Below, in pieces: positions 1-64,000 of a DNA stretch of 64,000 nt. A program made the position numbers and the translations under genes. The stretch spans positions 8,431,713 to 8,495,712 of the forward strand of contig OZ025871.1 in NCBI GenBank assembly GCA_964019415.1. Reading direction: 5' to 3'. Numbering within the stretch: position 1 is the stretch's first letter; every line of letters starts with the position of its first letter. The notes below the pieces were generated by a model. The model did not search any database. It was given only the letters and a program-made list of their open reading frames with translations, and was not told the origin of the DNA. Origin of the DNA: Ianthella basta (taxonomy: Eukaryota; Porifera; Demospongiae; Verongiida; Ianthellidae).

Positions 1-1525
1 TCGAGTATTATCTTAGTCGAGGAGCCTCCGAACGGAATGTTGCTTTCCGCGTACCCGAACCGGTGCCAGAGCTTTCTGTCAACGCCCTTACCCAGTCTCC
101 AGGTTGCACCTGTTGCGCGCAAGCTGCTTCCGAACAGTATGCAAATTTTTCGGGCGTCTTCGGTGACAGAAGGGAAGCGAACTTCACATTCGCACTGATA
201 ACAACGCAGTGAAAGCGGCTACTACAATGAATACTTCAAATAACCCTAAAATAGGATGGCTGAAGAGCCTTCAAGGTCCTGTTTGACTGGGCTGCAAGTC
301 TTGGCTTTGCTGAATGCGGAAGAAGGAATGGAGGACACCATTTTCCGTGAAGTTCCTCAGAAGGGCACGAGAACGATCGACAACCTTCCTGGAACATAGC
401 TTCAGGCTGCGACCAATTGTTCACCGCCTCTCCAGGCAAGAGAAGGCTGCAGCAGGTGCGAACATGTGGTGTGCTGAATTCGCACGTGCGCTGCCATTTT
501 AATTTCACCACTTGTGACAGCGCACGCAATTTAAATTCCGCGGCTAGTGGGTTTACTAAACCATGCACAGACATCAAATTGATACCAGGCGTTTGTGCAT
601 CAGTCTAACAGCTAGCTAAGCCTGCTTCGCACATTCTCTTGACAGCAAGAAAATGGAATCACTGGTGACACTTAATCGCCCAATAGCGCACTCCTCCCAG
701 TTTTCCAGCCATTGTCTTGTGTATCGAAGAAAAGTGGAGGTAGTGCAGGTCCTTGTCCTGTATAGCCTGTTCTACTGCCCGGTTTGTACTTCGTGCTTCG
801 AACAATTTTATTGATATTGTCCCCGGCATAGTATAGTATAGGATTATAGTATGGCGAAGTACAGTGCTAGTAAAGTCATCCAAAACTAGAAGTATGAGCC
901 AGGCATTAGAACAAGCTATACAAGACAATTTTCTGCACTACTTTAACTTTCCTTTGATACCCAGTAAACCAGCTTGAAAACTGGGAGAAGTGTGCTTTTG
1001 GGCAATTAATTACCACGAGTTAAAACCATTATCTTGCTGCCAAGACAACACAAAGCAGGCTTTTTGAACTACAGCACACTCGCCTGTTATCTGTTCAACG
1101 TGTGTTCTAAGTTAATTGCCATTTGTTCAAGTGTAGGACGAGAAAACGGTTAAAATATCTTGAAAGTCCATTTCCTCGAGAATCCCAATTACCTCGTTCT
1201 GGTTTCCTAACCAAACTAAGTTGCTGCCATTTGTATTATGCGAAACAGCCGTGCAGTGTGGATAGAATCACTAACTCACTTAATTAAGCAATGCTATTAG
1301 ACAAAGGTATGATGTACATTAGAGTGACCCACTGTCAGTGGTGTACATCATCAACAGCATAGACAACACACTGAGTACAAATGATAGAAAGATGTGCTAG
1401 AACAAGGGCAGTATTGTGGTGTGAAGTGTACAGTGAATGTGTGCGTATGATGTACAATACAATGAGCGTGTGTGTACCAAAACAATACTGTGTACCATTC
1501 CCACAGCAACATTGTCAGTGCTCAC
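1..1525. other. No gene recognised; left flank or intron of the NLR gene
   Basis: No open frame here shows a recognisable domain. The last traced NLR exon (1526-1748, minus strand) leaves a phase-1 splice donor, so the gene must continue to lower coordinates, and this stretch is probably intron. It holds a degenerate MITE fragment near 440-555. Nothing else could be supported. Confidence 0.4.
440..555 (-). repeat. Degenerate piggyBac-type MITE fragment
   Basis: Read on the minus strand, this stretch resembles the left part of the MITE at 11477-11974. It has the same order of an ACCCACTAG-like end, a TTTAAATT block, an AAATTAAAATGGC block and a CGCACGTG block. The terminal TTAA is lost here. 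It is a short diverged copy with no coding capacity. Confidence 0.45.
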
Positions 1526-1748
1526 TTGATGAAGAGAAGCGGATGCAGGGGTGGGTGTAACCACGCTCATTAGTGTACCTTCCTGTTGTGAACATGTCTT
1601 TCTCATTAGGTGGTAGTCTTGACAGCATGCGCTTGAGTAGGTGTTTCCTCGTACCCCAGTTATACAGTACAAACTCAGATATGTTGTGCTGCTTTGAAAG
1701 ACCTTTCAATACTGACATGTTAAATCTCACCATCAGTGATTCTGACAC
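1526..1748 (-). CDS. NLR gene 1, LRR-region exon (phase 0 in, phase 1 out)
   Basis: This is a 223-bp minus-strand exon between a TTAG acceptor and a GTGAGC donor. It encodes a leucine-rich helical stretch with the motif SVLKGLSKQHNISEFVLY followed by a Pro/Asp-containing loop, and reads like the edge of an LRR array. A second copy with the same splice sites and very similar protein lies at 58592-58817. This is the last traced exon of the gene, and the phase-1 donor means at least one more exon lies beyond the window or in its first 1.5 kb. The LRR assignment rests on pattern and on linkage to the NACHT exon. Confidence 0.65.
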
Positions 1749-1789
1749 CTAACAATCAAGGGAGGAGCAATGTAAGTCCAATGTAAATG

Positions 1790-2010
1790 GACACACACAC
1801 ACACACACACATCACACACAGTGCAAACTTTTGGTGCATAGTTTTGTCCAAGAACACTAACCAAGTCGACCAATAAAACATATCAATTGACTTAGCCAGT
1901 GTTTTGCAGAACTGCACACGCATATACACATGTGCACACGCACAAGCACACATGCGAATATGTGCGTGCATGCACATGCACAAACACACATGCGAATATG
2001 CGCATGCATG

Positions 2011-2040
<30 letters not shown>
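1790..2040. repeat. (CA)n microsatellites and CA-rich tract
   Basis: Alternating CA runs occur at about 1791-1812 and 2010-2038, joined by degenerate CA/TG-rich DNA. Long Cys/Val or His/Thr reading frames across it come only from the dinucleotide repeat. It lies in the intron between two LRR exons. Confidence 0.9.
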
Positions 2041-2041
<1 letters not shown>

Positions 2042-2278
2042 AGTGGTCAGTTGGTTAATACGTTGGTCTGATGGTACAACTTCCTTGTTCACCATGGCAT
2101 GGGGGAGGAGCTCAGGTTCACCCCACAAAGAAATGAGACAGAAGTAGTGCCACATTATACTAACATACACATACAAACACTAGCTGGCACTCGGACACAC
2201 ACATCACAATTAATCACAAGCCTTGTGCACTAGGCACTTGGTGATTAGTCATTCAAGTGTATGCCACCTCAAACATAC

Positions 2279-2377
2279 ACTAAAACCCATCCCCAGTAGC
2301 AACTTCTCCAGTCTATGCATCTCTGCTAGAGTCTGTTCCATTTCATCCAACTTCAGTTCCGCTTCTCTCACTCCACC
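2279..2377 (-). CDS. NLR gene 1, LRR-region exon (phase 0 to 0)
   Basis: This is a 99-bp exon between a TGTAG acceptor and a GTATGT donor. It encodes a leucine-patterned amphipathic helix containing ELKLDEMEQTLAEMHRLEKL, as expected for the helical side of an NLR-type LRR. The paralogous exon at 59381-59476 has the same boundaries, and its reading frame is also conserved. The intron to the upstream exon is about 2.9 kb here against about 0.57 kb in the paralogue, so the extra DNA here is probably inserted. Confidence 0.6.
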
Positions 2378-5143
2378 CTACACGAAGAAGTAACTCTGGT
2401 CGAAGAACTCTGGTTAGAAACATGCTACAGGTACACCAACACAGCTGCTCACAATGTGCTGAGTTAGCAAAGACACATAAACACAATAATCTGCTCTAGA
2501 GATCAGTGCCACACACCAACCGACTCACTGGCAACAAGGCCACATCTACCTCAAGGGTGGAAAAGTGCTCTCCTGGTCACATAGCTCACTCCAGCACACA
2601 AACATGCATGCAGGGTACGCACAATACATAACAAACAAGGTCTCATAGAGACCATACCCCATGTGTGTGGAGATGTGTAGACCTAGCTGTATAAAATTAT
2701 TATTTTGTCTCTATCTGTATATGGATGCTGACCATCTGCACACTCTTTCCGCATACGGACCCAGGTTGCTGCAAAATACTAGAAAGCACTGCTTTAATAG
2801 CTTCTGCATGATTGTCGCAGTCGTCAATAATATACAGCCTGTTTTTTGTGCGAAACTTTCATGAGCTACACGAGCTCTTGAAAGAGCCTTAATCGTGCAA
2901 ACGGCCCAAAAGGAGTGTCTGGACAAACTGACCCACAAACCAAATGCACAACCCCTGTTGTGCAATCACACATAGGGCAACAATACACAACACATGCACA
3001 GAACACAATGTCATATATACGTACGCAAACATATGCACTAGCTATCACCATCAGCAACTAGGCAGCACCTTTGAATGGACAGCAGTAGGACGGGGCAAAA
3101 ATGGACAGTAGACGTGAATCAAGTGAACAGTAAACAAGCATGTATTAAATGAGAGCACTAAAGTTCAGACCCCTCAGCGATGTGTCGCTGTAAAATTAAA
3201 CTAGGGCATACATTCAAAATGAAAGCAGCCTTGCTGTACACACTAAAACCATGTGGAGTTTCGCACTTTTGCCCACCACATGGCGTCGTGGACTACAGCT
3301 GACCTCGCACTTTGTGCGCACCTTCCTTGCTGTCTAATTATCTGCTACCCGCTGTCCCATTAACACTTCACAGTGCTGATGATTATGCAGCTCTTCAAGC
3401 GTCGCTGAGCCAATTTCTATTGTGCAATTTCGGGCCATATAGCTGTCACCTTGCGCATCTACTGTGATACATTGCGCAATACAGTTCTTCTCCATTTGGT
3501 CCTGTAGAATGGCGGCCAAACATGGCCAGTTACTAGCTCACCAATGCGGCCATTTTAGCACAATTGCCCATATAGTTCTCAAGCAAGTGTTGCATGGAAG
3601 CTGTCAGTGTGAGAATAACATGGAACAGACCAATGCGGACGACTACCGTAATCCTGTGACGCTGAGGGTTACTAAGAGATTCTTGAGACATTAATGTGTA
3701 GACGACTAGTAGGCGTAAAATCCAGTGATTTAGCTCGTATTTCAATCTAGAATGGCCTGTTCATTACAGTGGCCAACTGTAATGAATTGATCTTTCAAAT
3801 TTGCATTACCTTCACTTGATAATAAATGAACACTGTTGTAGGGTGAGTGTCTCCTGGGGAGGCTCTGCTGTAATCATCTCTCATGCACATACCCTTTGAG
3901 GCTGCAATGCACTCACCTTCTTAGTTGACTATTACTGTCAATGCGAGTGAACTGTTTGCTATCAGTGGCCAATATCTAAGCCGTTACATATCTGTATACA
4001 TCTACTACTGAACTACCCCCAAAATGTGAGCTGACCTTACACATGCCACAATACAGAACAACAGATCAGTCATTCCTGGACATGTTGCTATGTTGTAACG
4101 TCCATAATCAAACACTGTCATAATGAAGGCACTAAAGTGCTAAACCCTTGGTGTAATAAGCTTCATAGAAAGTTTCAGTCATACGAATCAAAATGATAAT
4201 TACAATGTATGGTTCTATATTAACCCATTAGGACCCAATTTCGAACTTCACGCTCATGTACTGTGAGCCCAACTTAAAAATGGCAGTTGCATACAAGCCC
4301 CATACATTTGCTTTTCCGTGGCTTTCCTAACTTCCTTTGTGCAAAATGTTGATGTTGGATGTTGCATTCCGTGGTGCTGTTCCTTAGGAAGGCTGCTACG
4401 TGGTACATGGTAGCTTTCTGCCAAAATGGTGTATTACTTCGCAAACAGTTCGGTGCTTCATTGCGCAGCGCAAGAGCGACCAGAAGAGACGACGAGAATC
4501 CAAAATGATGGCCAAATGACTACTAGACGTGCTGTGAAATGCTATTTTTAGAGGTGGCAACCAGTCAGTGTGCAGCAATCTAGCAATTACGACATCATGG
4601 CAAATATTTAGAGCAGCCAACACCTCAAGTTGGATGTGGCATCATTGATGGCTGATATTGCAATCTTATTCAAAACTGTAACACATTCAACACTGAAGAT
4701 CCTTGATGACTTCCAGAATGTGAGTATGAAAATCAAAGTTATGAAAGTGAAGGACCAATTTGAATTTGAGGGAAGAATGAAACAAGTTCTTCAAGGCACG
4801 AAATACCTCACTCAATGGAGGATACCTTCCTTCAGGCAAAAACACCTCTTGGTCCAGCAACCACCAGACGTGCGCTATATAGCTACGTGCAAACACAATG
4901 GCAAAGTGGGCAACTAAAGCAACACGTGGTTGAGAGCAACGTCACATGATTAGAATACGCTGGTTCGCTAGCCAGGGCAAACAAAATAACTGTGTGCTAG
5001 TAGCTTCAAAACGAATTCTGCAACTTTGCGAAGAGGCTGCATGTTATACAAAAAACCTTTGTTTCAATTCAATCTATTGCAGCGCTGAGGCGACCCGTAA
5101 GTCTTCTTGTCTGATTTGCTACTGTATCAAAAAGCTGAAACGT

Positions 5144-5181
<38 letters not shown>

Positions 5182-5290
5182 GTACTGTAACCCTGCGGCG
5201 TATGAGCACCGAGGGTTTAACTTAATAATAGTGATTGGTACAAAAGACTAGAGCATCCCAGCCACAACTGTACGAATGCACACACTGTAC
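2378..5290. other. NLR gene 1 intron, about 2.9 kb
   Basis: No exon recognised. A piggyBac-type MITE end (TTAACCCATTAG) starts near 4221 without a visible partner, and a (CA)n run sits at 5147-5180. A minus-strand frame near 2700-2870 has some protein-like character but no matching splice context; it is listed among the rejected items. The paralogous intron at 59477-60045 is much shorter. Confidence 0.5.
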
Positions 5291-5415
5291 CTCTTGTGGT
5301 GGATGGATATAAGGACACTCCAGTTCTTTAACTTTACTAAAGAAGGACAACCCCTTTTTGAAGACATCCACTGGAACACCCCAAAGTGTAAGATGTTGTA
5401 TACTCTCTTGATCAC
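5291..5415 (-). CDS. NLR gene 1, LRR exon, 125-bp type (phase 1 to 0)
   Basis: This exon lies between a CCAGCAG acceptor and a GTACAG donor. It encodes SIQHLTLWGVPVDVF and FFSKVKELEC, a typical LRR strand-helix pattern. It has exactly the same length (125 bp) and phases as the LRR exon at 6896-7020 and as the paralogue at 60046-60170. Exons of 125 bp (phase 1 to 0) and 202 bp (phase 0 to 1) alternate in this gene, which supports an array built by duplication of an exon pair. Confidence 0.75.
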
Positions 5416-6267
5416 CTGCTGGCACTGGGTAGGGAAACAGTTGTAGAGTTTAACATGTAAATACAATACCTACGCATACATTTTCACATAGATCCCGTTA
5501 CCATGGTAATGGGCGTTCTAAGCGATGTTTCTAAAACTTGCAGACTTTCTCTTGTATTTCGCGTGGGATCTAAATCATTTAGATACCGGGTGTCTAAATC
5601 CCATAGATCCCTGCAGCTGAAGAGAACTGCAGCTGTGATAACAATTGTAGCGCCATAACATACGATACGATGCACAGGTCGCCCGGCTTACTTGTTTCGT
5701 TGATAAATAGGGTACAGCAACAATCCGGCTACAAACCAGAGCCAAGAAATTGGAACTACAGCTGGTTACAAGCTACGCGGGGAACAGGCTTTGGTAGCTA
5801 CGTACACGGCTCTGGGAAACGCTGTGGCTGACATGGCTGACAGTGAGTAAGCTTACGCTTAGCTGACGCGCCGCATCCACTGCCGACCTGTAGGAAACGT
5901 CCACTGCGAGATGAACAACCAAACTGTAGACCCAACGTTTTCTCCGCCATTGTTAGGAGTAGCTAACTACTTCCGGTAGACACGTGATGACGCAAAGACG
6001 AGTACGTAAACTGATTTGCTGCCTGCTCCTTTCCCAATCATTTGGGATCTACAACACTTAAATGCTGACCAATCAAACCAATCAACGTCTCTGAAGATTT
6101 AGACCACTCGGCACTCGGGCGCTTCACGCCCTCGTGCCTCATGCTCTAAATCTCAGAGACACCTCTTGGTCAGCATTTAACTATTACATAGACATCCTCA
6201 CTATTGCCTGTTACACAACTACATCCAACTGAGTCACATAATATGTGACTGACACACACAAACCTAC
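5416..6267. other. NLR gene 1 intron with a hairpin MITE
   Basis: No coding signal. Part of the sequence next to exon 5291-5415 is shared with the paralogous intron around 60235-60290 (a GTTACCATGGTAATGGGC-like block), which shows that introns as well as exons were duplicated. The right end holds the hairpin element at 6058-6180. Confidence 0.6.
6058..6180. mobile_element. Short TTAA-ended hairpin MITE
   Basis: A 123-bp inverted repeat begins TTAAATGCTGACCAA and ends with its reverse complement. The TTAA ends suggest a TTAA-targeting family such as piggyBac or Kolobok. The centre holds a GC-rich stem (GCACTCGGGC ... GCCCTCGTGC), and a similar stem recurs at 23068-23157. It has no coding capacity and would have been mobilised in trans. 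Confidence 0.7.
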
Positions 6268-6469
6268 CATCATCAGGACAATACCAGGACTGTGGGTTAA
6301 GTTTCAGGTACACTTCTGATAATGATATGTTTTGTTTGATTCCAAGGAGAAGGTGATGACAGAACTGCTTGGGTAGAGTCACACTACCACCATTCAGTGT
6401 CATCTTGTTCATGGTCTTGTTTTCTGAGAGTGACCTTTCCATCTCCATCAGGACCTCATGGTCCACTGC
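6268..6469 (-). CDS. NLR gene 1, LRR exon, 202-bp type (phase 0 to 1)
   Basis: This exon lies between a TTCTACAG acceptor and a GTAGGT donor. It encodes a repeat with NKMTLNGGSVTLPKQF and ISLSEVYLKLNPQSW, matching LRR spacing. The phase-0 acceptor joins the phase-0 end of the 6896-7020 exon, and the phase-1 donor joins the phase-1 start of 5291-5415. The paralogous exon at 60695-60897 is 203 bp because of an extra base in a G run, so this copy looks like the functional one. Confidence 0.75.
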
Positions 6470-6895
6470 CTGTAGAATAAGACATCAACAACAGTCCATC
6501 ATGCAGTAGAATGGGGACAAACACCATTTGACAATGTCACTACTGTTTGCTATCATTGGATTATCTAAGCTGTCATTATTATTATTTAATAAATATACCA
6601 AAATTGAGTTGCTGTATTAGGGGATATTTCCCAAGGTTAAAGGCTGAGAGATATGCACCATGCACCAATACATCACATAAATGTGTAGTAGATATGAATG
6701 TGCTTTCTGTCACCATGGTAACCATTGTATTAGAGAGAATTTCGGGCCTGAAACTTTGAGTCCATGGTAATGGTGTATCGTAGCTACGTACATTTCTGTG
6801 CACATCTGCTACTGAAATACTCCCATAATGTGAGGTGACCTTACACATGACTTTGTACATCTGTTGTCATCTAAACATCTCATGTTGATGCTTAC

Positions 6896-7020
6896 CTCAC
6901 ATCTTTGTATGCCCACACACTCAACCTCTGCCACATGTTGCAGACACAGCAACTTCACTATTGTACTGAGAAGAGGTCTCTTCAAGTACACCTTGCCAAA
7001 GTGTCCTTTGAAGACACCAT
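6896..7020 (-). CDS. NLR gene 1, LRR exon, 125-bp type (phase 1 to 0)
   Basis: This exon lies between a TTCCATTCACAG acceptor and a GTAAGC donor. It encodes STIVKLLCLQHVAEVECVGI, a clear leucine-rich strand-helix unit. Length and phases equal those of the exon at 5291-5415. It sits two exons downstream of the NACHT exon on the minus strand, where LRRs are expected in NLR proteins. Confidence 0.75.
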
Positions 7021-7433
7021 CTGTGAATGGAAAACATCGCACGTCATAAACTCAGTGAACTCTAAACATGCCAGACACACTACATATGATAATGACATTC
7101 ATTACCCATCATCACACCACAACAGTGGCTAGCGGCACAGTGTGTCAGAGCTTCTCATGCAGCTAAAGAGCTCTAAACACCAACACCATCTGAAAATCTA
7201 TTTATGCATGTTTCTGTAATACACAACACTGACACTCTCACTAGAACATGAGGATTACCACTCATGTGAGCACCCCACAAGCTCTTAGTTAAAGGAGCTG
7301 TACTACCATTGATACAACTGTATGAATGTGTCTACCTCTTAGGTGGCTATTACTTTAGCTCCATCCCTCCACGGAGTCATACATCCATGCACTTTCTACT
7401 CATGCAGAATGAAAGCTATCACTGATACAGTAC

Positions 7434-7517
7434 CTTTCTGACTGTCATCTGTAGAAGCATTCCTCTCCAGTGATAAGAATCTGTCCAAGGCAACTTCTAC
7501 TTTTCTCCAGTCACTGC
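7434..7517 (-). CDS. NLR gene 1, short linker/LRR-cap exon (phase 1 to 1)
   Basis: This is an 84-bp exon between an ATTATAG acceptor and a GTACTG donor. It encodes DWRKVEVALDRFLSLERN and a polar tail. Its symmetric phase 1-1 boundaries fit between the NACHT exon (phase-1 donor at 8490) and the LRR exon at 6896-7020 (phase-1 acceptor). It probably links NACHT to the LRRs. It is supported by splice signals, phase and an uninterrupted frame, not by a named domain. Confidence 0.55.
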
Positions 7518-7591
7518 CTATAATTACAGCACGGCACAACATACGGTTAGTTCAGTACATGGAGTTGTGAAAATTGAGGCAACATACTGCT

Positions 7592-8256
7592 TTGCAACTA
7601 GCCTTTTTTCCAGGCCGTATTAATTAGTGTGGGGGCGGAAACACGGCCTGGGAACCACTGTTGGTGCATGCGCAAACATTCACCAGCAAAAAAAACTAGT
7701 TTGTAAGTGCTTCAGCTTTAGTTTCTTCTCTTATCTTGCATTAGAGAAAATGTAGGGCAAGGCTGCCTTGCTGCAGATATTCATTTGCACTCGTATACTA
7801 AACTGCTAGGAGGCTAGGGCAGAATGACTCCGCTTACAATAGCAGAGAAATACTATTTTGAATGTGATAGAGAGCCAGACAGCCTTGCATGTAGGCAACA
7901 GTTGGCGTGCAACCTTAACGCGAGCAGTATTAGATCCAAATGACATTAGCGAGACTGCCTTCCTCCCGTCAGTTCCGTGCACAGTGTTTGAAATTCGCTG
8001 GTAAGGCAAATTGAAGCATCGAGCTAACTAACACTAGTAATTTTCCACTCAAACTGGACCGGTTATGATTGCTCTCAGCGTTTCTCTGCTGGCCATTCAT
8101 GGATCACCGACTCTTCTTCACATGGATTTACAGAAACATATACAACGTCTTCTGGTACCCCCAAGTTTTTTGTGGGGGGAACAGTGGTGCCCAGGCCGTC
8201 CTTTCCGCCAATGCACTAATTAACACAGACGGCCTGGGAAAGAGGCTACATTGCAA
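7592..8256. mobile_element. Fold-back MITE, about 665 bp with about 80-bp arms
   Basis: The left arm (from 7592) and the reverse complement of the right arm (ending 8256) match over about 80 bp with some divergence. Both arms include TTGCAA near the end, CCAGGCCGT, TTAATTAGTG, GGCGGAAA and CGGCCTGGG blocks in the same order. There is no coding potential inside. It lies in the intron just 3' of the NACHT exon. Confidence 0.65.
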
Positions 8257-8489
8257 CAAACTGTCATGTAGTGAAATGTTATACATCAGTAGCTTGCTCA
8301 TATACACAGGGCAGCAGTTATTTAATAAGAGATGGAAAATTAAAACTCATGACTTGTAACACACCAGTGAGACAGTGCTTGGTAAACATATCTGTATGAT
8401 ATGCTAGTTTAAATTGAATCCAATTCCACATTCAAATGTACTAAAGTTAGTATCCAAGTAGAACACAATCTGTTAAAATTACTCCTCAC

Positions 8490-10148
8490 CGAGTGGTAGT
8501 TGCAATGTATGCAGTGTCCCATTGGCATAGACTGGCTCCAGCAAGCGATGGATTTCTGCAGAACTTGCACCTTTCTCAATGGTGAGGCGTTTCAATGAAG
8601 GGAGTACAGAGAGACAATAGCCGTAGGCCGTGGAGTCATAAGCCGTCTCAGGCATCACTGTCACCTCTTCTCCTACAATACGTGGCATCAGGCGGCAAAC
8701 CAATGAAATGTCCTGCGTCTCATAGAGGCACTGCATCTGAAAGTCTGTGTGATATAAGTCTAATTTGTTTTGAAGGCGGTCAAAGTGCTGTAATTTAGTC
8801 AATCCACAATAAAAGCGCCACACCTGTGCCATGTGGGGCTCACCGAGATACCTGGCCCAGACCTCACACTGCCTGTCTGCTGTCAGGAGAGACACATAAA
8901 CAGCAGCAAGGAATTCCTGTACAGTCAAGTGGATGAAGAAGAAGCTTTCAATGGCACTCTTCTTGGACTTTGGATCGCATCGAATGGGCCTAGCTGTTAA
9001 AACACCACACCCTCTCTTACGGTCTGAGAAGCGCTCACCCAGGCCCTGGAGATCACTTGAATCAAACACTACTTTTTGCTTTTGAATGCACTTATAAGCG
9101 ATTTCGCCGAGTTTATAGATATCATGGTCTTTTGGAAGATCCATGATGGAATTCAGTTCGGGCAAGTCTTCGCTATACTTTAGTACTTTCACACAGAGGT
9201 AGTCATTGTAGATTTGTGTCAATGTTGGTGGAAGGTCCTCTCTAAATAGAAACACTTGACAAATGATGGACAGAACAACAGGGATTGAACAGAGACCTCT
9301 AATCTGTGGAAAAGCACCAATCTTCCGGACAAGCGTGTCAAGCATATCTGGTCGCCCTTGATCGGTGAAATATTGCTTTGCATAATTCTTAATCTGGTCC
9401 TGAGTGAAACCAAGCACCTCGATATTAACTAGACTAACTTGGGTACGAGCCTTCTGCATTTGGTGGTAGATCTCGCTTGTTACAATGGAGCGAGATGTTA
9501 GAATAACATCACAGTGTCGTAGAAGGGAATCACGGTTGTGTGATAGAAGGTTCACAAGGAAGGAAGACTGTCGAAGGTGAGGGGGAAGCTCATCAAACCC
9601 ATCCAGGATGAAGAGCACACCTCTTCCTAGGTTCTTATATAGTGCCACAGACAATTTCTCAAGCAACGTGCCTTGTGTCATCATTCCTCGGAACAGCTGC
9701 AGAATGTCCACTAATTGGAAATCATTTTTAAAGTGAAGCAAGTCTCGCAATTCAACTAAGATAGCCAAAGTGTAACCGTGGCAACCAGGGGTTTGACAGA
9801 TGTCTTGGCATATTTTCCGAGCCAATGTACTTTTACCAACGCCAGGAGCCCCGCTAATGATTACAAGTTTATGCTCCTTCACTAATCCCGGGATAGCCTC
9901 GCACTCTACCTTACCAGTCTGGTAGGTGTACACATTATCGGCACCTTCCCTCACGGCTTCAACAAACATCTCCTGGGCACGTTGAGCCATTAAATGGAAA
10001 CGAGCAAGGGCTAAGTTAACAAATGGTAAAGCCTGATCTGCAGGGAGCCACTCATCCTCGACAACCTTCATATTTATATAGAACTCCTGAAGGCAATTGG
10101 AAAAGGTCTCTACCTGTTCTCTTTCTCCGCCTCCCCCGCTTTCCTCAA
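8490..10148 (-). CDS. NLR gene 1, NACHT NTPase exon
   Basis: This large exon encodes about 552 residues with the core of a NACHT ATPase: Walker A (GAPGVGKST, about residue 100 of the exon), Walker B with the acidic cluster (LFILDGFDELP), and downstream winged-helix-like and helical segments. In NLR proteins this module binds ATP and drives oligomerisation. The start is a GCAG acceptor at 10148, not the internal methionine at 10071: the frame stays open upstream, and the phase-1 entry matches the phase-1 donor of the CARD exon at 12779. The exon ends at a GTGAGG donor (phase 1). It is intact, without stops. Other NACHT proteins are possible, but the CARD and LRR neighbours argue for an NLR. 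Confidence 0.93.
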
Positions 10149-12778
10149 CTGCATACAGAGTACAATGTTTGAGAGAGAGACAAGTGTATAATCAACTCAA
10201 CGAGTAATGATACCGCAAATTACAAACTTAAAATTAATACTTACTGTAATTGCTAATGCAAGCTACAACTGTCCTCAAAACTTTGGCCTCACATTAAATT
10301 GGACCAGGTGTCATAGCTATAATATTTGAACAGTTTAGGTCAACTGCTTACAGCATCAATTACTGTAGGTCAGAGTTGTGTGTGTCAGTGAGTGTAGTGT
10401 CAATTAATATTCCATCCCAATTCTAGCTGCCATTAATTAAAACAAGTATTTCGAGTTAAAAAACTCGTGGGGCGCCGGAACGCCCCTGAACTCAAACTAC
10501 TTGCTAACAACTTCCCTGTGTATGTTCAATAGTTCAGATAGTTGGGTATGCAGCATTGCTGCTGGTGTGAAAGATACATCTCGATGCCATAGACTGGGGT
10601 TGCAAGAGTTTCAAGTCTCCAGACCAGGAAGTCATCCAGTGAAAGCACCCCTACGAAACTGTCAAAATGCTTTGCTGATGCTTTTTGATCTACATAACAT
10701 TTTGAATGAGTATGTACATGTTGCTTTGTGCCTGGAGGAGGAGTGTGCTGGGTAAAAAGGCTACCCTAACTGGTAATGCCATGATTCAATATGTCCCACA
10801 TTGGCCAACGGGTCGTTCGACTTCTGTTGCATTTGGGGCTGTACCTCGCAGAAGAAGAGTTACATAAGCTTTCTAATACAATACTATTACTTAAACATGT
10901 TCTAGAAAGACTTTGCGTTCCTTGGGTACACAGCGAAGTGCGAAGAAAGATGATTATGAGCCTAGCAAACAGAGAGCGTCGAGCGCGGCCATTTTACAAT
11001 GTCCGTCAGTGATAATTGGAGCCGTATCTCGCAGAAGAGTCTTTCGTTAGGCTTTTAACGAGTATCACTCTATCAACACATCTTCCTAAACACATTTCGT
11101 TCGATTGAGAGACGGCGAAACGACATTAGAGATGATTTAAAGCTTTGTAAAGATTGGCGTGAGTGCCGCCATTTGCAAAATGACAGAAATATATATATAT
11201 ATATATATATACGAACATGAAGCCATACGAATACCTAAATCTGAAAACAATATAGGGGCGCCGAAAAAAATGTGGTCAGAAGTGGGCTGCGTACGTGATG
11301 CGACTAAATACTGTCCACATGAATAATGGTATGCTGCTGAAATACTCTAGTACTCAGCTGCATGGTGACTTCAGTAGTTGAGGCAGTTATCCACTATAGG
11401 AGGGGTATACATCTGAAGAGGTGTGGCCTTATACTGTACATTGATATATATGGTAGCCAGAATTGGTAAAATACATTTAACCCATTAGCACTGAAGTTTA
11501 AATTTCGCGCCCTGAACCCAGTGCCAAAATTAAAATGGCGACGCACGTGAGCAATTCGGTGTGCCACAAGTTCGAACTTTATTCGCAACAAAAACAGTAG
11601 GAAGAAGAGCGCCCTGTTGCCAATGTCAGTCAGAAAGATGGAAGGGTAACTTGCCTTGTGTTGGTAGCGGTATCGTTGTCTTACATTTGCGCTGCGTTGT
11701 GTAATAAACTTGCCTTCACCTGTTGCGTACTGGGTGTAACCTTTGGCGCTCGAGTGCTGGCTGGATGCAACTAAGGAACGAGGCAACGTGGCTGTTCAAA
11801 GCTCCAGGATTGCCTTCTATTCTTCAAAAGCGGCATGTCCTTGCAAGGCCCGTAGTGAGAAATAAACAAAGTTAAATGCGCGCCTTCGGTTATGACGCAT
11901 ACATGGCGTCATCCGGACTTACGCACAAACTAATAAATGACGCCTACAGCCATTATTCGGAGCTAATGGGTTAATAATAAATTTTGGAGGATGAAATAAC
12001 TGTAAGGCAATTAGCACGTACACGCAGGAAAGCCCGTCTTTGGTGGGCTTCCCTGCTCTGGCTATCCCACGCTTCCACGATGGCTACCGAAGCCATTTTG
12101 TATGTAACAGTTGCCAACTGTGGTGCAAAATGCCTCATTCATCAGCTGCATACAAAACGTCCTGGTTTTGTATGCAGTTGATGAATGCCTTTGGGCTGAA
12201 ACGTGCTGCATTCAGTTGTTGATTGAACTGCTATGTCATTGCTCACCAACTATCCGCCTACATTTAACAACGTAACAATGAGCCTCTTCTTCCACATTCC
12301 ACATTGTAAACGTCCCAACAATCTCATCAAATGTATAGCTAATGTTGAAAAATAAAGAGATTGTCACATTTTACTTCAATATCAAGCTATTAGGCATGCT
12401 AAGTATGTAATAGCTTGATCCTTCTTTGGATGATTGAGCACACCAGGAACACTTCACAATTGAATTCAATGGTTTTTTGCCCATCCCTTTTAATTATAAA
12501 GGAATTTCTATACACTAGTTGAATTTCATGTGTTTCCTGGTGTGCTCAATTGTCCAAAGCACAATCCAGCTATCCAGTAATTTTATACATCTTGTAGTGA
12601 CAATGAGCAAAAAATCACACCCAACCAAATCAGCATGAGTGTGTTGCCTGGATGTTGTAGGTACTGAACACAGAATGTTAAGCACTGAATGTATGTATAA
12701 ATAATTATGATTAAGAGATGTGAACACGACACGTTTACCACAGTGTATGCACCCCCCACAATAAAATATTTCCTTCAC
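10149..12778. other. NLR gene 1 intron, 2.6 kb
   Basis: No exon seen. It contains a (TA)n run at 11191-11211, the piggyBac-type MITE at 11477-11974, and a small inverted repeat at about 12432-12552 whose arms contain GATTGAGCACACCAGGAA and the complementary CCTGGTGTGCTCAAT. None of these affects the flanking splice sites. Confidence 0.6.
11477..11974. mobile_element. piggyBac-type MITE, 498 bp
   Basis: It begins TTAACCCATTAGC and ends GCTAATGGGTTAA. The ends are thus a TTAA target flanking CCC...GGG termini, which is the signature of piggyBac-type elements. There is no transposase inside. Related fragments lie at 440-555 and from about 4221. Confidence 0.75.
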
Positions 12779-13081
12779 CTCTCTTGAGCTGTTCTGCTAC
12801 CCTCTCTATTTCATCTGCCCAGATCACTTCTTTGCTATCACGCAGTATCCTGCAGAATTTCTGAAAGTCTTTGTCTCCTTTCTCACACAGAGTCTCAATG
12901 ACCCTGCCCACCTGGGCAATGTTGCTGGGTAACTCTCTTACCATCGTTGCCACATATTCATTCAAAAAGCCACCCGTTGCCTTGTCTAGTTTATGAAGTA
13001 GGTCTGTGTTCTTTGAAACATTAAGCTTCAGCTTTTCTCTTAAGAAGAGTAATGCGTCATTGTTCCAGGAACTGATTAGAC
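12779..13081 (-). CDS. NLR gene 1, second CARD exon (phase 1 to 1)
   Basis: This 303-bp exon encodes a CARD-like six-helix domain: LREKLKLNVSKNTDLLHKLD, a GGFLNEY turn, RVIETLCEKGDKDFQKFC and a C-terminal helix ending at EQLKR. CARDs mediate homotypic adaptor recruitment. The acceptor is CATACAG and the donor GTGAAG, both phase 1. The domain, its boundaries and the donor position within it match the first CARD exon at 21266-21580, so the two arose by duplication of a symmetric exon. It joins the NACHT exon in frame. Confidence 0.85.
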
Positions 13082-13153
13082 CTGTATGACCATGCATATG
13101 AGACAGTAGACAAAGGACAGAGAACAGATTCCATAACTGCCCGTATATTTTAC

Positions 13154-13244
13154 CACCCCATAACCTGGGGTGTGTCTGCATGCATAGTGATACTAACAGG
13201 TCTATGCACTCATGCATAAAGTCCTGTCCCACCACTAGCTCAAC
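13154..13244 (-). CDS. NLR gene 1, short linker exon (phase 0 to 1)
   Basis: This 91-bp open segment lies between a GTGCACAG acceptor and a GTAAAA donor and encodes VELVVGQDFMHECIDLLVSL plus about ten residues. It is the one segment here that resolves the phase mismatch between the Death exon (ends in phase 0) and the CARD exon (starts in phase 1). No domain is recognised. Its reality rests on phase logic and splice signals alone. Confidence 0.5.
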
Positions 13245-14442
13245 CTGTGCACTGAGTACACACTAACTATCAGAGAGCAAGCAAATCACATCAGACAGCA
13301 CGGCAGTGCTGTCTATGCAAGTATGGTGGTGGTTGTTTGTATGCTGTATTTGACTGTAGAACTGATATTATGTTTCACTAGTGTTTAAAATTCCTTTAGA
13401 ATTAAAAGAGATTTGTGTTGAGTTACTGTTGCTTGTTCCTATACCTTTTCTGCTGGCCATTCCTAAATCCCTCTAAATTGTAAAGGAAATTTTATACACT
13501 AGTTTGTACAACCTTTGCACATCCTAGGGACGCTATACAACAGACTAATACTTGCGTTGAGTAATAATACCCTTTCCTTACATTAGATGAAGACTGTGCA
13601 GAACATCAAGCACAGATATGCCACTCTAGGTGAACTCGCTGTCGTGTTACGGTAACGGTTATGTATGCAAGCGTGACAAAAATGGCGGCATTGGGGTATC
13701 TATACATGAGAATGACTAATTTCCTATCTGCTCCAGCGCTGTACTTATCTATGACATTGCTGCCGACGTTCGGATATTCGCCCTTCATGTCTGTACGAGA
13801 GCCCTTGTACACTTGTCATAGGGGCCCTGTATCGTGCACTAGGAGCACACAATAATTCAGTGGGAAGAAGAAGAATATGAAAAGGAAAAATGGGGTAACA
13901 GCAACTGATGGTGCACTCCAGGCTGGCTTTGGCTGCGCTGCTGTCTTCAATACGTCAAAAAAGCCTATCTATGGCCGTTAATTGTTCTTCACCGCCACTG
14001 TTTGGCGAGTTTCACCAAAGGGCGCTTATACATAGGAGTAGCCATTTTTATCGAGCACATTCCTAAATACACGTCACTAGCGTGACGTCTGATACCACTT
14101 GTGTTTACCAGGTTAACAAAATATAGAGCTTTGCCAGTGCAAAGTTACTATAAAATGAAACAGGCACTATCTGGAGCAGCAATTGAATATCGATAATCTT
14201 CCTTCAAGAAACAACCCAAATACTGCATACTAAGTCTGCCAGTTTCATTCCCAAAGCCCTCCAAACAGCACTCAATGTCATGCACATCATGTAAGCCTCA
14301 TCTATTTGCCGTTTGCTAACAAGACTCATGACCTGTAGCTACAACCCTTCTGCTGCTTCTGTTTACCATTGCTATTCCCATTCCCTCCAATTCCTTAGCT
14401 TGCGTGTGTGTGCGTGTGTGTGTGTATGCTCACACATGTACA

Positions 14443-14481
<39 letters not shown>

Positions 14482-14677
14482 AAATACATGCAAACAAAGA
14501 AAAGTGTCTGCTGAAATCTTAACTGCAAGCAAGACATAGAGCAAGCACAGACTACACACAGTACTCAGTAAGACACCACACACCATAGATTCATACACAC
14601 AGTGCCAACACTACCAAATACATATTTCTACTATATAGAGCTGTAATGGATGATCACATCTGGATGTCCAGACTTAC
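13245..14677. other. NLR gene 1 intron, 1.4 kb
   Basis: No coding signal. A (CA)n microsatellite lies at about 14446-14480 within a CA/TG-rich patch. A block near 13455-13510 resembles one near 12480-12520 (both contain a TATACACTAGTT stretch), which suggests a shared small repeat. Confidence 0.5.
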
Positions 14678-15054
14678 ATTTATTCGGGTATGGGCCAAAT
14701 AATAAATTGATCGTGCATCAGAAATTAGTCTTTCAGAACTCTCACCAAAATGCTCTCTTTTCAGTTTATCTGTTAGCTGTCTGTACCCGCCTTTCTCCAG
14801 TGCCTCTAATACAGAACGCCAAGTCCTCAGAGCTGAACCTGTACCAGGTTTGGCCTTCAGCCACTTGTTGAGGACTCTTCGACATGCCTCTTCAGACTGA
14901 CCAGGGATAACCCCTTTCACACTGTGAATAACAGAGGACAGCACCCCAAGGTGAAGCAGTACTTGTTCCCATCCATCAGTGATGGATCGTATTATGAACT
15001 CATCCAGCTCAGCCAGTGTAGGCTTGGATCTGATGTTGAGGAGGGCATGAGCAC
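14678..15054 (-). CDS. NLR gene 1, Death-domain exon (phase 1 to 0)
   Basis: This 377-bp exon encodes a Death-fold domain. DGWEQVLLHLGVLSSVI carries the conserved Trp and helix-1/2 leucines. It is followed by EEACRRVLNKWLKAKPG and then TWRSVLEALEKGGYRQLTDK, the usual C-terminal half of Death domains. The acceptor is CCTTCCTCAG and the donor the strong GTAAGT. The phase-1 start matches the phase-1 end of the upstream CARD exon at 21266. It provides a second kind of signalling module between the two CARDs. It could in principle belong to another minus-strand gene, but phase and order favour the NLR. Confidence 0.85.
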
Positions 15055-16069
15055 CTGAGGAAGGACATGCAGGATGGCAGGAAGGAGTAAAGGAAGGTAG
15101 TTCACTCATCATTAATAATACGGTCTACCACTCGGCCCAGTCACACCCCACAATGGTGACAGAGAGATGTGTGTCACTGCTTTACTTGAGTATCCTTAAT
15201 AGACAACAGTCTCATACCACAAACACAGGGACAACTGGTGAAGTAAGACAGACTTCTCATCACTAGCTGTATCATATTCACTCTCCAATCAATCAACACA
15301 TTTCACAATACCACATACATTTGCTGTATGTATTGTTACAGTACATAGCTAGCATGCTTTCTATGGTGACTCATGCAGTGCAGTCAGGGCAGTGTGAGAG
15401 GACTGACAACTCAGTAATATTACTGTATGTACAAAAATCTAGCAACAGCAGAACAGAATGCGGCACAATCCTTGATGGAGGAGCCCTTCACAACAGGATT
15501 GACAGTACAGTATAACAACATAGTAAGACTAGTCATCACACACACGCATGCACACAAATACACAAACACATAAATACACATAATGTGGTAGAGGCTCATG
15601 CTACGTTGTCTAGCAGGTTTATGAGGCGTTGATGAGCATTCACGTAGCTAAGAAGGAAAGTTCAAGTGGGTCTTAATCAGTTACAAAACTGAATGAAGAC
15701 CCTCGTGGTCGAAACGTTTTACTTGAACTTTCCTTCTTAGCTACGTGAATGCTCATCAACGCCTCATAAACATACATACACGCACACACATCATAAACAC
15801 ATACATACACTCACACACATGCATGCACACAAGTTAAGGACAGGCACACAAAATGGCGTGATGATTTATGCATACAATGCAATGCGCTTTCTTCCCCCTT
15901 GTACAACCTAGCTGAAGCTTTTGCTGTTTTCTTCGAGTGGAACAGTGACCAAGATGTGAAGCGCGACCCACAGCTGAGGGCTAGGCAAAACAGTCGCTCT
16001 GAAAAGCGTACCCGAACTGAAGCCATTTTCAATACAAAAACGGAAAACATGGCGATGAAATCCTGGACA
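15055..16069. other. NLR gene 1 intron, segment left of the Gypsy insertion
   Basis: No exon seen. The segment includes CA/CATA-rich low-complexity DNA at 15537-15600 and 15772-15830 and the Penelope-type fold-back between them. The right end is the target site of the Gypsy element. Confidence 0.5.
15617..15771. mobile_element. Penelope-type fold-back with degenerate hammerhead motif
   Basis: Two arms of about 50 bp, starting GTTTATGAGGCGTTGATGAG and ending with the reverse complement, flank a short core. The core holds GACCCTCGTGGTCGAAAC, which is stem II plus the GAAAC box of a hammerhead ribozyme, but the catalytic box reads CTGAATGA instead of CTGATGA. The same terminal sequence bounds the Penelope-like element at 63222, where the box is intact. 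This is a solo, head-to-head terminal remnant and probably not catalytic. Confidence 0.7.
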
Positions 16070-16074
16070 AATAG

Positions 16075-16312
16075 TGTAGTGACTGTATGGTTGCTGTGTT
16101 GTGTTACCTGTAGTGCTGTGTGGTTTCCTGGGGCCTTGTATTAATATTTGGTTTTGCCTGTTTCTGCATGGATGTAGTTTTTGATTGGTTATGTATCATG
16201 TGACTTGCATGGAGCACGTGTGCCTTGTTCTGGTGTAATTGGTGTGGAACCACATGCGAGTGACCATTAGCGTCCGCAGTTGTTTGTGCTTGGATAGTGC
16301 CCGACCTCGATA
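16075..16312 (+). repeat. 5' LTR of the Gypsy element
   Basis: This 238-bp direct repeat begins TGTAGTGACTG and ends GACCTCGATA. It does not end in the usual CA, but the perfect target duplication fixes the boundary. It is followed directly by the primer-binding site. Confidence 0.93.
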
Positions 16313-16313
16313 T

Positions 16314-16330
16314 TGGCGACGAAGGTAAAG
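16314..16330 (+). promoter_or_regulatory. Primer-binding site of the Gypsy element
   Basis: TGGCGACGAAGG starts one base after the LTR. The leading TGG is the complement of a tRNA 3' CCA, as needed for minus-strand priming. The tRNA species was not determined. Confidence 0.7.
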
Positions 16331-16342
16331 CAGGAATGGACA

Positions 16343-17419
16343 ATGGCCACTCACGGAAGCATCGGTGAGTTCCAGGGCCACCCAGAGGGGTGGACGGAGT
16401 ACATCGAGAGGCTGGAGTGTTATTTCACCGCCAACGACGTCGCCACCGACGAGAAACGGAGAGCAATTCTCCTCGCTTATTGTGGCGACGCGACTTACAG
16501 CACAATACGTAGTCTGGTGGCACCAAGAAAGCCGACGGAGGTTCCATACGATGACTTGGTGAAATTAGCTCAGGCTCACTACAACCCCAGACCATCTCAG
16601 ATCGTCCAGCGGTTCAAGTTCAAGTCGAGGACACAGCAAGCAGGTGAGAGCATTGCTAGCTATGTTGCTGAACTCCGTAGACTCTCTGAACATTGTGGGT
16701 TTGGACAGAGTCTAGATGACATGCTTCGAGATCGTCTAGTTTGTGGGCTGGCCCAGGCCAGAATCCAACAGCGTCTCCTGGCTGAGGTGGACTTGACCTT
16801 GGACAAGGCTATGAAAATAGCACAGGCCATGGAAGTGGCTAAGCGCGATGCCAAGGAGCTGCGGCAGGTGGAGACTCACCCAGTTGAGCCAGTCCATAAG
16901 GTGAATGGAGGGACAGCAAAGCCCCCAGCTGACAGGAAGCCCTGCTTCAGGTGTGGTGGTCAGCATGACCACACACAGTGTCGGTTCCGGGATGTGGAAT
17001 GTCATGCCTGCGGGAAAAGGGGGCACCTCAAAAGGGTGTGCCGCAGCAGACCTACAGATGGCAGAACCCCAGGTCCTAAGCAGCCCATCCACAAAGCTCA
17101 ACAGGATGTCCTAGACCTTCCAGCGGAGTATACAATGTACCCTGTTACAGGCCCAAATGCCAAGCCTTGGCAGACCCCAATTTCAGTGGAGGATCATAGC
17201 CTAGTCATGGAGGTGGACACAGGCGCTGCTGTCACTGTGATCAGTGAGGCCACATTCAATCAGGTTGGTGGTGTGAGCTCACTCCCACAATTACATCCTT
17301 CCATGGTGAAGCTGAGGACTTACACGGGAGAGGAAAATTACAGTGGTAGGGGAACTTTCTGTGAAGGTACAGTGCCAGGGGCAGGTGGAACAACTACCCC
17401 TGGTTGTTGTCGCAGGTGA
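16343..17419 (+). CDS. gag: Gypsy Gag with start of protease
   Basis: The first ATG after the primer-binding site opens a frame of about 358 codons. It has a Gag capsid-like region with SQIVQRFKFKSRTQQAGESI, two CCHC zinc knuckles in tandem (CFRCGGQHDHTQC and CHACGKRGHLKRVC), and then the catalytic start of an aspartic protease (MEVDTGAAVTVI). The frame is lost inside the protease near 17335, next to a short A run. Below that point the protease continues in the frame of the following ORF. In this family gag and pol are often one ORF, so a one-base insertion is the simplest explanation. Programmed frameshifting is less likely because the break falls inside a domain. Confidence 0.88.
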   Translation: MATHGSIGEFQGHPEGWTEYIERLECYFTANDVATDEKRRAILLAYCGDATYSTIRSLVAPRKPTEVPYDDLVKLAQAHYNPRPSQIVQRFKFKSRTQQAGESIASYVAELRRLSEHCGFGQSLDDMLRDRLVCGLAQARIQQRLLAEVDLTLDKAMKIAQAMEVAKRDAKELRQVETHPVEPVHKVNGGTAKPPADRKPCFRCGGQHDHTQCRFRDVECHACGKRGHLKRVCRSRPTDGRTPGPKQPIHKAQQDVLDLPAEYTMYPVTGPNAKPWQTPISVEDHSLVMEVDTGAAVTVISEATFNQVGGVSSLPQLHPSMVKLRTYTGEENYSGRGTFCEGTVPGAGGTTTPGCCRR

Positions 17420-20216
17420 TGGCCCGAGCCTTTTGGGGAGGGACTGGCTGGCCAAGCTAAAGCTAGATTGGAGTACCATCCTTGCAGTACGAGCTGAGAA
17501 AGAACTGCAGAGTGTCTTGGATAGGTATGAAATGGTCTTCAGTCCAGGGCTGGGCTTGATTCGAGGTGTGGAGGCAAGGCTTCACGTGGACCCTCATGTC
17601 CAGCCACGATTCCTCAAGGCACGCTCTGTACCCTACGCACTACGGTCGAAGGTAGAGGAGGAACTCAACAAGCTGGAAAGTGAGGGTGTGATAGTTCCAG
17701 TACAACACTCCGAATGGGCAGCTCCAATAGTACCTGTGCTAAAGAGCAATGGGATGGTTAGAATTTGTGGAGATTTCAAGTTAACCGCAAACAAGGCAAC
17801 CAAGACTGAGGTGTATCCCTTGCCACGGATTGAGGACCTGTTTGCCTCCCTGGCCGGGGGCAAGATGTTTTCCAAGTTAGATCTGTCACATGCCTATTTA
17901 CAGCTACCCCTGGCCAAGGAGTCACAACCATTCGTGACGGTGAACACGCACAAGGGGCTGTACCGCTATCAACGATTGCCGTTTGGAGTTGCCTCAGCTC
18001 CCGCCATTTTTCAACGAACCATGGAGTCGGTGCTACAAGGCCTCACTAACGTATGTGTGTACCTGGATGATATACTCGTTTCAGGCAGGTCAATGCAGGA
18101 GCACCTGGTGAACCTTGAGGAGGTCCTCAAAAGACTGGAAGAAGCAGGGCTGAGACTGAAGAAAGAGAAGTGCTCCTTTCTGATGCAGGAGGTGGAGTAC
18201 TTAGGTCACCGGATCAGCAAGGAAGGCCTTCAACCCACTGAGGCTAAGGTACGGGCTGTGGCAGAAGCCCCGGAGCCCCAGCAAGTGGATGAACTGAGAT
18301 CTTTCCTTGGCTTGGTAAATTATTACGGCAAGTTCTTGCCCAGCCTGGCGTCCACAGCGGCCCCACTGTATCGTCTGCTCCAAAAGAAGGCCCACTGGGT
18401 TTGGGGGAAGGACCAGAGTTCTGCTTTCGAAGAGGTGAAGAAATTGCTTCAGTCGGCAGACCTGTTAGTACATTTTTACCCCCAGAAACAGCTGGTGTTG
18501 GCTTGTGACGCGTCACCTTATGGGTTAGGGGCAGTTCTATCTCATGTCATGGAAGATGGCACTGAGAAACCTATCGCCTTTGCCTCACGCACCCTAGCTC
18601 CACCTGAGAAGAGGTACTCCCAGCTAGATAAGGAAGCCCTAGCCATCATATTTGGGGTTAAGAGATTTCACCAATACCTCTATGGACGCCACTTCATCAT
18701 CCACTCGGACCACAAGCCCCTGATGTTTATCTTTGATGAGTCGAAAACAATCCCGGCAATGGCATCAGCGAGAATCCAGAGATGGGCCCTCACCCTGAGT
18801 GGATATTCTAACACCATTCGATACAAAGCAGGGAAGGAGCATGCCAACGCTGATGCCCTTAGCCGACTACCATTAGCAGAGGCACCAACCGAGGTACCCC
18901 GGCCACCAGAGACTGTCTTCCTGATGGAGCACTTGGCAGCCTTCCCAGTATCAGCAGCTAACATACGCTCCCAGACTGACAGAGACCCAACGCTGGCCAA
19001 GGTGACACAGTTTGTGACATGTGGGTGGCCTACACTTCCGGTCACATCCCCAGAGATGCAACCATTCAATCAACGACGTGAGGAGCTGAGTGTGGAAGAT
19101 GGCTGCCTGCTGAGGGGAAGTAGTGTCATTGTGCCGCCAAGTCTTCGGGGCAAAGTCCTAGATCAGTTGCATGGTGGTCACCCAGGCATTGGAAAAATGA
19201 AGGCCCTGGCCCGCCAGTATGTATGGTGGCCTGGACTGGATGGAGATGTGGAGGGGCGAGTGGAGAAATGTGTTCCCTGCCAAGACAACCGTAAGAGCCC
19301 GCCATCGGCACCATTACACCCTTGGGAGTGGCCCCAAAGGCCCTGGGTGCGGGTGCATGCTGACTATGCAGGACCATTTTTGGGGCACATGTTTCTGATC
19401 TTGATAGATCACTCTAAGTGGCTAGAGGTTCCCATGACCAACTCCTCGACTTCATCGGTAACTATAGAAAAGATGAGAAGCAGCTTCGCGACTTTGGGTC
19501 TTCCTGAGCAACTGGTCACAGACAACGGACCTTCCTTCACCAGTGAAGAGTTTGCTCTGTTTTTGCAGATGAATGGGATTAAGCACATCACAACCGCCCC
19601 ATACCACCCGGGATCCAATGGGCTGGCAGAACGGGCCGTACAGACGCTTAAGTCAGGACTGAAGAAGATCGCAGAAGGCAGTTTGGCTAACCGCCTGTCT
19701 AGATTCCTCCTGAGCTACCGAACTACGCCTCACTCAACAACGGGAGGGACACCCTCAGAGTTGATGTTTGGTCGTCAGCTGCGGACACGTATGGATCTGT
19801 TGAAACCAGACATTGGCAGGAGGGTACGTTTCCGTCAGGATCAGCAGAAGCAGGGGCATGATACCCATGCAAGACCCCGAGAGTTCGCGGTGGGCACTAA
19901 GGTGTATGCCAAGAACTTTGGTAGAGGGTCCCTTTGGTTGCCTGGAGTTGTTCAAGAAGCAAAGGGGCCAGTTTCCTACACGGTAGAGTTGGAGGACGGC
20001 CGGGTTGTCCACAGACATGTAGATCATGTACAAGTTCGTACACCCACAGATGGTGTACCACAAGAGGCTGACGAGGCTGATGACTTTTTCCCGGTCGACA
20101 TTCCAACTCCAAGCTCTGATCTGTCAGTGGCTCCGGCTGGCCCTTCCGCAGGTCCTCGACGTTCCTCCCGTCCCCGCCACCCTCCAGATCGTCTCGTATT
20201 CTGGGGTGCCAATTGA
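17343..20216 (+). CDS. pol: Gypsy Pol: protease end, RT, RNase H, integrase
   Basis: The frame shown starts inside the protease domain and has no ATG of its own; it depends on the gag frame. In order: protease C-terminal part (LLGRDWL), RT with LPFGVASAPAIFQ and the catalytic VYLDDILV, RNase H (LACDASPYGLGAVLS), integrase zinc region (HPGIGKMKALARQYVWWPGL) and the catalytic core with DNGPSF and the ERAVQTLK helix. No clear chromodomain follows; the C-terminus is Pro/Ser-rich. Apart from the single frame break in the protease no stop interrupts it, consistent with a young copy. Confidence 0.92.
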   Translation: MVGELSVKVQCQGQVEQLPLVVVAGDGPSLLGRDWLAKLKLDWSTILAVRAEKELQSVLDRYEMVFSPGLGLIRGVEARLHVDPHVQPRFLKARSVPYALRSKVEEELNKLESEGVIVPVQHSEWAAPIVPVLKSNGMVRICGDFKLTANKATKTEVYPLPRIEDLFASLAGGKMFSKLDLSHAYLQLPLAKESQPFVTVNTHKGLYRYQRLPFGVASAPAIFQRTMESVLQGLTNVCVYLDDILVSGRSMQEHLVNLEEVLKRLEEAGLRLKKEKCSFLMQEVEYLGHRISKEGLQPTEAKVRAVAEAPEPQQVDELRSFLGLVNYYGKFLPSLASTAAPLYRLLQKKAHWVWGKDQSSAFEEVKKLLQSADLLVHFYPQKQLVLACDASPYGLGAVLSHVMEDGTEKPIAFASRTLAPPEKRYSQLDKEALAIIFGVKRFHQYLYGRHFIIHSDHKPLMFIFDESKTIPAMASARIQRWALTLSGYSNTIRYKAGKEHANADALSRLPLAEAPTEVPRPPETVFLMEHLAAFPVSAANIRSQTDRDPTLAKVTQFVTCGWPTLPVTSPEMQPFNQRREELSVEDGCLLRGSSVIVPPSLRGKVLDQLHGGHPGIGKMKALARQYVWWPGLDGDVEGRVEKCVPCQDNRKSPPSAPLHPWEWPQRPWVRVHADYAGPFLGHMFLILIDHSKWLEVPMTNSSTSSVTIEKMRSSFATLGLPEQLVTDNGPSFTSEEFALFLQMNGIKHITTAPYHPGSNGLAERAVQTLKSGLKKIAEGSLANRLSRFLLSYRTTPHSTTGGTPSELMFGRQLRTRMDLLKPDIGRRVRFRQDQQKQGHDTHARPREFAVGTKVYAKNFGRGSLWLPGVVQEAKGPVSYTVELEDGRVVHRHVDHVQVRTPTDGVPQEADEADDFFPVDIPTPSSDLSVAPAGPSAGPRRSSRPRHPPDRLVFWGAN

Positions 20217-20218
20217 CT

Positions 20219-20230
20219 AAAGGGGAGGGG
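20219..20230 (+). promoter_or_regulatory. Polypurine tract of the Gypsy element
   Basis: AAAGGGGAGGGG lies immediately before the 3' LTR, the position used to prime plus-strand synthesis. Confidence 0.85.
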
Positions 20231-20468
20231 TGTAGTGACTGTATGGTTGCTGTGTTGTGTTACCTGTAGTGCTGTGTGGTTTCCTGGGGTCTTGTATTAT
20301 TATTTGGTTTTGCCTGTTTCTGCATGGATGTAGTTTTTGATTGGTTATGTATCATGTGACTTGCATGGAGCATGTGTGCCTTGTTCTGGTGTAATTGGTG
20401 TGGAACCACATGCGAGTGACCATTAGCGTCCGCAGTTGTTTGTGCTTGGATAGTGCCCGACCTCGATA
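20231..20468 (+). repeat. 3' LTR of the Gypsy element
   Basis: This is a 238-bp copy of the 5' LTR with about three visible substitutions. It is followed by the AATAG target duplication and then by host sequence containing GGAATAAAG. Confidence 0.93.
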
Positions 20469-20473
20469 AATAG

Positions 20474-21265
20474 GAATAAAGTTTGCACTCTTCGTTTTGC
20501 TACATTGTGTTCTCTAATGTGATGTAAGTGCTTCACTGTAGGACTCACCAGCGCCGAGAACGGGTCAAAAGGTTGCTGAACGGAAGCATTCTGCAACACG
20601 AAATATGCCTCTCCAAAAGCTACCATAGCTTCTACAAACAAGCACCTTGGCCAAAACTCGTGATTCGTAATGCTGAATAGCATGATGACTGCGAAAGGAG
20701 CAAAGACCTACCCTTTCTTTTCCGTATGTGAGTCGTTTCCAATTCACTTAACCATTTGCTTGCTGTCCGCCATTTTGAACTAATTAGGTCCCTAGGCCCT
20801 ATCCTTTATGTATGCATACAGGAAGTTGTGGTCATCATAGTTTACACAAACAGTTTGTATAGCTATCCGCTGTATAAACAATTCCTTACAGGAAGGCCCC
20901 ACAGCTGTATGGCCAGTCCTTAATGGGCCTGAGTCTGTTGTACCTCCAGGTTATGCTGTCACCAGATACCTAGCTACCGCAGCACGACATGTTAAGACAA
21001 AAGAGTCAACCTACACATGACCATACACTAAAGGTAGGTACAGTAATACTGCCCAACTGAAATCAATGCACCGTCGCACAACATGCTGACGCTGGCGTGC
21101 TGTCATCGACGCGTCGGAGCAGGGAAGCCCACTGAAGGTGGGCTTTCCTGCTAGTATTGCTAATTTACATAAATGACCAATAGTGAGTACATTAACAGGC
21201 ACAGTCACATTCGTAAATGGTACCAGTGAGTTGCTTCCTTCTCGCACACATATCATTACCTCCAC
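20474..21265. other. NLR gene 1 intron, segment right of the Gypsy insertion
   Basis: No exon or repeat family recognised. The sequence is non-repetitive by eye apart from short palindromes near 21100-21150 (GGAAGCCCACT ... GTGGGCTTTCC). Confidence 0.45.
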
Positions 21266-21580
21266 CTTGTTTGAACTGCTTAGACAACCTTTCCAGCTCG
21301 TCTGCCCAGACGCCTTGGTTACTGTTTCGCAGCATTTGGCAAAATATCTCAAAGTCATCATCTTTTTTCCCTCGCAGAGTCTCAATGACCCTGTCCACTT
21401 GGTCACTGCTGGTGGGCAATCCTCTCACCATCTGTGCCTCTCTTTGGCTCATGAATCCTCCCGCCACCTTCTCTAGCTTATCACTGAGGCCTGTATTCAT
21501 TAATGCATTGAGTTTTAGTCTCTCTCTCAAGGAGATTAAGGCAGCAACATTCCAGGAACTCATGGGATGGGGTTTTCCAT
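21266..21580 (-). CDS. NLR gene 1, first CARD exon (phase 1 to 1)
   Basis: This 315-bp exon encodes a CARD: LRERLKLNALMNTGLSDKLE, GGFMSQREAQMVRGLP, RVIETLRGKKDDDFEIFCQM and the last helix up to SKQFKQ. The acceptor is TGTTACTTCCAG and the donor GTGGAG, both phase 1. The first two bases complete the codon left open by the 5' exon at 26335, so the 2A-bearing leader reads straight into this domain. The exon is paralogous to the CARD at 12779-13081 with the donor at the same residue. Together with the Death domain it gives a CARD-DD-CARD signalling half, an unusual arrangement. Confidence 0.87.
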
Positions 21581-23215
21581 CTGGAAGTAACACAAGGGGG
21601 AAGAGTGTACTCTTTGGCAAACCAGTTCTGACAATGCTTAATTAAGCATAACTGGTTAGTTACATACATACATACATACATACATACATGAATCGGCCTA
21701 TTACAGCACCGAAGTTAGAAAGTAAGAAGCTAAAATGTGTGCAAGTTAATGAAAGAGTTCCAGATGGATACTGGCCTATCAGTAGCTAGCTAAAATGATT
21801 CGTTTTCCAATTGGCCTGTTGGTGGTTACTCTTTCTTTCTGCTTTCTAACCACTCTCGACTGGCACTGATGAAGCTCTGCGACACTCAGGGGCGTCACCC
21901 ACCTGAGCCAGGATCTCTTTCACTGTGGCACGCGATTGAAGGTGTCTACACAGTGTCTCCACTGCCCACACGTAGCCGCCGCAGCTGATGCCACCGCAGA
22001 AACATCGCGCGGTTCGCCAATGGCTGTGGAGAAGTTAGGAGAGCCTTCTATGAGGAGGATGGTTGGATGTTTGGCGTGGCGGCCCATAGAAGACGATTGT
22101 GTAGTCCCCAGAGATGCTCGATGGTCTGCGTCGTTCGGAAGTGGTACTCGCTGCTGACGAGGAACCTCAGCATTGTTACTGTGGGTTCTGTTCTAGTTGG
22201 AAAGGTCGTCGAGCAGTGAAAAAGTGTGCCACTTCCATGCTGATGTCTGCTTGGGTGAGCGCCCTCTGACACCACGTGGTCTCTAAGCTGCCATCTTGAT
22301 GACGTCACAACCCCCCCAACTGGTTAGTTACTACATTTGTTACATGATGAAGCCATACATCAAAGGAAACAACTGTGCATTATTTTGGCAAATGCACTGG
22401 ATAACACACAGTTCCCTTATTTGGAAGCGCATAACGCATTGTTTGTTGTATAACTCACTGCTTTGAAAGAGGCTCTTATTGACATATCCAATCATTTTCT
22501 AGCCTTATATAAACGTTTTGTCTGCTGTTTTAGCAAAATCCTTTTGATATTCAGCACCTTGTGAACTTTCACATGACCTTTGGCTCCTCAATGATGAGTA
22601 CATGACACCTTTAGAATATGGTTATCCCCAAACATTTAAGCCTAGCACAGCACTGCACATGCATATTTGATGGCAGAGACTCGGAATTGTGCATGCAATA
22701 TCTTCAGAGTTTTCTGAATGGGGATTTTAGTGTGTAAGAAGGTCCCTCCACTCTCCAAGCTCTACAGACCTTCCAATGCCATGCAGTCTGCATTCTGCAG
22801 AAAAGCTCTGAGTTCATACCCCGTTAGCAGGTCTTCAAATTATCTGCCATAGCGCCGACTCATACACCACCGTCGTCTTATTCAGGAGACGCCGCTGACA
22901 GCCTTTACCCTTACTACGCTTAGTCCTTCACCTTTCTTCATCAAGAATAGCGTGTTCTCCGGTTTCTGTAGTAATTACAGTTTAGTTCGTTTGGTAAAAT
23001 GATTCAACGGCAAGGGAATTCAAGCGCAAATCGTTTCTGTTCGAACTGTAACAAGTCACTTATCACTTATCACATGGCCCCTCGGGCATTATCGCACTCG
23101 GGCACTTCGCGCCCTTGTGTGATTAATTAGCGAATGCCCTCGCGGCCATGTGATAACTAGTACATAAACATAGTAGGCATGCAAGTACAGATGGAATTGA
23201 CCCAACAAAAGATGC
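21581..23215. other. NLR gene 1 intron with GC-rich patch and hairpin
   Basis: A (CATA)n run lies at 21663-21690. A GC- and CpG-rich patch at about 21880-22320 has open frames on the minus strand (for example ETLCRHLQSRATVKEILAQV) but no convincing domain or splice pair. It might be a small exon or a CpG-rich regulatory region; I cannot decide. The hairpin at 23068-23157 follows. Confidence 0.4.
23068..23157. repeat. GC-rich hairpin repeat
   Basis: The arms TTATCACATGGCC and GGCCATGTGATAA enclose an inner stem with CACTCGGGC, CTTCGCGCCC and GTGTG elements. The inner stem resembles the centre of the MITE at 6058-6180. It is probably a hairpin MITE of a related family. Confidence 0.55.
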
Positions 23216-26092
23216 CAATGCAGTGGTCGAAATAACGTCCGGTCATCGGTCAAATTCCGAACATTTTTTTAAATTGACCGCGCATTATTCCATATGGTCG
23301 GTACGCGTGACCGATCACATGTGCATGGTTGTGCAATAGCTCTATTCACCAACAGGAACACTGGAAGAACGAGTCTTTGTTCCAGTGTTCTTTGTGAGTT
23401 AAGTTGTTCGTTCGTTTCTCTTATCGAGTGGAAGCTTTCCAGATTGCTAGCGTCCAACAATCGTCCACTATGAAGAGAGGCGGTGCCGGCACCCAGGAGG
23501 GAGGGAGCGACGCTAAGAAGCGGCGAGTTGGTTACGCTACGTTCCAGAAGTGGCAACGTGAGCTTGATCGCGAGTACCAGACGATGTCGTGGCTGGACTG
23601 CTCTAGCGAGTACAAGAGCGAGAAGAAGGTGGTGACCAGGCTGAAGTGCAAGGTGTGTAGCGACTTTGTAGAGAGAATCCGCACGGGAAAGAACTTTAGT
23701 GACAAGTGGATCGTTGGCGCCAATTCTGTCAGGGTAAGCAACGTCCGTGACCATGTCCAAAGCGATCAGCACGCTCACGCAATGATGCTTCTGAAGAAGC
23801 AACGTGCTAAGTCTGCAGGACTGCCTCCCTCAAGCTATGCTCCACTTGCTCAGGCGTTCAATAGGTTGTCAGGTGATGAGAGGGGGAAACTGCGATTCAA
23901 ATTCGACATTGCCCATTTTGTAGCAATTGAGAAGCTTCCATTCATCAAGTACCCTCAGATTTGTGAGCTGGAATCTCACCATGGAGTCAACCTTGGTACT
24001 TCATACACCAATGAATATGCAGGAAGGGAAATGATCCACTTCATTGCCGAATCTAGAAGACAGGAGTCGAGAGAAAAGCTTGCCAAAGCCAAGTTTTTTT
24101 CTTTACTTTTGGATGGATCGACAGATACTGCCAACATCGACAACGAACTTATTCTTGCTGTGTGGTGTGATCGTGACGGAGGTGATGAGAGGATTCACAC
24201 ACGAATGGAGTACTTCACGGTTGTGCGCCCTCAGGCTGTTACAGCTGAAGGCCTCTTCCAGGTGTTGGAGACTGCACTGCAGGGCCTTGGCATCAAGGAG
24301 GTCTCGGCTGAGACATGCCTGAAGCTGGTTGGGATAGGTACAGACGGTGCTGCTGCGAACATAGCAGCAGCAGGGCTGAAGGGTCTGGTTGAGGGACGAT
24401 TGAGTTGGGTGTTTTGGATGTGGTGCATGGCTCATCGTTTGGAGCTAGCCATCAAAGATGCCTTGAAGCCCACTGCTTTTGCTCTGGTCGATGAGCTATT
24501 GCTGAGGCTCTATTACCTCTATGAGAAATCTCCGAAGAGATGCAGGGAGCTGGAAGACATCATCAGCGATCTGAAGGCATGCTTTAGCTTCGATGATGCT
24601 GGAGTCAAGCCTGTTCGTGCCAGTGGCTCTAGGTGGGTTACACACAAGCAGAATGCCATGAAGCGAGTGATCTCGAAGTTTGGTGCCTATACCAACCACC
24701 TAGCTGCATTGAGTGAGGACAAGTCTGTAAGGCCTGCTGATCGTGCGAAGCTGAAAGGGTACTACAGCAAGTGGACAGATGCCAAGTACCTTTTTGGGTG
24801 TGCCTTGTTTATTGACCTGCTGTCACCCTGCACAACCTTTTCCAAGTGCATGCAGAGTGATGAGGTGGACATCTTGGGAGCACTCAATGCTCTTCTGAAA
24901 ACTTTGAGGGAGACGGAGAAGCTTGCAGCAAAGCCTCTGGACCAGTGGCCAACGTACGCTGCAACTCTTGCAAAGTGCACCTGTGAAGAAGGAGACACAG
25001 TCTACCAGTGCCAGAAGCTCCAGAGGTATCCTGAAGCACTGAGCTATTATTCGTCCAAGTACAAGGAGTACTGCAGTGCTGTGAGCGAGCACATCAAGTC
25101 CAGGCTGTCTTGGTCTGACCTCCAGTTAATGCGAGACATCATTTTTGTGCTTAGCTCACATGGCTGGGAGAAAGCTGTCGAGGAAGAGGATGATCTGGCC
25201 GCCATTGACAGGATAGTTGAGCGGTTTGCCACTCCACTTCTAGGTGCTGAAGCTGACACCAATGCGATCAAGGGGGAATTTGCCAACATGATTGAGTATG
25301 CAGTGCAATACATGGCCATTGCTACACTTGATTACCACTCAGTGTGGTGGAGACTCTTTCATGCCCCCAATTCTGCTGAATGGTCGAATGTTCTCATCCT
25401 TGCTGAGCTGCTCTTCTCCCTTCCAGCATCCAATGGAAAGCTGGAGCGAGTGTTCTCTACACTTGCTACAATTAAGACTGACAAGCGCTCTCGCCTCAAT
25501 AACGAGTCATTGGATGACCTACTGCTATTGAACAGCACCAGAATCCCAATCACAAGCTTCGATCCTGACCCCAGTATCGATCTATGGTGGTCAGCCAAGG
25601 CCAGGAGACCTTCTCAGAGAGAGAGGAAAGAGTACAGACCTCGCAGCAGTGATCTCCCCGGCCCATCAACTTCTCGTGATATTGAAGAAGACTCTGAGAG
25701 TGAAGCAGAATATATGCTGGAATGTTGGGATGAGCTATTCGATAGTGACTGATTAACAGTATCTTTTCCTTTTTTTGCATTTCCCACATGTAGTTACACT
25801 TTAACTTGAACTCTTAACATTTTGCTTCATTCAACACTTTCATGTGAAATCTGCATCCTGTATTGATGACTGTATATGAGTAGTAATAATTAATTTTGTG
25901 ATTTTGTCCTCATTGCAACACTGTAAGATGTGCACGACCGAACAAAATTCAATATGACCGAACAAACTCAAGAGTGCTTGGACGCTTGACCAACGTGCAT
26001 GACCGAACAAAATTCAATATGACTGAACAAACTCAGGAGTGCTTGGACTTTTGACCGAACAACCAAAAAACCTTATTTCGACCACTGCAATG
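23216..26092 (+). mobile_element. hAT-type DNA transposon with 5-bp CAATG duplication
   Basis: The element spans 23221-26087. It starts CAGTGGTCGAAATAA and ends with the exact reverse complement TTATTTCGACCACTG, and CAATG is repeated on both sides. Near the 3' end two direct repeats of about 57 bp (25937-26050) contain ACCGAACAAAATTCAATATGA; GGTC/GACC motifs recur near both ends, as expected for transposase binding sites. Most hAT families make 8-bp duplications, so the 5-bp one points to a divergent subgroup. It sits in the intron between the 2A exon and the first CARD exon. Confidence 0.92.
23470..25752 (+). CDS. hAT transposase, apparently intact, 760 aa
   Basis: One uninterrupted frame from the first ATG. 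The N-terminal part is basic, with a C-x2-C ... H-x4-H arrangement (CKVC ... HVQSDQH) resembling BED/TTF-type DNA-binding fingers. The RNase-H-like catalytic core contains SLLLDGSTDTANIDNE and GIGTDGAAAN, followed by CMAHRLELAIKDAL. The C-terminus has the hAT dimerisation region (LPASNGKLERVFSTLATIK ... LNNESLDDLLLLN). Family members cut and paste DNA. With intact termini and ORF, this copy could still be active. It is related to the ZNF862-like hAT proteins. Confidence 0.93.
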   Translation: MKRGGAGTQEGGSDAKKRRVGYATFQKWQRELDREYQTMSWLDCSSEYKSEKKVVTRLKCKVCSDFVERIRTGKNFSDKWIVGANSVRVSNVRDHVQSDQHAHAMMLLKKQRAKSAGLPPSSYAPLAQAFNRLSGDERGKLRFKFDIAHFVAIEKLPFIKYPQICELESHHGVNLGTSYTNEYAGREMIHFIAESRRQESREKLAKAKFFSLLLDGSTDTANIDNELILAVWCDRDGGDERIHTRMEYFTVVRPQAVTAEGLFQVLETALQGLGIKEVSAETCLKLVGIGTDGAAANIAAAGLKGLVEGRLSWVFWMWCMAHRLELAIKDALKPTAFALVDELLLRLYYLYEKSPKRCRELEDIISDLKACFSFDDAGVKPVRASGSRWVTHKQNAMKRVISKFGAYTNHLAALSEDKSVRPADRAKLKGYYSKWTDAKYLFGCALFIDLLSPCTTFSKCMQSDEVDILGALNALLKTLRETEKLAAKPLDQWPTYAATLAKCTCEEGDTVYQCQKLQRYPEALSYYSSKYKEYCSAVSEHIKSRLSWSDLQLMRDIIFVLSSHGWEKAVEEEDDLAAIDRIVERFATPLLGAEADTNAIKGEFANMIEYAVQYMAIATLDYHSVWWRLFHAPNSAEWSNVLILAELLFSLPASNGKLERVFSTLATIKTDKRSRLNNESLDDLLLLNSTRIPITSFDPDPSIDLWWSAKARRPSQRERKEYRPRSSDLPGPSTSRDIEEDSESEAEYMLECWDELFDSD

Positions 26093-26334
26093 TACACACT
26101 GTACGTTACCAATCAATCCACATGACTGTAGACCAACGTGGAAGATCAAATTTACACTGACAGTGAGGCATTCCCAATCAAGGCCCACTACTGACAAAGA
26201 CCCCAGCTAGTGGTCTTAGCAACAATAGGAATCAGTCAAACTTAGAAACTAGATCTGAATAGCTAGATAGCTAGTTAGTCAGAAAGCTGCCCCACTTTGG
26301 TACAATCACTGTTTCTCACACCCCCACTATTCAC

Positions 26335-26584
26335 CTGTCTCCACTGGTCCAGGGTTGAGCTCCACATCTCCACTCTGATTGAGGAGGAGTCGGGGAGGCA
26401 TTGCAGAAGTTAACAAGAGCAGGTAAAGAAGTGGAAGGATCCCTCTCTTCACCGCATGCGTGTTGGACCTGGAGGACGAGGGAGCAGCTGTCATCTTCGC
26501 TCCTCCTCCTTTCAACAACCACCTCATTCGACTGCAGTTAAACAGCCCAACAGACACGCGCCACTGCTGGGCGGAGATGGGCAT
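26335..26584 (-). CDS. NLR gene 1, 5' exon: hydrophobic leader with 2A motif
   Basis: The exon carries a basic stretch, a hydrophobic segment (GILPLLYLLLLTSAM) and, 15 codons after the hydrophobic core begins, the 2A consensus in SGDVELNPGP (26345-26374). 2A peptides make the ribosome skip the final Gly-Pro bond. The exon ends six residues later at CAG|GTGAAT; the phase-1 junction is completed by the first CARD exon. The start is ambiguous: the first ATG in frame is at 26584, with further in-frame ATGs near 26513 and 26489; a stop lies upstream near 26695. Sea urchin NLRs are known to carry 2A leaders that act as signal sequences, giving secreted and cytosolic forms. The same is inferred here. 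Confidence 0.78.
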
Positions 26585-27477
26585 CTTGCAATGCCTGAAC
26601 ACAGAGGGAAGAGGGATCGCAATGATCAACTCTAACACGTAACATACGTAAGCCGCCCCAAAACATTCAATCGCACTTAGCAAACAATCCTAGTCAATAG
26701 TTTAATTAAGGTCATATCAGATGAAGGAAACAGACAAGTACTCACGCTGCGACTAGCTCAAAGAAAAGGAAGGTAGCCGAGAAATTGGCAAGGCCAGCGA
26801 CTACTGAATTAGTCTCGTCCCCAGCCCACTTCCGGTCGACATTTTTGCAATGGCCCGAAAACGTGGTCTCAGGGGGGGTCGCTCAAGGTCACGTGTGTCC
26901 GCAAAATGGCCGACGCGGCTGCTCTTTACTGTGTATTTTACCTATACTAGCAAAGAGCAGACATATTTCGAGAAACACGTCGCATCGCTTGTTTCTTTGC
27001 TTCTGAGCACACAGTTGGACAAGGGCTATCAGAAAATGGACCCTTCCCCGCCCTTCCCCAGTATCTAGGTAGGTTTTGCGAGCATTTTCCAACACCGGTG
27101 TACGAGTGTTCGCTGCTGCTGGCTACGAGGCAGATGAAGCCTAATCTGGAGTACTGAGCAAGTGCTCCTGTGGAAGTGACTCCTTAGAAGCTGGTAGCGA
27201 GTCCTCATTGATCACTTCAGGACTGCAAGACTGATAGGTTGACTGCTTCTGCAATGGGAGTGCAATCGGCAGCCACGTCCTTGCAATCGTCTTGGTTCTG
27301 TACACGATTTGTCACATTCGATAGCAGGGATGCTAGAAATGGCTTAAGCGTGCTGGCAATCCTCAGGAAACGCTGCGATAACGTGCAAAACTAAATCGTG
27401 AAAGCGGTCAGACAATTAAGCCCAATCCACCGTATGGCTCCTTGGCTACGTACGTACGGGTCATACCGGGGGCGCGA
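26585..27477. promoter_or_regulatory. Presumed 5' flank of NLR gene 1
   Basis: This is the region upstream of the 2A exon on the minus strand. No recognisable core promoter. It contains one terminal copy of the AGTCTCGTCCCC repeat at 26811-26860 and no other gene. Its promoter role is inferred only from position. Confidence 0.3.
26811..26860. repeat. AGTCTCGTCCCC-type terminal repeat, solo
   Basis: AGTCTCGTCCCCAGCCCACT and the following TTCCGG block match the ends of the fold-backs at 31098-31184, 53660-53745 and 56690-57335. No second arm is obvious here. Confidence 0.6.
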
Positions 27478-30400
27478 ATGCAGTACAAGGCGGGAGTCTC
27501 GAAAAAATGGCGGACACAACGTGGTCTAGAGCAGCTGATCGTATTTGATTCAGGAGACTGTACAAATCTCTTATCTGTTATCTGTTTCAAGTCGATCATG
27601 TCCTGCTGTAAATGTAACAGAAATGGTACCTGTGCAGGACGCAAATGCGCCAAATCGACCAAAAGGTGTACGAGTTGTTTGCCGATGAAACTGAATAACT
27701 GTCAGAACAGAGATCGATCAAATCATCCAACGTCGCTGGAGATGCAGGAGAGTTTAGGCGGCCCAGAGAATGAAGAGGCTGGCCTTCCACTCGGTGGTAG
27801 ATGCGGCAGAGAAGTCGAACCAAACGAACGACTGGATTGTCTTGAAAGCCTGCCAGAACCTGAAGAACCTAACTTTGTTTGGGGAAACGATCTGCCTGGT
27901 GATATATTCTGCGACAGAGTTAACAAAGCTTATGAGGAGGTTGTCCATTGGCGAAGGAATGTCTTTCTATTACCCTTTGGAAAAGTGTCTAAGGCCTTTG
28001 TACAAGAAGTAGCTGACCTAATGCAAGCTTTTGCGCAGAAGACCAGCTTGGAATGCATTGCTTTGAAAGCGTGCTTCCTAATGCAAACCCTGCTTTTGCA
28101 AAAGCCCGGTGCAAAGAGTAAGGCCAAAGACCATGTTAACCATCTAAAAAGACGGTTTGAAAGCTGGAAAGAGGGAGACATTGAAGCCCTACTTGCAGAA
28201 GGAAGATGCATTCAAGCCCACCTCCCAAGGAGAACTCCCTCACCAGAAGATGAATCTGTCTCCCGCACGTTCAGTAAGATGATGTTTGCTGGGAATGTAC
28301 ATGGAGCTCTCAATTACCTGTCGCGGAAATCCACTGGCTCCCCTTTGAAAATCGATGATGTCATAACTATCAGCAATGGAAGTTCTGTCACCGTTGAAGA
28401 GGCTCTTTTGTCCCTCCATCCTGAGGCCAAGTCAGTTGATAGTGCTGCCTTATTGGAGAATACTTTAGAAAATGCACTTCCAGTTGACCCAGTCATGTTT
28501 ACATCCATCAATGGTCTCATGATTAAGGACATTGCTTTGCATTCAACTGGAACAGCTGGACCGTCGGGCATTGACGCAGCTGCTTGGCGCAAGATGTGCT
28601 CGTCGTTTAAAGAGGCTTCCTCTAATCTGTGTGATGCCATTGCAGGAGTTGCCAGGAGGATGTGTACTGCTCGTGTTGCTCCCGAGGCTTTGAGCGCCCT
28701 ACTAGCCTGCCGACTAGTTCCACTCAACAAAAACCCAGGGGTTCGCCCAATTGGGGTTGGGGAAGTTGTGAGACGCATCATCGGCAAAGCTGTTATGAAA
28801 GTACTGAAGAAGGATGTCATGCTTGCAGCTGGTCCTCTGCAGACATGCTCTGGCATTCCTAGTGGGGGTGAAGCAGCAGTTCATGCAGTGAGAGATACTT
28901 GGGAGAGATCTGACATGGAAGGTGTTCTCCTAGTAGATGCCTCAAATGCCTTTAACTCCCTGAATAGGAAGGTCGCTCTCCTGAATATGAAGCATGTCTG
29001 CCCTGCTCTGGAAGTGGCACTAACTAACTGCTATCAAAACCCATCACGCTTGTTTGTGTCCGGAGGAGGAGAGATTCTCTCAAGAGAGGGAACCACTCAA
29101 GGGGACCCTTTAGGCATGGCCATGTTCTCACTTGCTATGGTCCCTCTCATAATCAAGCTAATGGAGCAATCGGAATCTACCGTTCAAGCTTGGTTTGCAG
29201 ATGATGCAACAGGTGTGGGGTCGCTCCAGAACCTCAAACAATGGTGGGATGGCCTGTCTACCATTGGTCCACTCTTCGGATACTATCCGAATGCAGCCAA
29301 GACTTGCCTGGTAGTGCGGGATGAGCAAGAAGAGGTGGCTAGGCAAATCTTTGACAACACAGATGTCGTCATTACCACAGAAGGAAAGAAGCATCTGGGG
29401 GCTGCAATAGGGTCACCAACCTTTGTTGAAGACTTCTTTTCACTCAAGGTGAAAGAGTGGACAGATGAAGTGGAGAAGCTAGCTGCTGTGGCTGGAAGTC
29501 AACCTCAGGCTGCCTATGCAGCCTTTGTACATGGCACCAAACACAAGTGGAACTACTTATGCAGAACCACTCCCAATTGCAGCCATCTGCTGCAGCCACT
29601 GGAAGATGCCATCCACCAGAAGCTGATTCCTGCCATTTCCGGTAGACCGTCATGCTCGCAGGTTGAAAGAGGTCTACTAGCGCTTCCAGCAAAGCTTGGC
29701 GGATTGAGCTTATCAAATCCAACTACTGCAGCCCAATCGGAGTTTGAGGCTTCAAAGAAGATAACTGCATCCTTGGTGCAGTCAATTATCCAGCAAAGAA
29801 CATCCTTTGAGAATGATCCCACTCAGGCGAACCCCAGTGTGAATGTTGTGAAGAAAAGAAAAGTGGAAGAACAGAAACGAAACCATGAGGAGATTCGCAA
29901 CGAGCTTGAACCCTCAAGCCAGAGGCTGATCGATTGCGCATCAGAACCTGGAGCTTCAGCATGGCTCACGGCGCTACCTCTGGAGGAGCATGGCTTCTGC
30001 CTCTCTAAGGGATCCTTCAGAGATTCACTATGCCTGAGATATGGATGGCCTATCGTTGATGTCAGCTCGAGGTGTGCCTGTGGCACAGCTTTCTCAGTGG
30101 AGCATGCTATGACATGTCATAAAGGTGGTATACCCACCTTAAGGCACAACGAGATCCGTGACCTGACAGCTGAGTTATTGAAAGAGCAAGCATCAAATGT
30201 CTCAACCGAGCCAAGACTACAGCCACTACATGATGAGAGATTCCAGTTCAGGTCAGCAAATAGAGAGGATGAAGCAAGACTTGATGTGAGAGCAAGTGAC
30301 TTCTGGTGTAAGGGACAGGAGGCCTTTTTTGACATTAGGGTTTTCTACCCAATTGCCCCCTCTTATCGCCAGAAGGATCTTACTGCTCTGTACCGCATGC

Positions 30401-30912
30401 ATGAGCAAGAGAAGAAGAGACAATATGCTGAAAGGGTGAGAGAAGTCGAACACGGAGTCTTCACACCTTTGGTCTTTGCTTCCACTGGAGGTATGGCAAG
30501 GGAGTGTACCATCTTTTTCAAAAGAATTGCCGATACTCTCTCTGACAAGAAACAGATCCCTTTTTCACAGATCATGTACCTGATTAGGTGCCGCATCTCA
30601 TTTGCCCTCTTACGTTCTGCAGTCAGGGCAATCAGAGGATCGAGATCATCCAGACGGCCAGATGACTGTGGCATTGATTTTGACCGTGCCATCACGGAAG
30701 GCCAACTGTGATATAGCCAATGTGTGTGTGACTGCAGTAACATAATTATGTATTTAGGCAATGCAACTTGTTGTAAATTTAGTATTATATGACCTTTTGT
30801 TTCCTTTTTCCCTTTTTTTTCTCATTGTACATTTCCCTTCCAAGGCAGTGCGCATGTGTGCCTTATGTAATAATATTAATTGGTGGCTCTTCTTTCCTAT
30901 GCAGTACAAGGC
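27478..30912 (+). mobile_element. CXC-RT-endonuclease retrotransposon E1, intact, 14-bp TSD
   Basis: The element (about 27492-30898) is flanked on both sides by the same 14 bases, ATGCAGTACAAGGC (27478-27491 and 30899-30912). It has a short 5' leader, one ORF and an A/T-rich 3' tail without terminal repeats, the layout of a non-LTR retrotransposon. It is the only one of three relatives with an unbroken ORF, and it does not sit in the 38-bp array. Confidence 0.88.
27598..30711 (+). CDS. Single-ORF RT with CXC-like N-terminus and REL-type endonuclease
   Basis: A frame of 1037 codons from the ATG that begins the Cys-rich region, chosen because both relatives start at the same place. Residues 3-40 have paired Cys (CCKCNRNGTC ... 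CTSCLPMKLNNC), resembling a CXC DNA-binding motif. The RT core follows: PIGVGEVVRRIIGKAVM, VDASNAFNSLNR (about 442), GTTQGDPLGMAMF and FADDA (about 530). The C-terminus has CACGTAFSVEHAMTC (about 827), RHNEIRDL and a RLDV ... FFDIRV pair. This is the order of a CCHC finger plus PD-(D/E)XK restriction-like endonuclease in R2-type elements. The product would nick DNA and reverse-transcribe from the nick. Confidence 0.85.
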   Translation: MSCCKCNRNGTCAGRKCAKSTKRCTSCLPMKLNNCQNRDRSNHPTSLEMQESLGGPENEEAGLPLGGRCGREVEPNERLDCLESLPEPEEPNFVWGNDLPGDIFCDRVNKAYEEVVHWRRNVFLLPFGKVSKAFVQEVADLMQAFAQKTSLECIALKACFLMQTLLLQKPGAKSKAKDHVNHLKRRFESWKEGDIEALLAEGRCIQAHLPRRTPSPEDESVSRTFSKMMFAGNVHGALNYLSRKSTGSPLKIDDVITISNGSSVTVEEALLSLHPEAKSVDSAALLENTLENALPVDPVMFTSINGLMIKDIALHSTGTAGPSGIDAAAWRKMCSSFKEASSNLCDAIAGVARRMCTARVAPEALSALLACRLVPLNKNPGVRPIGVGEVVRRIIGKAVMKVLKKDVMLAAGPLQTCSGIPSGGEAAVHAVRDTWERSDMEGVLLVDASNAFNSLNRKVALLNMKHVCPALEVALTNCYQNPSRLFVSGGGEILSREGTTQGDPLGMAMFSLAMVPLIIKLMEQSESTVQAWFADDATGVGSLQNLKQWWDGLSTIGPLFGYYPNAAKTCLVVRDEQEEVARQIFDNTDVVITTEGKKHLGAAIGSPTFVEDFFSLKVKEWTDEVEKLAAVAGSQPQAAYAAFVHGTKHKWNYLCRTTPNCSHLLQPLEDAIHQKLIPAISGRPSCSQVERGLLALPAKLGGLSLSNPTTAAQSEFEASKKITASLVQSIIQQRTSFENDPTQANPSVNVVKKRKVEEQKRNHEEIRNELEPSSQRLIDCASEPGASAWLTALPLEEHGFCLSKGSFRDSLCLRYGWPIVDVSSRCACGTAFSVEHAMTCHKGGIPTLRHNEIRDLTAELLKEQASNVSTEPRLQPLHDERFQFRSANREDEARLDVRASDFWCKGQEAFFDIRVFYPIAPSYRQKDLTALYRMHEQEKKRQYAERVREVEHGVFTPLVFASTGGMARECTIFFKRIADTLSDKKQIPFSQIMYLIRCRISFALLRSAVRAIRGSRSSRRPDDCGIDFDRAITEGQL

Positions 30913-31097
30913 CCTGCCATGGCTCAGGGTATGCACATTCGGCCTTGGAGCACAGTCAGCTAACCTATGGATACGCGATTGGAATGTCAGGAATGCAATT
31001 ATTGAGGTGCTGGTATTGCGCAATCCTAGGACTTGTCCGACCCCCCCCCCCCTGGGTGGTCTGGCGACTATAATTATGGTCGACTTTCTTGGACCTA
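30913..31097. other. Spacer, no feature recognised
   Basis: Host-like sequence continuing from the E1 target site, with a C run near 31041-31051. No gene seen. Confidence 0.4.
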
Positions 31098-31184
31098 GTC
31101 TCGTACCCAGACCACTTCCGGCCGCCATTTTGAAATGGGTCGGCCATTTCAAAATGGCGGCCGGAAGTGATCTGGGTACGAGAC
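31098..31184. repeat. Near-perfect palindrome of the GTCTCGT family
   Basis: Arms start GTCTCGTACCCAGA and end with the inverse. The centre is CCATTTTGAAATGG-like on both sides. The arms match the terminal repeats at 56690 and 57335, so this looks like two element ends joined head to head, next to the RecQ relic that follows. Confidence 0.75.
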
Positions 31185-31187
31185 CTG

Positions 31188-31604
31188 GAAGCCAATCTGA
31201 TTATGCGAGGTGTGAAGTTTGTACGGGCAAGATGGAGGTGCCACGCTCTGCTGTGTGTTCCTGCAGCGTGGCAAATCCTTCTTTTTGCAGGCGAATAGAG
31301 TAGCCCCCAGGTTCTCGCCTTTGCCAAGTGTACGATCGGGCTTCGACTTGCAGAAACTGAAAAGTAGTAACCGGTACATGCGTCGGACGTGCTTTTCCAA
31401 GCTGGAGAAAGGCAGCAAGGCAGAGGGAAGGGTGGCGAAGCAGAGAGACTTGCCCTTCCCTGTTGGGAGGAAAATGAAGACGTCGCGTCCCTTTAAGAAG
31501 TCCAAAATCGCCTCTTCCTCATCTGTGGGCTTCTCGTAGCCGGGTATTACGTATGCTTCCAGAATAGCACTGTTCACTGCGGCCGAAGGTAGCCTTGCGC
31601 CCAA
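31188..31604 (-). pseudogene. RecQ-like helicase fragment
   Basis: A minus-strand frame reads EEEAILDFLKGRDVFIFLPT followed by GKGKSLC. This is the start of a RecQ-type DEAD/H helicase with the Walker A loop. After about 110 residues the similarity stops and the frame runs into the terminal repeat at 31184. No helicase motifs II-VI are present. It is a truncated fragment. A second, more decayed RecQ fragment lies inside the fold-back at 56690-57335 with the same terminal repeats, so the association is unlikely to be chance. Confidence 0.6.
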
Positions 31605-31642
31605 TCTGGTTATTTAGACAGTTGCGAAAAGTAGCTATACTT

Positions 31643-31849
31643 ATCCTGTATTATACGTGATACGATTTTACGTTGTCTTCATCCTGTATTATACGTGATA
31701 CGATTTTACGTTGTCTTCATCCTGTAATATACGTGATACGATTTTACGTTGTCTTCATCCTGTATTATACGTGATACGATTTTACGTTGTCTTCATCCTG
31801 TATTATACGTGATAAGATTTTACGTTGTCTTCATCCTGTATTATACGTG
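31643..31849 (+). repeat. 38-bp tandem array A, about 5.5 units
   Basis: The unit is TATTATACGTGATACGATTT followed by TACGTTGTCTTCATCCTG, head to tail without spacers. The array is cut at its right end by retroelement E2. It shares its unit with arrays B and C, and the three were probably one array before the insertions. Confidence 0.95.
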
Positions 31850-31982
31850 GGGGGATGTGATATATGACAAGATGGCGGACAGTTATGGGAGATCTGTGTG
31901 ATTCGAAACTTCATTTGAACTTGATTTGAAACTTCAATTGAGATTTGGGAGATTCGAAACGTCAACGTCTGAGCCCTGTATT

Positions 31983-34803
31983 ATGCCTACTTGTTGTCGG
32001 TGCAACGGCAACGGCAAATGCAAGAAATGCTCATGCTTTCGCTCTGGGTCTGCGTGTACGGACTGTCTGCCCCTTCGAAGAGGACACTGCGAGAACACTC
32101 GACAGAACTCTCGACAGGAACCCGCGATAGCTTCAGATCTGGATCCCACAGAGTATGCCTCTCAGGAGACGCCCGAATCTGACAGCGATTCCAGAGAGTC
32201 AACCATTCAGGAGGGACAGACGCTTGCCTCCGACATTCGGCAGCTACAGACCAGTCAGACCCCAGAGCAAGTTCGATCTCTCCCCCTCTTCAACCCGATG
32301 TCGTGTGATAATGCCTCTTGGCAATCCAGATCAGGCAAGGAATTCTCTGATGCCATTGATGACGCCTATTCCCCGATTGTTCACTGGAAACACAATCTGT
32401 TCATGGTACCATCTGGATCACAGGGCAAGAGATTTGTTGGTGAGCTTGCACGCTTGTTCAATGCCCTGGTAGATGAATCTGCAATTGAAGCCTTTGCAAT
32501 CAAAGCAGCCATGACCATGCCAGCACTCTTACTCCAAAAGCCAAGTGTTAAGTCCAAATCAGCTGATCACGTGAACTGCCTAAGACGTAGATTCGACCTA
32601 TGGGAGAAGGGAGATATACCGGAACTGGTCAGGGAAGGCTTGGCAATCCAAAGACAATTGCAAGGGTCTCGATCACGCAGAGATGAGAGGGAGGAAGCCC
32701 GAATTGCACGCAGGTTCTCTAAACTTATGATGGAGGGAAGGGTCAAGGCCGCTCTCCGGTACCTATCCAAGAGACAACATGCAGGACTCCTCAGACTAGA
32801 CCAACTCATGACTGAAGATACAACCTCTTCATCCACGAAGACGGTCAGAGAGATCCTCGAGGACAAACACCCTGATGCTGCCCCTGCCTCTGCTGATGCC
32901 ATCCTCAGTATGCCCAATGAAGAGCTTGGAAGCAACAAGTTCCATCCAATCCTATTCGACAGCATAACAGCAGAAGACATTAGAGCATCTGCTCTACGTA
33001 CAGAGGGTGCTGCCGGCCCTTCGGGGCTAGACGCCATGAGCTGGAGGCGCCTATGCACTGCTTTTGGTCAAAGCTCTAACGATCTCTGTCATTCCCTGGC
33101 TGCCTTTGCCAGGAAGATTAGTACCATCTATCTTGACCCATCGAGCCTGAAGGCTTACACAGCCTCCAGGCTTATCCCCTTGGACAAATGTCCTGGTGTA
33201 CGGCCAATTGGGATTGGTGAAGTTTGCCGCAGGATCATTGGGAAGGTCATCATGAAGTGTGCTAAGCAGGACCTACAGCGGGCTGTGGGCTCTCTCCAAC
33301 TGTGCACAGGACAAGATGCAGGCTGCGAAGCAGCTGTCCATGCTATGGCCCACATCTTCGCTCAAGATGACACAGAAGCAATGATCTTCGTTGATGCTGC
33401 AAATGCCTTCAATAGACTGAATAGACAAGTTGCTCTGCGTAACACTCAAGTTGTCTGCCCAACCCTTGCCCCTGTCCTGATCAACACCTACCGCGAACCT
33501 TCTTGGTTGTTTGTGGATGGTGAGCTCATGCTATCTAAGAAAGGTACCACCCAAGGCGATCCCTTGGCCACGGCCATGTATGCAATTGGAACCCAACCCC
33601 TGATACGCAGACTTGATGGCATTGCTAAGCAGGTCTGGTATGCTGACGACTCTGCCGCAGGGTCAAGTATAGACAGACTTAAGGCATGGTGGGACAGGCT
33701 AGAAGAGATTGGCCCACTATATGGATACTTCCCCAAAAGCTCCAAGACTGGAATCCTAGTGAAGCAGGAAGTTGCTGAGACTGCTAAGGAAGTCTTCCAG
33801 GGCACCGGTGTCAAGATCTCCACAGAGGGTAGTAGATACCTAGGAGGTGCTATTGGCACAACACCTTTCCTAATAGACTTTGTCGAGAAGAAGGTAGAAG
33901 AGTGGACAGAAGAAGTATTAACCCTCAGTGTATTTGCCAGAACACAGCCCCATGCCGCTTATGCGGCATTTACTCATGGCCTCTCATCCAAATGGAACTA
34001 CCTTCTGCGTCTTATGGACTTGGAAGCATTGTCAGCCTCTGAGCTGCTACAGCCACTGGAGTGCACAATTCGGTCACAGCTCATCCCCGCATTGACTGGC
34101 CAAAACCCTCCAGGGGACTTGATGCGGGAGCTGACTGCACTTCCAGTACACTTGGGTGGACTCGGGCTAATCAATCCAAAGACATCCTCTTCGCAGATAC
34201 ACATGGCCTCAAAGATGATCAGTGCTCCTTTGGTAGACCGAGTTGTGCATCAAGATCATCAACTGTCAGATTGCCATGTGGTCCAGCAGCGTGCTAAAGT
34301 AGAAGTGCAATCCAAAAGACGAGTCAACCAGCAAGAAGAGGCCTCAAAGCTGCAGAAACGGCTCCCTGCCAACCTCCAACGCTGCATGGAACTGGCACAA
34401 GAGAAAGGAGCATCAACTTGGCTTTCTGCGCTACCCATCGACAGCCATGGGTTTGCGTTGCACAAGGCGGCTTTCAAGGATGCGCTGTCACTCCGATATG
34501 ATTGGCCATTGGAGAACTCGCCATCCCATTGCAGCTGTGGCCAACCATTCAGTGTGGAGCACGCTCTATCTTGCCCAACTGGAGGGTTCCCCTCCATTAG
34601 GCATAATGAGGTGAGAGACATGACGGCATCCCTACTAACAGAGGTTTGTCATGGGGTGTCCACTGAACCACACCTACAACCCATGACTGGAGAGGCAATG
34701 ACCCATCGATCAGCTAATGTGGAGGATGGTGCAAGACTGGATGTTGCAGTACAGGGTTTCTGGGGAGGCAGATTTGAGAAGGCATTCCTTGACATAAGGG
34801 TAT
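31983..34803 (+). pseudogene. E2 polyprotein, 5' part (CXC, RT, start of endonuclease)
   Basis: The ATG at 31983 opens the same Cys-rich start as E1 and E4: CCRCNGNGKCKKCSCF, then CTDCLPLRRGHC. The RT motifs are PIGIGEVCRRIIGKVIM, VDAANAFNRLNR, GTTQGDPLATAMY and YADDSAAG. The C-terminal region has CSCGQPFSVEHALSC, RHNEVRDM and the first part of the endonuclease, ending at FLDIRV. There the nested element breaks the frame. Up to that point about 940 codons are open, so the insertion and the later frameshift are the main lesions. Confidence 0.85.
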
Positions 34804-34831
34804 TAGGTCATAGGCAGTGATCGAGAAAAAG

Positions 34832-35572
34832 ATGGCCGCTCGCGTGCTAGCGGTGTTGATAGCGTCGTTTTGGTTTGCAGTGTTTGTGGAGAAGTCTTGG
34901 ATCTTTTGTGGAGAAAGTCATTGGCATAGCTACGAGGACAGTTTTAAACCCACCGAGAGCTTCACAACCTGCCTGCTGCCGAGGTATCCCTCCGTCTGGG
35001 TTTATTCACACCTGGCGCGTTCGAGGAAGCGAGCCACTGAGGCCGTGAGGATTCTCCAGAGGCTCAGCCAAAGGAACAACAAGCTACTTCTCAGAAGTGG
35101 AGACGTGGAACAGAACCCAGGACCCTGTGCTGCTGCCACTACTACTACTGAACCCCAAAAGCCGTACGCTATACAGAAAGGTGAGAAGACGCTACGATTT
35201 GTCCACCTGAATACGCGCAGCCTCGTTCGCCACTTTGACGACGTTGCCTACCTAGTGTCCTCTATCCATCCTGAAGTCCTGGCTCTTTCCGAAACCTGGC
35301 TGAACTCTTCTGTTGTTGATTGTGAGCTTCGCCTGCCTGGTTATTCTTTGTTTCGTTGTGATCGTTCTCGTTGTGGTGGTGGTGTTGCCGTGTACTGTGC
35401 TGACTATCTGTCCTGTTCCGTACTTTCTTGTGGTGCTTCTTCATCTGGTATTGAGTACTTGTGGCTTTCTATTGATACTAAGCCCTTCTCCTCTCCGCTT
35501 GCTTTTGGCTGCTTCTATCGTCCGCCCAGCTTGCCTTCTCAATCCGTCCAAAACCTGTTTACAAATCAATGA
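34832..35572 (+). CDS. CR1/L2-like ORF, 5' part: 2A motif and APE endonuclease start
   Basis: The start ATG is followed by a hydrophobic stretch (VLAVLIASFWFAVFV), a basic region and a 2A consensus, SGDVEQNPGP (35096-35125). After it comes the first half of an APE endonuclease (FVHLNTRSL, ALSETWLNS, GGGVAVYC, FYRPPS). The frame ends in the middle of that domain at a TGA overlapping the next ATG (ATGA). The rest of the APE domain is in the following frame, so a small indel has split one ORF in two. 2A peptides are known in APE-type elements and would release the leader from the enzyme. Confidence 0.85.
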   Translation: MAARVLAVLIASFWFAVFVEKSWIFCGESHWHSYEDSFKPTESFTTCLLPRYPSVWVYSHLARSRKRATEAVRILQRLSQRNNKLLLRSGDVEQNPGPCAAATTTTEPQKPYAIQKGEKTLRFVHLNTRSLVRHFDDVAYLVSSIHPEVLALSETWLNSSVVDCELRLPGYSLFRCDRSRCGGGVAVYCADYLSCSVLSCGASSSGIEYLWLSIDTKPFSSPLAFGCFYRPPSLPSQSVQNLFTNQ

Positions 35573-37968
35573 TGACTTCCAAACAGAATGTTATTGCTTG
35601 TGGTGACTTTAACATTGACATGAGTGATTTGACCAAACCACACTCTAAAGCTTTTCAAACCTTTATCCATTCCCATTCTCTGACCCAGACCATCAATCTC
35701 CCTACTCGTTTCTCTGCCAAGTCCCAATCCATTCTTGACCTCTTCCTTACTTCCTCTGACATCCCCATTGCCAAGTCTGTAGTCCTGAGCTCTCCAATCT
35801 CTGATCATCTTCCAATCTTGCTTGACATTGAATGTGGTGTTTCAAAGCCCCCTCCATCCATGGTTACTCGCCGGTCCTTCAAAAACTTCTCCAAATCTAC
35901 CTTTGAAGCAGATCTGTCAACAGCTCCCTGGTCCATCATTGACATCTTTGACTGCCCTGATGACAAAGTGAGCATCTTTAACACACTGTTTTTAGAAGTA
36001 CTTGACTCACATGCACCGTTAAGAACTGTCCGAGTGAAGAAGAACCCTGCTCCATGGATCACCAAAGCCATCAGAGATGAAATGGACCGACGCAATGCAC
36101 TATACAGAGTATTTCGAAGAAACAGGTTGACTGTATCATGGGAGGCATTTAAGGCACAGCGAAACCGTGTCACATCTCTACAGCGCAAGGCCAAGAGAGA
36201 GTACTTTCACCATCTCATCAGCAACAATGCTCATCCATCCAAGCTTTGGAAAGCTCTCAAAGCTGCTGGTGTCTCATCTCCGCCTGTGGACAACTGGTCT
36301 TCCTTCAACAGTAGCCTATCTGTGGTTGCTGACACGCTGAACAACCACTTCGTATCTGTATCTTCCTCTGGCTCAAATGCTTCTCTTTCTCCTCCCTCTT
36401 CTGTACCTTCTACTGAATCTACTCTGTCTCTAGTTCCCACCACTCCTTCTTGGTGTGAAAATACTCTTGCTTCTTTAAGGCCTAAGTGTTCAGCAGGTTT
36501 AGATGGCATCCCTGCTGCAGCACTCATTGCTGGCAGATCTGTTGTCTGCTTTCCTCTGTGCTCCATCCTTAACTCTTCCATCACTTCCTCCATTTTCCCT
36601 ACACCTTGGAAATGTGCTTGGGTGAAGCCACTACTCAAAGGTGGTGACCGTGTCTCTCCCTCCAACTACCGGCCCATCTCCCTGCTTCCGGTTTGCAGTA
36701 AACTTCTGGAAAAATGTGTCCAACAACAGCTCTCATCTCATCTTCACTCTAATGACCTTCTCTTCCCCTACCAATCTGGATTTCGACCCATGCACTCCAC
36801 ACAAACACTTCTTCTCCACTGTCTGGATGACTGGTACAAGGCCCTAGACAGGAAACAGTATGTCGGTGTTGTGTTTCTGGACATTTCGAAGGCTTTTGAC
36901 ACTGTCAATCATGATCTTCTCTTAGCTAAGCTCTCCCAAATCGGTCTTTCTCCCTCCGCCACTGCTTGGTTTAAATCATACTTATCAGATCGCTCCCAGG
37001 TCACTCGTGTAGGTGATTCTTCTTCTTCCCTTGGTTTTCCAACTTCTGGTGTTCCTCAAGGCTCTGTGCTTGGCCCTTCTCTCTTCTCCACCTTCATCAA
37101 TGACCTGCCCTCAGTCTTACCTCCAGACTCTACTGTTCTCTTCGCAGATGACACAGCTATTTACATCATCAGTAACAGTATTCCTTCTCTTAACTCTTCC
37201 CTCCAAGTCTGCTTAAACTTAGCCAACTTGTGGATTGCAAAGAATGGACTCAAACTAAATACCTCCAAAACCAAGTGCATGCTTCTGCACTCACCTAAGA
37301 AGAAACTCGATGCTGACCTCAATCTAGAAGTAGATGGCATGGCTGTAGAGCAGGTGCAGGTGTTCAAGTACCTAGGCGTTCTAATCAACGATACTCTCAC
37401 TTGGAGCGATCACGTTGACATGGTCAGTGGGAAGGTCTCCCCTTGTCTCAATCTCCTTAGAAGACTTTCTTGGTTTCTCCCCCAATCTCTTCTACTACTT
37501 TATCTCAAATCTTACATTCTTCCACATTTTGATTATTGTGATGTTGTTTGGGCTGGATGCACACAAAAGGACTCTCACCGGCTGGAAACTCTCCTGAACT
37601 TTGGCTGCAAGATAGTTCTTCGTAGGTGTCGTGCCTCTTCTTCTGCTACTGCTCTTCGAGACCTTGGCTTGACGACTCTCTCCTCGAGAAGAAAACTTCA
37701 CATGGCCCAGTGCATGTTCAGGTGCTTATCTTCCCACTCTCCACCTTATCTATCACGGCTCTTCTCTTCTGCTTCCTCCCACTACACAACTCGATCCTCT
37801 TCTACTTGTCAACTTAATCTCCCTCCGGTCAAGACTTCGTTTGGTCAGAAAGCCTACAGCTTTGCCGGTGCATCACTTTGGCGGACGCTGCCAGCACATA
37901 TTCGTAACACCAAAGACTATTATTTATTTACCAGACTATGCCAGGATTTCATTAACACCACAAATTAA
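35569..37968 (+). CDS. CR1/L2-like ORF, 3' part: APE end and reverse transcriptase
   Basis: It starts with the second half of the APE domain (VIACGDFNIDM, then SDHLPIL with the catalytic Asp-His). The RT follows: NYRPISLLPVCSKLLEKCV, FRPMHSTQT, FLDISKAFDTVNHDLLLAKL, GVPQGSVLGPSLF and FADDTAIYI. The order and motifs fit the CR1/L2/Jockey group. The frame is open to its natural end. Translation from the overlapping ATG would give an RT with half an endonuclease, so the copy is likely defective. Confidence 0.9.
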   Translation: MMTSKQNVIACGDFNIDMSDLTKPHSKAFQTFIHSHSLTQTINLPTRFSAKSQSILDLFLTSSDIPIAKSVVLSSPISDHLPILLDIECGVSKPPPSMVTRRSFKNFSKSTFEADLSTAPWSIIDIFDCPDDKVSIFNTLFLEVLDSHAPLRTVRVKKNPAPWITKAIRDEMDRRNALYRVFRRNRLTVSWEAFKAQRNRVTSLQRKAKREYFHHLISNNAHPSKLWKALKAAGVSSPPVDNWSSFNSSLSVVADTLNNHFVSVSSSGSNASLSPPSSVPSTESTLSLVPTTPSWCENTLASLRPKCSAGLDGIPAAALIAGRSVVCFPLCSILNSSITSSIFPTPWKCAWVKPLLKGGDRVSPSNYRPISLLPVCSKLLEKCVQQQLSSHLHSNDLLFPYQSGFRPMHSTQTLLLHCLDDWYKALDRKQYVGVVFLDISKAFDTVNHDLLLAKLSQIGLSPSATAWFKSYLSDRSQVTRVGDSSSSLGFPTSGVPQGSVLGPSLFSTFINDLPSVLPPDSTVLFADDTAIYIISNSIPSLNSSLQVCLNLANLWIAKNGLKLNTSKTKCMLLHSPKKKLDADLNLEVDGMAVEQVQVFKYLGVLINDTLTWSDHVDMVSGKVSPCLNLLRRLSWFLPQSLLLLYLKSYILPHFDYCDVVWAGCTQKDSHRLETLLNFGCKIVLRRCRASSSATALRDLGLTTLSSRRKLHMAQCMFRCLSSHSPPYLSRLFSSASSHYTTRSSSTCQLNLPPVKTSFGQKAYSFAGASLWRTLPAHIRNTKDYYLFTRLCQDFINTTN

Positions 37969-38178
37969 CTATTCACATATTTACATGAACCACTGACACT
38001 GCATGTGCATCCTGCTGACATCTCTATTATCTTCATTCATTAAAATTCATTTAGTCATTATTCTCGTTTCTTCTGTCTTACTCCTTTGTAATTTGTGTTG
38101 TTCTTTCTGGGTGCCTTTGTAGTAGCCTCTGGCTATTGGTTCCCCAGACTAATAAAGATTTCCTATCCTATCCTATCC

Positions 38179-38550
38179 TATTCAACCCGAGCGCCCGATC
38201 GAACCGGCAAGCCCCCCTGCAGTCCGTCTACAGGCGACATGAACTGGAGAAGAAACGCCAGTATGAACAACGGATAAGAGAAGTGGAACATGCAACTTTC
38301 ACCCCATTAGTGTTGTCATCCACAGGAGGAATGGGAAAGGCAGCATCGGTGTTCTACAAACGGCTTGGCTTCAATGATTAGCGAGAAGAGGGATGTCCCC
38401 TACAGCAAGACTATGGGATGGCTTCGCTGCCGTTTGAGTTCTGCCCTGCTCCGATGCTCCATCATGTGCATCAGAGGATCCAGATCATCCCACCTCCACC
38501 CAGTGATGGAGTCCATTGACCTTCAGCTTGCTGAGGGTCAATTTCATTAA
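38179..38550 (+). pseudogene. E2 polyprotein, 3' remainder
   Basis: It continues E2 directly after the nested element: FNPSARSNRQ, then YRRHELEKKRQYEQRIREVE, TPLVLSSTGGMG and, after a one-base frame change near 38370, ISEKRDVPYSKTMGWLRCRL and IRGSRSSH. The same blocks end E1 and E4, so this tail is a conserved part of the family and not just linker. Its function is unknown; it may complete the endonuclease fold. Confidence 0.85.
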
Positions 38551-38747
38551 CTATCTTACTAACTATCCTATTAACTATTTTGCATAAGATACACTATGAG
38601 CTTTGTGTTCCATCAAAGTGTTAGTGCCTCATGTGTAACTATGTACATTTGTGTTGTTTCAATACCCGTCCTTGTTTGTGAGAATCACATTAGAAAACCT
38701 TGTTTCTGTAATTCATATAATTGTACAGGGCATGAAGTGGGCTTGTC

Positions 38748-39968
38748 ATTATACGTGATACGATTTTACGTTGTCTTCATCCTGTATTATACGTGATACG
38801 ATTTTACGTTGTCTTCATCTTGTATTATACGTGATACGATTTTACGTTGTCTTCATCCTGTATTATACGTGATACGATTTTACGTTGTCTTCATCCTGTA
38901 TTATACGTGATACGATTTTACGTTGTCTTCATCCTGTATTATACGTGATACGATTTTACGTTGTCTTCATCCTGTATTATACGTGATACGATTTTACGTT
39001 GTCTTCATCTTGTATTATACGTGATACGATTTTACGTTGTCTTCATCCTGTATTATACGTGATACGATTTTACGTTGTCTTCATCCTGTATTATACGTGA
39101 TACGATTTTACGTTGTCTTCATCCTGTATTATACGTGATACGATTTTACGTTGTCTTCATCCTGTATTATACGTGATACGATTTTGCGTTGTCTTCATCC
39201 TGTATTATACGTGATACGATTTTACGTTGTCTTCATCCTGTATTATACGTGATACGATTTTACGTTGTCTTCATCCTGTATTATACGTGATACGATTTTA
39301 CGTTGTCTTCATCCTGTATTATACGTGATACGATTTTACATTGTCTTCATCCTGTATTATACGTGATACGATTTTACGTTGTCTTCATCCTGTATTATAC
39401 GTGATACGATTTTACGTTGTCTTCATCCTGTATTATACGTGATACCCTTTTGCGTTGTCTTCATCCTGTATTATACGTGATACGATTTTACGTTGTCTTC
39501 ATCCTGTATTATACGTGATACGATTTTACGTTGTCTTCATCCTGTATTATACGTGATACCCTTTTGCGTTGTCTTCATCCTGTATTATACGTGATACGAT
39601 TTTACGTTGTCTTCATCCTGTATTATACGTGATACGATTTTACGTTGTCTTCATCCTGTATTATACGTGATACGATTTTACGTTGTCTTCATCCTGTATT
39701 ATACGTGATACAATTTTACGTTGTCTTCATCCTGTATTGTACGTGATACGATTTTACGTTGTCTTCATCCTGTATTATACGTGATACGATTTTACGTTGT
39801 CTTCATCCTGTATTATACGTGATACGATTTTACGTTGTCTTCATCCTGTATTATACGTGATACGATTTTACGTTGTCTTCATCCTGTATTATACGTGATA
39901 CGATTTTACGTTGTCTTCATCCTGTATTATACGTGATACGATTTTACGTGTTACGATTTTACGTTGTC
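38748..39968 (+). repeat. 38-bp tandem array B, about 32 units
   Basis: Head-to-tail copies of the 38-bp unit with very few substitutions. A two-change variant (ATACCCTTTTGCG) occurs in at least two units, which suggests local duplication of multi-unit blocks. The array is bounded by E2 on the left and E4 on the right. Confidence 0.97.
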
Positions 39969-42900
39969 GGCAAAACGGAAAACGCGCGAAAAAATGGCCG
40001 CCATCCCATGTGACTGATCTTGCAGATTATATCTCCTTTCTACGTCCTTACGATTCCTTTGATTTTCTTGATCGGGCCACCAAAGTCCCCTAATGCCAGT
40101 TTGTTGTCGCTGTAACGGCAAAGGCATCTGCAAGGACTGTCCATGCTCCCGATCAGGGAAACATTGTGTCGACTGCCTACCCTTGAGGAAGCAACGCTGC
40201 GTGAACACCCGCGACTTTGGGCAACAGGCCAACAGAGACAGTGTCGCGGCGGAGCCTGTTCCCCAAGCTCAGCAGGGACCCAGCGGGGATGTAGAGGGGG
40301 AAGAACGGGGTGGGACATGTGGCGATGGGGCAGGGAGCGCAGAGGCTGAAAAGTCGAATGAAGTCACAGGAGTGAGTGAGCCAACCTTGCCTCCCTTTGT
40401 TGCTGCATGTTCCCCTGATCCTGCCTATGTGTGGGGTAGCCTTGACGGGCCCACAATGCGCGAGACGGTCATTGCTAGCTACAACGAAGTCGTCCACTGG
40501 AAGAGAAACGTTTTCAAGATCCCCTCCGGGAAGGTCGGGAAGGCTTTTGTTAGTGAGATGGCTAAGCTATTTCAGGCCTTTGGTGAAGAGACCAGAATCG
40601 AGTCATTTGCGCTCACTGCTGCCGCAGTCCTGCCACATTTGCTACTCCAGAAACCACATAGGGGCTCGAAGACAAAGGACCACGTTCAATGCCTGGAACG
40701 GAGACTGCAGCTGTGGCTCAACAGAGAGGTGGAAAGTTTGATGTCGGAGGCTCGCACAATCCAGCAACGGCTTGGGCCATGGAAGCCATCAGACAGAGGC
40801 ATGGATGCTGCAAGGGCCTTTGCCAACTTAATGAAGAAGGGGAAGGTGAGAGATGCCCTACGAACCCTTTCAGAAGACTCCAAGGGCTCTCCTCTTCCCC
40901 TTGATCGTGTGTGCACGGCGGATGATGGTAGTGAGACTGTCAGAGACATACTTCACAAGAAGTTCCCGCCCAGAAGACCACTGGTAGAAGCCTCACTCCC
41001 AACGGAGTCATCACAACAGCGTATACATCCCATTATCTTCAAGAGCATCACCGGCTCACTGATACGCACAACAGCACTAGACATCAGTGGCTCGGCAGGC
41101 CCTTCAGGGCTTGATGCGCAGGGGTGGAGGCGAATGTGCACTTCCTTTCATGATGCCTCCCAACGCTTATGTGATGCAGTCGCTGCGGTTGCCCGCCACA
41201 TATGCTCCACCCTCGTCGACCCTAGCGCCCTCAGGGGTTTCACCTGCAGTAGACTCATAGCACTAGACAAGCAGCCTGGTGTCAGACCGATTGGTATAGG
41301 TGAAGTCTCAAGAAGGATAATTGGCAAGGCAGTGCTATCCGTCATCAAAGAGGACATCTTGAGGGCAGTGGGTATCAGGCAGCTATGTGTTGGCCAGCAG
41401 GCTGGCTGCGAGGCAGCCATTCATGCCCTAAGGAGCATCTTCGACCACCCCTCCACCGAGGCCATCTTGCTGGTCGACGCATCTAATGCATTTAACAACC
41501 TCAGCCGGAAAACAGCCCTCATCAACATCCAACACATGTGCCCCAGCCTTGCAACAATCCTGATCAACACCTACAGGCAAGACCCTGAATTCTACATCGA
41601 AGGTGAAGCCATCCTTTCCGCGGAAGGGACGACGCAGGGGGACCCACTCGCCATGGCAATGTTTGCCCTTGCCATGGTCCCCCTAATCAACAAGCTCAGG
41701 GGCCAAGCACAACAGATTTGGTACGCTGACGACGCGTCAGCTGGTGGCAAGATGAAAGAGCTCAGAGCCTGGTGGGACAAGATTACTGAGCTTGGGCCTG
41801 AGTATGGGTACTTTCCAAACCCTGCCAAGACCTGGCTGGTGGTGAAGGAGGATTACCTAGAGGCTGCCCAACACATATTCGGGGAATCTGGCATCCAGCT
41901 AACCACCCAGGGACGCCAGTATCTAGGGTCACCCATCGGTCCCAAGGAGTTCGTAGATCAGGCAGTGAGGGAGAAAGTAAACACCTGGGTGGCTGAAATC
42001 GGGAAACTGGCATCCATTGCAAGAACCCACCCTCACGCGGCATACGCCGCATACAGCCATGGGCTATGCCGTAGATGGAAGTTTATCTCGAGGACGACCC
42101 CCATTGACGAGGAACTGTTTGCACCACTGGAGGCAGCCATCCACAACCAACTCCTCCCATCCATCTCAGGCAAACAGGACATTAGTGACATTATGAGAAA
42201 GGTCCTAGCATTGCCGACCCGCCATGGGGGACTTGGTCTGGCCAATCCCCAGGAGGAAGCTGCTCTGGAGTACACTGCCTCATGCTCCCTGTCAAGACCA
42301 TTATGGGAACCCATTCTGCAGCAAGAGGGGAATGCCTCCCCCAACTGTGATGCTGAACAGAAACGAGCCAAGACAAGTATCTCCCAACAGAGGTCAACAC
42401 ACATAGCCGAAGTAGCAGCACAAGTGTTTGATGAAGCGTCTGCTGAACTGCGAAGGATGATTGAGCTTGCATCCGAGAAAGGGCATCTAGTTGGCTTGCC
42501 ACACTGCCAATAGAAGAACATGGGTTCCACTTGAGCAAGACTGCGTTCTGGGACGCAATCCACTTGAGGTATGGTTGGAAGCCTGAGCGAATGCCAGAAA
42601 AGTGCGTCTGTGGTGCACAGTACAACGTAGAGCATGCGTTGACATGCCCCTGCGGCGGTTTCACCTTTATCCGCCATAATGAGATCAGGGACTTGACAGC
42701 AAGCCTGCTCTCAGAGGTATGCCATGGGGTACGGACTGAGCCAGATCTGCAGCCACTCACAGGTGAGACCCTCTCACATCAAACTGCCAATCGCCAAGAC
42801 AATGCCTGACTGGACATCCAGGCCCAGGGTTTCTGGGGGGAGAGACGACAGGATGCCTTCTTTGACGTCAGGGTGTTCAACCCGCATGCATCCAGCAACC

Positions 42901-43426
42901 GTCACTCCACCCCAGGTGCCTGTTATCGCAGACATGAGAGAGAGAAGAGTAGGTTCTATGAAGAGAGAATCCGCGAGGTGGAGCATGGCTCCTTTACACC
43001 ACTGGTGTTCTCAGCCACCGGAGGCATGGGGGCTGCAGCTGAGACCTTTTACAAACGCCTCGCGTCATTGATAAATGAGAAGAAGGACCAGAGATACGCA
43101 GTCACGATGGGCTGGATTCGATGCGCCATCAGCTTCTCCCTGATCCGTTCAGCGGTGATGTGTGTGAGGGGCTCGAGATCCAGCTACCACCACCCAATCA
43201 GCCCTGCCAGCTCGCCTGTCGATCTTGTAGCTAGGGAGGGCAGGGTACCAAGGTGGTAGCTAATCAGAACTAACTGAGACAGTCGTAATGTATTGTATTG
43301 CCTGTGATTCACTCTATAGTAATGCTCAGTTCCAGTGTACTACTTATTATTATTGTTCTTGTATTATCTCTTCCCTTTTTCTTTTTCTTCTTGTCTATTT
43401 ATGATATAATTTATTTATATTAGGCA
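39969..43426 (+). mobile_element. CXC-RT-endonuclease retrotransposon E4, in the 38-bp array
   Basis: The left junction follows TTTTACGTTGTC and the right junction precedes the same twelve bases, so the element duplicated part of a repeat unit. Layout as in E1: short leader, one ORF, A/T-rich tail. Two lesions in the ORF make it inactive. Confidence 0.88.
40093..43259 (+). pseudogene. E4 polyprotein with one frameshift and one nonsense change
   Basis: The ATG precedes CCRCNGKGICKDCPC and CVDCLPLRKQRC. RT motifs are PIGIGEVSRRIIGKAVL, VDASNAFNNLSR, GTTQGDPLAMAMF and YADDASAG. The frame is lost near 42480 at a G run. It continues with CVCGAQYNVEHALTC and RHNEIRDL, meets a TGA at about 42807 where E1 and E2 have an Arg before LDV, and goes on to FFDVRVFNPHASSNRH and the conserved tail ending near 43259. 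A CGA-to-TGA change is the likely origin of the stop. Both lesions lie C-terminal to the RT. Confidence 0.87.
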
Positions 43427-43854
43427 TTTTACGTTGTCTTCATCCTGTATTATACGTGATACGATTTTACGTTGTCTTCATCCTGTATTATACGTGATGC
43501 GATTTTACGTTGTCTTCATCCTGTATTATACGTGATACGATTTTACGTTGTCTTCATCCTGTATTATACGTGATACGATTTTACGTTGTCTTCATCCTGT
43601 ATTATACGTGATACGATTTTACGTTGTCTTCATCGTGTATTATACGTGATACGATTTTACGTTGTCTTCATCCTGTATTATACGTGATAAGATTTTACGT
43701 TGTCTTCATCCTGTATTATACGTGATACAATTTTACGTTGTCTTCATCCTGTATTATACGTGATAAGATTTTACGTTGTCTTCATCCTGTATTATACGTG
43801 ATAAGATTTTACGTTGTCTTCATCCTGTATTATACGTGATAAGATTTTACGTTG
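43427..43854 (+). repeat. 38-bp tandem array C, about 11 units
   Basis: The same unit as arrays A and B, with more GATAAGATTTT variants toward its right end. The last unit runs into GTTGCGAGCTGCACCA, a sequence that also borders the inverted copies at 47327-47482. It therefore looks like the left arm of the element described next. Confidence 0.95.
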
Positions 43855-44310
43855 CGAGCTGCACCACCACTTGCTAGGATCTGACACTTGCGCGCGATAG
43901 CTTAGACTACATTACGTCAATATAAAATGGCGGGTCGGCCAGCCGAAAACCCCTTTTACCAGCCTCAATCCGTACAGGTATGCGACTGAAGTAATGTATT
44001 GACTAGCTATTCACACTGGTACATTATAATTAGCTTCACTACATACTATTATCTTCCCATTATCATTATCATTGTCATCTTTAGCTATCGTGGTCTTCAA
44101 TGCATGCATTAGGAATCTAAATGAAGTAGTAGACAAAGCATCAAACTTACAGTACTTGTCTATTATAACAATAGTGCTGGAAAAGCTATATGATGTAGAG
44201 ACTACTTGTATGTATAGTTTAAATCACAATACAGCTATATTTATGTTACTAGCTAATTAGCTAGTACCTGTAGCTAGCTATCCCTAGCTAATTCACCTTG
44301 TGTGTTAGTG

Positions 44311-46500
44311 TCACTCAAAGTCATCATCATCGTGATCATGGTCATCATCCACTATCTTTACATCAGGATCAGGTAAGCTGAAATCAGTTGTTTCTCCATC
44401 ACTTGCAAAGTAAACTGTCCATTTGGCAGTTTTTTCATCAAATGCTGTGATCCTTCCTCTGTACCACACCCCATCACTGTATTTAACATCAACTTCCTTA
44501 GAAAGGAAGTAGGTGTCCTTAGCAGCAAAGTGCTGCTACTTGTCTGGGGGACCATGCTGGCATTCTGAATCCTTTGGGTAGGACCGTTTCCGTTGCTCCC
44601 TTCACACTTTGGCAGATTTCAATCTTGCTTCAGGACCAGTCCTATTGTAAGTCAGGTCTCCACTGCGAATGGCAGCCATGTATTGATATGCACAAGACTT
44701 GTCACTTTTGTACAATGCAATCTGCAAAGATCTAAGTGATGCAGTATTTGTCATTTTGGAGTCCCTATTCTTTCTTTCGACTGCATTTGTGTCCTTAGAA
44801 CAATCTCTCCAATCATCATCATTTAGTAGGGAGAATTCTTTACATAGCATTTGAATGTAGTTTAACCCTGGTTGAACGTAGTTAACAGCGTAACTTGGGT
44901 CCTTCGCCAGTATATACGTCATGGCTAGGTGCGTTGTGCACGTGAGGCACGTCAGACTATGTCGCAGGGCTCTGTGCATGCGCAGCACTTGCCTCGTGCT
45001 CCCTCGGCGCATTGACAGGATTTTTTTGTCATTGTCCATAACAGTAGTAGCAGTATTTCTACCCATCACGCACTCCATTTTCACTTCTTTCTCATCTTCT
45101 CATTCAAGGGTGTTTTTTTATTCACTTGCTCTCACTCTTCACCCCATCTCAGTCATCCATGACCCAGCTCACATGCCTTACCTTATGATTTCCTCCGCTT
45201 TCTCACAAAGTGTGAAAGGGTGGTGGGTATCCCCCAGGTGTGGCCTCTAAGTTATATTAATCACTATGTGGCGCCAGCACAGGGGTCAAAGGTCAAAGGT
45301 CAAAGGCCACATCAGGAGTACCACGCCTTTAACACCAAGCAGGGTTCCAATATGGTACCATGCTGCTTCTAGTTACGGGGCTAGGTAGACAATTGGATAG
45401 GTAGCTGGCCGGAGAACCCTAGCTCACAATGCACTAGTGCAGCTAAGGGGTCCCCTAGATTTGAACTGGAGAGGTAGACGTTAAAGGTGATACTGCCTGG
45501 TCCACCATTCTACCCATGCCTTTGCCTTTCCCCAGTGACTGTTGTTAAATGGATGCAATCCATGGAGGTGAAGGGACTCCACTGGCTTTGGAAAATGGAG
45601 GAGGACTGTTGACTTTGATTGACCACAAGGTATGCGTGAGGCTACTGTATTGAATGCTCTCTTCTCCTCAGCTGTCCTGCACACCTTGTCTGCAACCCTC
45701 TGATAGGATCTGGCCCAGTGTACTTGGCACCCTCTTATATATAGACCATTTGCCATAATGGCACCTACTGCTTTTCGCAGTCCACTCGCTTCAGCATCAC
45801 TCCAATCTATCACTATACCCCTCAATGTTGTTCCTACTTCAAAAGTGCTGCAGTCTGTTCTGGTTATGTCAAATATCTTTCTAAAACCAATACCGTACCC
45901 ATCAGCATCATCTTTTGACAAGAGGCAACGTCCCATTATGGTCCATCTAATTGCTTCTTCATCGAAAGCTGTAACATTGAACAGGTATTTGTACTCAGCA
46001 TGCCCTAAGTATGTAATGTCACATTCTATGAAGGTAGCTTTAGATAGTTGTTGTGACTTAAAAGGTGACTGTAATAAAGCGAACTTTATCCCTTTGGAAA
46101 TCCCAGCTTCCCTCATATATGGCCAACCCAGCTGAGCGTACTCCTTTGCAGTGTGTGGACTTCAGGAGTGGCCGTTGTCATTAGCATCAATACTATCAGC
46201 TACTGTCTCAAACTCAAAAATTGATTGTAATACTTGGTTCTCTGTACTTCTTGCCTTTTTCATCTCCAGTCTCACTCGGCCTACATGTGCTGCTGCCAAA
46301 TCATTCTGCAGAGGCTGGAACTAACCCAAGACCTGACCCTTGCTGGACTTGAGCTGCTGTGAGTGTTTCGTCCATCAAAGCAGCTGTCTGTATTTTATCT
46401 TTAATGTAACTGCTTATTTTAGTAGCTGATTTTCTTCTCTTTCTCTGTACGCACGCAGTACACTGAAGATGCTTTGTCCATGGTGTCGTTCTTTTCCTGC
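44311..46500 (-). CDS. MULE-like transposase gene, several exons, Tudor-like C-terminus
   Basis: Exon limits are approximate. N-terminal pieces lie at 46150-46500 (basic region with KHLQCTACVQRKRRK). The core at 45481-46160 has FIECDITYLG, FNVTAFDEEAIRWTIMGRCL, IVIDWSDAEASGLRKAV and GCQVHWARS, which fits the D ... D ... C-x2-H layout of MULE transposases. 44602-45084 has DTNAVERKNRDSK, like the TN-x-VE motif after the MULE core. The last exon (44311-44534) encodes YSDGVWYRGRITAFDEKTA and VYFASDGETTDFSL, a Tudor-like fold, then an acidic tail. At least one frame break occurs near 46320. It may be a transposase or its domesticated or dying derivative. Confidence 0.62.
45283..45309 (+). promoter_or_regulatory. 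Four AGGTCA-like half-sites spaced by one base
   Basis: GGGTCA, AGGTCA, AGGTCA and AGGCCA follow each other with a single A between them. This is a DR1 array, the spacing used by RXR/HNF4-type nuclear receptors. It lies in a non-coding part of the MULE-like region. It may equally be a short 7-bp tandem repeat; no function is shown. Confidence 0.3.
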
Positions 46501-47326
46501 AAGTTAGATTGCAGAATCTTCATCAATAATTGTAGCATTATTAAATTTTCTGATCATTGTAGATCTATTTGAACTGTGCAGGTGTTGTGTAATAATTGAT
46601 GTTACATTAATATTGATTATATAATTGTATGCAACTGTGTTTTGATTTTGAATGAATCTACATGCATACCTATTGCTTCGCAGTCTCCTTCTGATCTGTT
46701 GTCTTCTGTGCTGTCTGTTGAACATTGCAATGTTAGTGTCCCTCATCACACAGGATCTATCATGAATGTAGCTGTGCTGGAAATAATAGCTCTTAGTCAC
46801 TTTGGTATAGCTCCACTGGTGCTCAGCAAGAGCCTGATGCAGTTGATGGAAACGCCTGCAATCTGCTTTCTGGTGTGAAGCATTCGACTGATATTCACGG
46901 AGTAGCCTGATAAGTTAGGCAAGAACTGCAAAAGAAGCGACAATCACCAGCACTTTCCAACGATACATGATTCGCGGTCTGAGATTCGAATGCCGCCAGC
47001 GCCAATTGCAAATCGAAGTCAGGTGCACTAATCCACGGCCAGTACGTCAAAATTTGTGTATTCTGCATTAAATGACTAATCACTTCCTTCAGTTGCTATT
47101 GGCTAGAAGAGTAAGGGCTAAAAACAAATAACAGGGCGTAGCTAACCACAGCATCCATTTTGTAGCCTTAACAGCTGATTTCGCCATTGCGTAACATATA
47201 TACTCATGTATATAATATTATATGCGTTGGGTTATTTCTGGTCGCCATTTTGATAGTTGCAATATAGGCCAAAATGGTGGGTGGCCGATGGCGCTAGCTA
47301 TAGCGCTGATCTGGCAAGACATGAGG
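46501..47326. other. No gene recognised; 5' flank of the MULE-like gene
   Basis: A/T-rich sequence without domain-bearing frames. It separates the transposase N-terminus from the right inverted end and may hold its promoter. Confidence 0.4.
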
Positions 47327-47482
47327 CTCGCAAGGTAAAATATTAGGACATACATACATCTGGTGCTCGCAACGTAAAATCTTAGCACGTATATACACCT
47401 GGTGCAGCTCACAACGTAAAAGCTTATCACGTATAGTACAGGATACAGACAACGTAAAATTGTTTCACGTATAATACAGGAT
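47327..47482 (-). repeat. Inverted, degenerate 38-bp units (about four)
   Basis: Read on the minus strand, blocks of TATCCTGTATTATACGTG, TTTTACGTTG and TTGCGAGC recur with spacing near 38-50 bp. They are the inverse of arrays A-C and more diverged than any unit in those arrays. Confidence 0.8.
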
Positions 47483-47564
47483 ATATGTACTCATATTTTG
47501 CAAACATATGAGCGACCGCCCAATCTTGGGATGCTCACTCCTCCCATCGAAGCTGCCATCTCGC

Positions 47565-48065
47565 TGCTACAGAACTTTTTGGGTCGGTTGTCCCAACCGG
47601 ATGGTTGCAATCGGTTATAGGTTATCAATTATCAAACTGGTGACATCATTTTTGCGTTACTTTTAGTATACCCAATTCTATTTGCAGACGGTGTACAGGC
47701 AATTCAGGGTATGTGGCGAAGGCAGGCGACCTGAATCACCGACTGATCGTGACTTAACAGTTTTCTCAGTGGCGTGGAACGCAGGTTACAGAAAACCGTT
47801 GCACGCGATTGGTACGAGTCTGTTTAACCCCCGCACTGTCTGTTCACTTATCGTGAAGGCGTTTTCCTCTTGGTACAGAAACTTCCCCACCATTCTTAGC
47901 CTTAAATCGTCTGAATACACTTTATTCCAGTCTTCCTCGTTCCAAACGCTACTGCTTCAGCTAGACTTGTAGCCACCATAATGACGTCACCAGGTTGATA
48001 ATTGATAACCGATAACCGATTGCATATATCCGGTCGGGACAACCAACCCAAAAAGTACTGTAGCA
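47565..48065. mobile_element. Fold-back MITE, 501 bp, about 85-bp arms
   Basis: The left arm starts TGCTACAGAACTTTTTGGGT. The right arm is its inverse with few changes (GCAATCGGTTAT, GGTTATCAATTATCAA and TGGTGAC blocks shared). The centre (about 47690-47960) is unrelated unique DNA with a weak plus-strand frame, possibly captured host sequence. Confidence 0.8.
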
Positions 48066-48152
48066 TAGATCTATGCAGCTATGTAGGTGTGAACGCCAGA
48101 GGTGTGAATGTTATCATAGACAAATGAGGGAACGGGACTGGCAACATGGACC

Positions 48153-48876
48153 GGATGTTCGTATAAATTCCCTATCTCCAATATTGTAGTAGGTTTGTAT
48201 AGCTTCCGTTTCCAAGCAAAGGTGTTAATGGAGGAATTTCTCTATGGTTATGCCTACAAATCGCCGTATATTGTCAGCCTCTTCCGTCGCACACGCTGCA
48301 TACCTAGCGTATACCATGCAACTACGAATGCGCTATGGCAATGTGAAACTCGCACCTTCGTGTGACATTCGTACATCGAGATTGTTTGCTCCCAAGTGGG
48401 AGCGTAGCAGACGATTGAAATTGGGAGCGAAGGATTTCTGCCTGCACATGGTCTTAGATGAGTCCAATGGTATAGTTGTGAAGTTCTATCTATGGTGCAT
48501 TGCTTAGGCTGTGATTTAAGTCCATTCTTGCAGTTTTGCCACATAAACTTTGATATTTGTCCCTTCACAAATCTTCTCCCATACTGCAAGAGAAGGCCCC
48601 AGAAAAGCTACAGGCTATGTGTTGCAATAGCAATCCCTTTCTTTCTTTGTCTATGATGTGATTGAGTGCAAAACAGACCACTGGCATGCAGATTTGAGCT
48701 ATAGGATTAGTTATATACAGATAAATAGCAGTTAGCTGTCATTTAACTTTAGCATAGTTTGATATATCATAGACACACCAATGTCTATGGTTATATTAGT
48801 TTGTAGCTTATTTTGAATTTTCAATACTGTATGTCTATCCCTGCATGCAGACAGAAATGCCTCAATATAAGCCCCA
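48153..48876. other. 5' region of the P-like element
   Basis: Non-coding or first-exon region of the transposon. A plus-strand frame at 48244-48507 has no recognisable THAP zinc finger, the usual N-terminus of this family. An acceptor-like ATGCAG precedes the first supported exon. Confidence 0.4.
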
Positions 48877-51800
48877 ATGGAGCAGAAGAAAAAAGGTAGG
48901 CACAGGAGTGCTGCCAAGGTGCAGAATGTCCAAACAGGAGCCAAAGTTAGTGCAGAAGTAGCAGAGAATATGGTGTGCCAGTCTCTAGCCACAGAAGAGG
49001 ATGTGGGTTGCCGGTCTGCAGAAGAGGATTTGGAGAGCCGGTCTGCAGAAGAGGATTTGGAGAGCCGGTCTGCAGAAGAGGATTTGGGGTGCCAGTCCAC
49101 TACAGATGTAGTGAACTTGGGGTGCCAGCTATCTACGGCTGAGGAAGTTGCTGATCCAGTTACACTATTTAGTACCTCATTGTCAAAGGATGTTTATCCT
49201 GCAGGTAAGTACTTCCATAATAGTTAAATGAACTCGGATGTGTGTTGCAATTTACTCCCATTGTATACGCTGGTGTTTTATGTTTAATACATACATCACT
49301 CAAACATGACGTGCTTGCTTGTACTCATTTTGTATAGGTTGTTCTGGCCCAATGACACCAATGAAGCATCTTAATCCAGCCTCATTTGCTGTTGGTGCAA
49401 ATTTATCTTTGTCGTCAATTGCCACTTCTTCAGATGACCATCTAGAGCTCCCTTCCACACTTCCTGCTTGGAAGATGCACACTGACAACTCGATCGAGTG
49501 TCACGATTTACCGGATTCTGACCAAAGGTATCCCAGAGGGATACCCTACCATCTATATTACCCATGTCGTCTCATTTGCTAGTGGTCACTGGCAGCTTTG
49601 GATCCATGGCAAGCCACTCTCAATGACATCACAGTTGCTGGCACCACCAACACCACTCCTGGAGTTTCCAGCTGCATGTACAACTGCAAGCGTTGCAGAG
49701 CTGTTACACAGCATTGAGAAGCTCCATGTGTGTCAAGGGGCAGGCAGTCTACCAGTGGATGCACTGAAAGTGCAAAATGCCTTTGTTGACAATGTGCCAA
49801 CGCCAGTTAAAGAAGCTGCTGACATGCAAATGCAGACCTTGCGGGATGATCAGTGTGCACTGCTTGTGCCAACCAACATGACTCGCTGCCAGAATTGCAA
49901 ACAGTTGAAAGAAAGGCAGCGGCAGAAGGTACTTCGGAAGAGTCGCCGGGACGAGACCAGTAGTAACTCATGCTTCACACCCAACACATATCTGTCATCA
50001 CCACAGAAGCTACAAAAATTGGCAAACATGGCTGTCCTTCAGAGCGAGAATAGGAAGAAGATCAATGCCCTTAAGTCAAGAATTGAAGCAATGTACAAGA
50101 AGGATGGCATATTGGTAGATCAAGAGTTGCACCAGGATCTACTATCCATTGCAGGTGAATCTAGGCAAGCCCTACCCATAGGGTCCGCAAACTCTTTTGG
50201 GATCAGCAGCTCAAAGCTTTGCAGAACAAAGACCACCGGCAATGGAGATGGCACCCACTCATCATCAAGTGGTGCCTCAATCTCAAGATGATGCCCAACT
50301 CCGCTTATCATGCCATGAGAACATCTGGGATGCTCGTTCTGCCTTCTGAACGAACTCTACGTGACTATGCCAATGCAATCAAAGGAGGAGAGGGCTTCAG
50401 TATTGATGTGATAAAGCAGCTGATTGATGAAGCAAGGAAAGGGCAGAATGTGATTCCCTATCATCGGTGGTGAGTGCATGTAGGAGATAATATGCATATG
50501 CAGTTGTGTGTTAGCATAAGTATATGCATGCATGTATTCATGTACAAGTTAAGTTCGATAAATTCATTACACAGCTTGCAATTACAACTTTGTGCATACA
50601 TGTTAGGTTCATTGGCATTGTCTTCAATGAGATCTACATCAGGGAGAACCTTGTGTATGATAAGTATTCATCCAAGGTTATTGGCTTTGTCAACCTGGGA
50701 GATGTGGACCAATTAACAGCTTTCTGCCCTTGAAGTGGACAGCTCACTGTCTCCTCCTACCATCGCCACACGAATGCTAACCTTGATGATTAGGGGCATT
50801 TTCTCAGAAATTCACTTTCCACTTGCCAACTTTCCAACGGCGGGGACCAGGGCATGCATTCTGCACGACATCATGTGGGAAGCAACAGAGCACTTGGAAC
50901 GCAGTGATTTCATTGTTTGTTTCCAGACTGGAGATGGAGGCAGTCCCCACCGAAGGTTAGTATTGGGCAGTTAACCCCAATGAAGGATTGTTAACATACC
51001 TTGTATATACAGTATGCAGCACTGCAAGTATACATGTAGTCCGGCTATATCACTATATCGCATGCAGGTTCTACAAACTTCATGGTCATTTTCACAAGGC
51101 AACCAATCCCTACAGTCTGGACGAGAGATGGCTGTACTTCTTTTCGGATTCCCTCACCTAGTGAAGACAGCAAGGAACAATTTGTCTCACTCAGGCTATG
51201 GCCGTACACGACTGCTTTGGGTAAGTATGTGTGCATTGCATAATATTACATGTATGCATACATATAATAGTAGCTGTATTATGTAAATGGTAATGCCTAT
51301 GATGCACAGAACAAGGGGTTCACTCTGGAGTGGAAGCATGTGGAGAACTTGTACGAGGCCACCCTATCTTGTGCTGCTAGAAGTGGTGGTCTAAAGCTTG
51401 CTCATAAACTGACACGGGAACACATCTTCCTTACTCCGCGGTCTCGGATGAGAGTGGACTTGGCAGCTCAGGTGTGCTGTGCATAATTATTGTACTGATA
51501 TATCTATAGACAGGAATAATGTGTGACATGTCCTTATAGCTTGTTAAAACTGCACTGTAGGTGTTGAGCAGAAGCGCATGTGAAGCCATGAAGCTGTATG
51601 GCATCTCTGGGTCCTCAGCCACGCAGACTTTTATGTTGTTCATGGACCGATTTTTTGACATGCTTAATGTACGAAGTAAAGGGGAGACTGTTCACACCAG
51701 GAAGGCAGATTTGAAGCCATACACAAGTGCTGATGATGAAAGACTACAGGTATGATACTACTTAAAGTTGATAGTGCATGCATATAATGTATACAATCAC

Positions 51801-52383
51801 AATATGTATACATGTGCCTCTCTCATGTAATTACCTTGCAGTGGATAGAGGATGCATTCCTCAGTTATTTCAGTGACTGGGAGACAGGAATGCAGAGCAG
51901 ACCAGGCTTCAGTGCAGCTCAGAAGGCGCTCATGCTCTTGTCAAGAGAAACCAGAGAAGGCCTTCGGATGACAGGTATGTATAATTATGTACTGCATTCT
52001 TACTTACAATTAATGTAGTTAATTGAAAGTGCTCTTCATGTTCATCCCATACATGCAGTGCAATCATTTGTAGCTATTGTGAAGGAGCTACTGAGTGATC
52101 CTGCCCTTCAGCGTCAGCAGTGCTACATACTGAGCGGCAAGTTAAATCAAGATCCACTGGAAAACTTCTTTGGAGAATTAGACAAAGTGGAGGCTGGAGT
52201 GGAAATCCCAGTGCCCAGATGGTGGAGCAGGCAACTGACACAATCCGTCTACAGACTTCATCTGTGATGAGCGAAGTTAGAGGAGCCCCTGCTGTGAAAA
52301 GGCAAATTTTGAATACTGCTGAAAAAATTGATGACACGCTACTGCCCAAGCGTAGCAGAAACCCAGGAAGCAGTCATTCGTAA
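48877..52383 (+). pseudogene. P-element/THAP9-like transposase, spliced and decayed
   Basis: Supported pieces in order: 48877-49203 with three copies of a 27-bp repeat (AEEDLESRS); 49337-50170 with a basic coiled-coil part; 50190-50471 with LKALQNKDHRQWRWHPLIIK and LPSERTLRDY; 50605-50950 with FNEIYIRENLVYDKYSSKVI and GFVNLGD; 51066-51220 with PHLVKTARN; then 51310-51470, 51560-51750, 51840-51975; and 52058-52383 with KLNQDPLENFFG and GGWSGNPSAQMV. These are hallmark blocks of P-type transposases. Real GT-AG introns separate several of them. At least four one-base frame breaks occur (near 50180, 50725, 51160 and 52175), so this copy cannot make the protein. Confidence 0.85.
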
Positions 52384-52465
52384 CTCATATTTAACTCTTA
52401 CTTTTATATCATTCAACACTGACATATACATGCATGATTAGCTTGTTAGTGTAGTATATGTTACT

Positions 52466-53445
52466 CTATATCTGTTTTCTGAGAGCTTTGCTTTTCTTTG
52501 TCAACTTTCCTTTTTCAGCCTTATGTTCTTCCATTATTTGTTTTACAAATGCATGTCCACGTATGGTCGGCCACAAATCTGCCACATCTTTTAAAAGTTG
52601 TCTTGATGCCTCATGGGACAATTGGCATGATATAATGTCCCAATTGAAAAGGAGATCTTCATCTTGTAAGATGTGAGCATGCACATCCTCCTTACTCACA
52701 GTTCCTGCCAGCAAGTGTTGTGGCAGCAGGCTCCTAGTAAGAATCTCCAGCTTTCTGAAAAAAGTGAAGACAACATCTTTCACCTCAAACAGGCCTCCTC
52801 TGTTGACAGATTTGGTCTATTCTTGCGTGTAGGCAGAAAAGTCATCCACTGGGCCTGCAATAGCCATGTCACTCAAGCAGTCAAGCACATTAGCATCCTC
52901 CTGTGTGTCTCTCTTCTCGTAAACTTTCATTAACTTAAATGGGATGTAGCCTGCCATGTATTGAATGATGCTTTCTTCATCAGTCCCCATGGCCGGTTCT
53001 TCACTTACAGTGCATCCTGTTGGCTGCTGCTCCTGCCTTGCTTCTCCAATGCATGACACCAAAGATTGGTTGAACAAAATCCAGTTCAAACTCTGGGTCC
53101 ATATGGGATCATGCTGAGGTAATCGAAGTTGGCTGTGGATATCATTCCACAGTTTCTTCAATTCACCTATTTGCTTACTGTAAAACAAGCTATAGGATTT
53201 CTCCCATCTTCTGTCTTGGACGCAGCGGGCTCGGCAATGCAACTTCTTATCAGATGCATAAGGTGCTTTGCAAAGCTTTCGAAAAGTTCCTGCTGCTCCT
53301 CTGCGCCAATCGCGCGCTTGAACCGGTCAACCTCATTAATTTGCCTCTTCCCCCTCAATGAAAACAAGTTGGAGTACAATCCCGTTCCTAGAACATCCAA
53401 CGCGTCCATCAGCCTTCTGCAATTGTCTTGACTTGTAGCCGCCAT
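52466..53445 (-). pseudogene. Second gene of the P-like element, unknown function
   Basis: A minus-strand gene starts near the right terminal repeat at 53445 and runs toward the transposase. Blocks: MAATSQDNCRRLMDALDVLG and the Arg-rich GKRQINEVDRFKRAIG; after a frame change near 53235, RRWEKSYSLFYSKQIGELKK; then IIQYMAGYIPFKLMKVYEK and, after a stop or small intron near 52800, a final part with WDIISCQLSHEASRQLL. The GYIPFKL-type motif recalls short conserved segments in other transposon-encoded proteins, but no domain is named here. It may be an accessory protein of the element. Frame breaks suggest decay together with the transposase. Confidence 0.6.
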
Positions 53446-53659
53446 CTCGTAATCGTCTTGACACTTCGTCGTCGTCTCGGCAACTGTATTGGAGGCTTGC
53501 CGCCATTTTCCTCAATTTCATCATAGCTCGTTGCTAACGAAACACGTGACCTGTACGCACCTAGTACAACTTCTGGTCCGCGTTGCCAGTCCCGTTCCCT
53601 CGTTTGTCTATGATGTTATGCATAACATGCCACTAATGAGCTGTTGTGTAATCTGATTG

Positions 53660-53745
53660 GCCAGCACACATTCCTGCTGGGAATGGACTTCCAGGCCATT
53701 GCAAAATGGCGGCTGGAAGTGGGCTGGGGATGAGACTACTACTGA
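53660..53745. repeat. GTCTCGT-family hairpin
   Basis: A palindromic stretch around CCATTGCAAAATGG with right arm GGCTGGAAGTGGGCTGGGGA running to GATGAGACT. This matches the terminal repeat of the RecQ-bearing fold-back. No coding content. Confidence 0.65.
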
Positions 53746-54837
53746 ATGACTTTGTTTTTAATTGGATACTGCGACCGAAAGCGGGGGAATTCCTGTGATG
53801 TACACCACCATTTGCCTATTTGACATGTACTAATATTACTATTTCTACAATGGCGTTACTTGTATGGACTTGTCTGTGTGGCACGGAAGGTACCTCGCTC
53901 AGCTTCGGTGTCACAGACAGACACACCGCCATCTGTTGCCTACTCTTCCAGCATGTTTGCAATCGATGCTGCAGTTGACCTGCGTTGACACCATTTTCTT
54001 GACCACGTGCTCTTTGGCGCCAGACCACGCGAGGCTGCCCCCTTTATGAATTCAGATCAGGTGACCTGCTTGAGCGCCGAGTGATTTGTACGGCCTTTCC
54101 CACCACTTGGCCCGGGAGAATGCTCAGGTCGGTGCCACGGTCGCCACCATGACATCACCATACGTATACTCTTGGTGTGTTGCAGTGTTAATGTATTCTG
54201 TGCAGTCCTGCTCTTCCCATCACTGTTGTGTGTGTCCCGCTACACAGGGAGGGTAGATTAGTTGGTGTGCTGGGTCACATTCACACCTTCACTCAGCACC
54301 ACAGTGTGCTGGGGTCCTCATCCACAACTCTCATTGTCCGTGTTGTTGCATCACTGTTATCACTCTCCTACCTCTCTCACTTTAGCCAGAGCAGTTCAGT
54401 AATGTAGCAGTGACCACAGCCAGTGGTCCTGGAGGGAGGGGAAGGACCTGGGGAAACCCCATGGCAACCAGCACCCCTGCTCCTGAGCACTTTGGAAACA
54501 GCACTGGTGGATTTGATTGATTGAGTGGAATGACCCAAATACAACAGATGGTCAGTGAGAGAGGAAGTGGTGGGAGGGGAGATGAGGGAAGGGGAGGGGA
54601 GGGATGAGTGACCCAAATACAACAGATGGTCAGTGCAAGTAGTGGAGGTAGGGGAGAGGGAGAGAGGTGAGGACTGAGGAGTGGAGAGAGGGGAGAGTGG
54701 AACAAAGGAGCAGGAAGGGGGGATGAAGGCGAGTTGGAAGTGATGGGAGGAGTTGCAGTGGATGGAGAAAGATCGTACAGTGCACGCAGTGGTAGTAATG
54801 ATGTAGTTGGTGTAGGTGCATTTCCACATGTGTTTAC
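53746..54837. other. No gene recognised; low-complexity G/A-rich stretch
   Basis: A direct repeat of about 28 bp (TGACCCAAATACAACAGATG and following bases) occurs at about 54532 and 54609, with purine-rich DNA between and after. Minus-strand Pro/Ser/Leu frames here arise from that composition. Confidence 0.45.
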
Positions 54838-54937
54838 CCAGCCCCCACTGCCCCTCCCTATTCAGGTTCTGAGCAACATATTGGGCTGCACTCTGGACCA
54901 AGGTATTAGCATCTATGAGCTGATCAAGTAAGTCGAA
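54838..54937 (-). CDS. Candidate exon, minus strand (phase 0 to 1)
   Basis: A 100-bp segment between a TTTTCTCCAAAG acceptor and a GTAAAC donor encodes FDLLDQLIDANTLVQSAAQY and about a dozen more residues. Size and phases resemble the NLR exons. On the plus strand the same DNA also has a good acceptor (CCTCCCTATTCAG) and a GTAAGT donor, so orientation is not settled. No domain is recognised. Confidence 0.3.
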
Positions 54938-55023
54938 CTTTGGAGAAAAGAGCATCAAGTGAGGGGGTAGCTATGTGTTTGGTGTGTTGTGTGTGTGTTT
55001 GCGCACGTGCTTGTGTATGTGCC

Positions 55024-55052
55024 TGTGTGTGTGTGTGTGTGTGTGTGTGTGC
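55024..55052. repeat. (TG)n microsatellite
   Basis: A simple dinucleotide run within a TG-rich stretch of about 100 bp. Confidence 0.9.
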
Positions 55053-55941
55053 ATGTGTTTGCACTGTTTTGAGACTCTGATCTACCAATTCAGCGCACCC
55101 CCATGTATTTCCACTTTTCCCTTCCTTGTAGTGCTGTAATGACAGTGCAAAACGTGTTCACAGTCAAGAACTCATCCATGGCAACACGTGAAGCTCCGCC
55201 TTTGAAAACACTTGGATAATGCCACCGCAGTGAGGCTCCTGGGAAACCTCTCTACTAGAGTTGTTATTCTTGTTCATTGTCATTTCCTTATGTCCTCCTA
55301 TCCCCTGTTGCCATTCAACCATCTCCTACGCTTTCCTATTCCCTTCTCTCTGCAGCCATCTACGCATATCAGCCGCTTTCCCATCCTATTCTACCTTCTC
55401 TTTATTTCCACTGCCCACATGTATAACTTAAGAGTCATTCTATACATTAATGCAAAAATCGCATTTTCGGTTGTGTGAAATAATTTTTGATTTCTAACCT
55501 CGACTGTCACATGTATGTACCACCATGTATATTAACACACTATATCAACATTGTACAACATCATATGACACGTGCGTTGGCTGGTGTGTGTATGTGTCAG
55601 CTAACACGTACGTGACTGTACATAACTATGCATGACTTGTTACAGTGCTGTGTTTCAAACAGGAAAATAAACTTATGCTATAACTGATCAAGCGAAAGTG
55701 ACAGACAAAACATGCAATTACAGTCAATGCAGTTTAGTCCATGCACACCAGACACTGTCCTCTTCGAACTTCAATCTGTGGAGGTAGGAGCAAGCACATG
55801 CACTGTTTAAAGAAGGCCTAGAGGAGGAGGGGTGAATATTAACTGGTCTACCAAGTATGGACCAGAAGGCTCACAGCCATAGGGACACACTGTGAATACA
55901 TGACATGCAAACACACCACAAGTACATGCCCTCCTCCTCAC
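55053..55941. other. No gene recognised
   Basis: No domain-bearing frame, repeat family or splice pair could be supported here. Confidence 0.4.
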
Positions 55942-56037
55942 CTCCATCACAGCTATCTCTGTCCTCATTCTCCTCTATTTCATCTGACCCTCTTTGACCT
56001 GGAGGGCTCACTTGTCTGCTATCCAACATGTCTTTTC
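55942..56037 (-). CDS. NLR gene 2, acidic tail exon (phase 1 to 1)
   Basis: A 96-bp segment between a GATCTAG acceptor and a GTGAGG donor encodes DMLDSRQVSPPGQRGSDEIE followed by an acidic run. Its symmetric phase 1-1 boundaries continue those of the exon at 58179-58265. It is probably part of a disordered C-terminal tail of the duplicated NLR. No domain. Confidence 0.45.
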
Positions 56038-56218
56038 CTAGATCTTGACCACAGACTGTACTGGTGAAGTGGTGAAGTGGGTGTCTCTTCAACTGAGGTA
56101 GGAGGGGCAGTGGTGATCCTAGAGGGACCTGGGGAGTCACAGTCCATAAGGTGGTGAAAAAGGAGGCAATGGGAGGATTGGGGGGGGGGGGGGTACTTAA
56201 CACACACTACACTTAACC

Positions 56219-56640
56219 ACTCACACACCACCCATTTGTACACTGTCCACTCACACACTACCCACTTGTACACCATCCACTCACACAACACCCACTTGTA
56301 CACCGTCCACTCACACACTACCCACTTGTACACCATCCACTCACACATTACCCACTCGTACATCGTCCACTCACACACTACCCACTTGTACACCGTCCAC
56401 TCACACAGTACCCACTTGTACACCGTCCACTCACACACCACCTACTTGTACACCATCCACTCACACACTACCCACTTGTACACCGTTCACTCACACACTG
56501 CCCACTTGTACACCGTCCACTCACACACTACCCACTTGTACACTGTCCACTCACACACTACCCACTTGTACACTGTCCACTCACACACTGCCCACTTGTA
56601 CACCGTCCACTCACAAACCACTCACTTGTACACTGCCTTT
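56219..56640. repeat. 30-bp minisatellite, about 14 units
   Basis: Tandem copies of a unit containing CTACCCACTTGTACACCGTC and CACTCACACA, ending with degenerate copies. Because 30 is a multiple of three, all frames stay open and give ten-residue peptide repeats on both strands. There is no sign that they are translated. A G run precedes it at about 56181-56194. Confidence 0.95.
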
Positions 56641-56689
56641 TCAGCCAACACCCACTCACACAACACTTGCACACCACCCACTTGTACGT

Positions 56690-57335
56690 AGTCTCGTCCC
56701 CGGCCCCACTTCCGCAAAAATGGCTGCCGCCCGCGAAAAGTGGGTCTGGCACATTTCGCCGTATTTCTTGGTCTTGCTGACTCAGCATTACCAGGATCCT
56801 GGAGAGCCAATCAGATTGCTAGACAATATTATATTGCGAATAACATAACTATATTAATAATAATTGTAATGTATGCACCATTGGGCCACGCGTTGAAGTG
56901 GATGGCATTGGCGCTTAGTTCCTCGCTGGGAATCACGGTGGACGCTACTTCCAGTAGGTAGCAAAATGAAGGTACGTATCTCGTCCACTGACGAATTGAA
57001 GAACTGCTTCCACTTGACCGGGCCTAGGCCTGTTGTACCCAAGCTCCCTGCGTTCTTGAAAACTGCCTGCTGGATGAAGGGCACGTTCACCGCGATTCTC
57101 AGACAAGGAACTAAGGGCCAATGCCATCCACTTTCACCATCGGTGCACACATTACAATTATTATTATTATAGCGTTGGTATTTATAATATAATATTGTCT
57201 AGCAATCTAATTGGCTCTCCAGGATCCTGGTAATGCTGAGTCAGCAAGACCAAGAAATGCGGCGAAATGTGCCAGACCCACTTTTCGCGGGCGGCAGCCA
57301 TTTTTGCGGAAGTGGGGCTGGGGACGAGACTAACT
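56690..57335. mobile_element. Fold-back element carrying a RecQ-like relic
   Basis: Inverted arms of about 145 bp (56690-56835 and 57190-57335) begin AGTCTCGTCCCCGGCCCCAC. They include CTTGCTGACTCAGCATTACC and GGCTCTCCAGGATCCTGG blocks and are almost identical. A second, inner inverted repeat (ATGCACC ... TGTAATG, ATGGCATTGG) lies inside. The unique centre on the minus strand reads LGYNRPRPGQVEAVLQFVSG and RDTY, the start of a RecQ-like helicase with its Walker A region already destroyed. It lies in a presumed intron of NLR gene 2. Confidence 0.85.
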
Positions 57336-58178
57336 TGTACGTTGTTCACTCACACAACACCCATTCACAAACTATTTAATACACTCTCGCACACCACACA
57401 CCTGTCCGTCTCTTTGGCCTCTGCCCACTTTTCAATCCAAGGAAGCCAGCAGCCTGTGCCACATTACGGTAGCTCCTCCTCACAGTTCCTGTGCGATTGA
57501 TGAGGGAGAGGTGCACTGGTTAGGGAAAAGCCTGCTGCATTGAATGTGTGGCCGGTATGACATTGACTTGCAATTGGTGGTTTGTGGGGTGGGGACACAT
57601 GGAACAGAGGATAGCAGGTTTGCAAGAGTCTGGTGCAAACTCCTATACGTATGTGGATGTTGTTCAAACATGCATGTAAGCACTATGAGGAGTAGACAAG
57701 TAGCACGCAGACAGGATAGTGGGGGCACGCTGACAGCCACTCAACTAGAAATACACAGTGCAGGAGAGGGATCCTGTGTGTGCATTTGCATGTAACATCT
57801 CAGATTATTGCATACTGGCGAGGTCGACAGTCCAAACATTGTACCATCATTGCAGTGTTCACTAGATGAGACGGTACACACTACTTATACTTACAAACAC
57901 ATCCCACACAAGCGGCTCTCCCCTAATCACATGTGGTCAATGTGGCTACAATGACATGTAAATTGTGCCTCAGAGTACTTGACCATATTACAAGTAGATG
58001 ATATAAGTAGAACATTAAAGTTGATTAAGGAGGACTTCACACATGCATGGAGACGAGGTGGTAGATATGACAGTGCATGCTTTCAGTAACGAGTGGTCAG
58101 CTCTCTCGGAACCTACATCTCCTTGGACTAATGAAGGGAATCTCCTTCTTTACTGCCGTTGCAGCTGATGCTACTCAC
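57336..58178. other. Presumed intron of NLR gene 2
   Basis: No exon or repeat family recognised between the fold-back and the Pro/Thr-rich exon. Confidence 0.4.
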
Positions 58179-58265
58179 CTAGTGTTGTGGGTGGGGCAGG
58201 GGGTAGGGCAGAAGCATTAACCCCTGAAGGACCTGGAGCATCAGAAGAGGAACTGAGGTGTCTCC
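58179..58265 (-). CDS. NLR gene 2, Ser/Pro/Thr-rich tail exon (phase 1 to 1)
   Basis: An 87-bp segment between an ATCGATGACAG acceptor and a strong GTGAGT donor encodes SSSSDAPGPSGVNASALPPA followed by PPTTL. The phase-1 start fits the phase-1 donor of the LRR exon at 58592. It is a low-complexity tail, probably disordered. The equivalent exon of NLR gene 1 would lie beyond the left edge of the window. Confidence 0.5.
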   Translation of the reverse strand, partial: GDTSVPLLMLQVLQGLMLLPYPLPHPQH

Positions 58266-58591
58266 CTGTCATCGATAGGGAATAAATGTGATGTGAAGCT
58301 TCCGCTGTGCTGTCCTTTCAAGGGAGGCATGCACTGCACATGTATAGTCAACATGCGACTATTGTACATGTACAGGAGGTGTGCCTTCTTCACGCAAAAT
58401 GCGAAAATATCAGCACATTTATGTTAAGATGTGAAGTGGTTAGTATGGCAACAAATCATCTAAAAGTATATAGGTTCCACAGATGTGACATATTTAAGTA
58501 CTGCAGTGAGTGGCAGACTCCATTGCACACACACACACACACACACACAAATTCTGTGTACTGTTCAGACAACAATATTGTCAGTACTCAC

Positions 58592-58817
58592 TTGATGGAG
58601 AGAGGCAGATGCAGGGGTAGGTGGTGCCATACTCATTAGTGTACTGCCCTGTTGTGAACATGTCTCTCTCATCAGGTGGTAGGCTTGATAGCATGTCCCA
58701 GAGTAGGTATTCCCTCCAGCTATCACAGTTGAACAGTACAAACTCTGTTATGTTGTGCTGCTTTGAAACACCTTTCAATACTGACAGTCCAAATCTTACC
58801 ATCAGTAAATCTGACTC
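58592..58817 (-). CDS. NLR gene 2, LRR-region exon (phase 0 to 1)
   Basis: This 226-bp paralogue of the exon at 1526-1748 has the same acceptor context (CTTGATTGTTAG) and donor (GTGAGT). It encodes LSVLKGVSKQHNITEFVLF and the following Pro/Asp loop. It is one codon longer and closely similar at the DNA level, including flanking intron sequence. The frame is open. Confidence 0.65.
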
Positions 58818-59038
58818 CTAACAATCAAGGGAGGAGCAATGTAAGTCAAATGTGAATGGACACAAAACTTAAGGCAAAGAAATATAATATAAATGCACAC
58901 ACACTACCCTAACCGTCTACTGTGTATGTACCAGTGTCTGGTCCCCCTCTGAACAATGCCTTCCTCTGCCCCTCGAGCTCCCTCCATTCCCTTCACTTAC
59001 CACTTCCTTCCCTCCACTTCTGACTCTCATCCACACAT

Positions 59039-59155
<117 letters not shown>

Positions 59156-59380
59156 ACCACAGTGCACACTTTTGGTGTATAGTTTTGTCTGAGAACACTA
59201 ACCAGGTTGACCAATGAAACATTACAATTGGCTTAGCTAGTGTTTTGACTACAGACATATATTTCTCTGCCTTCCCATCCCCCTCAATTCCACACATACA
59301 CACATACATGCAAGCACGCACACATGCAAGTACACACATGCATGCACGCAACTAGTCATTATAGTGCCACTTAAACTTAC

Positions 59381-59476
59381 ATGACTCGTTCCCAGCACCA
59401 ACTTCTCTGGTCTACTCATCACTGCGAGAGTCTGTTCCATTTCATTCAACTTCAGTTTCTCTTCTCTCCATCTAGC
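59381..59476 (-). CDS. NLR gene 2, LRR-region exon (phase 0 to 0)
   Basis: This 96-bp paralogue of 2279-2377 lies between CATGCAG and GTAAGT. It encodes EEKLKLNEMEQTLAVMSRPE and the following KLVLG, a leucine-patterned helix. One codon is missing relative to the first copy, and the frame is kept. Confidence 0.6.
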
Positions 59477-60045
59477 CTGCATGAAGAAGCAACTCTGGTC
59501 AGAAATACATCAACATAGTGCATTGGCATAGTACATTGGAGATGATAGCTAGCCACCCTCTATCATGACTCATCTGCCGGGCTAATATTCAGGAAGGTGG
59601 TAGAAAGCCAGGTTAAGTCTGAATTGTGTCAACCATGCAAAGTGCATTGTAGGTGATATGGCTATAGGCACACTTTATCATGACTCATTTGTCTGGCTGA
59701 GTGAATCGTGTTAACCATGAAAGGCAGTGCATATCCCCTGCAGGATTGGTGCACAGGACCTGGGCCACACTGTGCAAATTACGTAAAATGGCCGAAGCAT
59801 GCCAGCCATGTATGGCTCAGAACAGTGATACAGTACAAAGTGGTAGTTTTGAGCACAAGGGTGGGGACTGGTGACAGTGAAAATATGTACAAACCCACTG
59901 CGGCTTCAGAATCAAGACTAGTTGCTTTGCTTTAGTTTTCAGCTGGACAAAAAACATCCATTATCAAAACACTCTCGAACAGTGATTGGTGTATACAGAA
60001 GACTAGTGCATCCCAAGCCACACTGTACATGTGCACACACTGTAC

Positions 60046-60170
60046 CTTTTGTGGGGGACGGATGGAATGACACTTCAGTTCTGTCACTTCACTAAACAAG
60101 GACAACACCTTTATGAAGATATCTACTGGAACACCCCATAGTGTAAGATGTTGTACACTCCCTTGATCAC
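60046..60170 (-). CDS. NLR gene 2, LRR exon, 125-bp type (phase 1 to 0)
   Basis: This paralogue of 5291-5415 has identical length and phases. It encodes SVQHLTLWGVPVDIFIKVLS and then LFSEVTELKC. The acceptor is GTGCCTGCAG and the donor GTACAG. The frame is open. Confidence 0.7.
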
Positions 60171-60694
60171 CTGCAGGCACTGGGTAGGAAAAGAGGTGGA
60201 GAGGTGAACATGTAAATACCATACTTATATAATTTATACATACTCTTAACTTTAAATAGATCCTGTTGCCATGGTAATGGGCATTTAAACACAACATCTA
60301 AATGCAATAGAAGTACAGCTAGCATTTTGCGCAGGCGTCCAAAAACCATAGATGCACATGTGGGCACTTCGCAGGGTCAGTGACGATTGCTTCTATATCC
60401 CATAGATGCACTGGTAGTCTAGTTCACTAGACCCTTTAGCACCCACAAAGTGCCCACAAGCAGACGCATGCACACACATGGTTGTTTGACTTGTGTGTTT
60501 CGTTGTGAAGCAGGAAAGAGCGACAATAAAGCTACAAGTGCAGTGCAGAGAAGGAACTGATCGCAAGTTGCTGTGCATGGAACAGGCTCTGGTTTAATTA
60601 TTACATAGACGTCCTCACTATTGCTTGTCACACACTATATATACACTACATCCAACTGAGTCACACAATATGTGACTGACATACACCAACCTAC

Positions 60695-60897
60695 CATCAT
60701 CAGGACAATACCAGGACTGTGGGATAAAGCTCAGGTACACTTTAGATAATGATTTGTTTCTTCTGATTCCAAGGAGAAGTTGACTAAAGAACTGCTTGGG
60801 TAGAGTCGCACCATCACCACTCAGTGTCAGCTTGTTCATGGACTTGTTTCCCCGAGAGTGACCTTTCCATCTCCATCAGGACCTCATGGTCCATTGC
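60695..60897 (-). pseudogene. NLR gene 2, LRR exon with one extra base
   Basis: A paralogue of the 202-bp exon at 6268-6469, but 203 bp long. The extra base lies in a GGGG run near 60851, where copy 1 has a shorter purine run. Splice sites (TTCTACAG acceptor, GTAGGT donor) are conserved. The frame shift would destroy the downstream LRR reading. About 50 bp beyond the acceptor the similarity to copy 1 ends, which marks the duplication breakpoint near 60.95 kb. No NACHT exon follows. Confidence 0.65.
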
Positions 60898-62099
60898 CTG
60901 TAGAATAAGACATCAACACAGTCCATCATGTAGTGGGATGGGATGTATATATTAATGAGTGTTTCAGGTTGTTTCTATGGTAATGGTATAGGTATACTCA
61001 GCGCTATTGCCCTGGGTCACGTGACTTTTACCAAAAATATATACATGTTTGGTGTTGATTTTATTCTTAATGCTGCTGTCTATGGGGAACAAGTTTATAT
61101 CAGATGGAAGTTCAGACACTGCTGTATTACCTTACCCCGAATAATATAGCGCTTAAAGAACGGGGTGTATACCAGCGACAGTCAAGCAGAAGATGGTTAC
61201 CGACTTTGCAAGCAAAAGGCGGAATAGTAGAAAACCACATAGAAGTCCAAGAATAGAGGCACACAGGCAGATGCAATGTGTACTAACATCTCACCGGGTA
61301 GATAGTTGAAATCTGCTCCAGAAGTGTGGTAAACCGCCAATTTGCCGTCTTCGCCATACAATTTTCAAGCGTATTTCACGCGTATCTGCCTAATGCTTCA
61401 GTCTTTCGGGAATCTACCGCGGTGGAAGCCGTAGCATGTCTTCTACCACATATCTAACTAGTCACAACTCTTCTAGCGCAAGTCCTGATATTCCGCATTT
61501 TCAAAAGAAGTCTAAAGGTACGCATGGTCGCCTTGCCGTACGCGCAAGATATATGGCTTATGCACACAACCCGTGACTCCACGTGACTTAGGTCCACTCG
61601 CTCCACTCCGGTGTCAGTTACGACACACGCCACTCCAGTGCTGGCCTGTAGCGGTGAGGGCTCCGCCAGATCAGACGAGGGAAGCGACGCGGGTTGGTAC
61701 GGGCTGGACTGCGTACGAACTGGACTAATGAGCACCTCGTGAGGTGAGAGCGGCTGAGGAAGACGGTCAGTGTAGAGTGTGGTGGTGTGTAGAGTATCAG
61801 TAGTGAGAGGTAGCCGTGGTGAGGGGGCTTGTCCTAGCTAGTGAAGAATCTCCTTCGAGTTCACTCCGCTAGCCCTGTCCCTTTTAGCAAGAGAGTGCTG
61901 AGTGCATTTGTTGGAGGGCAGGCTGCTGTGACTTTACTGTCGCGCGGCATCTTCCTCTCCCTCCCTGCTTCATGTTCTGTGCTGGGCCCTTCCTAGTGCA
62001 GTCACCTTCCTGACAGGTGATCGAACTACTTGTTGGAAGAGTTCAGTTTCCACTGCAGCTATTTGACACGTGTGCTGTGTGCGCGTGTGTGTGTGTGTG

Positions 62100-62143
<44 letters not shown>

Positions 62144-62564
62144 GCGTGCGTGTATGTGTATGTGTGCCTACATATGCCATGTGTGTGCTCTGAGTGTTAG
62201 TATTGGCATTCCTTCTTAATTGCTGCTTGTGTGGAAACTCCATCCCTTTTGCACCCTTGGGTGCTATTATTGTGTGTCAATGAAATTGTGGTCACCCCTA
62301 CTTTGTGTAACTCAGTTTTGCCAACACACTCTCCTTGTACTGTAAACATGAGCACAGACTGACACATGTGATGTCATGCTATTGACCACATTATCCTATC
62401 CATCATTCACAGTCAATGTAGAAAGACATTCTCATTTCACGCTTGTACAGCCCTCTCCTTCCCTCCTTGCAGTGCTGTAATGCCAATACAGACCTCCTTA
62501 AGGACTTATAGTCATTCGTAGTTAAGTGAAAATGGCAAAGTCAGTCCAAGTCTTTTTATCCTAG
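60898..62564. other. No exon recognised between NLR gene 2 and the myosin exon
   Basis: This region holds the duplication breakpoint and possibly a divergent promoter. A minus-strand frame at 61454-61735 has no domain. A (TG)n run occupies about 62087-62141. Sequence near 62473 (CTTGCAGTGCTGTAATG) resembles 55130, perhaps a small repeat. Confidence 0.4.
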
Positions 62565-63221
62565 AATGGTCAGATACACCCGCACTTGGAACACTCATGC
62601 ACCATCATTGCAAGCACAGAAACCACCGCTCAAGAGTTCATCCAGCTGTCTCTGCAGCAGCTCCAAGTGTACGAAGACACTTTGTTTTACGAACTGAGGG
62701 AGCAGTTCACCACGGAGCCCTCCAACCTTGGGCGAGTGCTCTCCAAGGACGAGAGGCCGGTCACAATCCAGAAAAAGTGGCATGAGAGAAAGTGGAGGGG
62801 AGACATGAAGCTCTGTCTGCGAAGACGCTCTGAGGCCGCCACTATGGCGAGACTCCTGCGGAGCCTCTCTCCCGATGTCGCCAACCACCTCACCGACGAC
62901 ATGTGCAACCTAACAGAGCTCTCAGAGTCAGCCATGTTGAAGACACTGCGGACACGCTTCGAACACAGCAAGATCTACACATATGTGGGCTCCATCCTCA
63001 TTGCCGTCAACCCCTACTTCTTCTACCCCATCTACAACCCAACCTACATACAAGAGTATCAGTCCGTCAAGTTGGGCGAACTTCCGCCCCACATCTTTGC
63101 CATTGCTGACAACACGTACAATTCTATGCTCTCAGACAAGCAGGACCAGTCTGTCATTATCAGTGGAGAGTCAGGAGCGGGGAAGACCGAGTCCACCAAG
63201 TTCCTCCTACATCACATTCTG
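62565..63221 (+). CDS. Class IX-like myosin: RA-domain end and motor-head start
   Basis: A 657-bp exon, open from a TTTTTATCCTAG acceptor. It begins with the end of a Ras-association-like region (CTIIASTETTAQEFIQLSLQ), which is typical of the N-terminus of myosin IX. The motor head follows: LRTRFEHSKIYTYVGSILIA, VNPYFFYPIYNPTYI and the P-loop GESGAGKTES at about residue 200. It stops after FLLHHIL, exactly where the Penelope-like terminal sequence begins. Myosin IX is an actin motor with a RhoGAP tail; the remaining exons lie outside the window. Either the exon ends here naturally, or the insertion truncates the motor. Confidence 0.85.
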
Positions 63222-63270
63222 GTTTATGAGGCGTTGATGAGCATTCACGTAGCTAAAAAGGAAAGTTCAA

Positions 63271-63307
63271 GTAAAACGTTTCGACCACGAGGGTCTTCAT
63301 CAGTTAC
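63271..63307 (-). ncRNA. Hammerhead-like ribozyme of a Penelope-like element
   Basis: On the minus strand: GTAA, CTGATGA, a stem (GACC-CTCGT-GGTC), GAAAC, then GTTTTAC. CTGATGA and GAAA are the catalytic boxes. GTAA and TTAC can form a minimal stem I, and ACGT is the short palindromic stem III seen in minimal hammerheads that work as dimers. Cleavage would fall after GTT. One extra A between the first box and stem II makes activity uncertain. Confidence 0.6.
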
Positions 63308-63522
63308 AAAACTGAAGTGTACAGGTACAGGGATTGGCTTTATACAGCAGTATGTGTTCAAAAAGGCGGGAAAGTCAGGTGACAGGTGACAGGTCATGAG
63401 TGAATAATAGAAATAACAGTAATCATAATAATAATAATTAATCATAAGAATAAAATGATAGTAATATAGTAGTATTGATGATAAGTCATAGAGTTGATAT
63501 AATGAGAATATGTTAACCTGTC

Positions 63523-63523
63523 T

Positions 63524-63558
<35 letters not shown>
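63523..63558. repeat. Poly(T) run (poly(A) on the element strand)
   Basis: A run of more than 30 T, just 3' of the Penelope-like ORF on the minus strand. Confidence 0.95.
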
Positions 63559-63559
<1 letters not shown>

Positions 63560-63560
63560 G

Positions 63561-64000
63561 TCATGGTGGGTTCAATATGGGGTTCCACATTGATGGCAGG
63601 CATAGACCACGGTCCAAGTTCATGGTCTTCTTGTTGCGTTGGATATGGATGGCCTCTGTTGTCTTCCTTTGCCAAAACCCATTGACGCATCTTCTGACCT
63701 TGGCTTCATCCCAATTGATAGCATGTTTGGTCTCATGAGCGTGGACCGCGATACCATTCTTGGGGTCCCCTCTCTTCACTGCAGACTTGTGCTCCCCAAG
63801 TCTGATTTTCAAGGTCCTCTTTGTTTCACCTATGTAGACACCATCACATTCTTTACATGGAACCTCATACACCACACTCTTCTTCTTTGCTTCTGGAATG
63901 GGGGTCTTCACTTTCATTAGGGTCTTTCGGATGGTTCTCACTGGTCTGAAGGCGGCTTTCACACCAAGGGGGGTGCATATCCTTTCTATCTTTTCACTGA
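63561..64000 (-). CDS. Penelope-like ORF, GIY-YIG endonuclease end (partial)
   Basis: The frame is open from the right window edge to a TGA at 63561. The linker VVYEVPCKECDGVYIGETKR has the Cys pair and the GVYIGET form of the GIY-YIG motif. It is followed by LKIRLGEHKSAVKRGD, HAHETKHAI and TTEAIHIQRN with the catalytic Glu region. In Penelope-like elements this domain follows the RT and cuts the target. The RT itself would lie beyond the window. No lesion is visible in the part present. Confidence 0.9.
   Translation of the reverse strand, partial: SEKIERICTPLGVKAAFRPVRTIRKTLMKVKTPIPEAKKKSVVYEVPCKECDGVYIGETKRTLKIRLGEHKSAVKRGDPKNGIAVHAHETKHAINWDEAKVRRCVNGFWQRKTTEAIHIQRNKKTMNLDRGLCLPSMWNPILNPP

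Follow-up and report, generated by a model that had tools for sequence, protein, structure and literature searches.

Does an NLR immune gene in a sponge open with a detachable 2A leader that gives the receptor two possible destinations? The question is raised by a minus-strand exon in the stretch of 64,000 nucleotides analyzed here (the window; C4:8431713-8495712). N-terminal 2A signal sequences of NLRs, termed SpNLR2A, are known from the sea urchin Strongylocentrotus purpuratus, as excerpts of Roulston 2016 (PMC4981915) describe. We consider it probable that exon 26584-26335 (minus strand) opens the coding sequence of an NLR gene and encodes a detachable 2A leader with dual targeting.

The leader coding exon comprises 250 nt with an open frame, from an ATG at 26584 to the last exon base at 26335. 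Its minus-strand reading is MPISAQQWRVSVGLFNCSRMRWLLKGGGAKMTAAPSSSRSNTHAVKRGILPLLYLLLLTSAMPPRLLLNQSGDVELNPGPVET plus one base (83 residues and an overhang G), and the C-terminal end is SGDVELNPGPVET with that further base, followed by the donor CAG|GTGAAT. Its parts are as follows.

26335..26584, minus strand: leader exon (coding part), with ATG, MPISAQQWRVSVGL module, basic linker, hydrophobic stretch, SGDVELNPGP and phase-1 donor
26345..26368, minus strand: 2A core DVELNPGP, 0.01 expected by chance; SGDVELNPGP has pN 0 and pS 0.13 in 19 copies
26402..26440, minus strand: hydrophobic stretch ILPLLYLLLLTSA, signal-peptide-like by hydropathy

An earlier note on this DNA had described a minus-strand exon in which a hydrophobic stretch precedes SGDVELNPGP, and both were read from the sequence as stated, with an intact D(V/I)ExNPGP core. 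The same note placed the donor six residues later; it actually lies three codons plus one base past NPGP. Its claim of a phase-1 donor is right, because the overhang G of the leader exon and the AT at 21580, in the CARD exon, complete a codon. The best 13-residue hydropathy in the leader is 2.19, in a segment that begins 31 residues ahead of the NPG end, and likeness to a signal peptide was judged from this hydropathy alone. Four residues of the window leader are private, seen in none of 20 other copies, and one of them is a polar N beside the core: the window reads RLLLNQ before SGDVE, and the other sampled copies read RLLLIQ except L025, which has a stop.

Two matches to a degenerate 2A pattern occur in the window, where shuffles predict about 0.01, and 360 genome-wide (173 + 187), where a reversed control gives none. 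With 0.01 expected in the window and no reversed-control match in the genome, a chance motif was rejected. The second window match, at 35102-35124 (plus strand), lies inside a retrotransposon-like ORF; therefore, the 2A motif alone is insufficient to identify an NLR leader, and its surroundings decide. By eye, the ORFs at 34814-37968 (plus strand) resemble those of a non-LTR retrotransposon, and their start carries RSGDVEQNPGP. A single window contains both 2A elements and a 2A NLR leader.

The surroundings of the leader in the window consist of four further exons on the same strand and of insertions in two introns.

21260..21580, minus strand: CARD1 exon, phase 1 to 1; Pfam CARD at 25.5 bits (cut-off 23.9)
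14746..15054, minus strand: Death-domain exon (DD), phase 1 to 1; weak alone, a relative passes the Pfam cut-off
12779..13081, minus strand: CARD2 exon, phase 1 to 1; 52-54% identity to CARD1
8490..10148, minus strand: NACHT exon, phase 1 to 1; Pfam NACHT at 72.7 bits (cut-off 26.7)
23398..25752, plus strand: hAT transposase ORF within intron 1; this insertion makes the leader-CARD intron longer
16298-17419 and 17316-20216, plus strand: ORFs of a Gypsy-like element (by eye) within the second intron

The leader, CARD1, DD, CARD2 and NACHT exons are all open and all in phase 1, with compatible GT/AG borders. Since CARD1, DD, CARD2 and NACHT have AG/GT borders and lengths divisible by three, each runs from phase 1 to phase 1; their exact ends were assigned by reading the borders manually. 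Taken alone, DD gave a Pfam E value of 0.039 and CARD2 a weak 0.087, and a relative in locus L029 that is 65% identical to DD reached 3.5e-6, above the cut-off. Profile searches of the PDB were weak: DD matched PIDD death domains (E 0.0038 and 0.0057), followed by triosephosphate isomerase (0.056), and the CARD matched prefoldin first (0.038) and the APAF1 CARD third (0.17). A death-fold N-terminal domain and a NACHT domain are both found in the window gene. The architecture previously ascribed to it, CARD-DD-CARD-NACHT-LRR, stands in part: CARD and NACHT exceed their Pfam cut-offs, and DD and CARD2 are recognized through relatives. The LRR portion was not found, as profile searches of the five frames tried returned no LRR family, and LRR motifs were not in excess, as the minus strand has 4, of which two span stops, and the control strand 5. 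The short leader had no match in Pfam, and the sole match of a longer kind of leader, described below, was TMEM210 (E 0.13, below the cut-off).

Several other frames were seen in the window. On the plus strand, 27382-30711, 31902-34820 and 40072-43259 are large ORF regions that resemble one another and begin with a cysteine-rich part; the first gave 28.2 bits for RVT_1, just below the Pfam cut-off of 29.6. Two short minus-strand frames, at 59932-60297 and 5222-5449, are alike (PAGDQxSxQHLTLWGVPVD...) and may correspond to one and the same late exon in two different NLR genes, in which case the window might contain the end of a second NLR. A frame at 62565-63389 (plus strand) contains GESGAGKTE, which we take to be a myosin-like P-loop.

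The leader is not confined to this gene. We searched a genome of 209 Mb in 96 contigs with the 84-aa short leader and obtained 32 full-length matches at 81-100% identity, the window included. Three matches on C95 and one on C51 resemble copies of C4 stretches and were left out, which leaves 28 non-redundant short leaders; the genome also holds a long kind (82 full-length and non-redundant) and a third kind. About 10 kb was examined from each of 20 short-leader copies, with the window exons as queries. NLR exons lie downstream in 14 of the 20 fetched copies, where the leader is followed in order by a CARD (5 copies) or Death exon (9 copies) and then by NACHT. The CARD copies (L010, L011, L012, L014 and L018) run leader-CARD-NACHT with a CARD1 that is 89-93% identical to the window's. 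Four of them (L010, L011, L014 and L018; 90-93% identity) have a leader-CARD intron of about 380 bp, and in L012 (89%) the CARD1 lies 3.7 kb from the leader. The Death copies with NACHT are L009, L013, L015, L016 and L019-L023. In L024-L028, a Death exon was found with no NACHT in the roughly 10 kb examined (1858 bases of L024, at 8.1-9.99 kb, read N), and L017 had none of the CARD, Death or NACHT exons within 10 kb. A NACHT exon was also reached downstream of a long leader (L029, ordered long leader-DD-DD-like-NACHT) and of a leader of the third kind (L030).

The donor ACAG|GT is kept in all 21 short leaders compared (the 20 fetched copies and the window). Column identity is 0.87-1.00 from just before the ATG through the donor and at most 0.68 outside, with gap-rich columns set to zero. 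An in-frame TAG occurs in three short-leader copies (L025 near 454, C4:5224247 and C4:4062748), and that of L025 directly precedes SGDVELNPGP.

The linkage was also counted from the opposite end, with the window NACHT exon as query. This search listed 76 exons of 446 candidates, and removal of three on C95 left 73. Of these 73, 58 have a same-strand leader in the 20 kb upstream, and 38 have one in the nearest 10 kb. A same-strand leader lies downstream of 28 within 20 kb and of 3 within 10 kb; the count at 20 kb reflects tandem arrays, and the contrast at 10 kb is free of that effect. None of the 73 has a leader on the opposite strand, and for 15 the upstream 20 kb contain no listed leader. 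The figure of 58 combines the 28 short and 82 long leaders of full length with places bearing the third-kind motif, of which there are at least 36, sorted by eye from about 100 of the 360 motif matches, possibly with an error. Without the third kind, leaders were found upstream of 43 and 25 of the 73 listed NACHT exons at 20 and 10 kb and downstream of 14 and 2. When leader pieces were admitted, with only the first piece of a split match counted and the two weakest matches dropped, 60 had a leader upstream at 20 kb, and the 10-kb comparison was 42 upstream versus 3 downstream. Leaders entered these counts by match, with the core integrity of each taken as listed, and leader rows on C95 and C51 were left out of the linkage counts in both directions.

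Counted from the leaders, a listed NACHT exon follows within 20 kb for 17 of the 29 short leaders, for 43 of the 104 long ones (with pieces) and for 15 of the 36 of the third kind, figures limited by the scoring of 76 of the 446 NACHT candidates. Many leaders are therefore still without a tie to a NACHT exon, and a protein search with the joined leader-to-NACHT sequence found no spliced relative at E ≤ 0.1 among 233 candidates. Full linkage in 14 of the 20 loci, and the many leaders that lack a listed NACHT exon, lower our confidence slightly. Even so, the 14 copies and the 58 NACHT exons support the earlier assignment of the leader to NLR genes, and gene order and phase would place it at their N-termini.

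This linkage bears on an origin from mobile DNA, in which the leader exon would be debris or a captured piece of a non-LTR retrotransposon that bears 2A, for instance the one at 34814-37968 (plus strand), and would lie outside the NLR gene. The window is rich in elements, and 2A motifs do occur in retrotransposon-like ORFs (at 35102 in the window and in L033), where the octapeptide stands early in the ORF as it does in the leader. Unlike the leader, however, these two ORFs lack the MPIS..QWR module and, by eye, continue towards an endonuclease and reverse transcriptase. The leader, moreover, lies upstream of most listed NACHT exons, always on the same strand, and keeps its donor and open frame. 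Given the ORF features and the same-strand linkage, we rejected this origin as hardly credible.

The case for the leader family is stronger than the case for the window gene itself. We regard it as possible, if doubtful, that the window copy is a broken or chimeric gene in which a leader and CARD1 stand beside the DD-CARD2-NACHT of another NLR, split by the hAT and Gypsy-like insertions; such a copy may be silent while its relatives work, which is compatible with the other readings. No fetched relative has the order CARD-DD-CARD-NACHT, and this absence, together with the private leader residues, indicates that the window copy may be chimeric or silent. Its introns are also enlarged by insertions, compared with the short leader-CARD intron of the four compact relatives. 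Against a break, all five exons are open and their phase-1 borders fit.

Further evidence comes from the other kinds of leader. The long leader has 144 aa, starts with MPISNEQWRVAVGLW and ends in SGD(V/I)ExNPGP(M/V)ERG in most copies; 111 matches were listed, from which the 82 were counted as full-length and non-redundant and from which 20 were hand-picked as a sample. The start MPISxxQWRVxVGL is common to short and long leaders. The core is canonical in 17 of the 20 sampled and altered in L039 (DAEANPGP), L041 (NPDP) and L044 (NGDVKINAGP), and the long leader of L050 has lost its ATG. The third kind is found mostly on contig C2, ends in LLLLAGDVEANPGPIQ|G and has frame shifts in some copies. 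Long and third-kind leaders are interspersed in a tandem array on C2 at about 1.10-2.16 Mb and 3.6-3.9 Mb, on the minus strand where listed. The exons at L074 (2548-2889) and L075 (1669-2223) are chimeric: the beginning of a Death domain runs into the half of a long leader that bears the hydrophobic stretch and the 2A core, which may place a skip site within the N-terminal region as well. An internal 2A site in this region has been reported for some sea urchin NLRs in the excerpts of PMC4981915.

Selection on the leader was estimated from 19 of 21 short leaders, with L022 (indel) and L025 (stop) left out. The pN/pS ratio was 0.27 overall, 0.11 for residues 1-30, 0.66 for residues 31-47 (the linker) and 0.58 for the hydrophobic part. 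In SGDVELNPGP, the 19 leaders have no replacement change, with a pS of 0.13. Among the 20 long leaders, the ratio was 0.49 overall, 0.37 for residues 1-30 and lowest, at 0.21, for the core. We conclude from this pattern that the leader frame is translated and that its most important parts are the start module and the 2A core.

The constraint on the core argues against the leader being a plain signal peptide or anchor whose 2A core is inactive or marginal, which would make these NLRs membrane or ER proteins. A plain signal has no need of DVExNPGP, and the lack of replacement changes in SGDVELNPGP, at sites where silent changes do occur, would be hard to account for, as would the low ratio of the long-leader core. 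Some residues fit such a signal better: short leaders have Q where the sea urchin leader has R11, the window copy also has N at position 12, both differ from the tested sea urchin sequence, and 3 of 20 long leaders have an altered core. According to the excerpts of PMC4981915, changing R11 to A lowered recoding of the sea urchin leader, as did changes at the leucines 13-14 residues from its end. Leucines are present at those two positions in the window leader. We consider a plain signal distinctly improbable.

The constraint on residues 1-30 raises a different reading, in which the leader mainly separates two products, a small membrane protein (MPISxxQWR plus a membrane segment) and an NLR that is nearly always cytosolic, with near-complete skipping and no dual targeting. 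These residues lie far from the core and are the most constrained after it in both kinds of leader; the same start recurs in short leaders, long leaders and leader-like proteins elsewhere, and a signal peptide on its own could do without the module. We nevertheless find this reading unlikely. The hydropathy of the hydrophobic part fits a signal peptide, the unskipped sea urchin form was secreted in test cells (excerpts of PMC4981915), and natural core variants such as L044, with INAGP, would yield the fused product only.

We therefore return to the detachable leader with dual targeting, in which a conserved N-terminal module would be followed by a hydrophobic stretch that could serve as an ER signal and by a 2A (StopGo) core. 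RNA splicing would join the leader exon to the downstream NLR exons, and we infer skipping and two destinations. When the NPG|P bond is skipped, the leader would be freed and a leaderless NLR that starts with proline would be left in the cytosol. When the bond is made, the leader would emerge and carry the whole NLR to the ER. The hydrophobic stretch begins no more than 31 residues before the skip site and should at that moment still be enclosed in the ribosome exit tunnel, so the choice to skip or not would precede targeting. The linker and hydrophobic part are weakly constrained, a pattern that a signal peptide allows but that does not favor one.

The leader exon is also uniform among genes. 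Silent divergence in the same 12 genes was 0.074 for the leader and 0.343 for the NACHT exons, and the leader was lower in 59 of 66 gene pairs, which share genes and are thus non-independent. In the six CARD genes, the values were 0.077 and 0.169. This uniformity is maintained by gene conversion, exon exchange, or constraint at the DNA or RNA level.

A protein search recovered leader-like proteins that are 70-79% identical to the window's (P0011, P0016 and, in part, P0033-P0045). Two nearer ones, P0006 and P0007, are 87-90% identical and may come from the same species as the window. More distant ones, among the 28 of 120 listed that were examined, read MPISAQQWRVAVGKMN...GGDVERNPGP or MIDxxQWRVxIGLW...SGDVELNPGP. 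The residues that follow NPGP in leader-like proteins (such as KRGEYT and KTGNS) are compatible with a phase-1 donor, as far as protein sequences alone can indicate. In the open-licence PMC literature, we found no report of 2A leaders in sponge NLRs, although a prior mention is possible; PMC12909245 uses neither '2A-like' nor 'signal peptide'. We know of no explanation for the extra conserved N-terminal module of the leaders.

If the leaders work, ribosome skipping would be a regular part of an NLR repertoire in an animal other than a sea urchin, where CARD and Death receptors would both use it and one genome would hold several kinds of leader. The location of an NLR could then be set during translation, and the natural core variants would be ready test cases. 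The device would be either very old or built more than once from signal peptides, a choice that a comparison of leader exons from different animals can now address. The 2A tract is too short to prove an old origin or a repeated gain, and leader-like proteins with the same start also exist elsewhere. The absence of the MPISxxQWRVxVGL start from the sea urchin leader compared leads us to lean towards a separate gain. Tentatively, and with more doubt than conviction, we suggest a genome-wide translational address switch on NLRs far from sea urchins. A single codon would set the cytosolic or the secretory route, and each receptor would also yield a small QWRVxVGL membrane protein; leader exons would be kept uniform, chimeric exons would supply internal skip sites, and core mutants (L044, INAGP) would fix one route.

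How, then, does this family compare with known systems? Viral 2A/StopGo peptides, as portrayed in the excerpts of PMC12846837, have the canonical octapeptide in common with the leader. Unlike them, the leader belongs to a cellular gene and lies near the N-terminus, rather than between two large proteins. The closest likeness is to SpNLR2A, as far as the excerpts of PMC4981915 extend. There, a 26-aa leader gave about 80% skipping in vitro, most of the downstream protein stayed in the cytosol of human and plant cells but took the secretory route once the core was disabled, and a 2A-like sequence was present in 85 of 241 sea urchin NLR proteins. Activity was thus tested in the sea urchin leader only, and the leaders here are known from sequence. 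Recoding there was abolished by a proline-to-alanine change to which the INAGP of L044 is similar, and that genome, like this one, also contains 2A retrotransposons. The likeness in design that the earlier note drew is upheld: SpNLR2A is N-terminal on the NLRs of many genes, as the leaders here would be, and both have a hydrophobic stretch, leucines 13-14 and a terminal D(V/I)ExNPGP core. They also differ. The leaders here have 84 or 144 aa with an MPISxxQWRVxVGL start and a basic linker, whereas the sea urchin leader (one sequence compared) lacks this module; 18 (short) or 11 (long) residues separate the hydrophobic stretch from the NPG end, versus 10 in SpNLR2A; and, unlike SpNLR2A, CARD as well as Death NLRs are involved and chimeric Death-2A exons occur. 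The device itself is known from the sea urchin, and the family described here differs from it in length, start module, domain company, kinds and internal copies.
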